Origin: Psococerastis gibbosa
Taxonomy: Eukaryota > Arthropoda > Insecta > Psocodea > Psocidae
Direction of reading: 5' to 3'
DNA length: 64,000 bases
NCBI GenBank assembly: GCA_963971405.1
Contig: OZ020488.1
Location: 42,390,888 to 42,454,887 of the forward strand
Shown here: one piece after another, positions 1 to 64,000 of the stretch
Layout: every line of letters starts with the position of its first letter
How positions within the stretch are numbered: the first letter of the stretch is position 1
Position numbers and translations under genes: made by a program
The notes under the pieces: model-generated
The model's database searches: none
What the model was told of the DNA's origin: nothing
What the model saw: the letters and a program-made list of their open reading frames with translations, nothing else

Positions 1-177
1 CGGGTTGATGAGAGAGTGGCCAAAACGGAAGGCGGCAGTGGCAAATGCATTGAGAATGCCTGGGTTCAGATTCGGGTTGTAACTTCTGTATTCTCCCAGC
101 ATTTCCATCCCATCGGAGCCAAGAATTAGAGGTAGCCAGTGCGTGTAAGTGATATGTTGCATTTCCGCTCCGACGAC
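1..177 (-). CDS. Pxn: Peroxidasin exon: proximal histidine, cut by window edge
   Basis: At least 59 codons, beginning [19 protein letters not shown] and running to [11 protein letters not shown], which contains the proximal His that ligates haem iron. Acceptor gatttttag-type (tttttag). The exon continues past the left edge, so the rest of the peroxidase domain and the C-terminus are missing. Confidence 0.97.
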
Positions 178-3100
178 CTAAAAATTGAATAGATTGGAGG
201 TCACTTTAAGGACGGTTGCACAAAGGCTGATCCTACTTTGGAACTTATATAGTGCCAAGCCTTCGGGTTTGATTTTGCTATGATATGACTAAAGGGGCCT
301 CCTTATTATAGTGGATTCCGAACCACTTGGCTTCAGCCTCTCACGTGAATAATTATTTATAATTAAACCGGTGAATCGGCAGGGTTATGGGACCCATTGA
401 CACATTGCACAAGGGACGATTGAACCATCTTCAGAATTATAAAACTTCATGACATTATTGTTATTAGCTACAAGGGGCTGGCTCACATCCAGCTCGAAGG
501 ACCATGTCAAGGCATTAGTAAGGTGAAGTAACCAAAGGTCTCTCCGAAACTTCTGCTTACTTCACCTTACTAACACCTCGACACTACCTGTACTACGCTA
601 CTTCTTATTTATTTATTTTAAACTTACCTTTCTAGCTTCATTAAAAATAAGATCACCATCCCAAGTCGGATTTAATTTCCGTAGTTCCCCAGCCACTCTA
701 TTATGCTCTCGGAACCATATTGTATGCATCGCAAGTAGAGCGACTTGCTCATTAGACCGGACATCTCCTAAAATCAATAAAGAATTTATGATATTATAAT
801 ATAGGCTTGAGGATTGGTAGAGGATCCTTTATTTTGGATCATGTGGCGAGCAACATGTCCGGCAGATGCGTTTTTCCCTACTTGTGTAGGTATGGGTAGG
901 GTGGGCCCTTTTTCTTTTTATGTTGAGTTCAGTCCAGTCTCTACCTTCTAGACTATTCCAACCAAAGCATAAAAATATTGCGAATGATTTTTAGACTGTT
1001 ATATATATATATTGTATATCTTTAGTTAGATAGACTATTTCTATGACTAGTATCAATGCCTTTAGACATAGCTGAAGAGATCTACAATGAAGGCGGTGAT
1101 ATAAGAGTAAGAAAAAGATGGCTACCCGGTTCGGTCGCGAATGCAACAATGTATGTTAAAAATTAATATTAGTGCCAATACACTATAAAATGGCGCAAGT
1201 CGGTAGGATGTAACAATGTAAGTTATTAATTTTTATTGGTGTAAATAAATTAATAAATAATGTATTTATTTCCTTCACCCATACAAAACAAAAATATAGT
1301 AATACAATAGTAGTAGTAGTGTCAATACACGAAATAGACTTAGAACGTTCCCGATAGCAATTGACCACTACATTATACGTACGACTTCCTGCAGGTAATA
1401 AAAGGTCTTACCGGCCAGAAAGCACTCAATATCACTCTCAGCGGGGTCTCTACGACAGTCAGCATATGGATGGGTTTCAGCAAAAGGCAGAAGAGGCTTC
1501 CCAGCAGGGGAAGCCATGCCTTCACGAAGTCGCCCATGGTCCGAAGAGAAGTTTCGGAGAACGTTGGAAAGCTCACGGGAAAATCCATAGACCTAAACAA
1601 TAAAGAAAAACATTAAAGCTCCAGGGGACGAAACAACGTTTTCCAACGCTTACTTTCAGCATTTCTGCTTTAAGCAACCCCGTCACACGATCAATTCGGA
1701 GGTGACCAGGACTCGACACGCACTTTGACTGACGGGTTACTCTCAGCACGTCATCATGTCCCACTATGTTCCCCTGCCAACGCTGTACACACTACCAAGT
1801 TTACTGCAGTGTTGAACAGGCTTTGTTTTGATGGATTCAACTTGGTACGGCCGCTGGCGACGAAACAACATTTCGTAAGAAATTAAAATAATAATGAACT
1901 AAACAAATATATGAATAATTGCATTTTTCTTCGAGAATGCTAATTACAATATAATTTCAGTAACTATCATGGGCGCAAGATATCATATGGCTTTACTAAC
2001 AGATTGACCAGTAATGGAAGGCGTAGGAAGTGAAGGTTCGGACACATAAAACGATTGGATAACAGCAGGTACGCGAAAGTAACACGTAGATGTACAGCGC
2101 CTAGTGTGAGTACTATCACAGAAGAGTTGGACCGGTACCAGAGGAAGTGGGAGCAAGAGGGAGTGGAGGAGGCTCACGTATCACACCTGGGCTAGTGGAG
2201 CTGATTAATGATGATGATTTATCATATTGTTATCAATAAGAATCGGTTAAACATATCTCACCTGAGATGCGTCAATGAAGCTAGTCAACTGATTAATTTG
2301 CTCCCTAGGCTGTACAGAACCCCACAGCACAGAAGTTTGGCCTGAACCGCAAATTGCTGAGGATCTGACGACGTCGATGCAACGCCGGTTCTTTACTCGA
2401 GGATCGTTCGGAGGAACTTCAATAGGATAGCACGGGGCAGCCAGGTCACAAGATCTGAAGAAAAGTAAAAGAAAAACAATAACGGTAATAATACATTTCC
2501 ACCAAAAACAGTAAGTATATTTTTCAATATCCTGTTTACATACTAGATCATACTTAAGTGGAGTCCAATTTGCTCTGAATAACGGAATAAACTGCTCTAG
2601 CTCTTTACTGGATGCACTACTCCTCACTATAAATACCATATAATATACTAGTAATACTATTGAATTAAAATACCGGTACTGTAAAATCAGTTATCTAATC
2701 GATTTCAATATGGTACCGGTACAACAGTTTTTTTGTTACATTGTATATTGCTTTTAACTCATTAACCCCTCTCCCCCCTCCCATCTAATGTATGCTTCCG
2801 CATGATAATTTTTTGATTTTGTTTTAGATTTTTTTCTTTTGGGCACCGTCTATCCCACCTTGGTGGGTCATGGACAAAGATTGATTGATTACAATACAAT
2901 CCTTTAAATTATTCAATACAGGTAAAGTATAAGATAAAATCGTCAGAGTGTCGTCAAAATCAGGTAGTTCTGTCATGGTCATTGTGCAAGTGCCTCAGTG
3001 ACAGTGTAGAAAGCTTTCTCTAAGAGTTGGTTTCTAAGCATTTTAGGGAAGTTAGAAGCATTTCTCGCCGCTCTCAGTTCAATCGGGAGTCTAAGGTAGG

Positions 3101-6100
3101 CGAAACCTTGCAGTATAGGATCCAGTCGCTCACACTTGGCTGTGCGTGGCGCTGGCCTTACAAGGTCTCCCCGTTGCCTCGTGTTGTAGGTGTGAGTGTC
3201 CCCGTTTTGTTTAAATGTCCCCCACATTGATTGATTGATTGATTAATCAGCTCAGAAATTCATTGTTGTTGTTGTTGTTGAAACTCAGAAGCGCCGCGCG
3301 CTTATTCAGAATCTCCAACTTCAGATCACTGATCATCTATTGCCTTTGGTGCTGCATTCTTGCGTTCTTTAATTTTTTTGCCAGTGCTAATCGAAACTTC
3401 TTTGGGTCCATTGCGTTTTTTATTTCCCTAGGAAGTCTGTTATACTCAGGTATTACGTCAAACATAGATTTCACTTGATGAATTATGGTAAAATGTGGCA
3501 GCAGAGGATGGCAGATTTTATACCTACTGACCATAGGCCTGCGACAGACTGAAAATCCTTTCACAATGGGTTACATCAAACTGAAATTACTGAATAGTTT
3601 CTGAATGAGTCATAGCAAATAAACCAAATACTTCTACTAGTAGTTCTCTAGACGTCTAGAGTGGGCCTAAAACAGACTACAATACAATACAATAATTAGA
3701 GTCCCTGACCAGCCAGAGCCGGATCGACCGTGTCAAACAAAAATAGCCACCCGAGAGGGTTTTGTACAAAAGAAGGAGGAGGTACTTAAATAGTCCAGCT
3801 CCGGGGGTCGTACTCATCCAAATTATATAGTGAGGCGTCAATAAGTCTGCTCTTAATATATGTTCTGAAATAAGCTGGATCCAACTGACTTACTAAAAAT
3901 GGTAGCTTATTGTAAGGCCGGTGTGCGAGTATCGGATAAGAATCCCTCGACTTGTTTAGGCGACACCTAGGCATATCAAACCCTTTTGCCGATCGTGTAT
4001 TATAGGAGTGCACCGAACTCCGAGCTGGCAATCCAGGATTCATCTTTACGGCCATTAGACAATTAAAGACATACTGACCATGAACAGTGAGGACTCTAGC
4101 GGCTTTAAAAAGGGGTCTGCAGTGATAGAGGATAGAAGATAGGAACTTTTTGTGACAATGTGGATAGCTCGTTTTTGTAGTAAGAGTGCCTTGCTTACTC
4201 CTGCAGAGTGCCCCCATGCCAGTATACCATAATTTATATGGGTATGAAACAGACCATGGTATGCCATCAAAAGATACTGCTCCGGCACCAGTCTACCAAG
4301 TTTACGTAGCAGGAAAGCTAAGAAACATAGGCTACAACTTGGAACTGAAGTGATTATTTTTGGTTTAGGTTTAGAGTAAATAGCTAGCACGGTAACTTAG
4401 CTTTTTACCAAATCAGAAATTTTTAGATGTAATCTGACCCTGCCATTATTTGCACGACGCTATAGTAATAAATATGATATTGTAAGTAGAGCATAGATCA
4501 AACTTACGCAACTGAACTAGAGTCAATTCTTTCAAGAATTCCCAAACGTGATTAGATATAATTTAAATTTGGTAGGTAGTTGACAATAGTATGCCTGTAG
4601 TTAGATTACGATGAAACTGTCAGCCCGGTCTCAACTACACACAGAACATAAAGCCCCGTCCAGACGCTCCGTTTTGCACAACGTTTTAAATCCGCGCAGT
4701 TTTAAGACGGAATGAAACCGTTGCAACTTTGAGCGTCCAGACGGTACAGTCTTGACGATCCAGTCTTGTATTTTCCGCTCAGTTTTGTGTGATATCGCCA
4801 TGGAGGAGGTTCTCTTGTGGTCAATTTTCGCCTGCTGTATTGTAAAAAAAAAAAGATTGGAACACATCAGAGGAACCGTTCGTTCAAAATGGTCACGGAA
4901 ATGGCTTTTAAAAAGGCGGGACTTTTCCCATATAAGATTATTGCGTGAATTACGTGACGAACCTAATGATTGGCGAAACTACTTGAGAATGGACATGGAC
5001 ACGTATATTTACTTATTGGAATTAGTGACACCGCATATCAAGAAAGAAAATACTTGTATGAGAGCAGCAATATCACCACATGAAAGGTGTCCACATGCAA
5101 CGACATGTCTGGTCAGGTCACGGTTTTCAGAGCTCACGAGCTCAGTTAACGCTGTAACTGTGCAGTCCTCCCGACGGACTCAAAACTGCGCAGTTTTCCG
5201 GTCCACACGCAACGTTTTGTCTGCAACGTCTTGAACTGCGGAGACAAAACGTTGTGCAAAACGGAGCGTCTGGACGGGGCTTTATATATCAACTTTATAT
5301 ACTGTACGTTTTACTGTTAACCTGTAGGGCTGGTATCACCTGCTTATGTTAGTTGTTTAGACTACACACCATACACAACACACATAAGCTGTCACTATTG
5401 AAAATAAGCAAAAATTGAAATATAATAAGAAACAAATAACAACGCGCAAGAAATGAAAAGCAATATGGCCGTTATGAAAAATATGCAAATATGCAAATGT
5501 GCAAAATACGAATACTGTGACGTGGTAGCAGACAGACCTCGCATTGCAGAATGCAAATGACATTGACGGAAATTTGAATTTTACTTTTTATAGAAATCTG
5601 TTAAAATGTTTATACTTAACATATCCCATGACGCCATTTTTTAATTTAAGTTTGTTTGTGATTTTACTCTATGATCATTGATCAATTTTAACTATGGCAT
5701 AGAGGAAAACAAAAATTTCCGTCAATGTCATTTGCATTCTGCAATGCGAGGTTGGTGGAAACCATGGAGCTAATAAAACTATGGAGCCACCATGTCGTAT
5801 TTCGGCTGTGCTGCAAGACTGAAGCCATGACCACGCCTACTTATAGGTGCATTTTGGCGGGAAATTCAAATTTAATAGTTTTATTATATGTTTTCTTTAT
5901 AGTTTTCTTTGTTGTTTCATATATAATTATATTTATTATTTACATTTATTATATATATTGTTTAAAATTTAAATTAAAAGTACTGAAAGATCTGCATTAA
6001 AAAATTTTATTTTTATCTAAAAGTAGGGAAAACTTTGCTTAAAATATTGTTTAAAATGTAAATTAAAAGTACTCCAAGTTCTGCATAAAAATATTGCTGG

Positions 6101-9100
6101 TTAGTTGGCATGATTTTCCGTTCTAAATAATCTTTAAATAATCAAATAAAAAATAAAATGTTAACATGGTATCAAATGGCAAAAGGCTCAATCTGGTCCT
6201 ATACTACGGAAATAGGCGATGTCAAGCGGCTTCAACCCGAATGTTTACGATGAGTCTATAGTTTTACTATGTCTATGGTGGAAACCCTGCCTAAGTCTTG
6301 AATGTCTGCTACCACGTCAACGTATTTGTATTTTGCACTTGCAGGTCGGTGGAATCCCCGCCTTACTGTCTGTCGTCTTCCCGCTTGAACCACACGCATG
6401 CGCCTTTTTTTGTGACGGTTTTTTTTCATCACAATCAATTGGCTAGAATATCTGAGGAGCTCCGAATTCTAGTTTTGTGTCAAGGAATCATGGTCAGGTA
6501 TCGTACAATAGTCAGGGTTGAGAGAAGAGAGAGTTTTGATCCAGCGAGGCGTTCAGTCTGGACATTAAAGTGGAAAAATTTTAGAGAATTACTAAAGTAT
6601 AGGAAGTTTTAAACTTGTGAATTGCGCGCGCAAGTCGCTTATTGGCTGAGTATTGGAGTTGCGCAGTAGACCTATTGGGGTTAGAAGATTCGATAAGAGC
6701 TGATAACAGAGGTAGCACCTTTTTGGAAATTCATTGACACACGGAGATTCGTGGAGTAAAGTTCTTCTTTCTTTTTGAATTAGTACCTCTGTAGAAAGTG
6801 TGTGTAGGTGCATGTATTCACAGGTGAGTCACTGCTACCTGAGTGTGTCCTCCCATGATATACTGTATGGTAGGCTAGTTCATAAAAAATTAAGACAGCG
6901 TTATAGTCTAGCTGGAATAGAAGGGAATAAGGTTGGATTATGAGCTCGGACAGGATAATAAGGTGCTGTATTTCTACCTATGTAAAAGGGAACAGATTTG
7001 TCCAAGAGTGAGCCTAGGTTCTCCTGCTGTCGGAAATGCTGCTGTCCAGAGTTGGCAACTACATGCCCAGACAGGATTTGAGAAGAGCGGAAGTTCTCAG
7101 AGTGTTGAGTAAAGGGAAATCGAGTAGGATGTGACAATTATTTTAATTTCACAGGGGTTTTTTCCCTAGGAAGGGATTGTTCGTTGGATTTGAGTGGTAA
7201 TCAAATAAATTGTCGAGAAGGAAGGAGGCGTGGATTAAGATTTCATTAACGGTCAGGCTACCAATCCGGATGTAGAGGAGTACGAGTGTGGGGAGGCATT
7301 TGGCCTTACCCGTTTCCCCTTCATGCCAGGAACCCAGGAGGTACCAAGGATGGGAGTGTTAGGAGTGGAATCTACGAGTACCAGAATATAAAAGATAAGT
7401 AAACGTGAGAAAGGAAAGAAAGACCGAAGTACCTATGGTTGAATTTAAAGGAAAAGTCTAGAAGTGTAATGAGTAGGTCGAGACTTGCTGTCTACAAGTA
7501 TGAGATGGATGGACGGATCAAGTATGGTGCCTAAGAGCGACTTGACCAAGTTCGTCTAATTCCAGTGTTGGTTTATTTGTAAGGGATGTATCTCAATGTA
7601 ATCCTACATCATTTGGGTGCAAAATGCACTATATTGTAGTGTGGTGGCCTTATATTGGCAAAAATGTACCTTTTATGATGGGTGTAAGAGTGGATAGGCT
7701 CCTGAGAAGTGCCTTTTATGCAGCTCGGGGTTGCTATCGAAATTGTGGTTGTAACAATGTTCTGTTTCAGAAGTCCTGCCAGGGCTCGAGCATCGGGAAA
7801 ATGTGTTATCTCGGTGGATTGTGAATTGAATTTTTCCTATGGTTGTTATAGTGGTGGGAGCGTACCTCTGATACTTTGGTGCGCGCTAAGTCGCAACTCA
7901 CAAATGTGTCTTTTGGGGACGTCATCCGTTACCCCTATCAATCTTTGAGAATACACTGTTAGGCTAAATAGCCCAGGTATTTCTTTTGTTGACCCCCGTA
8001 CCGAATCGTGGGCAACGTTTTGGAATTTTATTCCAGATTTTATTTTTTTTTGTGTTCGAGGAAACATTTTCCGGGTGTTCGAGTCTTGACAGGACTCGAG
8101 GTTGTTGAAACTGGAAACCCAACGGTCATTTTAGTGTTGAGCCACTACAAGACAATACCCATAGCGATGGAGGACATGGTCTAATTTCTCATAAGATTTT
8201 ATACTACGGTTTAATCTGGGAATTAAGAGTTGGAATTTTATTTCAGATTTATATTTTGATTAATTTAGGCGCTCATTAGAGCTACCATTCATACTTGAAC
8301 TTTTATTCAACTCTTATGAATACTCTGTAAGTGGTGACACGGTTATCAAAGTTTTTTTCTTTTATCGGCGTCCTAGTGACTACCATTAATATACTGTCTG
8401 ATCTCCGCTACCTATGGTACCACGGTTGGGGGAAGTTTATATACTGTTCACTGCTGGTTGTTCTTTGTGCTTTCAGCGACTACTAAGATTGGAGCCAGAG
8501 GCAACAGGATTTCTGCAAGTTAACGTATGGAAACAACAATGAGGGAGCAGTGCAAGTGCCTGGCCATTCTAGAGGTCGCTGGGAGCACAAGGAGCAGCCA
8601 CGCAGTAAATGAGGACGGCATGTTGCCGTACGTTCAGGATCGTACATGCTGTTGTGCTGTTGTGATATTCACAGGAAAATGATAAGTAGAATACAATTTA
8701 ATATCTTTATTATTCAATATCTACTGTGGTATCTTCTTTTCTGCCTACTTCGTGAGTCTTCAGGAGTTGGGATGTTCTGCAGGGAGGATGCCTTATTAAG
8801 ATTTTATTTCGATTTAATGAACATTATGCTAAGGCGTATTATTTAGATTTGAGTTACATTTTATTTAATCGAACTGGACCCATCTATCGAATTCTTAACT
8901 GAGCAAAATATATGGCAAGTCTTCCTTGGAGGGCATCTTAACTCTTGGTTGGCTGGTGTGTTGTCTGCTGCTGAGGCGTGGAACTTCCTCTGTTTCCAAA
9001 CTAGCTAGTAGTACATGCCGTACGGATACGTGTGAAACTTAATCTGCTATTTAAGTGAAAATAACCAGGTAATGCTATAATATAGCTAGTAAACATTTTG

Positions 9101-12100
9101 TATCCGTGATCCAAAACTACACACTGTCGATTCTGCGACATTTTGTCGCGCTAAAATTCAAATTCCTGTAGATTTATATTTCTGCACTAGACTAAATTAG
9201 TAGTTTGGCCAGGCTGATGCAGTAAAAAAACATGAAGATAATACATAACAAACGAAGAGGTGCTCCAAAGGATAAACGAAGGATGGTCTTTAATTACCTT
9301 TACATCCATGAGAAGAGCTAAGTGGATGGGGCACTTAATCAGACATACTTACTTACTAGCCAACGCCCACCCTTGACATGTCGGCCATTTGGTGACGCGC
9401 TGACCAGTAGCAACGTGCTGTGATGTGGAACTCGTCATCCTGATCATTACAATGACATGAACAGACATGAGGGACTCCCTAAGGTGCCCATTCCACATAT
9501 GTACAACGTCAATGAAAAATTGAAAAATGACGTCAAAATGACGTAAATTGACGTGGTAGCAGAATTTTTAGTATGTCTTTAATGTCTGCTAAAACGTCAT
9601 TTTTCAATTTTTCGTTGACGATTGAAGTATATGGAATACCCCCCTTAGCACTATAATAGAAGGCAACACATTGAGGCCACCTATGTCAGAGACTAACCAA
9701 GGAAGGCGTAGACACAGAATATACCTCAAGTAACATGTGAGATGGGGAACCTACTTGGAGCTCAAGGAAACGGCCGGGGCAGAAAAGAATGGAGGCGAAG
9801 ATGGAATGATTAGCTTTGAACAATCGATAGATTGCGACTAAAGCAGAAGAAGACTACAGGGAATAGTTAGTCGAATAACCTTAATTGCACGGATTTTGTG
9901 GTGCCACTAAATTAACTCTACCGTGATCGATGGATTATTGGTAAGCATTAGCATTACATGCTACTATCAACAATAACAATACTCACTTTTTGCAGTTAAT
10001 CCCGCCCCAACTTTCACTGGACACAGCTGGAATTGCGTGGTCCATGTCGTGGTCCAGGAATTGGCCCCATTGCATGACCATGTGGGTCACGTGGTCATCG
10101 GCTGTGACGTCGACGGTGGAAATTACGCTAGTGGATACCAGCCGGGCACTGGGCTTGGGGTAACCAAAGTATTTAACTCCCTTGGTCCATCCTGCGAATG
10201 AAAGAATCCATGCTTAATAAGTTGTCCCTATTACCCGATACGTACTTCTTATACTTCTTACTTCATGGTGCAGACGTCCAGTGTTGATCTCGTACATATC
10301 CAGCAATTAGGCTTCAGCCATCAGATTCCTTGCAGCCCAATAGAACACATAATCCGGTGAACCTCTGCTATTTATCTCTGAATTTACTTTTATTTCGCCA
10401 TAAGGTGTTCATAACCCTTTGATTCCTTAAGCAAAAAAAAAAAAAAAAAACCTTTGATTCGCGCATGTTTGACTTCTTGGTCTATTCATTTGCAAGCTGG
10501 GTTTCTATGAACGGAAAGAATCTTACCAACAGGCATCGAAAATCCATCCTCGTAGATGGGACTGAGCATTCTGACAAAAGGCGTAAGGGAGGCCCCCCAT
10601 ACTGGGTTACGCAGGTTGTTACAGCTGCCGTCGATGCTGCGGTACTTGCTGTTGTAACACATGTCTGTGCAGTTGACCTTGGTTCTATGGACCATGCAGC
10701 CCGAGAGATTAGCCACCAGTGCTAGTTGTGAAGTGGTCAGAATGTCCTTGTACCTGAAATCTAAAGAAAGTCACAGGTTATATTTGCGCGTGGAAAAGGC
10801 TGAAGGAAGATGAAGAAGGGGAAGAGTGAAGACCCGGGAATAAATACAGGAACCAGATTGATTTCACTTTAACGGTCCCTTGGCCCTCCCACGGGGACGG
10901 CGGCACGGATCTTCAATTTCCAGGTGTACAGGTTATGTGCATCTTCTGGCGACAAAGCGAGGTCCTACCTCACTTTTGTTTCTTGGGACATCTTTGGTCG
11001 TCCTAGTTGTCTGGCGCCCTCCACCAAATAGTCACTCACACGTTGTAGCAGGTGTCTATCTTCTCTAGTCTTCGTGTGATCCCAACATGCTAACCTCCCT
11101 GACTTTTTCGGTGATAGGGGCTACCTGAAGTGCTAAGTAAATCGCAATTGAAAAGACAGGAGGGGGTGGAGAAGGTTAACGTATCACCGGGGAACTGAAG
11201 CTGATGATGATGATGATAAATAAATAAGGGCTTTTTATTGTTTCTATTACTAAGCCAACCTAGCGGAGTTAGGGCTATAAGGCCCACTCTTACACTCAAC
11301 TAGGAAGGCCTGCCTGCTTTACATACCCTCCAAAGCATGGTCAGAAAATGTAGCCTGTGTGGGACTCGAACCAACAACCTTTTGGGTGAAAGTCAGAGTC
11401 CGTACTACTACGCTACATGTCCTGACATGATGATGATGATGCTGTAACTTCATGTAGTTGTAACAATTTTCTTTCCTTCTTTCTTGCTTATCCCATACGT
11501 TTGTACATACCGTCACTAAGGCTGACTTTCATGCCCATTTCGACATGCCGTCGTATCAGAAACAGAGTTCGCTCGTACACCTCCGCAGCTCTCGCAACCT
11601 GCCGCGCTGCTGCATTCGGGAACCTGACTAGCGTCATCAGCTCGTTGCCTGACAGCGGTTGCCGGTGTAGGTTTTGCAGTGTGTTGTTGACGGCCTGGTC
11701 TATGTCGCGGGCCGCTTCGACGGCCGCCTGATGGATCAGGGAGTCAGTGGTACGAACGGCGAGCACGTCTCCTGCAAATTATAGCATCGTTTTATGTATA
11801 GATTGAACAAAATTATTGGGCAAATAAATATCATTTCATTTCCCTTTCAATTCATTTTATATTTAATTTCATTTTAAATCTCACCTTTGACCTGAAGAAC
11901 ACCCTGTGCCGCAACCTTCCCATAATCATTCACAGCTGAGCATTCATACAACCCGGAATCCGCACTAGTCAAGTTGTGCAAGTACAAACTACCGGCTGGA
12001 GAAATCCGTCTATGATTTTCTACTTCAGTGGCCACCTGACCATCCTTCCGCCATATGATAACGGGCCTGGGCTCCCCATCAGCACGGCAGGGTAGTTCCA

Positions 12101-15100
12101 CCGTCGTGCCGATAGGGGCGGTCATATCGTACGGGCCGTGTAGGAGACGAGGTGGAAGCCGGCCACGTTCCTCCCTTATGGTCACGTGGGCCGTAGTTTC
12201 AGATTCACCCGCAGTGTTAGCAGCGCGGCAAATGTATAGACCGGAATCGGACTCTTTGGCGTCTTCAATGCGAAGTCGGTCACCTGAAAGACGATTTTTA
12301 AAAGAAATTAGGAGGAAATTCGACACCTTTCGTACTACCTGTTTCTTTGTAAAGCATCTAATTTCACATGACATTTTTATCGTGGAACTTTCTATGTATA
12401 AATTAGGAGAAAGGTTTCTCTGCATTTTGATACACCTACGATAGTGTAGTCTTTGGTAACACTGACCATAAAATTGACTTAACAAATCAATTTTTCATAA
12501 TAGGAAGCGATGAAGTTTATAAGGACAGCCCCTCAGAGGACAAGATGTGAGAGAATTAGAAATGAATGCATCTCTAAAAAGTGCGACTGGCATCAGAGGA
12601 AGTGTTGATTAATCTGAAGCAGAGACAGGAGAGAGTGGGGGAGGCTCACATATCACACCTGGGAAACTGCATGGAGCTGTTAATTGATGATGTTGATGAT
12701 AGGAAGAAAATATAGTATATACATAATACCAAGGTAAATTAACAACAGAGATCTTTGCTACCAACCTAAGACATGAGTTCTTCCCGCAGTGGCCAAAAGT
12801 TTACCAGATTTGTACCAGGAGGTAGTCGGTCTTGGATAACCTTCGGCAGCACATAGCAAATCAGCAACACTGCCTGTTTTCAAGGTCAAGTTTTCCGGAT
12901 GTGTAGTGAAAGAGGGTAGCACTGAAATTAGAGATATCCGTTATTAGCATATAGATGATAGGTAGACGTTAATTATGAAAAGAAATAATTTTTATACAGT
13001 AAAATATTGTCTGATCAGTCTGTGACCAATCGTCATTTGTCTATTGCTATATAATGTACAGCCGACCATATGAGTTACATATATAGAGGTTCATCGTTCA
13101 TTTCCGAGCATGTATTTTTGGATTGTTACAGGAAATTGAAATGGAACAAATGGGGCCCATTTTATCACCGACAATAACACAATGCACTAATTCTCCTTGC
13201 GAACAGTTTTACATTTTTGTTTTTTTTATATATATAGGCCTACTTGACAAAGTTGTGTTATTTCGACAACCAGTGCAGTCGCCAACTTCATGTAGCTAAA
13301 TAGTTTTCTTGGAGATTCTCCATTAACACATGACTGACACTAAATTCTCACTCATCTAATTAGCGCATGATGGGTTCAGGCAGTAAGACATTTGATTAGT
13401 GGTTTATCTAATTATATCTAATATTATTTGTGCCATTGGTCTACAGCTAAGTATAGTGACCAAATAAATAAACGTTTGATTACCCTCATCTGCTGGTACT
13501 CCGGTATCTGAGCGTGTAAAAACAATAAAACAATTGTTACAAATTGACATGGGAAAAAGGTATCTCAGAGGTAGTTTACAATAATTATGTCTATATACTG
13601 TGGGTGATTCACCCCATCTGTCTATAGGCCTACCTATATAGGCTTACTTCTCAACTCTTGAAGCTGAGTTAATCTTACTTTTATGTAAGCCTGCCAGATT
13701 TATTTTTCAGAAAACCGGGAGGTTTACGTTTGGATGATACAGTATACGAGGTGTGCCCATTAAATACCCGGACTGGACCTATAACTGTCAGGGCTTTTAT
13801 TGGAGAGGAGTAGTAGAGCATATGCGGACTAAAATGTAATGATATCAACACGACGGTTTAGACAGTATAGAAATAATATTGCATTTAAGGGGGGGGGGGC
13901 CGGGGGTCTCCCCCGGGGGAAAATTTTAAAACATAAGTGTAAAATAGTGGGGTTGTACTCATTTTAACTGCAGCAAAGTATGGATTTTACAAGGCCTACA
14001 AAATAATGCTTATTCATAAAAGTTAACCCAAAGAGGGGGGCCCGGGGGGAAAATTTTGCAAATGTAAGTGAGGTGCGAAATAATGAGGTTTATAATAATT
14101 TACTGGGGAAGACATAGGCCTATTCATGTCCGAACTAGATTTATTTCATTTCGTGGGGGGGGGGGGCTGCAGCCCAATAAGCCCCCTACGGCCTTGCAGG
14201 TCATGGACCTACTCACTTTGAACTTCAATCCCTTGCAATTTCATTCCTTTCAGCCAGTTAGTTTGCGATTGATGCCCTTCGGCAGCGTACCGTGTTGCTA
14301 CACTTTGCCGGGGTAATGGTTGATGCAAGTATCGAGCAGCGTTAAAGTTTGGCATTTTTAAAAAAATATCACCACGCAAAGTTTCCATTTTTTGAAAGAA
14401 GCTTATGGCGAAAATGTAAAGTTGCGTACAACTGTGTTTGAGTGGCACAAAAGATTTAGTGATAGCCTGGAAGGTGAAAACCTTTCGTAGGAGCATCCAG
14501 AAAGACTGATTAGAAAGACAGGTCTCTGTGTTTGAACATGCACCTTATTCCCCAGATCTAGCTCCTATGTTTTTGAAAAATGGGGTTAAATTAATAGGGG
14601 TTTACACAGATAGATAGCAGAAACGTTCTGATTTTACAGTCGATGAATTAATTAGGTAGTTGGAATCAAGGGGGCCCAGGGGTCTCCCCCGGTTGAAATT
14701 TTTTGAAAAACAGGCCTGCAAATTGCAATAGAGAGGTTATACGCAAATCGATGACAGTAACATTTAGAATTTACAGGCGATGAATACAATTCCACCCAAT
14801 TCTATTAAAATTTAGATTTTACAGGTCAAAAATGCAATTGCACATAAGGGGGGCCCGGGGTTCTCCCCCGGTAGAAAAATTTTCAAAAAAATTGGCTTAA
14901 ATCAATGGGTTTTTACGCATTTAGATAGCAGAAACGTCCAGATTTTACAGACGATAAATATACTTTTAATTAGCCTGAAATAATGGTGGTTTACGCATAT
15001 TGATAGCATAGCATTTAGATTTTACAAGCGAAAAATACAATTGCACAAAAGGGGGGCCCGGAAGAAATTTTTTGAAATATGGTCTTAAATTAATGGGGTT

Positions 15101-18100
15101 TTACGCATTGAGTTAGCAGTAACGTTCAGATTTTACTGGCAATGAATTAAGTAGGTAGTTGGAAGCAAGGGGGCCCGGGGGTCCCCCCCGGTAGACAATT
15201 TTTGAAAAATAGGCCTGAAATAGAGGGGGGTTTTACGCATATTGATGGCAGTAACATTTACAATTTACAGCCGATGAATACAATTCCACACAATTCGATT
15301 AAAATGTCTACACTTAATCTAAAATTACATCACTCAATTTCATTTCTTAATAAAAAAAACCGGGAGATTTTCCGGGCCATTTTCCAAAACCGGGAGATTA
15401 CGGGCTCCCGACAACATTCACCCGGGAGCCGGGAGATTGGGCTGAAAACCAGGAGCCTCCCGGGTAAACCGGGAGGTATGACAGCCTTACTTTTATGTAT
15501 ATGATTAGGCTCTAAAACATTTAGGCCTAGCTGTCAAAGGTTAACGGTTTCAACCATACATATTATGCTGGCTGCCATGTGCCCAAGTACGGTAAGATAA
15601 ACTTGGGGTCATGGTTCACAAAGGCAGATTGTACAGCGTTGAATCAGCATGTTGCCGTAGAATTAGCATTTGCGGTTTGTACACCAGGCTTAAGTAGATA
15701 TATTGCATACCATTGACACGCAGAAGGGCCACGGCGGAAATTGTCCCCAGAAAATTTGTTGCCGAACAACGGTATCTGCCAGCGTCTTGTGGTAAGGCAT
15801 CAGTAATGAGCAGTGATCCGTCAGCATCGATCTGAGAAACAAATAAACAATATATAAATAAGAAGCAGTAAAGTGATAAGTTGATGAAGAGGTCCCGTAT
15901 GTATTGTAATATTAGGTTAGAATAGTCCCACTGAAATGCAATAATCAATAAAGATCCATTTCAAGGAGTAACTTAAAGTAATTGCAACATTCTGCACTTT
16001 CTATTTAGCTATTTCGTCGCTTAAAACTTATAAATAAATTAAAATGAGGGGAAAAGACTAATAATATATTTAAATAAAAAATACTCACACTCTTTGTATT
16101 TGTTTGCTTACAAGATTTACGCGAATACATCACCGAAAATGTCCCTCCAAAATTTAAAATTTTTTTCTCATGCTGGCCAAAAATATAACTTTCATGATTT
16201 TTTTGCAATGCTTCCTTAATATTTTATTATAAAATATAAATATTTCAGATCTTAACTGACAATCATAAAAAGAAGAATTTTTAGATAGTATATAGGTACT
16301 GTAGGTTATTCCAATTTGCTTGCCTGATGTTTTGGCGTTGTAGTCAGGACTTTGTCGTTATGTGTCCAGGCAATGACGGGAGGTGGCACTCCTGCCACCT
16401 GACAGATAAATCGCACCGAATCCCCAACGTCAGAAATCCAGTCAAGGGGTGTGCGTAGAAAGCGAGGTTTGCCTAAAAATTAAAATCTATTAATTTTACC
16501 ATTCCCTAGTCTCGTTATATATGCTGTGATATCGGATGTGTTGTTGTGTGCTCGGGTCGCCCCCCCCCCCCCAATTAATAATGTTATAAGTTACACTTAA
16601 TTTTTAAGAGACAATCAAAGGGAGAGAAGTTATGCCTAACCTAACCTAAGTAATAGTGTACAAATTCGTGAATCTCACGAAGTATCGACAGCAGCTATGC
16701 ATCAAACATATCAAAGCCCATAACAGAAATGCTTCTCTACATTTTGAGATAAGTATGATAATATATTTTGCCCATATATAACATGGATAGGCCACAACTC
16801 TGGAAGTTGGCTTGTGCTAAAACTGTTGTTGAGGAAAGACAGATACCTATCAAAGTGTCTTGAGGAACACTTTTTCTAAGGAATGTATACCTAACCTTTA
16901 ATGTGATAGCTTTACGATCGATGGTTCTTGTGAAATTAGAATTTTGTGCCTCTCAAATGTCAAAAGGACAAAATCAATGGCAATTCTAACAGGAACAGAA
17001 CAGCCCGGAATGAATAGCAATCCAGCAGAAGCAAAGTTTCATCTGTGTGGTCCTATTCATTGATTACATGGTCCATTGACAACCTGTGGCCCATTAACAG
17101 TTGCAGGGATCTGGATGAGACATTGAATTGTCCATTGATTGCGGCTACTGGCAGATGGCTACTTAATGTTGTTTCTCAATAGGCCATGAGGTATTTACAC
17201 AGAAAAGAGTTTATTGAACATTGAATCAAAGTTGAAAGCGCTGTGTGTGTTGTGTTACCTTCCTAAAGGATTTATTGCCTTTGTTTTTTAATTTTGCCAT
17301 GATTTGATCGCATTTTGCATATACTTACTCCATGGCGGTACGGCCCGTGAAGGGCCTTGGCCTGCTCTGCATTTGTTACGTTTGAATAATGGATGGCGCC
17401 AATTCTGACGTTCATTAGACCAACCACATTGTATATATCTTTTTCAATTCAGTAAAACAATGTCCTTCTATTTTAGTCAAATTAGGTATTTATTAAAAAA
17501 ATACATATATGTAAAATTACTGTAAAGGCCTCCGGTGAATAAAGTGCTCCGCGCGACGACACAATTTAATCAATAAGCCTAGGGTCTAGACTTCTCGACT
17601 GGATGTTACATATTGATAACTTAATTCGCAAACCACGTAAATCGCAAAGTTTCAGGGGAGAAAAATACATACCTACCTATTCAAAATTCAAAATCTAATA
17701 TCAGTGTTAAATATACTATATAAATATATAACACTGCAATATAATGTGGAAAGCATTGCCTTTGTGCAATAAAGTGAGCTCACAGACTTGTTCGGATAGA
17801 TAGTTGTGTATAAATAAATGAATAAATAAATAAATAAGCATTTATTAGCAAACAAAGCCCAATAATATGCAAATTTGTGCTAACCTATCTAGCAATACGA
17901 ATCATGTCAATACGAGCATATAAGTAGAGGAAATTTTTTTTTCTTTTTTAATGATAAATCGCATACAAACAATTTAATGAACGTATCCGATTGACCTTTT
18001 CAGTCGCCTCTGCAGGTTATTACCCGTGATGAGTACGACACGTCTCCGATTGCATGGCCTGTAGAGACACGCACAAGTGCAAGCACGTTACCACCTGGCC

Positions 18101-21100
18101 ATCGAAGTCGATAGTATACATCAACTGTTCTTGTGCGGGCTTGTGGTCGAGCGGTTAAGACGACGCCCCGGTCAGTCGTAGATCGTGGGTTCGAATCCTG
18201 CCAAGCCCTGTTTTTCTATATCCTCCAATTTCTGTTATAACGAGTTTCAACCAAAGTTAATCTAATGTCAGTGTTATATATATACCATATAACACTGCCT
18301 ACAATATAATGTGTTAACTAAAGTAGCATACTTAACTCACCAAAGCCTTGCTTATGAGGTTCCATCCTGGCTACACGGGACTTGGTCTCCCCCATCGGGT
18401 TTTTGGCGACACATTCATACACTCCCATGTCGGCCTCTGTGCTTTTCTCAATCATAAGGGTGCCATCTTTCAGGACTGTGTACCTGGGATCTGACAAACT
18501 CAGTTCTTTCCTGAAAGAGAATAAGGGAAGAGTTATCCATGTGGCGTTTAAATCGAATATAAAGTGGAGCTGAAGAGGGCGTGCCAGGATCGAGGGGAGT
18601 GAAGGCATCGATGCCACATGGTGCTGCCAACACCAGCCAGCCGGCTGTAACTTGAAGAAGAAGATAGAGTGGCGGAAGACTATATACTTACAGTAGACTT
18701 CGACTCTTCGGATTCCATAGAATTTCTCGGCTTAAGGTTGCATAACTTTAATTTCGTGTTAAGATGGCAGTCCGCAGCTCAGGCAATCAACGATTCCGCA
18801 GTCTTTTTAAATTCTTTTTTATAAAAGATTATTCGCATGCAAACAATTTAATTAATGTATCCGAATAACCTCTTCAGTCCCAGTGTAAGCTATTTTATCT
18901 CACCATAAGGCAAATACAGTCAAAATATTAAAATGGCCACTCAAGACTCAGGCAATGAACGGCTCGCAGCAGTTGTTACCCGAGATAAAGTGTGCAGAAC
19001 TTCTGCATCTGCAATACTGTTGTCTGTCCAGCTTCTTGACCATGTGGTAATTGTTCATTTGCTTATATATTTTCTATTTTTTTTTTTTTTTTAAATATTT
19101 TGTTTGTAACCTGGTCGAATTTCCCTCCATTACTATATGTGACTAATGCCATCCTCTACGTAGGCCTGCTTTTGGCCATACTTAGCTTATGGTTAGACGC
19201 GAATATTTTATTTTCGTTGTCAACGCAATGAACTACGCCTCGCTCATTCACAAAACAGAAGTTCGTACGGTATTACCCGATATACCACGAATCGTATTAA
19301 GGCTATCCTTGCTAACTAACCAGGGACGGTTTCAGAAAAAGTTTTCGGGGGGGGGGGGGGCGGTGACCTGAAAAATATCGTGTTTCCCTTACTTGAGTAA
19401 CAATTTCTCTTCATTTCCTTCAAAAGTCCATTCTATCTAGTATAAAGCTATTTTTCTCCGGGGGGGGGGGGGGGGGCGACTGCCCCCAAGGATCCGTCCC
19501 TGTAACTAACTAAATTGGGTCTATATAGTTGAGTTCATATTATGGCAATATAGTCAGTGGCAGTGGCGTATATAAGCCCCCCCCCCCCCCCCGAAATGGG
19601 GAAAAAGTTTGAAAAAAGTATGACGAAATAAACTATAATGCCAGCTGTAATGCATCATTCGCCAGAACCAATGTAGGGCCTAGATGTTTCGGCAAACAGT
19701 GTGCGGTAAGCGGTTTGGTTGGTAGAATGCAACACCGCTTTGGGCTTCTACCCGTGGCAAAAAGTTTATAGCCAGCCCAGATCTGGTCTTGCCCCCCCCC
19801 CTCCATATTATATGCTCGCCACTGATTACACAGGTACTAATATGTAGTAGTAGTAAGCCATACGATTATATATAGTATACTACTAAGTAGTCCACAATGA
19901 ATTAAGTTAAATTCGACGCAGTAGGTACATAGCCTACAATATTCGTACTGTGTTTAATTCTATTATTTTAGGATAACTTACTTATTTTGCAGCCAAACAA
20001 TATCAGGCTCCGGGTCGCCATCAACTTTACAGGTGAAGAAGGCAGTTCCGCCAAAATTGACTTCCACATCGTGCGGCTCTTCCATTATTTTCGGCTGCCC
20101 TGTAAAAAAAACATTAAATTTCTACTTATAGGCTTAGGCTAATTGCAATGTAAAGATTATATTATTACTATAATTTACTAGCCTAGGCTACAATATAATG
20201 TATATAAATGAATAAATATTGTCTTCTTTTTAACTTTTTACTTAATAATTCAGAGGAGAATACAAGAGGTCATACGACCAAAAACCATCAGTCCTTCCCA
20301 AGGACTAAGCCTGAAGATGGGAGTAGCACCCACCCCCGAAACGTCGCCCCCTTCTCCTGACAATTAATGGGCTCCGCGCTAATTGGTCGCTAACCATGAG
20401 GCCCATGCCTCTGATGACTATTAACACAGCAGGTAATGCAAGTCCAACTAACCCTTTGTTAAATAGTATTACAACATTCCCTTTACCTTTACAAAAAGGT
20501 AAAGGTTCTCAGCTGAGACTGAGGCTGAGCGCTATTTTAGAAGTGCACATTCAATTTATAACCTCACTTTGACAGTTAAAAACGACGCCAATAAGGTACA
20601 TGTAGATTCTGATTGTCTGAGATCCATGGTGATGATGGGGTGACTCGCGCACTGGGGAAAAAGGTACCATGTAGGTTGCCCAAACGGCCGGGGTATGGGT
20701 TGCAGACTTTGGAAAAGGGACCTAAAAACTGCCCATATATGTATACGTATATGGAGCTTGTTGGGCCGCAACACCTTCCTCTTTGGCCTACTTCAAAACG
20801 TTTTCCTTACGGCAGTGAAAGTCGGCGTCTGACATAGCGGCCAGGTCTTTGCCTTCCATTTCAACAGGCTGGGCGCAGGTTGCTGACGTCTGCGTACTGC
20901 GTCCGGTGGTTTTAAGCAGTTTGACCAGCCACAGCATATTGCAATCACAGACCAAAGCATTGCTGTCAAGCCTCCTAAACAGAAAAAGACAAAAATACCA
21001 GTTCAGAGTTGCCTCGTCAAGCAACCGGCCGCCATACCAAGTTGAATCCAGCGGACCAGAGCAGATTCAAAGCTGCAGATAACTTGGTCGTGTGCACAGT

Positions 21101-24100
21101 GCCGGAAGGGAAATATGGTAGGACTTGTCCTGGTCACCTCCGAACTAATCGTGTGAGTTCACTGTGTTTCCCAAGTGGTTCGGAATCCACTATAATCAGG
21201 AGGTCCACTGTCCTAGGGGCTGGCATAGGACAGTCAAGTCGGGGTCGCTCTATGGGCCCAAATGAGGCCTAAGTCGTTATTAACCCGACGAACACTACTA
21301 CTACTACTACTACTATGCCTCGTAAAGCACTTGCGTGCGTAAATTCCACTATTTTGGGCCTATTATTTTTCAAAATAATTCCCCCGAGCCCCCCTTTCTT
21401 CCAGTAGGTCTACTATTCTTCGGCTGTAAAACCTAAACATTATTAGAATAGGTTACAAGACGTATATACGTCAAAATGTCTAAAACGTTTTTCAAAAACC
21501 TTCCCCGAGGGTGACCCCTGGGGCCCCCTTCAGCCCCTCGACCCCTCGGGTGGGGAAATTAAGATCATGCCCCTAATTAGATGATGCGTACGTCCATGAG
21601 GACGGCTTTCCTATTTATCTACTATTTTACGAAAAAACGGGGGGGGGGGTGCCAAATGAAACACCACCCCATTCGAAAACCTATCGTAAACGGGCAACTT
21701 TATTTATTGAAGTTGCATGATAACTGGACCCCCTCCAAAAAAAAAAAAAAAATTCTGGCTATGCCACTGATAACAACTACCCCAGTGTTAACAAGTTGCA
21801 TTGTCTATTGATTTTACAGAATAATGTGGGATTTGCATAAGTAGTCAAAATCTCATGCGAGGCTGCTCTAGAGGTAGAGATCCTCAAAAAAGGGTCGCAA
21901 CCAAATTAACAGTTTCCAAAAAATACTTAGTAGGCTACTTTACTTTATCCAATGCCAGCTGTTGGCATCTCTGCCATTCGCCGATGAGCCTCCCAGTAAA
22001 GACGCATGGGGGTTCTGTCCTGGTAGTTGGAGAAGGCTGCGCAACCCTGTAGGTGTAGACCGTTTCCAAAAAATAAACCTAAATAATTCACAAAGACAGA
22101 AAGATCAAAAACTTACAATCGACTGAGGTGTTTAAGATTCTCCAATGCGCCCGAGGGGATCCTCGCAATCTTGTTGTTGTGGAGAAACCTGTGCAAAAAA
22201 GGCCAATTAATTTGTGTCGGAGAGCAATTAATTATCCCTACAGCGGCAGTTAATTTGGATAAGTTGGTTAATTAGCTAACGCAGATGTCACTCTTAGTTA
22301 ATCCGGCAACATTGTTACCATCAATCAAGTCGCTTTGTTGTGCTATATGTTAGCTCAAGGTGGTCGGTCTTCACTGTTAGCCTAGGTTCTTCTTCTTCTA
22401 TAAATTCCTCTTCTATCGAAGATTGGCTATCATTTTTACAGTAAAAATGGCGGCTATGACTTCCAATTAGTAGGGAATCCGTCGAAGATGACCCAGCAAG
22501 GCCGAGAAGGCCGGTCACTACGAAGATGATCCCAAAAGTCGAAATGTTGTTTTTGATGGTATAGGTACGCCCCTATGCATGGTGGCTTCCTTCTGCTTCC
22601 ATTTTCCGTAACTTTGGTTACAGTGAGAGTTACCCTAAAAAGTTAGAAGTTTATTGGAGGCAAAGCGGCGCAATCGAATCTTATATTAAATAAATAAATA
22701 AACAATCATGTATTTGCAAACAGACCTAAAAGTCCAATAAAATGCAAATCATATACAGAATATTGAGTACCGTAACTTACAATTGAAATTCCTTCATGGC
22801 ATAATTTTGTTTTTCTAAGTTACATAAAATATACAATAGACAGTAGGCTATATAATTATCAAACTATCGAGTAGAAGAGAAGTGACAGAAATAAATTCCA
22901 ACTGTTAGCCGGCTATTCCACTTTTCAATTTTTCTTCAAAAATAAATGATGAGATTATAATAATATATAATATAATAACAATTTACAACATTATATCAGA
23001 GCATTATTTCTTTACTCTATGACCTATGTCATTGTCCATTATAACTTTTTTAACTTCCGTCTTCCGCATGTTAAAATTGATCAATAATTATAGCTTTGCA
23101 AACAATAACGAACTAAAATTAAACAAAGGCGTCGTCTGGATATGATAAATAAATTTTAATTAATTTCTTGAGAACAAACGAATTATTTCATAATTAAAAT
23201 CATCAAATTTCTTGTAGATTATAAAATTAAAAGAAAGACGCCTTGCAAACTTAAAAAATTGGAAAATACTGAAATCAAAAATGGTCAATTATTGAAGACA
23301 AGACAAGTGGAAAAATATAAATGCAACATTCATGATTTTCCATCAATGGCATTATCAAAATTGAAGAAAAATTGACAAGTGGAATAGCCGCCTTAGTATA
23401 AACCGTATATAGCTGTAGGTACTCACCGCAGTATGAAAAAGTAAAAACCTGAAATAAAAATTATAATATCTAGACTAAGAGCTTATTAAGCATGCAGTGC
23501 AAAAAGGGGTGCATATAGTTCTACTTACAGCCGCTCGAGGCGCGTCAGTCGTGCGAAAAGGTGGGGGTGCAAAGACTCTAGTTTGTTGTAGTGCATATAC
23601 CTGCAAGGAACCAGAATTTACTCACAGACGCTGTAGGGCAGGCAGATTCGAAAAAGTAAACTTCTTGAGTTCAATCAAATCGTTATGGTGTAAATATCTG
23701 AAAGAAATTTAAGTTTACCAACTGTCTAATTGCTTCATGCGGGGTGTGTAGCCTATACTAATATTGCATTCACTATATAAAACCTAAGATAATATAGACG
23801 ATAAGAAGATAAAAATGTAGGTGGAAATTTTAATGAACAAATGGTGGACAAAAAGGGACATTCCAGAGTCGAATAAGAGCGGTTGCAAGGTTTTAGGTTC
23901 TGTTCGCAATGCGTCCGGTGTACTGTTGTTCTCAAGACCAATTAGATAACACGTAAATGTTGCCAGGACACCCCTGTCAGGTGTAGGGTGAGGAGCGTAC
24001 GCAAGCCTAAAGATTTGACGAGTTAACTTTAGATAGAATTGGGTTTCTTTGAGGAATAAACACAATATGAATGTGATGAATAGGTATACACATAATAGGG

Positions 24101-27100
24101 TTAGCATGAAAACAAGACTTTATAGTCGTATTGTTCACCTTTTGTTTATTTGTCAATAAAGTCAATATAGTCTTATTGTTCACTTTTTGTTTAGACTATT
24201 TGTCAATAAAGTCAATATAGTCGTATTGTTCACCTTTTGTTTAGACTATTTGTCAATAAAGTCAATATAGTCGTATTGTTCACCTTTTGTTTAGACTATT
24301 TGTCAATAAAGTCGTTTTTCAATTAATTCATTTCATTTCAATATGCATATAAAAAATTGCGGGATATTTAAACATTATGATTAAACATGCGGTAATGAAT
24401 AAGATTTGAATGTTGATCTTCCAAAAAAATGTAAATAAACGCGCCAAAACTAATCAATTTATTCGAACTTTTGTTACCCCCCCCCCCCTCCGGATCCAAT
24501 CCTAGCTACGCCCATGGGTAAACACTCCCATCATTGCAATTTCCAACTGGCACCGGTACCTGCTGTTTATACCTGTACACAACATCGCAATAAATAATTA
24601 TTTCTATGTCGGCCTACTATCAATGGCGGATCCACGGAGCCTTGACCCCCCCCCCCCTTAAATAAGTAAATAAGACAGTAAAATATTTTTTTACAAAAAC
24701 AATTCTCGGGAGGGTGGGGGTATAGGCTGCACACCTACACGTGTGACCCCCCCCCCCCCACCGCGTAAATTTTGCGCTGGAACCGCTCCTACCTACTACT
24801 ATTGTATGCTTCCTCTCTGTGCCTCTATTCCGTTATTGCACTAATAAAGGTAGATTGAAGAGTCGATATTCTCTCCGCCGGTCCTAGGTCTACCTATAAT
24901 AATAATGAAATTTCCTTTGAACCAATTTGTCCAGGAATTCGCAGCCCCCTGCAAATTCTGCAGCACTTGCAACAGAGTTAACTCTAATAACACGATTCTG
25001 CTTCTATCCTCAGGCATTCAAAGCAATAGCGAGCAAAAGTGATAAAGTGAAACCTTAATCAAATTGCTGTCTCAACTCAAAGAGATTCGCCAAATCTTGT
25101 CAGTCAGAAGCACGGCATGGAGAATCTAATACTGTACTATTTAATCAATGAGTCCTATGGGCCCACACCGTGGCCTGGGACTGTGTCAAACCATACTACT
25201 ACTACTACTATTTAATCAAACTTTATTCAGACAATACGCGAGAATGAACTTGTGAGGTCTCTATGATTAAGAGATACGTCATTTTGCATTCTAACTTTCC
25301 CACAACGTCATTTGTATTATATATGGGGGGGGGGGGAGGGTACTACGGGTTCCTGTTTGGCGGGGATTCCACAGACCTGCCAGTGCAAAATACAAATACG
25401 GTGACGTGGTAGCAGACATTCAAGACTTACGCGGGGTTTCCACCGACCTCGCATTGCAGAATGCAAATGAAATTGACGGAAATTTTTGTTTTACTCTATG
25501 CCATAGTTAAAATTGATCAATGATCATACAGTAAAATCACAAACAAACAAACTAAAATTAAAAAATGGCGTCATGGGATAAGTTAAGTACAAACCTTTTA
25601 ATAGATTTCTATAAAAGAAAAATTCAAATTTCCGTCAATGTCATTTGCATTCTGCAATGCGAGGTCGGTGGAAACTCCGCCTAAGTCATGAATGTCTGTT
25701 ACCACGTCACCGTATTTGTATTTTGCACTTGCAGGTCTGTGGAATCCCCGCCTTTGCATTTTATGATTTAAGAAATTAACTAGGAGGGGGAGGTTTCATA
25801 GAAGTCTACACAGTTCCACTGAAGATGTCGACCGCAGATGTTGACGAAACGTTCGGAAGTACGCTTTCTGAACGACCACGGCCTATCATCCCGGATCCTA
25901 CTGACTCGTCATATACATATATCGTTTATGTAATATTTATTTAATGCCATTCCATTTCAGATCAACTACTGCCCATCAGCCCACGGATTTTACTCTGTCA
26001 TCATCTATTAATTTGACTTCGGCCTCGGGGCATGTAGAGTAGTGGTATACAGACTCCAGTTAGTTAGTTAGTTAGTTAGTAATTTTTGAAGGACTTTTTA
26101 TGGACCCAGGCCCTTGTACAATGCCAACGACCCCATGTATTTCGGACATTATTTGTATTGCTTCCGTATGAATTTTTGGCCATTGGTACCGATTCCAACT
26201 TTCACCCGAAAGGCTGTTGGCTCGAGTCCCCCACTTTCTAAATTTTCTGGCCAAGCTTCGGAGGGCATGTAAAGCTGGTGGTCCCGAGTCTTCCTAATAG
26301 AGTGTAAGAACTTTATAGCCCTAACTTCGCTAGGTTGGCTTGGTAATAGAACAAAAACGTCAATATTTATTTATTTAGAAGCCTAAGTATACGAGTAATG
26401 ACTGAATATTTTGCCGTATCTTCTCCTTTTCACAACAACAAACATGGGGGGGGGAGGATAAATAACAGGCTAGGGTTGTACAAATACACGTTGGAGGGGG
26501 GGGCGGGAGGGGGTTAGATCGTAGATGAAGGGGTAGTGACACGACACACCGGATGTGAGGCAGGGCGGACGGAAGTGCCGTAACAAAGCTCTGGACAGGC
26601 ATTCCACGTATTTGTACCAGCCATTTATCAAAACACCCCCGCGACGTTGTCATTGAGCAAACACAATTTCCGGTAAGCAGACAGCAGTTGTAATAGCCCG
26701 CTTTTTTCAAATTCTCCTGTCATCACGGCTTGTCATTTAGCGTCAACGAGGGTGTTCGAAACAAAGATGTTTTCAGAGCACAATATTCTTAAGCTGCGGT
26801 AAGCTTGGGGGGGGGGGGGTCAAATAAAAGCTTAGTTAAGAGTGTACAGCCCGTAGGAAAATGGCAGCCCGAAATTTAGTATTTTTTATTTAATTAACTG
26901 AGCAAGTTATTAAAAATTTGGTTCATCTAAGTTGTAGAAGACTACTTCATGGATCATATAATAAGGTATTTGTGATTTTCAAAATTGTAGTTTTTTCATA
27001 AACACGATTTTACGCGAAAAGTTATTGTTTATGAATTATTATCGTGTTTATGAAAAATCTACAATTTTGAAAATTAAAAATACCTTATTATATGATGCAT

Positions 27101-30100
27101 GAAGTAGTCTTCTACAACTTAGATGAACCAAATTTTTAATAACTTGCTCAGTTAATTAAATAAAAAATAAAAAGTATTAAAATTCGGGCTGCCAATTTCC
27201 TACGGGCTGTACACTCTTAAGGGACGGATTCTACAATCCGCAGATAAAGTACTATATACTTAAGTACAATTTCATTCCCCATCGAAGTTGACAATAAATT
27301 TGACCTGAATCAACTTCCTATTGCACTTATACCGGTCACTGTAACCTGTGTAGTTATTTAAAAGTTAAAAAAATTGAAACAAACAATGTATGAAACCCAT
27401 TTAATGTCGTCAAAAATGGAAAAAAAAAATGTAGTTTTGAACATGCTGGAATACAGGAAAAAATGTAGTGGACCAGATCATTCAAACAGAGCAATAAATT
27501 TTGCCAGTTATGACGTTTTTCTATGAAAAATGATACATTTATAAAATCTATTTTTACTTGGCCCTTCGTTGACAAGTCGCCTGTTTGCAATAAATTATAA
27601 ATTTCTCGTCAGCGTTTATATACAGTACAAGTATACAGCAGTGTTGTGTCTACAACGGGCGTAAAATTTGCCAATAAATCTGCAAATTAAAAATAATCTT
27701 TCGTCTTCATTGTTTTTTACACTTATGAAGAGCATATGGGATTCTGACATTATTTGTTGGTAAGTCTGGCCGACACTTAAATAAATAAATAAAATTAAAT
27801 ATAGATTCAGGTAAATATAAGAATATAAATATAGAATCAGGTAACTTCAAACAAGGTTTTAGGTGCCCATTCCACCGACCGGCTAGTGCTATTTACAAAA
27901 ACAGTGACGTGGTAGCAGACATTCAAGACTTAGGCGGGGTTTCCACCGACCTCGCATTGCAGAATTGACGGAAATGTTTATTTTCCTCTATGGCATAGTT
28001 AAAATTGATCAATGATCATACAGTAAAATCACAAACAAACAAACTAAAATTAAAAAACGGCGTCATGGGATATGTTAAGTACAAACATTTTAATAGATTT
28101 CTATAAAAAGAAAAATTCTAATTTCTGTCCATGTCATTTGCATTCTGCAATGCGAGGTCGGTGGAAACGCCACCTAAGTCTTGAATGTCCACTACCACGT
28201 CACCGTTTTTGTAAATAGCCCTAGCCGGTCGGTGGAATGGGCGCCTTAAGGATGTTTAACATCTTGCTCATTGTCACTTGCAGCCGGTTTGATAATGAAT
28301 AGCAATTGGGTGAGGGCAGCCTGAGAAAATTGCCACTGCATGGTTCCCTAGCCCCCAGAGTCCGTAGCGACCTAGATGCCAACACATAGTCGAAGCTATA
28401 TCTCACCGCAGGTACGACTCAACGCCAAGGGAATTTTCGAAAAACCACCCATATATTTATTGTCCGGCCAGGAATTAAATAAAAATGAAGTGTATTTATT
28501 CCAATGAGTCCACGAATGTACAGGATGTGAAAGAGCATTTAGGCTACAGAGATTGAGCATGTATTATGGATCCAGTTACGTTACCAATGACCTCAGCATG
28601 TGTTCAGGTCTACCCTTTTCGGCTTTGATTAAACTTTAATTGAAACGAAAACGAAACGAAGTACCGGCTACATAGTAGCATGATACCAATAGAAGCGCTG
28701 TCGATTGGAATAATAAAAATCATGCAAAAATTCATTTTTGATGGAAGCAAAGTACGAACTTCTCAAGCTATAGTACGGTACCATAAAATACAGTATTCGT
28801 AGAAGTCTCCTGGTGTTCTTAGATTACTTCAATATAATTCAATTCCCCTGATTACACACACTAATTCCTCTTATTCTTCTTCTTCTTCTTCTTCTGGCTC
28901 TACAGCCCTTGATGAGTTTTGGCCTGGTCGACAACACTCTTCCAATCGTCTCGCTTTTGTACAACGCTCCACTACCTGCGGTCTCCCAACTCGCGAAGGT
29001 CAGGTTATAACTCATTCTTCTAGCGTTTTCGAGGATTACACACACTAATATTGTGCAATATCCAATGAAATATATTTGTCTAAGAAAATGTCTTCTTCTT
29101 CTGCTTTTTCTGGCTCTACAGCTTTGGCCTGCTCGACAACACTCCTCCAGTCATTTCGGTTTTATACGACGCTGCACCAACAACGGACTCCCAATTCGCG
29201 AAAAATTGTATAACAACAAATTTCAAAAAAATTCAGATTCAAATCGTATTTAAAACTAGATAATCCAAATATACATATCTTCGTTAGAATAAATATCTCA
29301 GAAAGACTAAATACTAGAGTGTGTAATCAGAGCCAAATGAACAAGACGAAAACTGTTAGTCATATTTATCAACAGTGCGGGTTGAATTTTCATATTTTGG
29401 CCCAAAAGTCACCACAAAACTACTACGGCTACTATAAAAATCATGCTTTTCATTATAATGAAAATTGAGGAGGCAGGAGACGAATATACGGCCATCAATT
29501 CAAAATAAGAGTAAATTTTTTGGAAAGAACAGTCCGTAAATTCAGAGGTATATTACTTACAGTTGCTCAAGTTTCGGCAGGTCCTGGAAAACTTTGCCCT
29601 CGATTTCTCGTATCCTGTTCTTGTAAAGATATCTGTAACAATTATTAAAGTTATGGGCATACAATTGATGGTAAAATACAGCTAAATTTCACTCAATATT
29701 GTGACGTATGTTGACAGCAGAAGTCGGGGGGCACGCCATATTGTAGGCCTATTGTAAAGAATATTACACGAAGTTTGTTCCCATCTACAATTGCTTATTT
29801 ATCCATAATTCATATAATACGGGACAAATATATAACAGGAACTATTGGTAAAGGTTAATGACAATGGTGTATCCCTATTTAACAAAAGGTTAGTTGGACT
29901 TACATTGCCTGCTGTGTTAATAGTAATTAGAGGCATGGGCCTCATAATCATTGAACAGTTAGGGCGGAGCCCATTGTCAAAGGAAGGGGGTGACTTAGAA
30001 ACCCACTGGTGTTAGCCTAAAACCCTGAACGCTTTCGGCAAGAACTGCCATCTACAGAGGGAAACCCAATAGCACAGTTACACCTTATCTGCGATTTGAG

Positions 30101-31697
30101 ACTTGCTTAACTCGAGGAGAAGAAATAACTTTGTTAACGATTATTTCGGTTTTACTAATTCTAGTAGTTATAACAAGTTTCGCTAAAACACTAAGTTTTT
30201 GTTTGTTTATTAATATGAAATACTCCGAAGTCACGATTAATTTATTTTTTTATACGGGGGTAACGTTGACTATGACTAATGCGACTATTAACACAGCAGG
30301 CAATATAAGTCCAACTAACCCTTTGTTAAATAGTTTTACAATAGTAGTTTACAATAGCAAGACAATGTGAGAAATATACTTACAGGTAACGAAGTTCATA
30401 GAGCCCGGTAAAAGCGCCATTTTGTAGCTTCGTAATGTGATTGTTATTTAGCAACCTAAAATAGAGAAAATGACTGTCATTAGACTGCAAATCAATTATT
30501 CTTTACTATATTTATCAATTCCCAACCCAAAGTTTTGTTCGTTGAACTGACATTCGATACATTTTTTACTTTTCTTTATAAAAGGTTAAATCGTTTACAA
30601 ACAATTTAATTAATGTATACATCCGATTAACCTCTGCAATCGCCTCACTAATTGTAACTGTCATTTTTAAAGGCTTTGTATGGACCCAGACTTTTAGTGG
30701 CCCATGGGTCGCTTGTCCAATACCAACGACCCCATGGATTTCGGACATTATTTGTATTGTTTCCGTATGAATTTTTGGCGATTTTTTTTCGATGTCAACC
30801 TACACCAGCTACAAGCGATAATGGGCAAGCTGAGACAAGCTGACCATTGGTGCAGTGTAACAGACGAAAGAATGACTTAACCAAGTAGATACGAGTCGAT
30901 AACGAGCCGAGTTACGACACGTCTTCGACCGCAAGGTATGTAGAGACTCGCACAAGTACAAGCACGCTACCACCTTGCCACCTAAGTCGCTAAACAGAGA
31001 ACTACCTATTTTTGCAATATTACAATATAACTAATAGTTTTTACCGAGTGGGGTTCGGTCAAAGACCCCCCGCCTAACTCCGTGGAGTTAGGGCATGGGC
31101 ACCCTCTTGTCCATGGGAGATGAAAAGCTCCCTAAAGGCGGACGAACTGGATCCTGGCAACAGGTGACGGTCAACGGCATAGGATGCGGAAGGCAAGGGG
31201 AAAGTGGAAACCACCGCATTATAGGCCCAAGTGGCATCCCAAGAACCAGCAACCATGTATAATTCGAGGCATCGAAGTCACATGTTGCTGCTAACCAGCC
31301 ATCCGGCTGTGACTTGAAGAAGAAGAACTAATAATTTAACTTGACTAGATCAAGGTATAACTCTATCACTTCTATGTAGTAATAACACTAACACTCCGTT
31401 ACGACATAAACCGACCGAATGGCGCGCATTACAAAAAAGGAAGTTATGCTGCCGCACCCTGTAGTTAAAATTTGAAAAGGGGCAAAAAAAATTTTTAAAC
31501 ATTTTTCTATACACTATTTAAAACACATTTTCAAAGTTTTTATAAATATTCATGGACTGTCCCTGGATTCCGAGGTATAAAGCTTACGGCACTCCACTAA
31601 TAAACATGTTTTAAAAAATACTTACAGTGTTTGCAGGTTTTTCAATTCCTTGAATGTGTTCGGAGGGATTTCTTTTAGCTTATTGAATCGTAAGTCT
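1..31697 (-). CDS. Pxn: Peroxidasin, 19 exons, partial at both ends
   Basis: Secreted multidomain haem peroxidase. Known family role: it uses bromide and H2O2 to form sulfilimine cross-links in collagen IV of basement membranes. Read on the minus strand, the exons encode in order five LRRs, an LRR C-terminal cap, four C2-type Ig domains each with its Cys pair and Trp, a linker of about 85 residues, then an animal haem peroxidase domain. Visible peroxidase residues are distal His in GQFLDHD, the calcium loop TSFIDAS, the catalytic Arg and haem-ester Glu in DVRSNEQ, and the proximal His in RFGHSLINP. This domain order is diagnostic of peroxidasin. Exons sum to 3,028 bp with phase-compatible junctions throughout. 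Exon coordinates are: 31626-31697, 30384-30455, 29561-29632, 23529-23600, 22117-22188, 20811-20974, 19982-20099, 18341-18510, 16324-16472, 15711-15831, 12766-12921, 11885-12283, 11511-11771, 10527-10760, 9987-10191, 2262-2454, 1412-1592, 628-767 and 1-177. Signal peptide, LRR N-cap and the C-terminal part are outside what I could find. No frameshift or stop was seen, so it looks functional. Confidence 0.97.
178..627. other. Peroxidasin intron with a perfect 17-bp inverted repeat
   Basis: A 450-bp intron with no gene. Positions 515-531 (TTAGTAAGGTGAAGTAA) and 557-573 are exact reverse complements separated by 25 bases, so the stretch could form a hairpin. Nothing else stands out. Confidence 0.7.
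628..767 (-). CDS. Pxn: Peroxidasin exon: catalytic arginine
   Basis: A 140-bp exon encoding [29 protein letters not shown] and onward. It holds the catalytic Arg and the Glu that forms a haem ester. The following residue is Gln, as in other peroxidasins, where myeloperoxidase has Met. Acceptor gattttag, donor gtaagt, phase 0 exit. Confidence 0.97.
768..1411. other. Peroxidasin intron, no recognised feature
   Basis: A 644-bp AT-rich intron. It contains short AT and TAG microsatellite runs only. I see no gene or named repeat. Confidence 0.6.
1412..1592 (-). CDS. Pxn: Peroxidasin exon: mid peroxidase domain
   Basis: A 181-bp exon beginning [15 protein letters not shown] and including GKPLLPFAE and a Cys pair ending ECFLAG. 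It directly continues the calcium-loop exon (FIDASQ-VYGFS). Acceptor ttgtttag, donor gtaaga, phase 1 exit. Confidence 0.96.
2083..2220 (+). mobile_element. Non-LTR retrotransposon 3' tail (TGATGA family), copy 1
   Basis: Shares the string gtggaggaggctcac and atcacacctggg, then a (TGA)n run, with copies at 11140-11220 and 12535-12710. The gradual approach to a (TGA)n tail and the W..RR.WKRLTHHTW-like reading are typical of the 3' end of a non-LTR retrotransposon. All three lie on the plus strand inside peroxidasin introns. Confidence 0.6.
2262..2454 (-). CDS. Pxn: Peroxidasin exon: calcium loop
   Basis: A 193-bp exon with [13 protein letters not shown], a Cys pair in [16 protein letters not shown], and [16 protein letters not shown]. 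The T-F-D-S pattern of the calcium-binding loop in TSFIDAS is intact. Acceptor tttcttcag, donor gtgaga, phase 0 exit. Confidence 0.97.
2880..3230 (-). mobile_element. LINE fragment, reverse transcriptase C-terminal end (a)
   Basis: Minus-strand reading at 3227-2979 has [20 protein letters not shown] and ends ...[11 protein letters not shown], the conserved C-terminal part of CR1/jockey-like LINE reverse transcriptases (HNTR...LP..IR...F...L). The AT-rich run with TTGATTGATT at 2880 fits a 3' tail. The element is 5'-truncated and not functional. Confidence 0.75.
3228..3282. repeat. TTGA and TTG microsatellites
   Basis: Four TTGA/TGAT units at 3230-3245 followed by six TTG units near 3264-3281. 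They sit between two LINE fragments and probably derive from LINE tails. Confidence 0.7.
3337..3700 (-). mobile_element. LINE fragment, reverse transcriptase C-terminal end (b)
   Basis: Minus-strand reading at 3564-3337 has [14 protein letters not shown] and ...[20 protein letters not shown], a LINE C-terminal tail unlike fragment (a) in sequence. It stops abruptly at both sides. The CAATACAATACAATA run at 3680 probably belongs to the 3' end of the upstream LINE copy at 3786-4390. Confidence 0.7.
3786..4390 (-). mobile_element. LINE fragment with frameshift (c)
   Basis: Two minus-strand frames, 4390-4055 and 4217-3786, together read as a CR1-like reverse transcriptase end: [17 protein letters not shown], then after a frameshift near 4190 ...[33 protein letters not shown] and [10 protein letters not shown]. 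It is a broken, 5'-truncated copy and does not encode a working protein. Confidence 0.8.
4649..5284 (+). mobile_element. Harbinger-type transposon with internal deletion
   Basis: The ends are inverted repeats of about 38 bp, AAGCCCCGTCCAGACGCTCC at the left and its complement at 5265-5283. Inside, the plus-strand reading at 4752-5090 has [39 protein letters not shown] and RAAISPHER, the N-terminal part of PIF/Harbinger nucleases. The DDE catalytic part is missing: coding similarity stops near 5085 and right-end sequence follows. It is therefore a non-autonomous deletion derivative. The flanks read TAA and TTA, so the target duplication is not an exact match. Confidence 0.8.
5489..6362. mobile_element. 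Fold-back MITE copy 1, interrupted
   Basis: Member of the fold-back family seen in full at 27862-28245. The left outer end is truncated at GTGCAAAATACG, the centre runs to 5763, and the right arm resumes at 6277 and ends at 6362 before TTA. A 513-bp insertion (5764-6276) separates the two parts. The piece between GTAGCAGAC and CCTCGCATTG in the left arm is also lost. Confidence 0.85.
5764..6276. mobile_element. Mutator-like non-autonomous insertion, 513 bp
   Basis: Flanked by an exact 10-bp direct repeat GGTGGAAACC (5754-5763 and 6277-6286) which is single in every uninterrupted copy of the host MITE. Its own ends are imperfect inverted repeats of about 28 bp: ATGGAGCTAATAAAACTATG against ATAGACATAGTAAAACTATA. 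A 9-11 bp duplication points to the Mutator superfamily. No coding region is present. Confidence 0.7.
6363..9249. other. Large intron segment with no recognised feature
   Basis: About 2.9 kb inside the 7.5-kb peroxidasin intron. I found no repeat shared with the rest of the window and no protein family. Splice-like strings exist on the plus strand (cacag then gtgagt at 6824, ctttcag at 8478), but without a supported open frame I do not call a gene. Confidence 0.5.
9250..9880 (+). mobile_element. LINE fragment split by a MITE
   Basis: Plus-strand reading at 9256-9345 is [13 protein letters not shown]...[12 protein letters not shown], the conserved C-terminal part of an RTE-like reverse transcriptase. 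The later [14 protein letters not shown] at about 9750 continues the same C-terminus. Between them lie unassigned sequence and a MITE at 9483-9644. Stops interrupt the frame. Confidence 0.7.
9483..9644. mobile_element. Short Harbinger-like MITE in the LINE fragment
   Basis: A 162-bp element beginning GGTGCCCATTCCAC and ending GTATATGGAATACCCCCC, flanked by TAA (9480-9482) and TTA (9645-9647). The first 14 bases equal the terminus of the fold-back MITE family, and the GACGTGGTAGCAGA motif is shared too. Arms with GACGTCATTTTTC-type inverted repeats meet in the middle. Confidence 0.7.
9987..10191 (-). CDS. Pxn: Peroxidasin exon: distal histidine
   Basis: A 205-bp exon carrying [11 protein letters not shown]. 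By family knowledge this holds the distal Gln and His, the Asp ester-linked to haem and a calcium-binding Asp. Acceptor cattcgcag, donor gtgagt, phase 2 exit. The following intron is 7.5 kb. Confidence 0.97.
10192..10526. other. Peroxidasin intron, no recognised feature
   Basis: A 335-bp intron with an A-tract of about 18 bases near 10434. Nothing else is recognisable. Confidence 0.6.
10527..10760 (-). CDS. Pxn: Peroxidasin exon: start of peroxidase domain
   Basis: A 234-bp exon with [20 protein letters not shown], several Cys residues and [17 protein letters not shown], the conserved entrance to animal haem peroxidases. I chose the acceptor ctttag before ATTTCAGG rather than the later ttcag, because only the former keeps phase with the linker exon. 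Donor gtaaga, phase 1. Confidence 0.92.
11140..11220 (+). mobile_element. Non-LTR retrotransposon 3' tail (TGATGA family), copy 2
   Basis: Carries gtggagaaggttaacgtatc and accggggaactg, then (TGATGA)n. It is a short copy of the family at 2083 and 12535. It abuts a reversed SINE-B copy at 11220. Confidence 0.55.
11220..11427 (-). mobile_element. SINE-B copy 1 (tRNA-derived)
   Basis: On the minus strand it reads from GGACATGTAGCGTAGTAGTA through the B-box GGTTCGAGTCC, then GCATGTAAAGCAGGC-like body, TTAGGCTTGG region and a TTATTTATTT tail. The same unit recurs at 26032, 32549, 42270, 44927, 61620 and 62554. Internal Pol III A and B boxes mark a tRNA-derived SINE. Confidence 0.85.
11511..11771 (-). 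CDS. Pxn: Peroxidasin exon: linker between Ig4 and peroxidase
   Basis: A 261-bp exon beginning [20 protein letters not shown] and ending VSLSD. It is Ala- and Arg-rich and probably helical. In the family this stretch joins the Ig and peroxidase parts. Acceptor tttgcag, donor gtatgt, phase 1 at both ends. An alternative donor (GGTAT, gtacaa) eight bases pairs less well with the next exon. Confidence 0.92.
11885..12283 (-). CDS. Pxn: Peroxidasin exon: Ig3 second half plus whole Ig4
   Basis: A 399-bp exon, the longest found. It closes Ig3 ([15 protein letters not shown]), then carries all of Ig4: first Cys in [13 protein letters not shown], Trp in VIIWRKDG and closing motif [13 protein letters not shown]. 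Unlike Ig1 to Ig3, Ig4 is not split by an intron. Acceptor tctttcag, donor gtgaga, phase 1 at both ends. Confidence 0.96.
12535..12710 (+). mobile_element. Non-LTR retrotransposon 3' tail (TGATGA family), copy 3
   Basis: Best-preserved of three copies: agagtgggggaggctcac, atcacacctggg, then GATGATGTTGATGAT. Lies in the intron between the two Ig3 exons. Confidence 0.6.
12766..12921 (-). CDS. Pxn: Peroxidasin exon: Ig3, first half
   Basis: A 156-bp exon with [16 protein letters not shown], the first Ig Cys in [13 protein letters not shown] and the core Trp in TSWYKSGK. Acceptor aatttcag. The donor gttggt is weak, but it gives the phase 1 exit and the smooth join [12 protein letters not shown] expected for this fold. 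Confidence 0.92.
13745..13830 (+). mobile_element. Mariner-type terminal inverted repeat
   Basis: TACGAGGTGTGCCCATTAAA, followed by TACCCGGACTGG and preceded by TA, has the form of a mariner terminal repeat. It would be the left end of the mariner remnant at 14320-14590, separated from it by the G/C-rich units. Confidence 0.6.
13880..15340. repeat. Degenerate tandem units with GGGCCCGGGGGTCTCCCCC core
   Basis: Units start near 13886, 14033, 14670, 14848, 15049 and 15168. Each has a G-run, a cccgggggtctcccccgg-type core, AAATTTTTTGAAAA, a GGTTTTACGCAT motif and TTTAGATTTTACAGGCGA. Spacing is 120-200 bp apart from a gap holding the mariner remnant. The same unit occurs inside the hAT-like element at 33037-34023. 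Confidence 0.8.
14320..14590 (+). mobile_element. Mariner transposase remnant
   Basis: With frameshifts the plus strand reads [20 protein letters not shown] (14398-14457), the N-terminal HTH region of mariner transposases. Next comes a reading close to the catalytic-region motif H-x-PYSPDLAP (about 14535-14560). Most of the gene between them is deleted. Not functional. Confidence 0.75.
15711..15831 (-). CDS. Pxn: Peroxidasin exon: Ig2, second half
   Basis: A 121-bp exon with [18 protein letters not shown] and the closing motif [12 protein letters not shown]. Acceptor tttctcag, donor gtatgc. Phase 0 at entry fits the GC-donor exon upstream. Ends in phase 1. Confidence 0.95.
15832..16323. other. 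Peroxidasin GC-AG intron
   Basis: A 492-bp intron with donor gcaagc at 16323-16318 and acceptor ctcag. AT-rich; no repeat recognised. Confidence 0.85.
16324..16472 (-). CDS. Pxn: Peroxidasin exon: Ig2, first half, GC donor
   Basis: A 149-bp exon with [12 protein letters not shown], the first Ig Cys in VRFICQVAG and the core Trp in IAWTHNDK. It ends in phase 0 at ...CATCAG followed by gcaagc, a GC rather than GT donor. No GT donor nearby keeps the frame and joins the Ig halves as well, so a GC-AG intron is the best reading. Confidence 0.93.
16473..17939. other. Intron segment, no gene
   Basis: AT-rich intron DNA. It has a C-run at about 16561, and AAATAAATAAATAAAT at 17815-17840 with a short body (GCATTTATTAGCAAACAAAG) that recurs at 22685 and 62845, a small unnamed repeat. 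Nothing else. Confidence 0.55.
17940..18122 (-). mobile_element. SINE-A copy 1 (tRNA-derived)
   Basis: On the minus strand it starts ATCGACTTCGATGGCCAGG, TGGTAACGTGCTTGCACTTG, GTGTCTCTACAGGCC and ends with CAATTTAATGAACG-type tail complement. The same unit occurs at about 18815, 30575, 53148, 55358 and 59627. The GTGGCAAGGTGGTAGCG motif near the head fits a Pol III A box. Confidence 0.8.
18134..18312 (+). mobile_element. SINE-D copy 1 with tRNA-like head
   Basis: GGGCTTGTGGTCGAGCGGTT, then a B-box GGTTCGAATCC and CAAGCCC that pairs with the first seven bases. A TTTTTCTATAT body and a tail with CAACCAAAGTTAATC and AATGTCAGTGTTAT follow. The same head plus body recurs at 58716, and the body at 38262 and 59702, so this is a SINE rather than a free tRNA gene. 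Confidence 0.75.
18341..18510 (-). CDS. Pxn: Peroxidasin exon: Ig1, second half
   Basis: A 170-bp exon with [18 protein letters not shown] and the closing Ig motif [11 protein letters not shown]. Acceptor ctctttcag, donor gtgagt. It completes the fold begun at 19982 and ends in phase 1. Confidence 0.95.
18560..18663 (+). mobile_element. Retrotransposon 3' tail with (GAA)n, copy 1
   Basis: CATCGATGCCACATGGTGCT, CCAGCCAGCCGGCTGTAACT then TGAAGAAGAAGA. The same tail ends the repeat at 31025-31330. Confidence 0.6.
18815..18895 (-). mobile_element. SINE-A copy 2, 3' part only
   Basis: TTCGCATGCAAACAATTTAA, TTAATGTATCCG and CCTCTTCAGTC match the tail half of the SINE at 17940; the tRNA-related head is missing. 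Confidence 0.65.
19321..19502. mobile_element. hAT-like MITE, CAGGGACGG family, copy 1
   Basis: A 182-bp element with termini CAGGGACGGTTTCAG and AAGGATCCGTCCCTG, flanked by a perfect 8-bp duplication TAACTAAC (19313-19320, 19503-19510). It holds two long G runs and no coding region. A near-identical copy lies at 36430-36622. The 8-bp duplication and CAG end are hAT hallmarks. Confidence 0.9.
19567..19828. mobile_element. Probable hAT-like element with poly-C runs
   Basis: Starts CAGTGGCGTATATAAGCCCC and ends TATATGCTCGCCACTG, an imperfect inverted pair, with C runs next to each end. I could not find a matching 8-bp duplication, so the boundaries are tentative. Confidence 0.5.
19982..20099 (-). 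CDS. Pxn: Peroxidasin exon: Ig1, first half
   Basis: A 118-bp exon with [13 protein letters not shown], then the first Ig cysteine in [11 protein letters not shown] and the core Trp in IVWLQN. Acceptor ttttacag, donor gtaagt. Ends in phase 2. The second half of this Ig fold is 1.5 kb downstream. Confidence 0.95.
20250..20512 (+). repeat. Dispersed repeat with CCTGAAGATGGG motif
   Basis: Includes GACTAAGCCTGAAGATGGGA, CCCCCGAAACGTCG, GAGGCCCATGCCTCTGATGA and GCAGGTAATGCAAGTCCAAC. The latter part recurs at 29850-29970 (reversed), 30290-30345 and 62950-63005. Probably a SINE or LINE 3' end; class not determined. Confidence 0.55.
20600..20700 (+). mobile_element. SINE-C relative, diverged
   Basis: GTCTGAGATCCATGGTGATG and GGGGTGACTCGCGCACTGGG are recognisably like TCCGAAATCCATGGGGTCGT of the repeat at 49065. 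Only this part is alignable. Confidence 0.45.
20811..20974 (-). CDS. Pxn: Peroxidasin exon: LRR C-terminal cap
   Basis: A 164-bp exon encoding [20 protein letters not shown] and then a region rich in Cys ending DADFHC. The CDC pair and the following Cys residues form the disulfide-bonded LRRCT cap that closes the LRR solenoid. Acceptor tgtttag, donor gtaagg. It ends in phase 1, the phase in which all Ig modules of this gene are joined. Confidence 0.95.
20975..22116. other. Intron segment with C-rich repeat debris
   Basis: Contains a (CTA)n run at 21294, G/C runs near 21387, 21500 and 21640, an A-run at 21741, and GGCTATGCCACTG at 21761, which looks like the right end of a hAT-like element whose left end I could not find. 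No exon. Confidence 0.5.
22117..22188 (-). CDS. Pxn: Peroxidasin exon: LRR 5
   Basis: A 72-bp exon encoding [18 protein letters not shown] and the rest of one LRR. Acceptor is ttgcacag, donor gtaagt. Its last two bases (TT) join G of the next exon to make Leu, leading directly into the LRR C-terminal cap. Confidence 0.95.
22908..23392. mobile_element. Harbinger-like MITE, diverged relative of the fold-back family
   Basis: A 485-bp element with ends GCCGGCTATTCCACTTTTCA and (complement) GGCGGCTATTCCACTTGTCA, flanked by TTA on both sides (22905-22907, 23393-23395). The interior keeps TTAAAATTGATCAAT and AACTAAAATTAAA in the same order as the family at 27862. No coding region. Confidence 0.8.
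23529..23600 (-). CDS. Pxn: Peroxidasin exon: LRR 4
   Basis: A 72-bp exon encoding [18 protein letters not shown] and the rest of one LRR. Acceptor is ccttgcag, donor gtaagt. It was located because LRR 3 and LRR 5 left room for the repeat that other peroxidasins have at this place. Phase and length match its neighbours. It is isolated between two repeat-filled introns of 1.3 and 6 kb. Confidence 0.94.
23601..24122. other. Intron segment, no recognised feature
   Basis: About 520 bp of AT-rich DNA immediately upstream (minus strand) of the LRR 4 exon. I see nothing in it. Confidence 0.5.
24123..24312. repeat. 50-bp tandem repeat, four units
   Basis: Unit TAGTCGTATTGTTCACCTTT, TGTTTAGACTATTTGTCAAT, AAAGTCAATA. 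Copies at 24123, 24168, 24218 and 24268. The first lacks 5 bp, the second has two substitutions, the third matches the unit exactly and the fourth is truncated. No coding sense. Confidence 0.95.
24313..25358. other. Intron segment with poly-C element debris
   Basis: C or G runs at 24478, 24647, 24746 and 25325. GGATCCAATCCTAGCTACGC at 24492 and CAATGGCGGATCCACGGAG at 24623 resemble single ends of the hAT-like G/C elements. No complete element or exon. Confidence 0.5.
25359..25752. mobile_element. Fold-back MITE copy 2
   Basis: A 394-bp element. Left GGCGGGGATTCCACAGACCT and right end AGGTCTGTGGAATCCCCGCC are complementary. The inverted arms run about 150 bp each and meet around a centre with TTGATCAATGATCATAC. 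Flanks are TTT on both sides where other copies have TAA or TTA. Confidence 0.85.
25800..25915 (+). repeat. Dispersed repeat with GACGAAACG hairpin, copy 1
   Basis: CTGAAGATGTCGACCGCAGA, TGTTGACGAAACGTTCGGAA and ACGACCACGGCCTATCATCC. A reversed copy lies at 48716-48835. GTCGAC and GTTGAC can pair around a 7-base loop, and CGTTC can pair with GAACG further on. Host element not identified. Confidence 0.6.
26032..26368 (+). mobile_element. SINE-B copy 2, split by SINE-C
   Basis: The head CATGTAGAGTAGTGGTATAC ends at about 26060. After a TTAG microsatellite and a reversed SINE-C, the body resumes at 26190 with CAACTTTCACCCGAAAGGCT, B-box, and TTAGCTGG-type tail to TTATTTATTT. Confidence 0.8.
26078..26188 (-). 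mobile_element. SINE-C copy inside SINE-B
   Basis: Reversed copy: CCAATGGCCAAAAATTCATA on the minus strand, then CGGAAGCAATACAAATAATG, TCCGAAATACATGGGGTCGT and a tail. It interrupts SINE-B in its tRNA-like region. Confidence 0.7.
26440..26520. repeat. G-rich runs
   Basis: Three G runs of nine or more around 26444-26514, with no clear element boundary. Confidence 0.6.
26840..27216. mobile_element. TTAA-flanked palindromic MITE, copy 1
   Basis: A 377-bp almost perfect palindrome. The first 32 bases (GAGTGTACAGCCCGTAGGAA onward) match the complement of the last 32 with one mismatch. Both flanks are TTAA (26836-26839, 27217-27220), the piggyBac target. The arms contain CTACTTCATG and GTTGTAGAAG motifs shared with copies at 48112 and 50283. 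No coding region. Confidence 0.88.
27221..27858. other. Intron segment, no recognised feature
   Basis: AT-rich; an AAATAAATAAAT run at 27779. I see no gene or named repeat. Confidence 0.5.
27862..28245. mobile_element. Fold-back MITE copy 3, reference copy
   Basis: A 384-bp element: GGTGCCCATTCCACCGACCG at the left, CGGTCGGTGGAATGGGCGCC at the right, TTA on both flanks (27859-27861, 28246-28248). Two nested inverted segments share the ACCGACC motif: an outer arm with GTGACGTGGTAGCAGAC and an inner arm with ACCTCGCATTGCAGAAT. The TWA duplication points to PIF/Harbinger mobilisation. Confidence 0.92.
28249..28855. other. Intron segment, no recognised feature
   Basis: About 600 bp without gene or shared repeat. 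Confidence 0.5.
28868..29200. repeat. Two copies of a TTC-tailed dispersed repeat
   Basis: TTCTTCTTCTTC then TGGCTCTACAGC, GGCCTGGTCGACAACACTCT and CTCCCAACTCGCGAA at 28870-29000, repeated at 29082-29200. The TTC run on this strand is a (GAA)n tail on the minus strand, so both are probably minus-strand retrotransposon 3' ends. Confidence 0.65.
29561..29632 (-). CDS. Pxn: Peroxidasin exon: LRR 3
   Basis: A 72-bp exon encoding [18 protein letters not shown] and the rest of one LRR. Acceptor is attgttacag, donor gtaagt. Sits 751 bp from the LRR 2 exon. The next exon downstream is about 6 kb away. Confidence 0.95.
30384..30455 (-). CDS. Pxn: Peroxidasin exon: LRR 2
   Basis: A 72-bp exon encoding [18 protein letters not shown] and the rest of one LRR. 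Acceptor is attttag and donor gtaagt. Same phase as its neighbours, so these repeats are interchangeable 72-bp modules, a typical sign of LRR gain by exon duplication. Confidence 0.95.
30575..30995 (-). mobile_element. SINE-A copy 3 carrying a SINE-C insertion
   Basis: SINE-A tail at 30585-30655 and head at 30905-30990 (GAGTTACGACACGTCTTCGA, complement strand), with a reversed SINE-C at about 30660-30855 in between. Confidence 0.75.
30660..30855 (-). mobile_element. SINE-C copy inside SINE-A
   Basis: On the minus strand: CAGCTTGTCTCAGCTTGCCC, CAGCTGGTGTAGGTTGACA-like, CAAAAATTCATACGGAAACA and TCCGAAATCCATGGGGTCGT. Shares all blocks with the copy at 49065. Confidence 0.75.
31025..31330 (+). 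mobile_element. Retrotransposon 3' region with (GAA)n tail, copy 2
   Basis: GGAGTTAGGGCATGGGCACC through CCATCCGGCTGTGACTTGAA and GAAGAAGAAC. The last 80 bases match 18590-18663. Structure fits a non-LTR 3' UTR; the coding part is absent. Confidence 0.55.
31626..31697 (-). CDS. Pxn: Peroxidasin exon: LRR 1
   Basis: A 72-bp exon encoding one leucine-rich repeat, [18 protein letters not shown] and onward. Acceptor is ttgttacag and donor is gtaagt. It begins one base into the frame and ends on CT, so the intron interrupts a Leu codon, a pattern shared by all five LRR exons. The DLRFN start matches the first LRR of known peroxidasins, so the LRR N-cap should lie in the preceding, unseen exon. 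Confidence 0.96.
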
Positions 31698-33036
31698 CTG
31701 TAACAAAAGAAAACATATTTGTTAGAATTTACACTGTGCAAAATTAGACTATAATCTGCAGTCTAGCAGATTTTCTTTCTGGGATTATATAGCGGGGGAG
31801 GTGGGAGCAAAGAGGATTATTTTTAATTATGATGTTGATGAGACAGGTCTAGGCACACTCAGTATCAGTATACGTAATCAGTATAATATAATTTCCCGTT
31901 GAAATACCAGAACATACAGTACATAGCTGGATTCACATCGTCAAAACTTAAAGTAAGAACTAAAAAATATAGTAATATTAACTCAAAGTAAAGGTTATCA
32001 CTACGGGGGTTTTGTCTGAACATTACACGGTACTCGTACCGTACATACATTTGGCATTGAAGCTGATTCCAAAAGAAATTTATATACATAATCCGAAATA
32101 CATCCATCCAGGATTACATTTTCGTCCAACGACACTCACCATCGGGTAGTGGTTAGTGCTTTCCAATTAATACGTAGTACTATATAAGGAAAGCTTTGTG
32201 ATGGTCGAAATTTTCGATTTCGGGATTTCAGTGTATTTACACGTTTTAAGGTCCTAAGAACCCAAAGAAGTGGTTTTTATGAAATGTCTATCTGTCTGTT
32301 CGTAGATTTGTAGGCAAACTACCCAGACCCAGAGGATTTTGAATAATTTGGCATGTACCTAGGTAGGTTCATAAAAATCGTTCCTCCGGACCATTTATTT
32401 TTATTTTGGGCTAACTGAATTTGGGGGGTTTCACCCTCCATAAACTAAAGGAACTCATTAAAAAATGTTTTCCCAAGAAACGGCTCCATTCGCTGGGGAA
32501 GCAATTGACCTTCTCCACCCCCCCCCCCCCCAAAGATACATAAAAATAAGCTGTTGTGGCAAGGACTCCAACTTTCACCCGACATGCTGTTGGCTCGAGT
32601 CCCACACTGTCTTCATTTTCATGCCCATGCTTCGGGGGATATGTAAAACAGGCGGTCTCTACATATGTGCAATAATGGTAATGCTAGTCAAAATCTCAAA
32701 AAATCTCAAATATAAATATCTTTTTTTTTAAGAATAATATTCAATACATTCTTAGATTTCCAGGATAGAACAATAAATTTCAACGATTCTAAACATTTTC
32801 AAATGTAGCCTTCAGCTACCCTCCAATATGGAATACATCAATATTGGTTGCAGAAGGTTTATTCATTTTTGAAAAAGGGAAGCGGCAAAACAAGCCCCCG
32901 AGCAAAACAATTTGCAATCGAGGTCTATATATAGGAAACATAGAAATTGAGCTGAAATGTTTTTCGAATATAGGCTTGCACAAAACTAGATTAAACTGGG
33001 ATTTTTGTTTTCTATCAGTCAGCCCAGCTTAGCATA
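31698..33036. other. Upstream DNA with no exon found
   Basis: Immediately 5' of the first LRR exon on the minus strand. Holds SINE-B remnant at 32549-32665 and a C-run at 32518. I looked for the LRR N-cap exon (C-x-C pattern ending in a phase-2 donor) and did not find it. Confidence 0.45.
32549..32665 (+). mobile_element. SINE-B copy 3, central part
   Basis: CAACTTTCACCCGACATGCT, B-box GGCTCGAGTCC, GCCCATGCTTCGGGGGATAT and ACAGGCGGTCT. Ends of the element are lost. Confidence 0.7.
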
Positions 33037-34023
33037 CAGTAGCGTAAATAACTTTTGCTGCGCCCCCCCCCCCCCCCCGCATGACCTTTGGTGCGCCCTA
33101 CCTTGTCGTATTATTTCATCTTTGTTATAAGTGATAGTCAATAGTGGAGTGCAAGGCCGTAGCCAGGATTTTTTCCGGGGGTGACTGTGATCCTATAGTG
33201 TATTCTTAAGAGGTTATGGTGTTACTCGTAGGCTATATATGATAGCATAGGCAATTAAAATGCTAATTTAGTGGGGACACAGCCAGATAACATTTTTTGT
33301 ATATGCGTTATGTTACCATTACGACGGCTTAGATTTTATAGAATCAATAATGTACGTAGAGGGGCCCCGGGAGTCTCCCCCGGGAAAAAAAATTGAAAAT
33401 ATAAGTGTAACTTATAGTTGGATTTTACTCAATTTAACAGCAGTAAAGTATAGATTTTTACAAAACTTACAAAGGAGTGCTTAATAATACTGCATCAAAC
33501 AGGGGGTCCGGGGGAATGTTTTTGAAGAAAAAAAAATAGACCCGAAATAGTGGGGTTTTACGATTTCAACAGCAGTACAGCTTATAATTTACAGAGGAAG
33601 ACATATTCATGTTACCGTACTAAATGCATTTAATTCTCAACTTTTGGGGGGAGGGGGCTGCTTGCCTACAGTCTTGGTGGAATGGGAAGAAAAATATTGT
33701 AGTATAAATAATAAAATAATAATGGAAAACGTACCAGCCGCTGTCTGGTTTTGTTGGTACCTAGTGCATTCTGCTGCCACTGATGAAGCGCAGGATTGGC
33801 GAGAAAGAGAACTTTTAGTTTTAAATGAGATGGAAGTTCCTAATTTCATAATTATAGTCTACATGGATAACAAATTGATATTTAATATTATTATTAATTA
33901 CCGTGCGTAGATTTCTACCTATAAATTATCTTATTATTTTTGGGAGCTGAAGTGCGCCCCCAGCAATGGTGCGCCCCCCCCCCCCGCACCGCGGGGGTTG
34001 CGTCGGTGTTATTTACGCCACTG
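33037..34023. mobile_element. hAT-like element, 987 bp
   Basis: Ends CAGTAGCGTAAATAAC and GTTATTTACGCCACTG differ at one position as inverted repeats. Flanks are TTAGCATA and ATAGCATA, 7 of 8 matching. C runs sit close to both ends. The interior from 33160 to 33640 carries two or three of the G/C-rich units found at 13880-15340. No transposase was seen. Confidence 0.85.
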
Positions 34024-34553
34024 ATAGCATAGTTTGAAGTCTCGGTAAGGATACTGTACGGCACCGATATGCATTGGTAGATAGCGGTGCCGTCCAGTTT
34101 AACAGCTTATTAGCTTGGGCTGTCATCACTTCCCACACAATTCATAGCTACGCTCGTGTCATCTAAGCCTTCAAATGTATTTCTTTGCTCCTAGAGTTGT
34201 ACATATAGGAGAGATGGGACATTATAGCTTCCAGCCAAAAATTTTTTTTTTAATTTCAGGGGCCACCACTATACGTCTCATCCTGTGGCCAGCCATTGAA
34301 AAGACGTATAGCAGGATTAAAAAAATATTTATTGGGAGTTCAAGTGTCCCATCTCTTTTATATAGGCCTAGGCATAGTTTTAATTTTTTAATACTTTACT
34401 TTTTTTCAATTAAATTTTAATTAAATTAAATTAAATTAGTAAATTTTATTATTTATTATGGGTTAGTTGCAAGACTGGGCTGAAAGGCCCAAAATTCGCC
34501 CACATGGAAAATAAAGACAATTTTCTTTCTGCCTTTCTTATAGTTGCTCCTAA

Positions 34554-34947
34554 GACGCGGTTTCCACCGACCTGCAAGTGCAAAATACACATACGGTGAC
34601 GTGGTAGCAGATATCATTAATAAAGGCGGAGTTTCCACCGACCTCTCATTGCAGAATGCAAATAACATTGACGGAAATTTCAATTTTTCTTTTATAGTAA
34701 TCTATTAAAATGTTTGTACTTATTATATCCCATGACGCCATTTTTTAATTTTAGTTTGTTTGTTTGTGATTTTACTCTATGATCGTTGATCAATTTTAAC
34801 TATGGCATAGAGGAAAACAAACATTTCCGTCAATGTCATTTGCATTCTGCAATGAGAGGTCGATGGAAACCCCGCCTTTATTAATGATATCTGCTACCAC
34901 GTCACCGTATGTGTATTATGCACTTGCAGGTCGGTGGAAACCGCGCC
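34554..34947. mobile_element. Fold-back MITE copy 4
   Basis: A 394-bp copy: GACGCGGTTTCCACCGACCT at the left and the complementary AGGTCGGTGGAAACCGCGCC at the right, with TAA on both flanks (34551-34553, 34948-34950). The orientation of the central TGATCGTTGATCAATTTTAA block is opposite to that in copy 3. Confidence 0.92.
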
Positions 34948-34950
34948 TAA

Positions 34951-36421
34951 GTCTTAAAACGTAGTACAGGCCTACTGCACGTGACACTGCCATATCACTT
35001 TCAAACCACGTTCGCAATAATATAAAACTACGAGGGGATAAGCGATAATTTATTTTGGAAGCAAGTTGGCACTGAGCGTAAAACTGAATTCCGCGAAGTG
35101 CACAACGGAAATGCCGTTGATGTTGGAATGCTTTCAAATTTAACACGGACAACGTGACTTTGCCGATAAATAATGTACACATTTTGATATTGCATCTGCG
35201 TGTGTTGAGTCAGCTACAAGGACAGCTTGTAATGCAGTATATTTCTGAAAATGATGTTATGAAGTTATGAATTGAAGGATACAGTGGATGAAGGTGTTAA
35301 GCGCAACAGTTTTAAGAAAAAACAAATGAGTTACCACATGGAAGAAGTTGTAATTGTGAAGTGTCGCATATTATATTGCCTACAAGGCAGTCTAGAAGGA
35401 AATATATCATACAGTTTGCAAAAAGGTTGAGGTAGGGAAATTTATGTCTATGTTTGTTTATGTATGTAGTTTCTTAGTTGAATAAAAATGCCACTTAACG
35501 CCATCATTACATCACCCAGAGCATATATTAAGGAAGCCACAGTGGGGCAAGCGTGCCCCCCAGTGAGGTGATTTTGCCCCCTACATTTGGGCATATTGCC
35601 CCACACAAATTTCAAATTCCAAGACTAACAAAAACTAGAAACTAGAAAGAAAAAAAAATTCAAAAGTTTCATTGTCCATCGTATATTTTATGGCGCCAAT
35701 TTTGTTTTTAACGTGACCAAAGAAGTCGTGACAGCAGTTGAAAGGATAATAGACCTAATCTGAACTTATTTCTGGCGGGGGGTGGATACAAGCGAAATTC
35801 ACACTATATAGATTAGGAGTTCATTTTGCGCCATCCAGTGAAAATTTCTTAAAATTTGCTCTGACATCACCCATCAATTATGAGGCAATGGAAGAAAATA
35901 CAGTAAGCTTTTACAGTAACCATGCAAAGTATAAGCATGCACATAAATAATAATTGAGAAACGTGCATCCGAAAGCACAGAAATTGTCATTATTAGAAAA
36001 TAAAGACGTTAGTCCAAAGAAAATCAGCTGAATTTTAGAATTCTGTAGAGGCATCAGCTCAAGAAAAGTTTTGTTTTACAAGTTTGCCAAAAACGCCCCA
36101 GGGAACGAATAATTAACATGCCTGAAAAGTTATCATTGCAGCCTGCAGAGCACAAACTTTCTCTTCTGATATCGGATGCGGTTTAGTTGAAAATTTCAAA
36201 AAGTCACAGCAGCCGTATTGGACGTGGATTTTCAAAACCACAAGTTTGTCAACCCTGTAGGCTTGTCCGGGTATAAAAAAAAAAATTGTTCCAACAGTGT
36301 TCGCTGATTTATTTTTAATTTCTATGGACAAAAATTTTGTAGTGGCCCATTTTATTTAAGTTGAAGGTCTTAAAGTTCCTTTTAGCAAAGCAGTCTGTAC
36401 AGCATTGGCCCGGGTTAAATG
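34951..36421. other. Upstream DNA, no recognised feature
   Basis: About 1.5 kb with no repeat shared with the rest of the window and no convincing exon. Confidence 0.45.
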
Positions 36422-36429
36422 ATTAGGGA

Positions 36430-36622
36430 CAGGGACGGTTTCAGAAAAAGTTTTCGGGGGGGGGGGCGGTTACCTGAAAAATATCGCGTTTCCCTTACTT
36501 GAGTAACAATTTCTCTTCATTTCCTTCAAAAGTCCATTCTATCTAGTATAAAGCTATTTTTCTCGGGGGGGGGGGGGGGCGGTGGGGGCAGTCGCCCCCC
36601 CCCCCCCAAGGATCCGTCCCTG
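36430..36622. mobile_element. hAT-like MITE, CAGGGACGG family, copy 2
   Basis: 193 bp, nearly the same sequence as 19321-19502, with the same termini and a perfect 8-bp duplication ATTAGGGA (36422-36429, 36623-36630). Differs mainly in the lengths of the G and C runs. Confidence 0.92.
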
Positions 36623-36760
36623 ATTAGGGATATGAATGATGGATGCATCTAAGTACGTATGTTTTCATGAATGGGTAATAGAAAGAGAAATAGAATAGAA
36701 ATATGCATACTCTCCAACTTGTAAATGCAGTTTAGTGTAAGAAAGGGCCATTGGCCCTAA

Positions 36761-37135
36761 GGTGCCCATTCCATTGACCGGCTAGGGCTATTTCCAAAAA
36801 CGGTGACGTGGTACCAGACATTCAAGACTTAGGCGGGGTTTCCACCGACCTCGTATTGCAGAATTGACGAAAATGTTTATTTTCCTCTATGCCATAGTTA
36901 AAATTGATCAATGATCATACAGTAAAATCACAAACAAACAAACTAAAATTAAAAAATGGCGTCATGGGATATGTTAAGTACAAATATTTTAATAGATTTC
37001 TATAAAAAGAATTTCTGTCAATGTCATTTGCATTCTGCAATGCGAGATCGGTGGAAACGCAACCTAAGTCTTGAATGTCTGCTACCACGTCACTGTTATT
37101 GGAAATAGCCCTAGCCGGTCAATGGAATGGGCGCC
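36761..37135. mobile_element. Fold-back MITE copy 5
   Basis: A 375-bp copy: GGTGCCCATTCCATTGACCG to the complementary CGGTCAATGGAATGGGCGCC, TAA on both flanks (36758-36760, 37136-37138). The matching terminal change ATTGACC/GGTCAAT in both arms is notable. Confidence 0.92.
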
Positions 37136-37138
37136 TAA

Positions 37139-38040
37139 CTACGATTTATTACTATTATTATTTGCTATTGGCACCACCGGTGCAAACACAGTGCTTTTTG
37201 TTGGAATCTCTGACTTGCAACAACTTGTCAACGTTACAATGAGAACAATGTTTGTTTGTCTTGGTTTTCGCGGGCCTATTTGAAATTTTTTGGAACATGA
37301 GCATTAAAATCTTATTCATTGTATCGAGTTTAAATTCCACGCATTTTTTCTATAATGTTTAAATCCATCAAATAAAACCCAATTCTATCTCGTGAATTCT
37401 TTAGGGAGGGGGGACGTGTCCCTGCTCAAAACTGCAGCAAACTTGGTTGTGTACACAGCGTTGACAGCGGAACGTGGCGGGAGTCGGGACATGATAACGC
37501 GCTGAGACTACCAATCAGTCTGCGTGCGTGTCGAGTCCCGGTCACTTCCGAATTAATCGTGTGACTTTACTATATGCCCCAAGTGGTTCGGAATCCACTA
37601 TCATCAGAAGGTCCACCCTGTCAGTCACCTTCCCTTCTCCCTGAGGTGAAAGAGTCTGCTCGTTGGGTGCCTCAAGTCAAGAAACAGACTAACCCCCTTC
37701 CTAGACTGGCAGGGTTGTGCTGAAAGCAGGTGTTGGAAAAACAAACAAACAAAAAGTGTACCATAACACTATACACATTATTAAACCTATTTCAATATAA
37801 GCAATGTCAAACTGTTTTAGACGGTGTTTTGGGTAACTTCTATCCATGACACACCCATTCCAACACACAACCACCCTACGATTACACATGTAAAATTACC
37901 CTCCTTCGCAATAAACCCTTAAAATATGAAAAACGTATGCTGACTAGTGCTGCAAGAAATAATTGCGGGGAGTCTAGCTTCCGACCGAGAAACCAATGAC
38001 TGAATGAATGCTTCTTCAGAGCGCGACTTGCGGTTAAACT
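37139..38040. other. Upstream DNA, no recognised feature
   Basis: No exon found. A stretch at 37505-37615 (CCGGTCACTTCCGAATTAAT, GTTCGGAATCCACTATCATC) recurs at 21130-21215, so a dispersed repeat is present, class unknown. Confidence 0.5.
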
Positions 38041-38069
38041 TTCCGAACAGTTGTGAATGGAGCAATAAT

Positions 38070-39110
38070 TAATCGATTCCGGGAAATGTAGTTCGCTTCC
38101 AGACAAGCCAAATGTATCGGAAAATTGCAGCCTTGCAGTGGCTATAAAACCGTGATAGGTTTTCCGGCTGATTACTGTCCTCTCTGCTATAGGGATTTAA
38201 GTACTCACCAATACTACGCTCATTAAATAAATCAAAATGGCATTTATCAATTTTTTTAAAACACTAAACTTACTTAAGTTTGAAGAGCCAACCTCCTTGG
38301 GATATTATAGTCAGAAAAAACTGGACCCGACTGGATTCGAACCCCCGATCTAATGACCTGTGTCTAATAATCTAAAACATGGATTATATTGTAGGTTTGA
38401 GTCTCGCGGGGGCAGCTTTTTTTGATACTCCATTTTTTGGATGTAAATAAATAAATGGTATTTTATAGGCTATATCTAAAGTATTAAAATTAAAATTAAA
38501 TGAAGCAGTCATTAATCGATTCCGGGAAATTTATTTCGCTTACCGACAAGCCAAATGCAGCCAAATGTATCGGAAAATTTGTACAGTGGCTATAAATGGT
38601 GACAGAATTTCCGGGAGATAACTGTCCTCTATTTCCCGATATTTTACTACTATATAATACTACACCCATTAAATAAATAATGGGTTTTTGGTTTTTTATT
38701 ATTAAAATAAAAATTGAGCATTATAATTAGTCGATTCCGGGAAATTTAGTTCGCTTACCAAAAAGCCAAATGTATCGGAAAATTTGAGTCAGTGGCTATA
38801 CAACGGTGACAGTTTTTCCGGGACATAACCGTCTTCTATCTCCCGATGTATTACTACTGCACAATACTACGCCCATTGCTAAATAAATAAATAAATAAAT
38901 AAATAAAAGAGTTTTTATTTTAAATTATTAAAATAAAAATGGAGCAGTATAATTAATCTATTCTGGGAATATAGTTCGCTAGACAAGCCAAATGTATCGG
39001 ATCATTGGAATGGCTATAAAACGGTGATCGGATTTTCTGGGTGATTGCTGTATTCAGCCTCCCCGGGATTTTACTACTATACAGTTCTATGCCCATTAAA
39101 TAAGCTAATT
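38070..39110. repeat. Satellite-like array, about 220-bp unit, four units
   Basis: Unit begins AATCGATTCCGGGAAAT, TAGTTCGCTT, then GCCAAATGTATCGGAAAATT, CAGTGGCTATAAAACGGTGA and ends ACTACGCCCATTAAATAAAT. Starts near 38071, 38514, 38731 and 38954. The first unit is stretched by a reversed SINE-D fragment. (AAAT)n runs separate the units. Confidence 0.88.
38262..38390 (-). mobile_element. SINE-D copy inside the satellite
   Basis: On the minus strand: a B-box GGTTCGAATCC, then TCCAGTTTTTTCTGAC, CCAAGGAGGTTGGCTCTTC. Same order as at 18134 and 58716. It separates satellite units 1 and 2. Confidence 0.6.
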
Positions 39111-39152
39111 GACTTTTTATGGGTTACCTCTAAAAAATATCGTATCTGCAGG

Positions 39153-39431
39153 CAGGGGCGTAAAGTTGGTCCAACTTGCCCCCCCCCCAGCCTCGAGCAT
39201 TATAAGACGTGGTTCATACTTCATGGTCCCCTTTGCAGCAATATGATGTAATAAGCATTCCTTTTTTAGCTTTGTTCAATCTACAGCTATACTTTACAAC
39301 TATTAAAATGCGTAAAACCCTACTATTTCGCTTTTATATTTTCAATTTTTCCTTATCCTGCCTGATGACGTCATAAGGTCTATACTTAGTTTTGCCCCCC
39401 CCCCCCATCATTCTAAAACTTTACGCCTCTG
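39153..39431. mobile_element. hAT-like MITE, 279 bp
   Basis: Termini CAGGGGCGTAAAGTT and AACTTTACGCCTCTG, one mismatch as inverted repeats. Perfect 8-bp duplication TCTGCAGG (39145-39152, 39432-39439). C runs lie near both ends. No coding region. Confidence 0.92.
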
Positions 39432-39439
39432 TCTGCAGG

Positions 39440-41145
39440 CAGACATGATAGATACGGTGATCTTAGAAAAATTGTACCAAAGTTTGCACCTTTACATACG
39501 TTTTCAAGTTTAAAAAGTTTAATATAAAAGCCATATGTGGGCAGACCTGACTGGTGCTTTTTTGTACCAAAAGAACGTTTAACTCCCACATAAAAACTTG
39601 TATTGAAATAACACATTTACTTTTTATTTTTAGCCTAACAACGGCCTTGTTCTGAAACTGTATAACATTTTCAATGCACTTTAATTGCCACCATCAGGCT
39701 TAGTCCGGAGAAATACTGATGGTTTAGTCCTGATAAAGCGAAATTAAAATTAAAAAGGCTTGATTACAAGACGAAGCTATTTTTAAAATCTCCTCCACTC
39801 AAGGAAAAAAATGGTTAAGAACTAAAAAAAATTCAGATCGACAAAGAACATTTTTTGTATAAGGAAACCAAGAGTTTTCCAAACGGAAGGGAAGAGTTGT
39901 CACAAGAGATTTTACACATCGACCAGCAGCCCCTTTGTTTCAGCTCCTAATTTGTGAAGTTAAAAAAAGTGAGAAGAGGGACGGGAGGGGTAAAGTTTAT
40001 TATAGAAAGCGCCACCCCATCCTTTATCAAATTGCTGGAAACTGCTTTACACAAGTTAAGTTTTGTCTTTATTCATCGGAAATTTTTGAAGATAATGAAT
40101 TATTCAGAGTCCAGTTCCTTTAAATAAGGGGAAGATGATTTAATGTTGGGAAAGACAGTGAAGTTTATTGTCTAATGCCCTCATAAGAAATTCAAATCGT
40201 TTTTCCCTCCTATCTGGTAAATCAAGTAACGTGAAACGGTAAAGTGGGAAAACTCAGGTTAAATTGAGAAATTAGAAAGATAGGGTTTTACTTATTACTC
40301 ATTACATATTGTACTATTGTATTTTCTTGCAATAGTATACGGTACGGTACATAAGTGCTATATAATACTAGCATTAAATTGATTTACGTTTGAAATTGAA
40401 AAGGCAACCTCCTGGACTAGGCCTTTATATCCGGAAAAGGGAATCGTTCTTTGTGTCCAAATTTTTCTCGATTCCTTTTTCCGGATATAACCTCATTACA
40501 TTGCGTTGATGATGTTTTTGTTGGACTAGGCGATTATACGCTACCACTTTGGGGTGAAGCTACCTAAAGATCGTGGGGCCACACATGAGATGTAAGCAGG
40601 TAGATGAAATGTTCCCCTACACTTTGATTTATATTATGCGGTCGTCACTGGTAGCAATTGGCCACATTGACACATCCTCAGTGTCCACTATTTTTCACAA
40701 ATCAAGTTCAGTAGAGCTGTGGACGCGATATAATGCTCATTTAATGTACATAGTATATCAATAATAACAATGTTTATAATTTACATCGAAATGTAGAGGA
40801 ACATATCTTCTGCTCTGTAACATTTCATTTATGGCTCTACGATCGATATGAATTTTGTTTTTTCTCCCTGAGCTTTCTCCCCTCACTTAAGAGACAATCT
40901 GAAGTGGTAAGTGTAAACATCAAATATCTCTAGAAATATCAATTGTACAGCTGTCAAAAATATAAGGACATACAGCAGACATTTTTCAGAGCATTTTGAG
41001 ATATGACGTGTACCGTTTTTGGCCGCCGCGGATCAGATTTTTAATTTAATCGAATTTCCCGTGGTATAGGAAAACCAATTCAAAATTGTCACTTCAGAGG
41101 TTTGGAGAAAGGTCATAACTTGACCAATTTTGGCAAAAGGTTTCC
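39440..41145. other. Upstream DNA, no recognised gene
   Basis: About 1.7 kb. An imperfect inverted repeat built on TATATCCGGAAAA lies at 40427-40490. Otherwise nothing. Confidence 0.45.
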
Positions 41146-41153
41146 TCCACTCG

Positions 41154-41423
41154 CAAGCACGTAGCCAGGATTTTATTTCGGGAGGGGCTAACTACCAGGG
41201 GGTCGAGGGTGTATTGAATACCCCCAGTAAAACGGTCGGTCCACCCCCCCCCCCTCGGAAATTTTTAAGAATTTACATGCAAAAACACACAGTTTTAGGG
41301 TTTTTAGAGGGAGAAAAAAAAATGCAGGTGAAACATCAAACAGAACAATGCAAGGATTTTTTTATTATTATTCATTTCCGGGGGGCTTCAGCCCCCCAAG
41401 CCCCCTCCCTGGCTACGTGCCTG
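41154..41423. mobile_element. hAT-like MITE, 270 bp
   Basis: Termini CAAGCACGTAGCCAGG and CCTGGCTACGTGCCTG, one mismatch as inverted repeats. Flanks TCCACTCG and CCCACTCG match at 7 of 8. Contains C runs and GGGGGGCTTCAGCCCCCC near the right end. Confidence 0.9.
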
Positions 41424-42269
41424 CCCACTCGACTTGTACGTAGCTAAATTTTGAGCCCAATTGCTGAACGGCAACACAGACTGGACGCAATTATTGAGTT
41501 TGATTTGCGCCAAAAACGATTGGAGTGGTAGTCCCGAGGAAGGAGTTCATGAACTGTGGCCAATGGGTGTTAAGACATCCATCGAAATGTAGAGGAGTAT
41601 TTCTTCTAATTTATTTTTGACGGCTCTACGGAACATCCGTGAAGATGGACTAAAAAACGAGTAGTAGGGGAATTCTTCCTGGTTCGCGGTTTCAAAATCA
41701 TTGCCGATTATCTGAATGTGCAGCAACCAACGTGGGAGCTGCTTATATTGGCGGTGTCCCAAGTCCCTGCAAGCTGTCTAACAGGCTAGGAAGGCGGCTT
41801 CAATTTACACCCAATCAACCGAGAAACTGTTCTCCTATTTTGTTTTTACGTATTTCCATAAATTTGACCTCTTGTTGACCTTAGGTAAACATTCAGTGCC
41901 AATTCGGAAATGTCTGGTATTGAGGTGTTTGTATAATTGTATATAGTGGCGCAAGATGCGGTGACTATGCTAGAGCAGGGTCGTAACAGTGGTTGGGCTT
42001 GTTGATATAACCTTAGAATCAAGATAAAGGTCGAGGGGCGAGTTCTAGATCCGTTTGATAGGTTAGCCTGACCACGATAGGACGATGATATTTGGAACAC
42101 TATATTTAATCGAAAACTTGCATAAGTGCAACACTGAGTTAATTCGATTTTTATAAGTGATTCAAATGACATTATATAGTGGTCGGGTAGTATATATAGG
42201 AGAAATGAGACTAAAAATGGCATTGAAAATATTTTTTTGAATCCTGGGGCCACCTGCAGGTCTGCTATA

Positions 42270-42512
42270 AATAAATAACTAAATAAATATTGAATTTATA
42301 TTATATTTGTATATTGTTCTATTACTAATTACCTAGCGGAGTTATGACTATAATTATTAGCCCTCTCTTACATTCAACTAGGAAGGCCCGGGACCGCCTG
42401 CTTTACATGCCTTCCGAAACATGGCCAGAAAATGAAGCAAGTGTGGGACTCGAACCAACAACTTTTCAGGTGAAAGTCGGAGTCTGTGCTACTACTCTAC
42501 ATGTCCTATGCC
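42270..42512 (-). mobile_element. SINE-B copy 4
   Basis: Reversed full-length copy: on the minus strand ACATGTAGAGTAGTAGCACA, B-box GGTTCGAGTCC, GCATGTAAAGCAGGCGGTCC, then AATAATTATAGTCATAAC and TTATTTATTT tail. Confidence 0.85.
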
Positions 42513-43165
42513 GTTTAGTAATACAATAATAATCTTGGGGTTTGTAATGTAAACAAATCAATTTTGAATAGCACTTTCTATCCATTTTTAATCCCAGGTT
42601 AAGATTGAAAATTATCACCATAGTAGGCCCACGGGTACATTTTTTTGATGGCTGGTTACAGTACACGAGGCATCAGGTGGAGTACAAAAATTATTACGTA
42701 TGTATATGGCGCTTACGGTACCTCATTCTCAGCAAATAAAGTCATAGTAATTCATGAGGAAATGTAAAAGTAAATGAATACAATATTAAAATATGAGTCA
42801 CTTCACTTTTTTTATTAAAGGGGGGGGGGAGGCGGCAAGAAGAAGTGACAAAGAGATGCCACATTAAATCTCCCACCCCCATGCCCCCCCCCCCCCCCCT
42901 CTAAGCCTCGCACCGTTCCTTACATAGTAACTTTTTCAAAAAGGCTTTCATATTAAGAGGTGGAGTCGGGAGTTCAAAGACGGAGAGAGCCGACACTTAG
43001 TTGAATTGGTTTCTTGTAGAAACTCATGATTTTAAGCAACATGTCAAAAGAGCTAGTTGTGAATCATGTGTAACCTGTTGCTATCGAAGATTTATGACAA
43101 TTTGGACCATGGGGACAGCTCTTGCCAAACCAATGTGTCCGATTAATCAACCAGGATATTTGTCT
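42513..43165. other. Upstream DNA with G and C runs
   Basis: A G run at 42821 and a C run at 42886 lie about 60 bases apart. No inverted ends recognised. No exon. Confidence 0.45.
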
Positions 43166-43330
43166 TCAGCCGGGAGGCCTCTGTTCTTTAATATTCCCTT
43201 GGACTATTACATGCAGAAGGAGATAAGTCCGGCTCCTCATCACATTACCGAAGTATGTTAGTTTCCATTTCTTAACCGTCAGCAGCAAAGTAGTCCAATG
43301 AATGAGGTACATGCCTGAGGACTGGTAAAG
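43166..43330 (-). mobile_element. RTE-like LINE fragment (d)
   Basis: Minus-strand reading KKWKLTYFGNVMRSRTYLL, LHVIVQGNIKEQRPPG is the C-terminal end of RTE-like reverse transcriptases. Short and truncated. Confidence 0.8.
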
Positions 43331-44216
43331 GAACACTGCTGTGTTTCGGTTTATGTGGTCGGCAACCCCCCCCCCCCTTGACAGCCCGGGTTTCCTCTTT
43401 CTGGTGAAGGTTTCCAAAGGAGAAAATGTTTTCTTTTATTTCTAGTCCCCAACCTCAACTTTTCCAGTTGCTTTTTCCTCTTACCGAACAAATAAAGGGG
43501 TCAAAGCTGAATTCAAAAGGAAAAAAAGAACGGGAAATAATTCCGTGAATGGCACATCTCCTTCTCTGAGAACCCTCAAGTAAAGATGAAAACGCTCGCA
43601 ACAGCAAGATTAATTCGCGCCATCTTATCGCGGCCCCTTAGCCTTTTTTTACACCCCCTACAGATTTGGGTTCAAGCGCTAGGAGCAGCTTGACGGCTGA
43701 CTTAGAGGGGGAGAAAAAAACCTGAAATAAATTGCGCAATGGATGGTGTGCTGATTAGGTTTGAGAAGGGGATAGGGGAGGGGTTAGCAAAGACATTGGG
43801 GGCGATTAGAGAGAGCTGCCAGAGATTGATTGTTTCCAGTTAGCGGTCAAATTGCTGACGGGATGTTGGAAAAACGTTTGATTGCTCCCGCAGCTAATTC
43901 CCCCCCCCCCCCTCCCTTCTAACAGCAAATTGGGCCCACCCAGGTACATTTTTATTACCAAGTCGTCGAATTTCATGGGAAATATCCATTGTACAACTAT
44001 CTAAAATGACGCATCCCTTAGAAGAAATACTCATCTACATTATGATACCATTACCACTAACACTGATTGGGTTTCGGAACATTTATCTCCAGAATTCCAG
44101 ATAATAGGCTACTTGACAGTTGTTAATAGTAAGTTAGTTTGTAATATAAAATATGCTAGATAAGGTAGCTTATAGGGTATCAATACCATACAAATGGTTT
44201 GTGTTATGAAATGAAG

Positions 44217-44480
44217 TCATTGCAATTCGGACCTTGAAAAGGGAAGTCGTGCTCTGGCCAAACTACTGCCTAGGTTTTTCAACCAGGATGTTCTTCTTCT
44301 GCAGGGAGCCCTCTGTCCATCTATCTTTCCTTGGATTATTACGTGCAGGAGGCGATAATTTTCGTTACTCATCACATGGCAGAAGTATGTAAGTTTTGGT
44401 TTCTTAACCATCAGCAGCAACTCCGCTTTTGTATCCATTCGCATCAGGACCTTGGCATTAGACACAATCTCGCCAGGATT
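44217..44480 (-). mobile_element. RTE-like LINE fragment (e)
   Basis: Minus-strand reading VKKPKLTYFCHVMSNENYRL, LHVIIQGKIDGQRAPC and RRRTSWLKNL, the same RTE-like C-terminus as at 43166 and 51697 but an independent copy. 5'-truncated. Confidence 0.85.
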
Positions 44481-44926
44481 CCACATTTGCCACATTTCAA
44501 ATATACATACCCATCTATACCCTGTGTCAAAGTCCATACCAAATAGAACGCTTTTTTCCAGTGCCGGCATTTTAACAAACATCCTTCAAAGGCATCCTGT
44601 ATATGGTAGTAAGCATAAGGAACGAAGCAAGCTGAGTGGAAACTACAAAAAACAATAAAAGATATCCTGAGAAGGGTTGTGTTGAACATTCTTCCTCCAG
44701 CCCCCCCCCCCCCCTTCCTGCAACTTCAATCCAAACTTTTTCACTGATTAAAGGGAATCCCGGCGGATTTTGTAAAAGTGGTAAAACGAGGGGCACGTGC
44801 ATTGATACAACCAGCCGTTTGGAAAAATTTTTCCTCTCTTGTAGTTTCTAATGGATTAAATTAAGGTTCAGATGAGTCTGTGGCTAAGGTAGAGCCGCCT
44901 AAGGCCCGGTACACACGGACTATTCA

Positions 44927-45140
44927 GGACATGTAGCGTTGTGGTATGGACTCTGACTTTAACCCGAAAGGTTGTTGGTTCGAGTCCCACATTGGCTACA
45001 TTTTCTGGCCATGCTTCGGAGGGCATGTAAAGCAGGCGGTCCCGGGCCATCCTAGTTGAGTGTAAGAGAGGGCTTTATAGCCCTAACTCCGCTAGGTTGG
45101 CTTAGTAATAGAAACAATAAAAATTCCTTATTTATTTATT
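44927..45140 (+). mobile_element. SINE-B copy 5, full length
   Basis: Starts GGACATGTAGCGTTGTGGTA, has TTGTTGGTTCGAGTCCCACA, GCATGTAAAGCAGGCGGTCC, ACTCCGCTAGGTTGGCTTAG and a TTATTTATTTATT tail. About 214 bp. One of the cleanest copies. Confidence 0.9.
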
Positions 45141-45480
45141 CTCCCAATCCTGATTTATAATATTTTTCTTCTTTTCTTCTTCTCCGGCCGGTACTCCCCT
45201 GCGCCGAAGGAATATATTTATAAATTAACAATTATACCCTTATAATACAAATAACCTGTGGGCCCCCAAGTTAATCAACTTGTCGGGGGCTCGCACAGTA
45301 AACGCTGTAAATGATGCAACATGTTTTCTATTTCACGTCTGTGTTAGCAAAAAAAACTTAGTTTTAATTTCAAATCAGTTTAATTCATACCATTTAAAAT
45401 TGTAAGTTAACGTAAAGAGTAATTATAGTAAAGTAAAATAATTAAAGTAAAAAGTAAAGTAAGTTTTAAAGCGAAGTATT

Positions 45481-45942
45481 TTAATTCAAAAGCCATTTTT
45501 TAATTTTCGTTTTTATCTCTCCTATTTTAGTTAATTTTTTAAGTTGTATGGGCAATTCATTAAAAATTTTCGTTATACTATTTAATCTATTCCCGTATTT
45601 GTTGTAGGCTGGTTTCAAATTGACGTTTCTTGGATTTCGAGTATTGTGATGTGAATTGTTTTCTGTTTCTATGTTAAAATTCTTGTCACAGAAGTTATAT
45701 TTAATTACTTTAAATGTATAGAGTTGTTTTAGGTTTAATATTTCGAGGTACTTATATTTATCATCAATGTGGTTAAATTTTTTGTTTAGTTTGTTTGACA
45801 ATATATTCTTAATTATTCTATTTTGGGCATTTTGCACTTTATTTACATAAGTGTTTTCGTCCCTGCACCAAGATGTTATTCCGTAAGTTATTACAGACTC
45901 TATCAGGGCGTGATAAACATTTTTTATTACTTTCCTTGGCAT
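45481..45942 (-). mobile_element. LINE fragment, reverse transcriptase thumb and C-terminus (f)
   Basis: An open 153-codon reading: KVIKNVYHALIESVITYGIT, then KVQNAQNRIIKNIL and SHHNTRNPRNVNLKPAYNKY with a terminal KIFNELPIQLKK. These are conserved landmarks of CR1/jockey-like LINEs. Uninterrupted and AT-rich, so it is younger than the other LINE pieces. The 5' part is absent. The run 45400-45480 is a likely 3' UTR. Confidence 0.85.
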
Positions 45943-46019
45943 CCCGTATTTTAATTATAATAATAATAATAATATAATAATTTATAGGATTATATCAGAT
46001 CAACAGCGTATTACATTAA

Positions 46020-46360
46020 TTGGTGGTATGGGGGGGGGGCAAAACCCCAAAGGATTAGTTAAACCCGTGCACGTTTAAGTTAAAACAGTTTATAATGTTA
46101 GAATAATATGATAGGCCTACATAAAAAAAAGATACATGGCTGTAAAATTTCAAAATTTCAAAAATGTCCAAAACCACCGACGCAGGGACGGATCAAACCC
46201 ATTTGGGGAGGGGGGGGGTAGTTGTGGGTCAAAATAGACTAACCTTAAGTATGTAGTATTGATTAAATTAAGACGTAATAAATTAACTTACAACAGACTT
46301 ACTAAATGTTGAGGAGCAGCTGCCTTCCCCCCCCCCTGTATCCACCTTTGGCTTCAGGTT
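46020..46360. other. G/C-run element debris
   Basis: G run at 46029. CAGGGACGGATCAAACCCAT at 46184 is a left terminus of the CAGGGACGG family, followed by G and C runs at 46204 and 46328. A clean right terminus and duplication are missing. Confidence 0.5.
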
Positions 46361-46664
46361 CAGGCCCCCCGAAATTTATTTCTACTCATCCTTCAATGAT
46401 ATCTCTACATTTCCATGAAATTTGGCTTTCAGCAAAAAGCCAATATTGGGGCTGAATGCCACCCCCCAACTCTTAAAAAATTACTAAAGCCTGAAGAACG
46501 GGGCACGTGAAGAGCAGGAGTATTGAATTTTTTTTGCCCTATTGTAAGGTAGGCTGACATTTCACCAACTTTGGGAAAATGTCGATTGAAGGTCAACAGC
46601 TGAGGAAAACTTCCCATGATTGGAACTCTGCAGTCGGAACTGGGAACAGTTAAAGGTTTCATTG

Positions 46665-47320
46665 TTACATTTTATAGTTAGTAAAAACTGTAAGTTGATG
46701 GAAAGATAATACAAGAGCTCGAAACTTATGAATATTAAAAGGGAGGACTGTCATTAAGGGGAAGATGCGGTCTAGTAATTTGTTTCTAGCTATGGTGAAT
46801 TCAGGGCATTCCAATATAACACGCTGCATTGTGCCTTCACTTTCCAGGCAATGGCTGCAGAGAGGAGAGCATGAGCCCCGTAGGGTATGATAGATATACG
46901 TATGCCTCAGAGAGTCCATGGTTTGTCCTCAGACGTGAGATGGTAGATAAATACATGCGGTGAGTTGGGCCAGACACATTAGCAGACCATTCGTTTTTAA
47001 GCGGCCGAGGTAGAATAGACCTATAGAAGGAGCCAGAAGTATTGGAATTAAAGTCATTTACCCAGAACTGGAAATGGTGTTGTTTTATGGTCTTATAAAA
47101 TTCCTCTTTTGGGAGCAAAAAAAAAAAACTCAACGGTGCAACAATTAATGCAACGCATATATCGGCCCCAAAAGACTGGATATTCTAACGGTACCATCTC
47201 CCTCTGATCTGGAGGTACCCATCTATGTAAAGAAGGTGTATGGCACCTTGCCTTGGCTGAGTGACACTCATGCCTTGGGACTGGGACGACCTTGTGATCC
47301 CTATGCATGGAACCAGCCGG
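46665..47320 (-). mobile_element. LINE fragment, RNase H and zinc-knuckle end (g)
   Basis: Minus-strand frames read HHFQFWVNDFNSNTSGSFY, TISRLRTNHGL and, after a frameshift near 46920, SCSPLCSHCLESEGTMQRVI with LECPEF. The C-x2-C and ECP block is typical of the C-terminus of jockey/R1-like LINEs. Broken and truncated. Confidence 0.8.
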
Positions 47321-48107
47321 TATAAGGGTAAACCAGGCTACGCGGGTGTTAGATACTTACAAGGGCTGCCTAGGAACATTAGAGAGGGGAAGAAATGACT
47401 GTTTTTAGAAGACAATAAAGAGGAACTTTATAGACAAATATTTATATGTAGAGAACATGATGTGGAACTAGTCAGCAGACGTTCTTCACATAATTCTCAG
47501 TATACAGTAGATAGTACTGAAACCACTACCTATAACTGGTATATTAATTTAGGCTATTGGTTTCAGTGTTTGATTTATTTATTTGTCATTGTGTTTTAGT
47601 TTGTACAAAGAACTCTTATTGTTTTCATTGTAATGAATCAATGCAGATATATTCGATTCCATTCTATTTTTGAATTTGATTTGGAAAAAAGTATTGGACA
47701 CTGTGCGGTTATAAAAATTCAAACAGAAAATGCCGTGGCACGACAAACCAATAAGGGTGTAGGCCTGAGGACTAGTAATAGCTAGAGAAAACAAAACGAA
47801 AAACTACGGGCAGCTTACAGATAATATAAAACTCTTTTTCGAACGAAAAATCGTAATTTCCCTCTGAGCTCGTTTTCAGCGTCTGTTACCAAAGTTTACG
47901 CGCGAAACGGAAACCCAACGGAAGCTTCCACCAAAGCCTTTGCTTTCGCGCTTCAACGCGTTTTACGACTGAAATAAAATACAGCTAACAGTCAACTTCA
48001 ACAGCGTAGACGAGAATAGAATCAATGATTTTTACATGAGATCGACATTTACCTTTGACATCGCTGAGATATTTTCGCGTACCTGATTCAAGGTTTATGT
48101 GCAAAAT
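47321..48107. other. Upstream DNA, no recognised feature
   Basis: About 790 bp, AT-rich, with no exon or shared repeat found. Confidence 0.5.
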
Positions 48108-48111
48108 TTAG

Positions 48112-48484
48112 GAGAAAATGCTGTTTTGGCACCACAAATATAAATACTTTGCATTTTTTATTTCATTAACTCGGCAAGTTTTTTTAAAAGTTGGCTCATT
48201 TAAGTTGTAGAAGACTACTTCGGGTATTTTTAGTTTTAGTTTTTTTTTAGTTTTTCCAAAAACCCTATTTTACGCGAAATTTTAGTCCCGACTCCCCAGT
48301 GGTTTTTGTGAAGGAACTAAGGTAGTAAAAATTTAATATTTCCTATTATATGATGCATGAAGTAGTCTTATACAACATACATGAGCCAAATCTTTAATAA
48401 CTTGCTTTGTTAATTAAAAAAATAAATAAAAAGGCAATATAAACAGCAAATTCTGGTTGCTAATTTTCTACGTAGCATGTCCTC
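48112..48484. mobile_element. TTAA-flanked MITE, copy 2, diverged
   Basis: Interior shares TTTTTTATTTCATTAACTCG, GTTGTAGAAGACTACTTC and ATGATGCATGAAGTAGTCTT with copy 1. Right end CATGTCCTC precedes TTAA at 48485-48488. The left flank is TTAG, a mutated TTAA. Arms have diverged much more than in copy 1. Confidence 0.75.
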
Positions 48485-48715
48485 TTAAGCGATAAGAGGA
48501 CACCCCCACTAAAGTCCAAACAAAATAACTTATTTTCTGTAATACAGTAAAATTCCATTTATATCCCAAAAAATCCATAACATTATTGCTGAAGCAGCAA
48601 ATGAAAGTACTATCGTCTATCGATATTAGGCTACATACGTTTTCCTTTCAAATTTGATTGTGATTGTGATTCCCTTCCTGCTGTCCCCTAAAAGTTTTCA
48701 GTATAATTATATGCT

Positions 48716-48835
48716 TTCGATGTGACGAGGCAGTAGAATCCGGGATGATAGACCCGTGGTCGTTCTGAAAGCGTACTTCCAAACGTTTCGTCAACATCTG
48801 CGGTCGACATCTTCAATGAAACTTCTGAGATTGTT
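48716..48835 (-). repeat. Dispersed repeat with GACGAAACG hairpin, copy 2
   Basis: Complement of the unit at 25800-25915, about 90 percent alike by eye. The GTCGAC/GTTGAC stem is unchanged. Confidence 0.6.
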
Positions 48836-49064
48836 TCTCGGAGGCTCAGCAGCAACTGCTTTTCATTCCGGATTTGACTAATTCGTCACGTAACACCGGC
48901 CATGAAGGCCTTTGTAATTATATATTTCAATATGAACTAACGATGAAATCAAAATTCTTAATTTTTCATATCTATAAATCTTATCCTTTCAGATTAATGT
49001 AGCCTAGACTCGTATTTGTACTTGGTTAAGTCATGCTTTCACCTGTTTCATTGCGTCAATGATT

Positions 49065-49270
49065 TGCTTGTCTCAGCTTGTCCATTATGGCTTGCAGCCG
49101 GTGTAGGTGGACACCGAGAATGTATACCAGTTTGCCAATGGGCAAAAATTCATACAGAAACAACAAAAAACATTTCCGAAATCCATGGGGTCGTTGGCAT
49201 TGGACAAGGGACCTATGGGCTATTATAAGGAGGCCTGTGTCCATAAAAAGTTCTTCAAAAAAAAATTGCA
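49065..49270 (+). mobile_element. SINE-C reference copy
   Basis: GTCTCAGCTTGTCCATTATG, CAGCCGGTGTAGGTGGACAC, GGGCAAAAATTCATACAGAA, TCCGAAATCCATGGGGTCGT and a tail AAAAAGTTCTTC. It is about 200 bp and recurs at 26078, 30660 and 50205, with a diverged relative at 20600. No clear tRNA-like head is visible. Confidence 0.7.
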
Positions 49271-49559
49271 ACTACTACCTATTATTGTAGCCTAATTTAC
49301 GTATTACGAAATATGCCCAGACAAGCCCTGAGGACTTAGCTAAAGAAATATCTTGCTTCACCCCCCCCCCCCTCATTCCCCTCTCATCTTCTCACACTGT
49401 ATACTGTATTCAAATTTGAATTACAAATGCATTTCTATCTGAATATTTCAAGAGGTATTCGTAATTTTCGAGTTTCATTTACCCGGGGAAGTACAAGTAC
49501 TCAACGGTTTATTCCTCTCATGAGATGTAACTTGTTCACTCCTACAACCATTATATCTT

Positions 49560-50125
49560 GGGGCTGATGCTTCTCTTCAGCAAAATGTAGATATAGTGCC
49601 TGAGAAGTAGAGATATTAAAGTTGACAGCTGAGAGCGAAATTTTCAGCTTTGCTATGCTGAATGCTGCCTCTTCTGCAAATGATATTTTGCACCTAATGG
49701 GCTTCTTCTTCAAGAACATTTTTCAGCGTCTTGCTGTCAGTGCAAATATTGCGTCCATGGGCTTTGTGTACAAGTGTAAATACCTTATGCAGTAATAAAT
49801 GTGAGATAAAGTACAATATTAAGTCATCCTCGCATATAAGCGAAGTTGAAAAAAATTTGCCCAGCGGGGATTGGAACCCAGTTCACTGTTACTACTGTTA
49901 ACTTAAGGCTGATGTCGTGATGTCTCTCTTCAGCAAAATATAGATATAAGTAGTGCGTGAGAAGTAGAGATATTAAAGTTGACAGCTGAGAGCGAAATTG
50001 CTGAATGTGCTAAATGCTGACTCTTCTACAGATGATATTTTGCACCTAATGGGCTTCTTCCTCAAGAACATTTTTCAGCTTCTTGCTATGAGTGCAGATA
50101 TTGGATGCGTCCACAAGAAGAGGTG
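49560..50125. repeat. Direct duplication of about 210 bp, 350 bp apart
   Basis: Blocks 49560-49770 and 49912-50125 share AGATATTAAAGTTGACAGCT, GAGAGCGAAATT and TGATATTTTGCACCTAATGG. Small indels separate them, so the duplication is not recent. Neither block is recognised. Confidence 0.85.
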
Positions 50126-50204
50126 GAATCCTTATTTAAAACAGTGGATTAGACTTAGACTGTTATGTGACTCGTGTCCGTACTTGATTAAGTGTCCGTT
50201 ATCG

Positions 50205-50760
50205 TTTGCAGGTTTGCAGCCGGTTTGCAGTAGGTTGCCATCGAGGAATTATACCGGTTTGTCAATGGCTCAAAATTCTTAAGAGGAAGCTGGCTGCACA
50301 CATTGGCCACCCCTGAATCACCCTAAAATAGGTTGGTTTATATTTTTTATTTAAGTTAATACTTCAAGTTACATAGATTTGGTCTAATCAATTGATAGAG
50401 GACTACTTCATGCATAGCACTACGACGATTTATTTAGTTTTGGTTTAGGGGGTTTTCCGTGAAACTGATAAGCGACAGAAATCCACCGAATTATCGAATT
50501 CATGGAAAATTATACCAACAAAAATGAAAAACACCTTATAATAGGGTGTCCTCTAGCTATTGAGTAGACCAAATCTTTATAAATTTAAGTATTAACTTAA
50601 GTAAAAAATATAAACCAACCTGATTCAGGCTGATCCAGGGGTGAACAATGTGTACGGCCAGCATCCTCTTAAGGAAACAATATAAATAATGTCCGAAATC
50701 CATGGGGACGTTGGCATTCGACAAGGGTAGGCCTAGGTTTGTAAAAACGTCCTTTAGGAC
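50205..50760 (+). mobile_element. SINE-C copy split by a TTAA MITE
   Basis: SINE-C runs to CAAAATTC at 50278 and resumes after the MITE with GGAAACAATATAAATAATGT at 50673. Removing 50283-50668 and one TTAA rebuilds the sequence seen in other SINE-C copies. Confidence 0.85.
50283..50668. mobile_element. TTAA-flanked MITE, copy 3
   Basis: 386 bp; ends GAGGAAGCTGGCTGCACACA and, complemented, GAGGATGCTGGCCGTACACA. TTAA on both flanks (50279-50282, 50669-50672). Arms share GGACTACTTCATGCAT and TATTTTTTATTTAAGTTAAT motifs with copy 1. Inserted within SINE-C. Confidence 0.92.
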
Positions 50761-51690
50761 ATTATTATTATTATATAGACTGTTATGTGAGACATGTTAT
50801 AATTGTACCATATTTATAAATTAATTCTAATAGTTGTATGTTGCATACTATATCTCATTAATTTTTTCACTTTATTTTAGGACAGGGAAAATTGTTCTAC
50901 AGATACCTAGGTCCTACGGCGACCTTACCTTATTGCAAAAACAGTAGGAGTATTCACTGTGTTGGGTTCAACCTAAGGGAAAGTAGGAAACTGAGGTAAG
51001 ATGGAGGAATAGAACGCCAGTTTTTCTATTAGAAAAATAATGTCATAAGGAAACCTGTCTACCTAACAGGTCCGCTATACGCAACCTCTTGGTTGAATAC
51101 CTAGTAACATTAAACTCTTTGTAGTCAAAGAAAAAGTGAGAATTTAAAAATCGGCTGACAAAGAAGGCAAAGTTGGACATTTTGACGAAGCTGTCTATTT
51201 TAATTTCCGTCTCAAGCTAATGTGAGAGATAAGTGATTTCCTTTGTACCAAACAGCTTTTTCCTGACAATGAATGACTGATGAAGCTTCAGTAAACTTCA
51301 GACGGCTTTAATAGTTTTTGACAAAGTTGCTCGAGTTTTCGAGTTTACTTCAAAATCTTACGTGAGCGATATGACCTTAAACTTATTAGAAAAGTTCGTT
51401 AAATTATGTTTAAGTTGTAGTTTATGAGTGCGGGGGTGTTTTTAGCACAGTGTTTCAAAGATTTCATAATATAATAGAGAGAGTGGCTCGATGCTTAGCT
51501 TAAGGTTGCTTTCTTCTGAGGTCACAATCACAACGATTAGTTGGCAGAAGCTCTCTGTATATCATCCTCCAGCTCTATCAGTCTCGAGCAACCATTCTCT
51601 TCAGATCTTGTGCGAGCTTGATGAAGTTGATCCATCAATTCCTTCTTTGGCTACCCTCTTCTATTTGTTTCTTCTACTGTGTCCTCAATG
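50761..51690. other. Upstream DNA, no recognised feature
   Basis: About 930 bp with no exon or repeat identified. Confidence 0.45.
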
Positions 51691-52190
51691 ATGCTGTGCT
51701 CCAGATGAGGAACGAAAAATATCGCCTTCTGCGTGCTATATTGTACTAGTTCAGGGAAATTAGAAGAAGAGGACTCGCGGCTGAACAAGAACATCCTGGT
51801 TGAAAAACCTGAGGCAGTGGTTTGACAAGAGCATGACTGCTGTCTCCAGTGTCCAAATTGTCATGATGATCGCCAATCTTCGTTAAAGACGAAGAAAGCA
51901 CTGACCTTGCATGGTCTCCTCGAGCTGTCTCGTGTTATTAGAATCTTATAAGAATGTCGTCGGCCATGCGATGATGAGGAACGATAAATATCGCCTTCTA
52001 CATGTTACAATCCGAGGGAGGACGGAAGGACTGAGGGCTCGCAGCAGAAGAAGATTATCATAGTTGAAAAAAAAAGTAGCAAGTAGCAGTGGTTTGGCAA
52101 GAGCATGACTTCGTTTTCCAGCAAACCGATGTCCGCATTGCCATGATAATCGCTAACCATCGTTAGGACAGGCATATAAAGTAGAAGAAG
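51691..52190 (+). mobile_element. RTE-like LINE fragment, two direct copies (h)
   Basis: Plus-strand C-terminus twice. 51697-51895 reads RTSWLKNLRQWFDKSMTAVS with QIVMMIANLR. 51962-52160 reads MMRNDKYRLLHVTIRGR and again an FGKSMTS block. Both carry stops. A (GAA)n tail follows at 52182. The pair suggests a tandem duplication or two insertions of the same family. Confidence 0.8.
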
Positions 52191-53147
52191 AATTAAAATA
52201 TTTATAATAAAAATTAAAATACTGTATCACAAAACGCCGTGGCACAACAACTCGATAAGGGCTATAGGCCTAAGGACTGGTAGAGGATTCCCCTCCCCCT
52301 CTCTCTTTTAATCACTGCTCTATTCGGTAGTTGTTGAAGTCACCAACATCCCCGCTAATTGAGTTTTTCTCCTACTAGTGGAGGTGAGCTACCTGTTTGG
52401 GTTGGAGGAGCCAGGGCAAGCGGATTTTTCTTCTTTTCTTATTTCGTGTCTCGAACCAAGACCTTTCGTCTCATATTCCAGCTCTCTGCCGACTGGACTG
52501 TTCTGGCTCATGCATTGAGTATAGCATAAACACTGTCCTAACTTAATCAATGCACAACGGATGTTTTCTTCCCAAAATTTTCACGCCAATGCAAAACCTC
52601 TGATATAACCTACATTTCTAACCCGCAACAACCGACAGCACCACACAGAGGACAGAAAATCTAGTTTAAAATACAAAATTGGCTCGGCTAATCTCTTGAA
52701 TAATAAATCTCGCGTCAATCGTATTTTGAAAATGCTTTCGAGGGAGATAACCGCGGCCCCCCACTGTTTACATGCAATAATAACCCCCATTCTAATTGAG
52801 TGGGGTCGAGGCAGTGTAAAATTTTCGCTACAGCTTTAAACGTAATCCCAGGCTTTATAGTATTTATATCCAGTACATGGGATCAGGCACAATTTGATGA
52901 GGTTTTCGTATGTCATTTTGACCTAACTTGTCATAAAAACAGCGTTACTACCGTTTTTGTTGCCTCCATTTCGTCCATTTTTATGGGAAATGTCGGCGGG
53001 GTGTTTGCAGTCTCGTGTTAGAGCTTTTAACGCGCAGAGGCCATAGTGGCGACAAACTTTTTATTTTGAGACTACTATAGACATCACTAGTATCCATTTT
53101 TGTACTAGATTAAATTTCACATGAAATATATATACATATTTTATTAT
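52191..53147. other. Upstream DNA, no recognised feature
   Basis: About 950 bp; no exon or named repeat. Confidence 0.45.
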
Positions 53148-53325
53148 TATTTTTTAATGATTAATCGCATACAAACAATTTAATGAATGTATCCGGTTGA
53201 CCCCTTCAGTCGCCTCCGTAGGTTAGTACCCGTGTTGATTTACGACACGTCTCCGATCGCATGGCGTGTAAAGACTCGCACATGTGCAAGCACGTTACCA
53301 CCTGGCCAACGAAGTCGATTAATTA
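53148..53325 (-). mobile_element. SINE-A copy 4
   Basis: Reversed full unit with CATACAAACAATTTAATGAA, ACGACACGTCTCCGATCGCA and CACGTTACCACCTGGCCAAC. Close to the copy at 17940. Confidence 0.85.
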
Positions 53326-53596
53326 TTAATTGCAGGGAGAAGAGAGAAGCAATAACATTGTTTCACTTCGACGGCAGTAAGGAGCTACTCAAAGAACAGT
53401 ATTAAGTGATGCTTGGCTGAGTTTCAAATGAGCGAAAAATGTATTATTTCGTTAAATCATTATTTTTTCTTAATTCATAGATGTAGGTACATATTTAGGC
53501 ACGATACTAACCGCAACAATACGAAGACACTTCGTGAGGATTTTTAAATGCAGAAAAAACATATTCGCCCTATTCAGGGTAAGAATTCTTTCATAA

Positions 53597-53981
53597 GGTG
53601 CCCATTCCATCGACCGGCTAGGGCTATTTACAAAAACGGTGACGTGGTAGCAGACATTCAAGACTTAGGCGGGGTTTCCATCGATCTCGCATTGCAGAAT
53701 GCAAATGACATTGACGGAAATGTTTGTTTTTCTTTTTATAGAAATCTATTAAAATGTTTGTAATTAGCATATCCCATGAAGCCATTTTTTAATTTTAGTT
53801 TGTTTGTTTGTGATTTTAGTCTATGATCATTGATCAATTTTAACTATGGCATAGAGGAAAACAAACATTTCATTTGCATTCTGCAATGCGAGATCGGTGG
53901 AATCGACACCTAAGTCTTGAATGTCTGCTACCACGTCACCGTTTTTGTAAATAGCCCTAGCCGGTCGGTGGAATGGGCGCC
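53597..53981. mobile_element. Fold-back MITE copy 6
   Basis: 385 bp, GGTGCCCATTCCATCGACCG to the complementary CCGGTCGGTGGAATGGGCGC, TAA on both flanks (53594-53596, 53982-53984). Confidence 0.92.
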
Positions 53982-54106
53982 TAAGTAGTTTATAATTCCA
54001 TACTTAATGACAACAACTTGCAATGGGAAAAATTATTACTTCGAGAATTTAAAAGGAAACCTTCGTATTGTGATCGATTAATTAGTACAGCAATATTCAT
54101 TATATT

Positions 54107-54846
54107 CAGGGCCGGCCCGTGGTTTTTCAGCGCCCTAGGCGAAACTTTTGCCTAGTGCCCCCTTTCCAATTTAATTGCCCCCCTCCCCAATTGAAAATTC
54201 CTGACTTTACTTAATTCTCGGATATTTATTTGTTCCCATATTTGATAGTAGGTATGTATACATGCATATATACAGTGGCGGCTCGTCCATAAGGGCACTG
54301 GGGCTACAGCCCTCCCATAATTTTACAGGCAAACAAAGCAATTTCCTTTTAATAATAATAATAATAATAAAATAATAATATACTATTCTGAAGAAAAATG
54401 CAACTGCTACAATTCGGCTATGCTATGTGCGTGCTCTGGGCAACTTGGGGCAATTTTCAATTTAGCCCCGGGTCGCCATGGCAACCGAGTCAGGCAAAAG
54501 TTAAAAAGATCGTTCACACCATTGAAAAGGTGTACACAACTTTTCTCTTATGGACCTTGCAATGCAATTCATGCCATATGCATTTATACATGGGCAGCGG
54601 GGCAGCGCCCCAAAAATGACTTTAAATTTAACCATTTTGATACACCACGAGCCGCCACTGCATATATACCTTATTAAAAAAACCATTGTAACTTTAAAAC
54701 TACTTCTCCTTCAAACATTGTGTTTTTATTTCCGGTGAAGTTTTCTATAGTTTAATTTTTTCCGAAGAGAGCCGCTCGGTGGCGCCCCTCGCAGCTTGGC
54801 GCCCTAGGTGGTCGCCTAGTCCGCCTATAGGCACGGGCCGGCTCTG
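54107..54846. mobile_element. hAT-like element hosting a second hAT-like element
   Basis: Ends CAGGGCCGGCCCGTG and CACGGGCCGGCTCTG, one mismatch as inverted repeats. Perfect 8-bp duplication ATTATATT (54099-54106, 54847-54854). 740 bp in all, of which 388 bp are the nested element. GCGCCCTAGGCGA and its complement form inner arms. Confidence 0.93.
54273..54660. mobile_element. hAT-like MITE nested in the 54107 element
   Basis: 388 bp with perfect 14-bp inverted termini CAGTGGCGGCTCGT and a perfect 8-bp duplication CATATATA (54265-54272, 54661-54668). It contains an ATA microsatellite and no coding region. Confidence 0.95.
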
Positions 54847-55309
54847 ATTATATTATAATGTAGGCCTACGCAAGAAAACACACCAACAACGTGTAAACAA
54901 TCGTCAATATTACCTTTTGAAATTCCATGACCCTATACAACTCAGCACATCAAAGCAAAACAACAACTGTTTACCGCGCGGAAATGTTTAAAAAAAAAAT
55001 CCACCAAACAATTAAAAAATTGATGGCTTCGTTACGTCATGCGTACGATACGGGGGACACACGCTTGGTTCGTAAATGAAAAATGTTGTTTGAAAACAAA
55101 GGGCAATGATTTATTTTGGTGTCGCTTCCCTTTTTTACTGACAAGCCATTAGTCGCGTCCCTTCCTCTTTGTCCTACAGGTCACTTGTATTCAAATTTCA
55201 GCAGAGTCCACCTGTTAAATGCGGCAATTTGCTCTGTCACTTTCGATCTCGACCGCGTGGTAGAATTTGGCAACGCCTAATTTTTTTGTTTGTTCTGTGG
55301 GATTTTTTT

Positions 55310-55345
55310 TTTTTTTTGGGGGGGGGGAGGGGGGTGGGTCGATTC
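55310..55345. repeat. T-run followed by G-run
   Basis: TTTTTTTTTTTTTT then GGGGGGGGGAGGGGGGTGGG. Flanked by a SINE-A copy. Confidence 0.8.
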
Positions 55346-55357
55346 TATTTTTTATTT

Positions 55358-55552
55358 TTTTTAAATAAAATATTAATTGCATACAATTTAAAGAATTTAT
55401 CCGATTAACCTCTTCAATCGCTTCACTAAGTAACCAAATAGGTACTTGTGTCGAGTTGCGACATGTCTCCGATCGCAAGGTGTGTAGAGACTCGCACAAG
55501 TGCACAAGTACAAGCACGCCACCACCTTTCCACCTAAGTCGCTTTGTCGATC
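55358..55552 (-). mobile_element. SINE-A copy 5
   Basis: Reversed full unit with TATCCGATTAACCTCTTCAA, CGACATGTCTCCGATCGCAA and AAGCACGCCACCACCTTTCC. An (AT)n run follows at 55569. Confidence 0.85.
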
Positions 55553-55590
55553 GCTTCTAATGAAAGGATATATATATATATATATAAGTT

Positions 55591-57081
55591 ATGTCTTGCA
55601 TCATCATAAGTAGTCAGTCTACTGTATATTAATTCACTGCATCTGTATAATATATTACACTCAAGCTTTTGATGTTCATCGAGTGATCTTGGAGAAGTGG
55701 CAATGCAAAATAAGCCCGGATCGGACTCCATATTTTTTTCATTCAAATAATTCAACAATTTATTTAGCAGTGTTGTGTTTTGACTAAGTTTGTCGCCATT
55801 ATCACAGTTCCCCGTTCTTATTAGGGGTCTTCACAGTGTTGGTGTTATCGAGTTAGATGTGCTATTCAAGTTAACACACAATCGTGAGTTGAGTGTGGAC
55901 CTCGGGAGTGAGTTATCATGCTATATCGACTGAGTAAACAACGTGGTAGTAGTCAGACGTTGGTGGCACGGGTGTAAAGAAAGTGGCAGAACTCTATTCT
56001 AGTGCCACATTTGTTTATATTTTTTGTTCATTTTGGTTATTATAATTTTAAGTATTTACGGTAATTGCTTGTGATAATAGATTATACAAATAAATTTAAA
56101 TACTACAAAAGTTTAAACGCGTGTTTCAAATCAATCGACAAAAACAAATATGGCGGCGGTCAAACCTGAGCTATAGCAAGGTAAATAATAACACGTTAAC
56201 CAACTTGGAAGTGGGTTTAAGATAGCACGCTGGTTAGCTGGTTATCGGGTTATCGGTCTGTTAACTTAGCTTGATATAACACACTTAATTCGGTATAACT
56301 CGATAACACGAACACTGTGAAGACCCCTATTATTTATACCATCCAACACTGTATAGCCTAAGCCCATGAACATGCTCTTCCCAAAATAATCCCAGTTTCA
56401 ACTGTCTCGTAAGTACTATTGTATTGTTGACATACATTGGCCTGGATACGCAAAAAGTTGTCCGACACGTCACTCTACTAAAGTCAAAGTATTTATTGAT
56501 CCGCCCCCGACCGTGTCATTCAGAATTTCAGCAGTAGTCACAAAGGGCACGACAGCACTGCTAACCCGTCAGCAGTACGCTACTCAACTGTAGCTGACAG
56601 TTTGAAAAATCGGGCAAAAAGCAATATTCATGAGTTATTCAGTTGGAAAGTCCCCTACTATACATTTGTATTTCAATTTCGCTGACGAACAAGGTTTTGC
56701 GTTAGATTACTTTTTGAATCGCTGGTGCAGCAAAGGCGCGTTTTGAGTTTTATAATATAACATATTCGTCGAAGAGAACTGAGATTTCCGACAAGCATCT
56801 TTTTTAATCTTTCAATATGCTGTATGGACCCATAGCGTAATTTGGCAAGGGCGAATTTACGCATTCCGTGGTTATTTAAAGCCATAAAAACACATGGAGA
56901 ATAGAAGAGATTATGATTTTCCCAATAGGCTACTTAACAAATTTTGAAAACCTGTTTTAAAGCATTATTAGATTTATTCTAACCCCTTAAAATTATTATT
57001 AACGTTATTTAATAAGAGGAAAAAGAATTTTCCCATCAATTTACGTTTGAGGGTTGAAAAGCGGGTCACGTGGGATTGAAT
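55591..57081. other. Upstream DNA, no recognised feature
   Basis: About 1.5 kb. GTCTTCACAGTGTTGGTGTT at 55828 and the complementary AACACTGTGAAGACCCCTAT near 56312 form an inverted pair about 500 bp apart, perhaps ends of an old element. No exon. Confidence 0.45.
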
Positions 57082-57219
57082 TGTGACGTCATTGGTCCGC
57101 CATCTCATGACAACGTGGTATTGGAGTGTGACATCATTGGTCCTCCATCTCATGACAATGTGAAATTGGAGTGTGACGATATTGGTCCTTCTCGTAACAA
57201 CGATTTGAATTGTGACGTA
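57082..57219. repeat. 45-bp tandem repeat, three units
   Basis: TGTGACGTCATTGGTCCGCC, ATCTCATGACAACGTGGTAT, TGGAG; units at 57082, 57127 and 57172, the third shortened to 39 bp. Each has a palindromic TGACGTCA-like core. Confidence 0.9.
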
Positions 57220-57319
57220 GCTTTCACGATACCCTTGTCCTGGAGAGATCGTACCCCTAATGCTGAGATTCTGAAGCGAATTGATTCAGAAGCCGAGTTC
57301 ATTAGCCACAGGGTATGTA

Positions 57320-57589
57320 CAGTGGCGGTGCCAGAAATTTTAAGGGGGAGGGCCATATGGGGGCATGACTTCTATCTGGAGGGCCAATGAAAAAACAAAA
57401 TATTTTTCGTTTGAGTTGGTATAAGGAAAGTAAGTAACTTTTAACCAGTTTTAATTCGGACGTGTTTGAATTTAAAAAAATTCTGCTATGCATAACATGT
57501 AAAATATCTCAAAAGTGGGGGGTCCAGGGGGATCGGAGAAACATTCGGGGGGGGGGGGCCCTCCGGGCACCCCCGTAGCGCCGGCACTG
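57320..57589. mobile_element. hAT-like MITE, 270 bp
   Basis: Ends CAGTGGCGGTGCCAG and GTAGCGCCGGCACTG, imperfect inverted repeats. Flanks GGTATGTA and GGTAAGTA match at 7 of 8. Long G run near the right end. Confidence 0.85.
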
Positions 57590-57597
57590 GGTAAGTA

Positions 57598-58715
57598 TAG
57601 TTTCTGTACTTGTATCTGACACTGCATAGAAGCTAAGACTCTGAACACTGTGGGTGGTAGACTGAGTAGGCATAGTAGGGCTGAAGGGGGTCAACCTTTC
57701 AAATTAAATTCCCTAGGTACCACCTTGACTATTCTATTCAACTGTAGGTACTATATCAGTTTAATTTTACTACTGTACACATTATGTTTCGTTTCCACGA
57801 AGTCACGAGAGAAACCCTACATAGGACTATATTACAACATAAAAACTTGGATCAAAAGCTAAAGCTAATGATTCTTAGCAATATGCAATAAGGCTCACTT
57901 GAGAAAAAGAAGAGTATCAGCTACTAATAATTATGGTAACGGAAAACAGCTGAGAAAGCATAAACAGGTCAAAAAGCCGCAGGGTATCTCATTATAATGA
58001 TGGCATTTAGCCAGCTGCGGAGGAATACAAAAAGGAAGCAAACCTCTTTCCATTACAATGATCTCATTACAGGCTTTTCCTAACCCTTATCTTAAGAACC
58101 AGAACTTTGAGGCCGGGTGGAATACTAAGTCCCATTACTATACTATTATAGAATTTATCACTAAGGTATTCATAATTATTCATGGCCTTTGCTCGTCTGC
58201 TCGATATGTTGCAACTTTCAAGTTCAAACACTAGTCATCGCAATTTAAATATTGGGGCCTAACTCATAATTCGATGGCGACTCGTGCGCTACCTATATGT
58301 TTAAAACCTTCAACAAAATCACTCTTCATCTCAAAAACCAAACTGACAGTAGTTATAAATTTTACCGATTTTCCGATTTTGTCTTTATAGTACAACTGCT
58401 CATGGACGGATACCAAAATTTGGTAAATCTATTTTAAGTTAATTTATTACGCTCTGATATAATCGATACTACATACGACACATGTTTTTCCTATTTTGAC
58501 CCCCCCCCCCCCAAATGGGCTGGATCCGTCCCTGCAACTGCTACTATATACTGCCGCTGCTGTCTGCCAACGTCTTACTGATGAAGCAAAACGCCAAGTG
58601 CCGAGCTCGGGAAAGGCTGCATAGTAAAATAATAGGGTAAACGCAATATCTGTAAGTCAGTAAATTAATCCACCCACATTAACTAATTAATTAAACACGA
58701 CGACCGACCTTCTAG
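57598..58715. other. Upstream DNA with one hAT-like right end
   Basis: C run at 58500 then GGCTGGATCCGTCCCTG at 58519, a right terminus of the CAGGGACGG family without a partner. No exon found. Confidence 0.5.
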
Positions 58716-58815
58716 GGCCTGTGGTCCAGCGGTTAAGAAGATACCCCGGCAAGGGGTAGATAGTGGGTTCGAATCCCTCCAAGTTCTGATTTTTTACATT
58801 CTCAATTTTCTGTTT
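58716..58815 (+). mobile_element. SINE-D copy 2, tRNA-like head
   Basis: AGGGCCTGTGGTCCAGCGGT, B-box GGTTCGAATCC, then CTCCAAGTTCTG and TTTTTTACATTCTCAATTTT. The acceptor halves (GGGCCTG, CAAGTTC) no longer pair well, so it is not a working tRNA. Confidence 0.7.
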
Positions 58816-59626
58816 CTATGGCCTCCTGGTGGCTGGTGCGGCTTTAAATTTTTTCAAGGGTGTTTTGGCACTGGAAATTAGAACTAATGCTTTTGTAACC
58901 TAATACCAGGAGCTTCAGGCACCCACCTGCCAACCACCGTATTTTAAGGCGGAGATTTCCAAATATTTCGTAAACAAAGCAAGCAGCCCGATATTTTTTG
59001 ACTGAATTAATTATTTATTCATTTCACAGGTTTAATGCACTTTATCGTGGTTTCCTATAGCAGTAATAATTGAGGTGCGAAAATGCAAATTTGTAGTGCT
59101 GTCAAAATATCAGGAAAAACCGATATTTTTTTGCACAATTTTATACATGATTTATACCTCTTTTTGAATTTGATTTGTGGAAAAAAATATTGGTATGGTA
59201 GTGCCGAGGAGAGAATTCCAAAAAGTGTGTGTAATGTTATAGAGAAGGCCACATTTCATTTATCGAAATGCAGAGGAGCATTTCTACAAATTTAAAGGCT
59301 ACTTTTGACGGCTCTGAAATCGATGTTTCTTCGAAAATCGACGGGGGGGGGGGGGGGTACTCAAGTAAGGGCTTCTACGTACATGGAACAAAAATGGGCA
59401 TCTTCACAATTGGAAATTTAATCGTGAACCGACTTTAAAAGTTTCTGATTATGGTTTAATTGTAAGAGTGGGCCAAAAGGCGAAACTAAGACAATTATTT
59501 TCTTTCTTTTTTCTTTCTTTCTAGATTGGTTCATCGAGAAAATATTTAACTCACCTATTTATTTTACATTTTACATTGAGTACCTATTTATGTTTTACTA
59601 TTCCTTCGGTGGCAAGGTGGTAGCGT
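58816..59626. other. Upstream DNA, no recognised feature
   Basis: About 800 bp. A G run at 59343. No exon. Confidence 0.45.
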
Positions 59627-59870
59627 GCTTGTACGTCTCTCTACACGCCATGGGATCAGAGACGTGTCGTAACTCATAACAGGTACTAACCTACATTATA
59701 TTAAAATATTATGTAACACTGACATTAAAATAACTTTGGTTGAAGAGGTAACCTCCTCGTCATAACCGAAAATTTGAAGACATAGAAAACCTACAGAGGC
59801 GACTGAAGAGGTCAATCGGATAGATAAATTAAATTGTTTCTATGTGATTAAACTTTTTCTGAAAAGATTA
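59627..59870 (+). mobile_element. SINE-A copy 6, interrupted
   Basis: Plus-strand copy: GGTGGCAAGGTGGTAGCGTG, TCTCTACACGCCATGGGATC, GACGTGTCGTAACTC, then a SINE-D fragment (59702-59792, reversed), then CTACAGAGGCGACTGAAGAG and the tail. Confidence 0.8.
59702..59792 (-). mobile_element. SINE-D fragment inside SINE-A
   Basis: Complement of the SINE-D 3' part: TTTTCTATGTCTTCAAATTT, then CAACCAAAGTTATTTTAATG and TCAGTGTTAC on the minus strand. Confidence 0.65.
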
Positions 59871-59974
59871 AAAATATAAAATAATATTTTTTGAACTGCT
59901 GAAGGTTTATCTAGGGTAAAACTAGAAAAGCTAGGTTAGATAAGGTTTGCGATGAATCGTATTTTCATCTTGAA

Positions 59975-60369
59975 GGCGCATATTCCACCGACCTGCTAGT
60001 GCTAAATACAAATACGGTGACGTGGTAGCAGACATTCAAGACTTAGGCAGGGTTTCCACCGACCTCGCATTGCAGAATGCAAATGACATTGACGGAAATG
60101 TTTGTTTTCCTCTTTGCCATTGTTAAAATTGATCAATGATAATACACTAAAATCACAAACAAACAAACTAAAATTAATAAATGGCGTCATGGGATATGTT
60201 AAGTACACACATTTTAATAGATTTCTATAAAAAGAAAAATTCTAATTTCCGTCAATGTCATTTGCATTCTGCAATGCGAGGTCGATGGAAACCCCGCCTA
60301 AGTCTTGAATGTCTGCTACCACGTCACCGTATTTGTATTTAGCACTAGCAGGTCGGTGGAATATGCGCC
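59975..60369. mobile_element. Fold-back MITE copy 7
   Basis: 395 bp, GGCGCATATTCCACCGACCT to the complementary AGGTCGGTGGAATATGCGCC. TTA on the right; GAA on the left, a mutated duplication. Confidence 0.88.
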
Positions 60370-60372
60370 TTA

Positions 60373-60760
60373 GCGAACAATACAACTCCTGCAAATAAGT
60401 AAGCACTTTTTGAAAGGTTCCCGTTCTCGTTGGAGCAGTTATAATAATCATTACAGAAAACTCAGAGTTCATTCCTGAAATGCTGAGCACCCAACGCTCC
60501 AGTTCCTGCAATTCTATACAGAAAAGGAAACGGCAGCGAGCTTTTCTCAGCAGTATAATGACGGCTGCAACTATACAAAACCACATTTCTAGATGCAATT
60601 ATTATTATTGTACCGTATTAAGAAGAGGAAATCGGACAATCCACTAGACGTTTTTTTTGAACAAAAATGAATTTCTCATTAAATATCCATAATAGAGCCA
60701 AAATTTAAAAGCTCTAAAGTAGAATCTCTTTGTAAAGTTAATGGCAATGGCGGAATACTA
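60373..60760. other. Upstream DNA, no recognised feature
   Basis: About 390 bp without recognisable content. Confidence 0.45.
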
Positions 60761-61570
60761 TTAACACTGTGCCGGCCGCAGTGTCCAATGGACACCGTTT
60801 TGATTTTCAAAACTCTGTTACATGAGCTGCCGTTCACTTATGGGGTTGGCTTTTCATGACTTTTCCTAACTATGTGCATACTTTGAGCCCATGAAAAAAA
60901 AAATTGCATTTAGTCAGCGGTTTCTCCGGGAACGATATTGACCTACGTTGCCGGCCGCAGTGTCCATTGGACTCTTATGGGAGAATGCATTGCGTCATTG
61001 CTATATCAGCAGCCAGCTCGGGGCTATTGGTTTGTTTCAGGTAGTATTTCATCGTCTACAATATAAAAAGAATTGTATTTCTTTTACTTTCTTATTGCCA
61101 TAGACCTCAACTTAGCTTGCGGACCCAATTTTTTTTGTCAAATTGGCAAAAGCTCAGGTCATTCATCTACTTCATAGTTCATTACTTGACTGTTGTCTTC
61201 TATCCAAACTACAGTGTAATATACGTACCATATAGCTTACTTTATCATCGCAATGAGCAAATACAACAAAACAAGACCTCTGAAGGCTTCAGAAATCGCC
61301 AAACTTCTCGAAGAAGACGATTTTAGTTCGGACTGTTCAGAATTCAGCGAATTACGTGAGGAGTCTCCTAGACGAATGTCTGAGTCTCCCCAGCAGATGC
61401 TAGATTCTCCACCCAATGCTAGTCATTCTAGTTCTTCCCAAAGTTCGGAGGAGGGGGAGCCAATGGACACAGATTTTCACGAAACTGCCGAAGCTCGTTG
61501 GTACATATCCAAAGACTGCGAAGAGATATGGTGCTCTGAACCGTATTCGAACTACCGACCTCCCGATTGA
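60761..61570 (+). mobile_element. piggyBac-like 5' end with truncated N-terminal ORF
   Basis: Starts at TTAA (60761-60764) with CACTGTGCCGGCCGCAGTGT. The GCCGGCCGCAGTGTCCA block is repeated internally at 60950. An open frame at 61253-61570 starts MSKYNKTRPLKASEIAKLLE and is acidic and Ser-rich, like the disordered N-terminus of piggyBac transposases. It stops before any DDE domain and a SINE-B copy follows. The piggyBac assignment is inferred from TTAA, the repeated terminus and the acidic start, not from a catalytic motif. Confidence 0.5.
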
Positions 61571-61619
61571 AATGCAAGCTCTCTAACTACTCACCCATAA
61601 AGTAGAAAAAATGCTCCTC

Positions 61620-61815
61620 TTCATTTTGATACATAGTACTACATACGTAACCGGAACTATAGGTAAACTGTGCGGACCCCTATAGTGCTTTCTTTCACTG
61701 AAATAGCAAAACCCGGGACCAAGGTTAGAAGATACAGCAAGTGTGTGACTCAAACAGACAACATTTACTCTTCGTGTGAAACACTTACCAATAGTAGTAG
61801 TAGTATATGGTTGGA
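61620..61815 (-). mobile_element. SINE-B copy 6, diverged
   Basis: CCCGGGACC, AAGTGTGTGACTCAAACAGA and CGTGTGAAACACTTACC align in order with the reversed SINE-B at 42270, with many changes. Confidence 0.5.
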
Positions 61816-62514
61816 CACAGTCCCAGACACTTACGAAACTATCATACAAGTATTATTCCATTTACCGTAATATTATTGTAGGTATGGTAGGCAAATAAAT
61901 CATTCAAGCAGCTGCGGAGTCGCAAATGGGGGGGGGGGGGTTTGGTTCGCTACATTAATTAAAATTTAATTTAGCACTAAGATAACATGCTTTGGACTGT
62001 TAGTAGGGTAATTCAAACATGGCTAATTACGAAACAATGCTAAAACTTTGAAATTTGCTCGTTAAATTGTAGATAAGTTATATAACGAAGGAACTTTTGA
62101 CTGTTGAAACGAGACTGGGGATTTGCAGAGCGACCTTTTGTACATATAACTTCAATACAATAACGTCAAATTTTCTATTGACCTCTTTTGTAAAGGAAAA
62201 TGTTTGCATCGACCCAATAAAATCATAGGCCCAGTGATACCTTGAGATACGAGTTTAATTTGTTCCGCAACGTTGCTCCTATCTCAAAGCAATTTTCTCC
62301 ATTGAAACAATTGAAATGCTATTTATCCGTTCTAGCCCCAAAAATGCTACCCCTAAATTGTTTTTTTTACTTGTTTTTTAATAAGAAAAATGTATTTAGG
62401 TATATATATATACTAGTATATGAAAAATATTGTATAAAAACTGGTTTTATCTAGTTTACATACATATTTCTATTGCATTTTTGTCACTTAAATACAAAAC
62501 AGAGAGCATTAGAT

Positions 62515-62553
62515 CTAACTCCCCTAGTTTGGCTTAGTAATAGAACAAAAAAA
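62515..62553 (+). mobile_element. SINE-B 3' end, partial copy
   Basis: TCTAACTCCCCTAGTTTGGC and TTAGTAATAGAACAAAAA form the end of one SINE-B unit directly before the next copy. Confidence 0.7.
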
Positions 62554-62766
62554 GGACATGTAGAGTAGTGGTACGGACTCTGACTTTCACCCGAAAGGTT
62601 GTTGGTTCGAGTCCTACACTTCCTACATTTTCTGGCCATGCTTCGGAGGGCATGTAAAGCAGGCGGTCCCGGGCTTTCTTAGTTGAGTGTAAGAGAGGGC
62701 TTTATAGCCCTAACTCCGCTAGGTTGGCTTAGTAATAGAACAAAAAAAGTCCTTATTTATTTATTT
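62554..62766 (+). mobile_element. SINE-B copy 7, full length
   Basis: GGACATGTAGAGTAGTGGTA, GGTTGTTGGTTCGAGTCCTA, GCATGTAAAGCAGGCGGTCC, ACTCCGCTAGGTTGGCTTAG and a TTATTTATTTA tail. Very close to the copy at 44927. Confidence 0.9.
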
Positions 62767-64000
62767 AAAAAAGTCAATATTTAGTATTTTATAATTCATT
62801 ACGTGGGATAATGCACGAGGCGCAGGCGCATTAAATAATTATAATATAAATAAATAAATAAAATAAATAATCATTTATTTGTAAACAAACTTAAAAGTCC
62901 AATAAAATGCAAATGTTCCACATTATTATGTTGTAAGCTATGACTGAGCAGGCAATGTAAGTCAAACTATCCCTGTGCTAAATAACATTACACCATTGCC
63001 ATTAACATTTATCAATAGAATACGAATACAATGATATAAAAAAGTAATTTTATATTAACAAAAGGAAAGTTAACCTAGTTTGCGCTTGGACGACTATTTT
63101 AGCATACTTCAGATAGAAATCTATTGAAACCTTAAGTATTAAAGTGGGTTTCGCCTCGTTTCCATAAAGTAATTTAAATGGGAAAATGAATGCAAATTTA
63201 GAATTTCAGTAATGAAAATGTTAATTTCAAACTAAATCTGCAAAACTACATTTTCCTGATTAAGTGCTGCAGAGGTAAATATACTGCGCTACGGTAAATA
63301 TTATGAATAAATTGCTAATTGCGAAACCAACATTTGGTAATTACTACAATTTTATTACAATGAGAGTGTTTAGGGTAGCTATGCCGGCCATCCACGGTAA
63401 TTCACTAATTCTAAACCTGCCTACGATATTTTTGGAATGCCTTTTCTTTCGAAAATTGGCAATCATCATGACAATTTGGACCTTGGAGACTGCTGTAACC
63501 CTTTAATGACTATTTGGGATTAATATAATACCGGGTTTATTGTTTAATGTCGCATTTGGAAGGTGCCACGCGACGGTATTAAAATATTCAATTCAAGTTA
63601 ATAAATTATTGGAATACAAGAAAATGGTTGCATTGTCTTAAAAATTGAAGGAAATACTAATAAAGATTAAGGCCAAACCGGAGAATTTTGACCTTGAACG
63701 TTGAGCGTTGAATACATAGAAATATAATAGAACTGGAGCGGTGGGAGCCATAATACGCCTTACGAGGCACCCGTTAACCATAAGCCAACTATCAAAGATA
63801 AGTACCAACGCAAAAAATATCGAAGTCTTACACACTGCAGCATAGCAAAGCGGATACCTCGACCCGGTCAAAAACTCTGTAGTTTAGTAGTTAGCTTGTG
63901 CAAGCTATTTCCCAGCCGAATCGCGTACTTATCTTGTATAGGCTACACTAGCAGCCATATTGATAACGGTCTCTAGCCACGGGATGGTTCAATATCCATT
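62767..64000. other. Right end of window, no exon found
   Basis: Holds AAATAAATAAATAAAATAAA at 62846, a copy of the small repeat at 17815 and 22685, and a GCAGGCAATGTAAGTCAAAC block at 62950 shared with 20430 and 30290. The rest is unassigned. Confidence 0.45.

Follow-up and report, generated by a model that had tools for sequence, protein, structure and literature searches.

Matched outer arms in a fold-back MITE family of Psococerastis gibbosa point to arm-to-arm copying

The locus and its fold-back elements

The window analysed here is a stretch of 64,000 nucleotides of the Psococerastis gibbosa contig OZ020488.1 (assembly GCA_963971405.1, positions 42,390,888 to 42,454,887); all coordinates below are those of the window. 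Its minus strand carries an animal haem peroxidase stretch and three Ig I-set ORFs (2250-2690, 11877-12494, 15619-15960, and 18321-18731), an order suggesting what we take to be a peroxidasin-like gene. If so, the repeat elements at 5489 and 9483 would sit in its introns. The window also contains two matches to the tRNA family, at 18137-18209 and 58715-58787 (the second barely above the threshold); these stretches are 80% identical over 100 bases and are possibly tRNA-derived SINEs. A 50-bp unit is repeated in four tandem copies at 24121-24313, and a dispersed repeat of ca. 100-215 bp occurs at six loci (11216-11425, 26184-26380, 32553-32657, 42312-42507, 44924-45140, and 62553-62770), its copies being ca. 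78-93% identical. One long palindromic element (26836-27220) begins with TTAAG, ends with CTTAA, and matches 48126-48472 at 71-74%, while another (50278-50673) has CTTAAG at both start and end. Finally, an element at 4648-5285 has inverted ends of ca. 60 bp and an ORF (4716-5234), whose peptide may resemble the N-terminal part of HARBI1-like transposases; Pfam did not confirm this reading, and a phmmer search of PDB with the peptide of 4716-5231 gave nothing.

A BLAST search of the window with positions 27801-28300 as the query recovered all seven copies of a fold-back MITE that had been claimed in the initial annotation (Table 1; copies are referred to by their first position). Six of the seven have both ends, and intact copies are 375-395 bp long. 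Copies 27862, 36761, and 53597 form subfamily A. The insert in the damaged copy 5489 (5764-6276) has imperfect inverted ends ATAGACATAGTAAAAC and ATGGAGCTAATAAAAC and is bordered on both sides by GGTTTCCACC, which looks like a 10-bp duplication. The family has the properties expected of MITEs, as its members are short, non-coding, dispersed, and have terminal inverted repeats, and five of the six intact copies are flanked by identical 3-bp sequences. In particular, none of the 24 stop-to-stop ORFs of at least 110 amino acids found in the window lies wholly within a MITE copy. Beyond the window, an exact 23-mer had no match in viral_contigs, and an exact 20-mer had none in genome_contigs or viral_contigs, collections in which animal DNA is not expected.

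Four of the six two-ended copies have TTA or TAA duplications, in agreement with the four clean ones counted in the initial annotation; one of the other two has TTT on both sides, and one lacks a duplication. TTA and TAA together make up 5.2% of the trinucleotides in the window. The 3-bp TWA duplication is the mark of PIF/Harbinger elements, and TAA/TTA is given as the duplication of mPing in a section of PMC10288884. Since most duplications are of the TWA type, the family is likely to belong to PIF/Harbinger, an assignment drawn from these duplications. To that extent the Harbinger assignment made initially stands; its other component, a transposase with matching ends, was not found among the window ORFs of at least 110 amino acids, as none of the 24 yielded a transposase in Pfam (E up to 0.001-0.01, and for four ORFs also up to 10).

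Table 1. Fold-back MITE copies, arms of the reference copy, and related elements in the window.
Feature	Positions	Strand	Remarks
Reference MITE copy, subfamily A	27862..28245	+	GGYGCCCATTCC ends; TTA/TTA duplication
Reference copy, outer left arm	27862..27932	+	71 bp
Reference copy, inner left arm	27933..27974	+	begins with GGCGGGGTTTCC; 11-bp deletion common with 36761; inner end approximate
Reference copy, inner right arm	28122..28174	-	begins with GGTGGCGTTTCC; inner end approximate
Reference copy, outer right arm	28175..28245	-	71 bp
Subfamily A copy	36761..37135	+	TAA/TAA; private changes matched across arms in columns 15 and 34
Subfamily A copy	53597..53981	-	TAA/TAA; three arm variants on opposite loop sides relative to 27862 and 36761
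Stem extension in right arm of copy 53597	53722..53726	+	GTTTG, the loop-edge sequence of the left arm
MITE copy with GGCGCATATTCC ends	59975..60369	+	no difference between the outer arms (71 bp); GAA/TTA flanks without duplication
MITE copy with GGCGGGGATTCC ends	25359..25752	+	flanks TTT/TTT
MITE copy with GRCGCGGTTTCC ends	34554..34947	-	TAA/TAA; unrelated block of ca. 12 bp in both arms
Damaged MITE copy	5489..6362	-	GGCGGGGATTCC end at 6362, opposite outer end missing; contains a 513-bp insert
Related MITE	22908..23392	+	TTA/TTA; GSCGGCTATTCCAC ends; loop core ca. 75% alike, arms otherwise different
Related short fold-back element	9483..9644	+	unmatched ends GGTGCCCATTCC and GGGGGGTATTCC; TAA/TTA flanks

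In each of the six copies, a 71-bp outer inverted segment encloses an inner one of ca. 53 bp, which is 10-11 bp shorter in the left arms of 27862, 36761, and 53597. The outer arm (71 alignment columns) opens with a motif like GGYGNNNWTTCCACCGACC, the inner segment opens with a terminal-like motif, most often GGCGGGGTTTCCACCGACC, and the loop between the arms is ca. 145 bases long. The reference copy folds into one hairpin at -127.7 kcal/mol (z -22.6), while shuffled sequences average -38.8 (sd 3.9) and none of 100 folds as well. The alignment of the arms and this fold confirm the earlier description of two nested inverted segments forming an almost complete hairpin. One MITE nested in another was considered as the origin of this structure and rejected: in most copies, TTA and TAA flank the inner segment in inverted, rather than direct, order, and hence no insertion duplication is seen. 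Columns 44-53 are invariant across all fourteen arms, and the related element at 9483-9644 also carries TGACGTGGTAGCAGA, corresponding to columns 44-58 of the MITE arms; this stretch may be a candidate protein-binding site.

Matching of the outer arms and its limits

The arms were compared in six complete copies from this single 64-kb window. Copy 5489, whose right arm is truncated and partly deleted, was not scored in the distance, pairing, private-change, covariation, and simulation counts; it served as a comparison in the private-change count, and its right arm was omitted from the trees.

Within copies, the outer 71 bp of the left and right arms show 16 differences over 426 sites; across copies, opposite arms show 383 over 2130. 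Arms of the same side also diverge between copies (185 of 1065 sites for left arms and 203 of 1065 for right arms). The outer difference within copies (3.8%) is below the loop difference between copies (6.8%; Fisher p 0.016), a comparison given little weight because copy pairs are not independent. Among the 720 possible pairings of left and right arms, only three, the true one included, give a within-pair difference as low. When a single subfamily A copy is kept alongside the three copies outside that subfamily, no other of the 24 pairings does as well as the true one in any of the three sets; within subfamily A it is no better than chance, with three of six pairings as low. Hence the matching is chiefly between subfamilies. 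We rejected CpG decay producing the same change twice as its source: without columns 2-4, 14-16, and 59-71 (other CpG-type columns being kept in), the observed value of 10 is still the minimum, with 4 of 720 pairings as low and a mean of 42.2.

The initial annotation had noted that the terminal 15-20 bp vary between copies while both arms of a copy carry the same variant. There are indeed four such variants, alike in the two arms of each copy, but the matching spans the whole outer 71 bp. Within the first 20 columns, the arms mismatch only in column 2 (34554), column 3 (27862, 36761, 53597), and column 14 (53597), and those of 59975 and 25359 do not mismatch at all.

The inner arms behave differently. 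In columns 72-104, 18 of 198 sites differ within copies and 93 of 990 between them, and a total no higher than that of the true pairing is reached by 318 of the 720; in columns 105-124, with 6 of 88 sites differing within copies and 24 of 440 between them, every one of the 720 reaches it. On the stem alignment, two-sided changes occur in 24 of 71 outer pairs versus 2 of 53 inner pairs, and for the structure as a whole none of 500 shuffles reached any of five covariation measures. The private changes, defined as states found in one copy only, follow the same division: in the outer arms of the six copies, 15 sites (seven events) are changed in both arms and eight sites in one arm, while the inner arms have one matched site versus nine one-sided ones. 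If one arm is taken from each copy, singletons fall on average at 22.4 of 426 outer sites, of which 4.9 are absent from the sister arm, and at 8.7 of up to 318 inner sites, of which 7.1 are absent; the loop has singletons at 24 of 859 sites.

Two copies illustrate the outer events. The loop of copy 36761 is separated from that of its closest relative, 27862, by only 3 differences over 136 sites, and yet this copy has matched private changes in columns 15 and 34. Copy 34554 has its unrelated block in both arms, at 34612-34623 and 34878-34889. Even if up to three mismatches are allowed, this block matches nothing else in the window.

Phylogenetic trees of the arms show a similar pattern. In the outer-arm tree, four of the six copies group by copy, namely 34554 (support 100/99), 36761 (78/85), 25359 (76/76), and 59975, whose arms are identical; bootstrap support for 36761 and 25359 is below 80. 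Grouping by copy is absent for the outer arms of 27862 and 53597 and for the inner arms of all six copies. Thus, the proposal that arms are nearer to their own partner than to the same side of other copies holds for four copies in the outer segment, two of them with weak support, and fails for 27862, 53597, and the inner segment. Clustering of arms by side, the outcome contrary to the initial annotation, is rejected, as constraining the seven left arms to one clade yields p-AU of 6e-81. Together, the covariation contrast and the lack of grouping by copy in the inner arms confine the matching to the outer 71 bp and place it mostly between subfamilies.

These counts bear on a rival explanation, in which arms mutate independently, nothing is copied between them, and selection alone operates, with only like-ended copies transposing. 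It would account for the limitation of the matching to the segment bearing the ends, and in the discussion of PMC10288884 the authors assign both TIRs to the PIF/Pong/Harbinger transposition complex. However, the same change would be needed twice each time, including the 12-bp replacement in 34554, and independence predicts 0.09 coincident private events in the outer arms, while seven are seen. In simulations with independent arms and CpG columns evolving ten-fold faster, 24 matched columns were reached in none of 2000 runs in five of six settings and in 3 of 2000 in the most extreme one. We regard this explanation as very improbable.

Proposed copying between arms and competing explanations

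The best fit is provided by arm-to-arm copying in a fold-back MITE, probably of the PIF/Harbinger type, with matched ends kept for transposition, and we consider this reading probable. In source elements, one arm would be repeatedly copied onto the other, by polymerase template switching in an extruded hairpin or by gene conversion between the arms. A change in one outer arm would thereby soon be present in both. Copies with matched outer ends would presumably be those the transposase could move, leaving each subfamily with its own matched end variant. In this scheme we infer the enzymes involved, a Harbinger transposase, and selection favouring matched ends.

As described in parts of PMC8604942, template switching between the arms of inverted repeats homogenises arms and inverts spacers, and its footprints, according to sections of PMC8794818, are stem extension, inversion of the loop, and multiple matched changes along the stem. 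Matched changes and stem extension are seen in the MITE family, and loop inversion probably also occurs.

The stem extension is found in copy 53597. The loop-edge bases of the seven left arms are GTTTA (two arms), GTTTG (three), and TTTTG (two), while the right arms read TAGAA in 27862 and 59975, TTGAA in 25359 and 5489, and TTCAA in 34554; 36761 lacks 9 bp of its right arm here and allows no comparison. In 53597, the right arm shares GTTTG with the left one and differs from all five other alignable right arms. This is good but not overwhelming evidence that 53597 carries a short directional tract copied from the opposite arm, as the tract is only five bases long and A/T-rich. A multi-base change identical to the reverse complement of the opposite arm, the criterion for template switching, describes both this tract and the block in 34554.

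Copy 53597 also has an exchange of sides. In columns 3, 74, and 77, the arm asymmetries common to 27862 and 36761 have their sides swapped in 53597, and the inner-arm tree unites the right arms of 27862 and 36761 with the left arm of 53597 (96/94, the bootstrap being unsettled). This pattern likely reflects inversion of the loop between the arms, graded no higher because two of the three swapped columns (3 and 74) are CpG-type.

Several observations stand against arm copying: the inner arms, which are nearer to the loop, are almost unmatched; divergence between copies is higher in the outer arms than in the loop, which copying alone does not explain; and the related element at 9483 has unmatched ends. 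As copying in a hairpin should reach the inner arms too, the contrast between outer and inner arms needs an extra factor, which might be a transposase filter for matched ends or outer sequence imported from relatives.

The same contrast weighs on a further explanation, a single-stranded fold-back intermediate in transposition or amplification, in which one arm templates the other in each cycle. In its favour, the hairpin is long and stable, and matching at the level of subfamilies rather than after insertion fits it. Still, the inner arms should then be homogenised too, which is not seen, and 27862 and 36761 retain shared asymmetries, including the 11-bp deletion in the left arm only. An intermediate of this kind thus seems improbable.

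More weight is due to the swapping of ends, although we find it rather unlikely. Here, matched outer arms would be gained as a set from diverged relatives by ectopic conversion or abortive gap repair, with a donor for each subfamily. Outer arms do diverge more between copies than loops or inner arms (17-19% in the outer arms versus 6.8% in the loops), and the zone rich in two-sided changes stops at the inner motif. Potential relatives also exist: the element at 22908-23392 combines a loop core like that of the family with different matched ends, and the first 14 bases of the 9483 element are those of the left end of 27862. On the other hand, the window has no donor of the 34554 block, both arms would have to be replaced jointly every time unless arm-to-arm copying followed, and the tract in 53597 is that of the opposite arm of the same element.

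Arm-to-arm copying thus remains the favoured reading, and of the two processes proposed in the initial annotation, homogenisation of the arms or repeated swapping of matched ends, the former is upheld in part. The outer pairing (3 of 720), the rejected left-arm clade, and the 53597 tract speak for it, while its reach is restricted to the outer 71 bp and mainly to differences between subfamilies. A more specific version, which we hold to be doubtful, is that the outer arms outpace the loop as a matched pair because every round of transposition, or of repair of an excised fold-back copy, rewrites one transposase-binding end from the other. If that were true, ends could switch specificity in a single step and found new subfamilies. 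Joint change of both transposon ends bears on the evolution of transposase specificity, and a multi-copy fold-back MITE whose outer segment is matched, and whose unmatched inner segment serves as an internal control, is a natural assay for it.

Comparison with known systems

A text search of the literature for MITE, template switching, inverted repeat, and Harbinger together found nothing, and searches for four end and arm motifs gave matches which, by their titles, concern other subjects. Like Tourist and other PIF/Harbinger MITEs, the elements described here are short and non-coding, occur in several copies, and have terminal inverted repeats and TTA or TAA duplications (in four of six copies). 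Unlike them, they have arms comprising about two-thirds of the element and two nested inverted segments.

In sections of PMC3169594, the Mutator/Foldback family Tm1 is described as having short MITE-like fold-back members with composite TIRs, which makes it similar, but also 9-bp duplications, tandem TIR motifs, and TIRs that are on average 93% identical per element. The Drosophila element Galileo is closer in behaviour. In the excerpts of PMC3573991 used here, its authors state 98-100% TIR identity within a copy with diverging subfamilies, propose arm extension by copying, and report 12 chimeric copies among 170, without matching duplications. Hence Galileo shares with our family the TIRs matched per copy, the diverged subfamilies, and the proposed TIR extension by copying, and its chimeras compare with the element at 9483. 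By contrast, Galileo belongs to the P superfamily and has 7-bp duplications and far longer, internally repetitive TIRs. The duplications of the MITE family are 3 bp long, rather than the 7-9 bp of Galileo/Foldback, and none of the 11 tandem repeats recorded lies inside its copies, while tandem TIRs are characteristic of that group.

Template switching at short inverted repeats resembles the process proposed here in arm homogenisation, stem extension, and spacer inversion, while the parts of PMC8604942 and PMC8794818 concerned describe it in protein-coding genes of yeast and in hairpins of rRNA and microRNA, and not for a multi-copy MITE family. Arm homogenisation in general is already known, and the MITE family is a clean new example of it.
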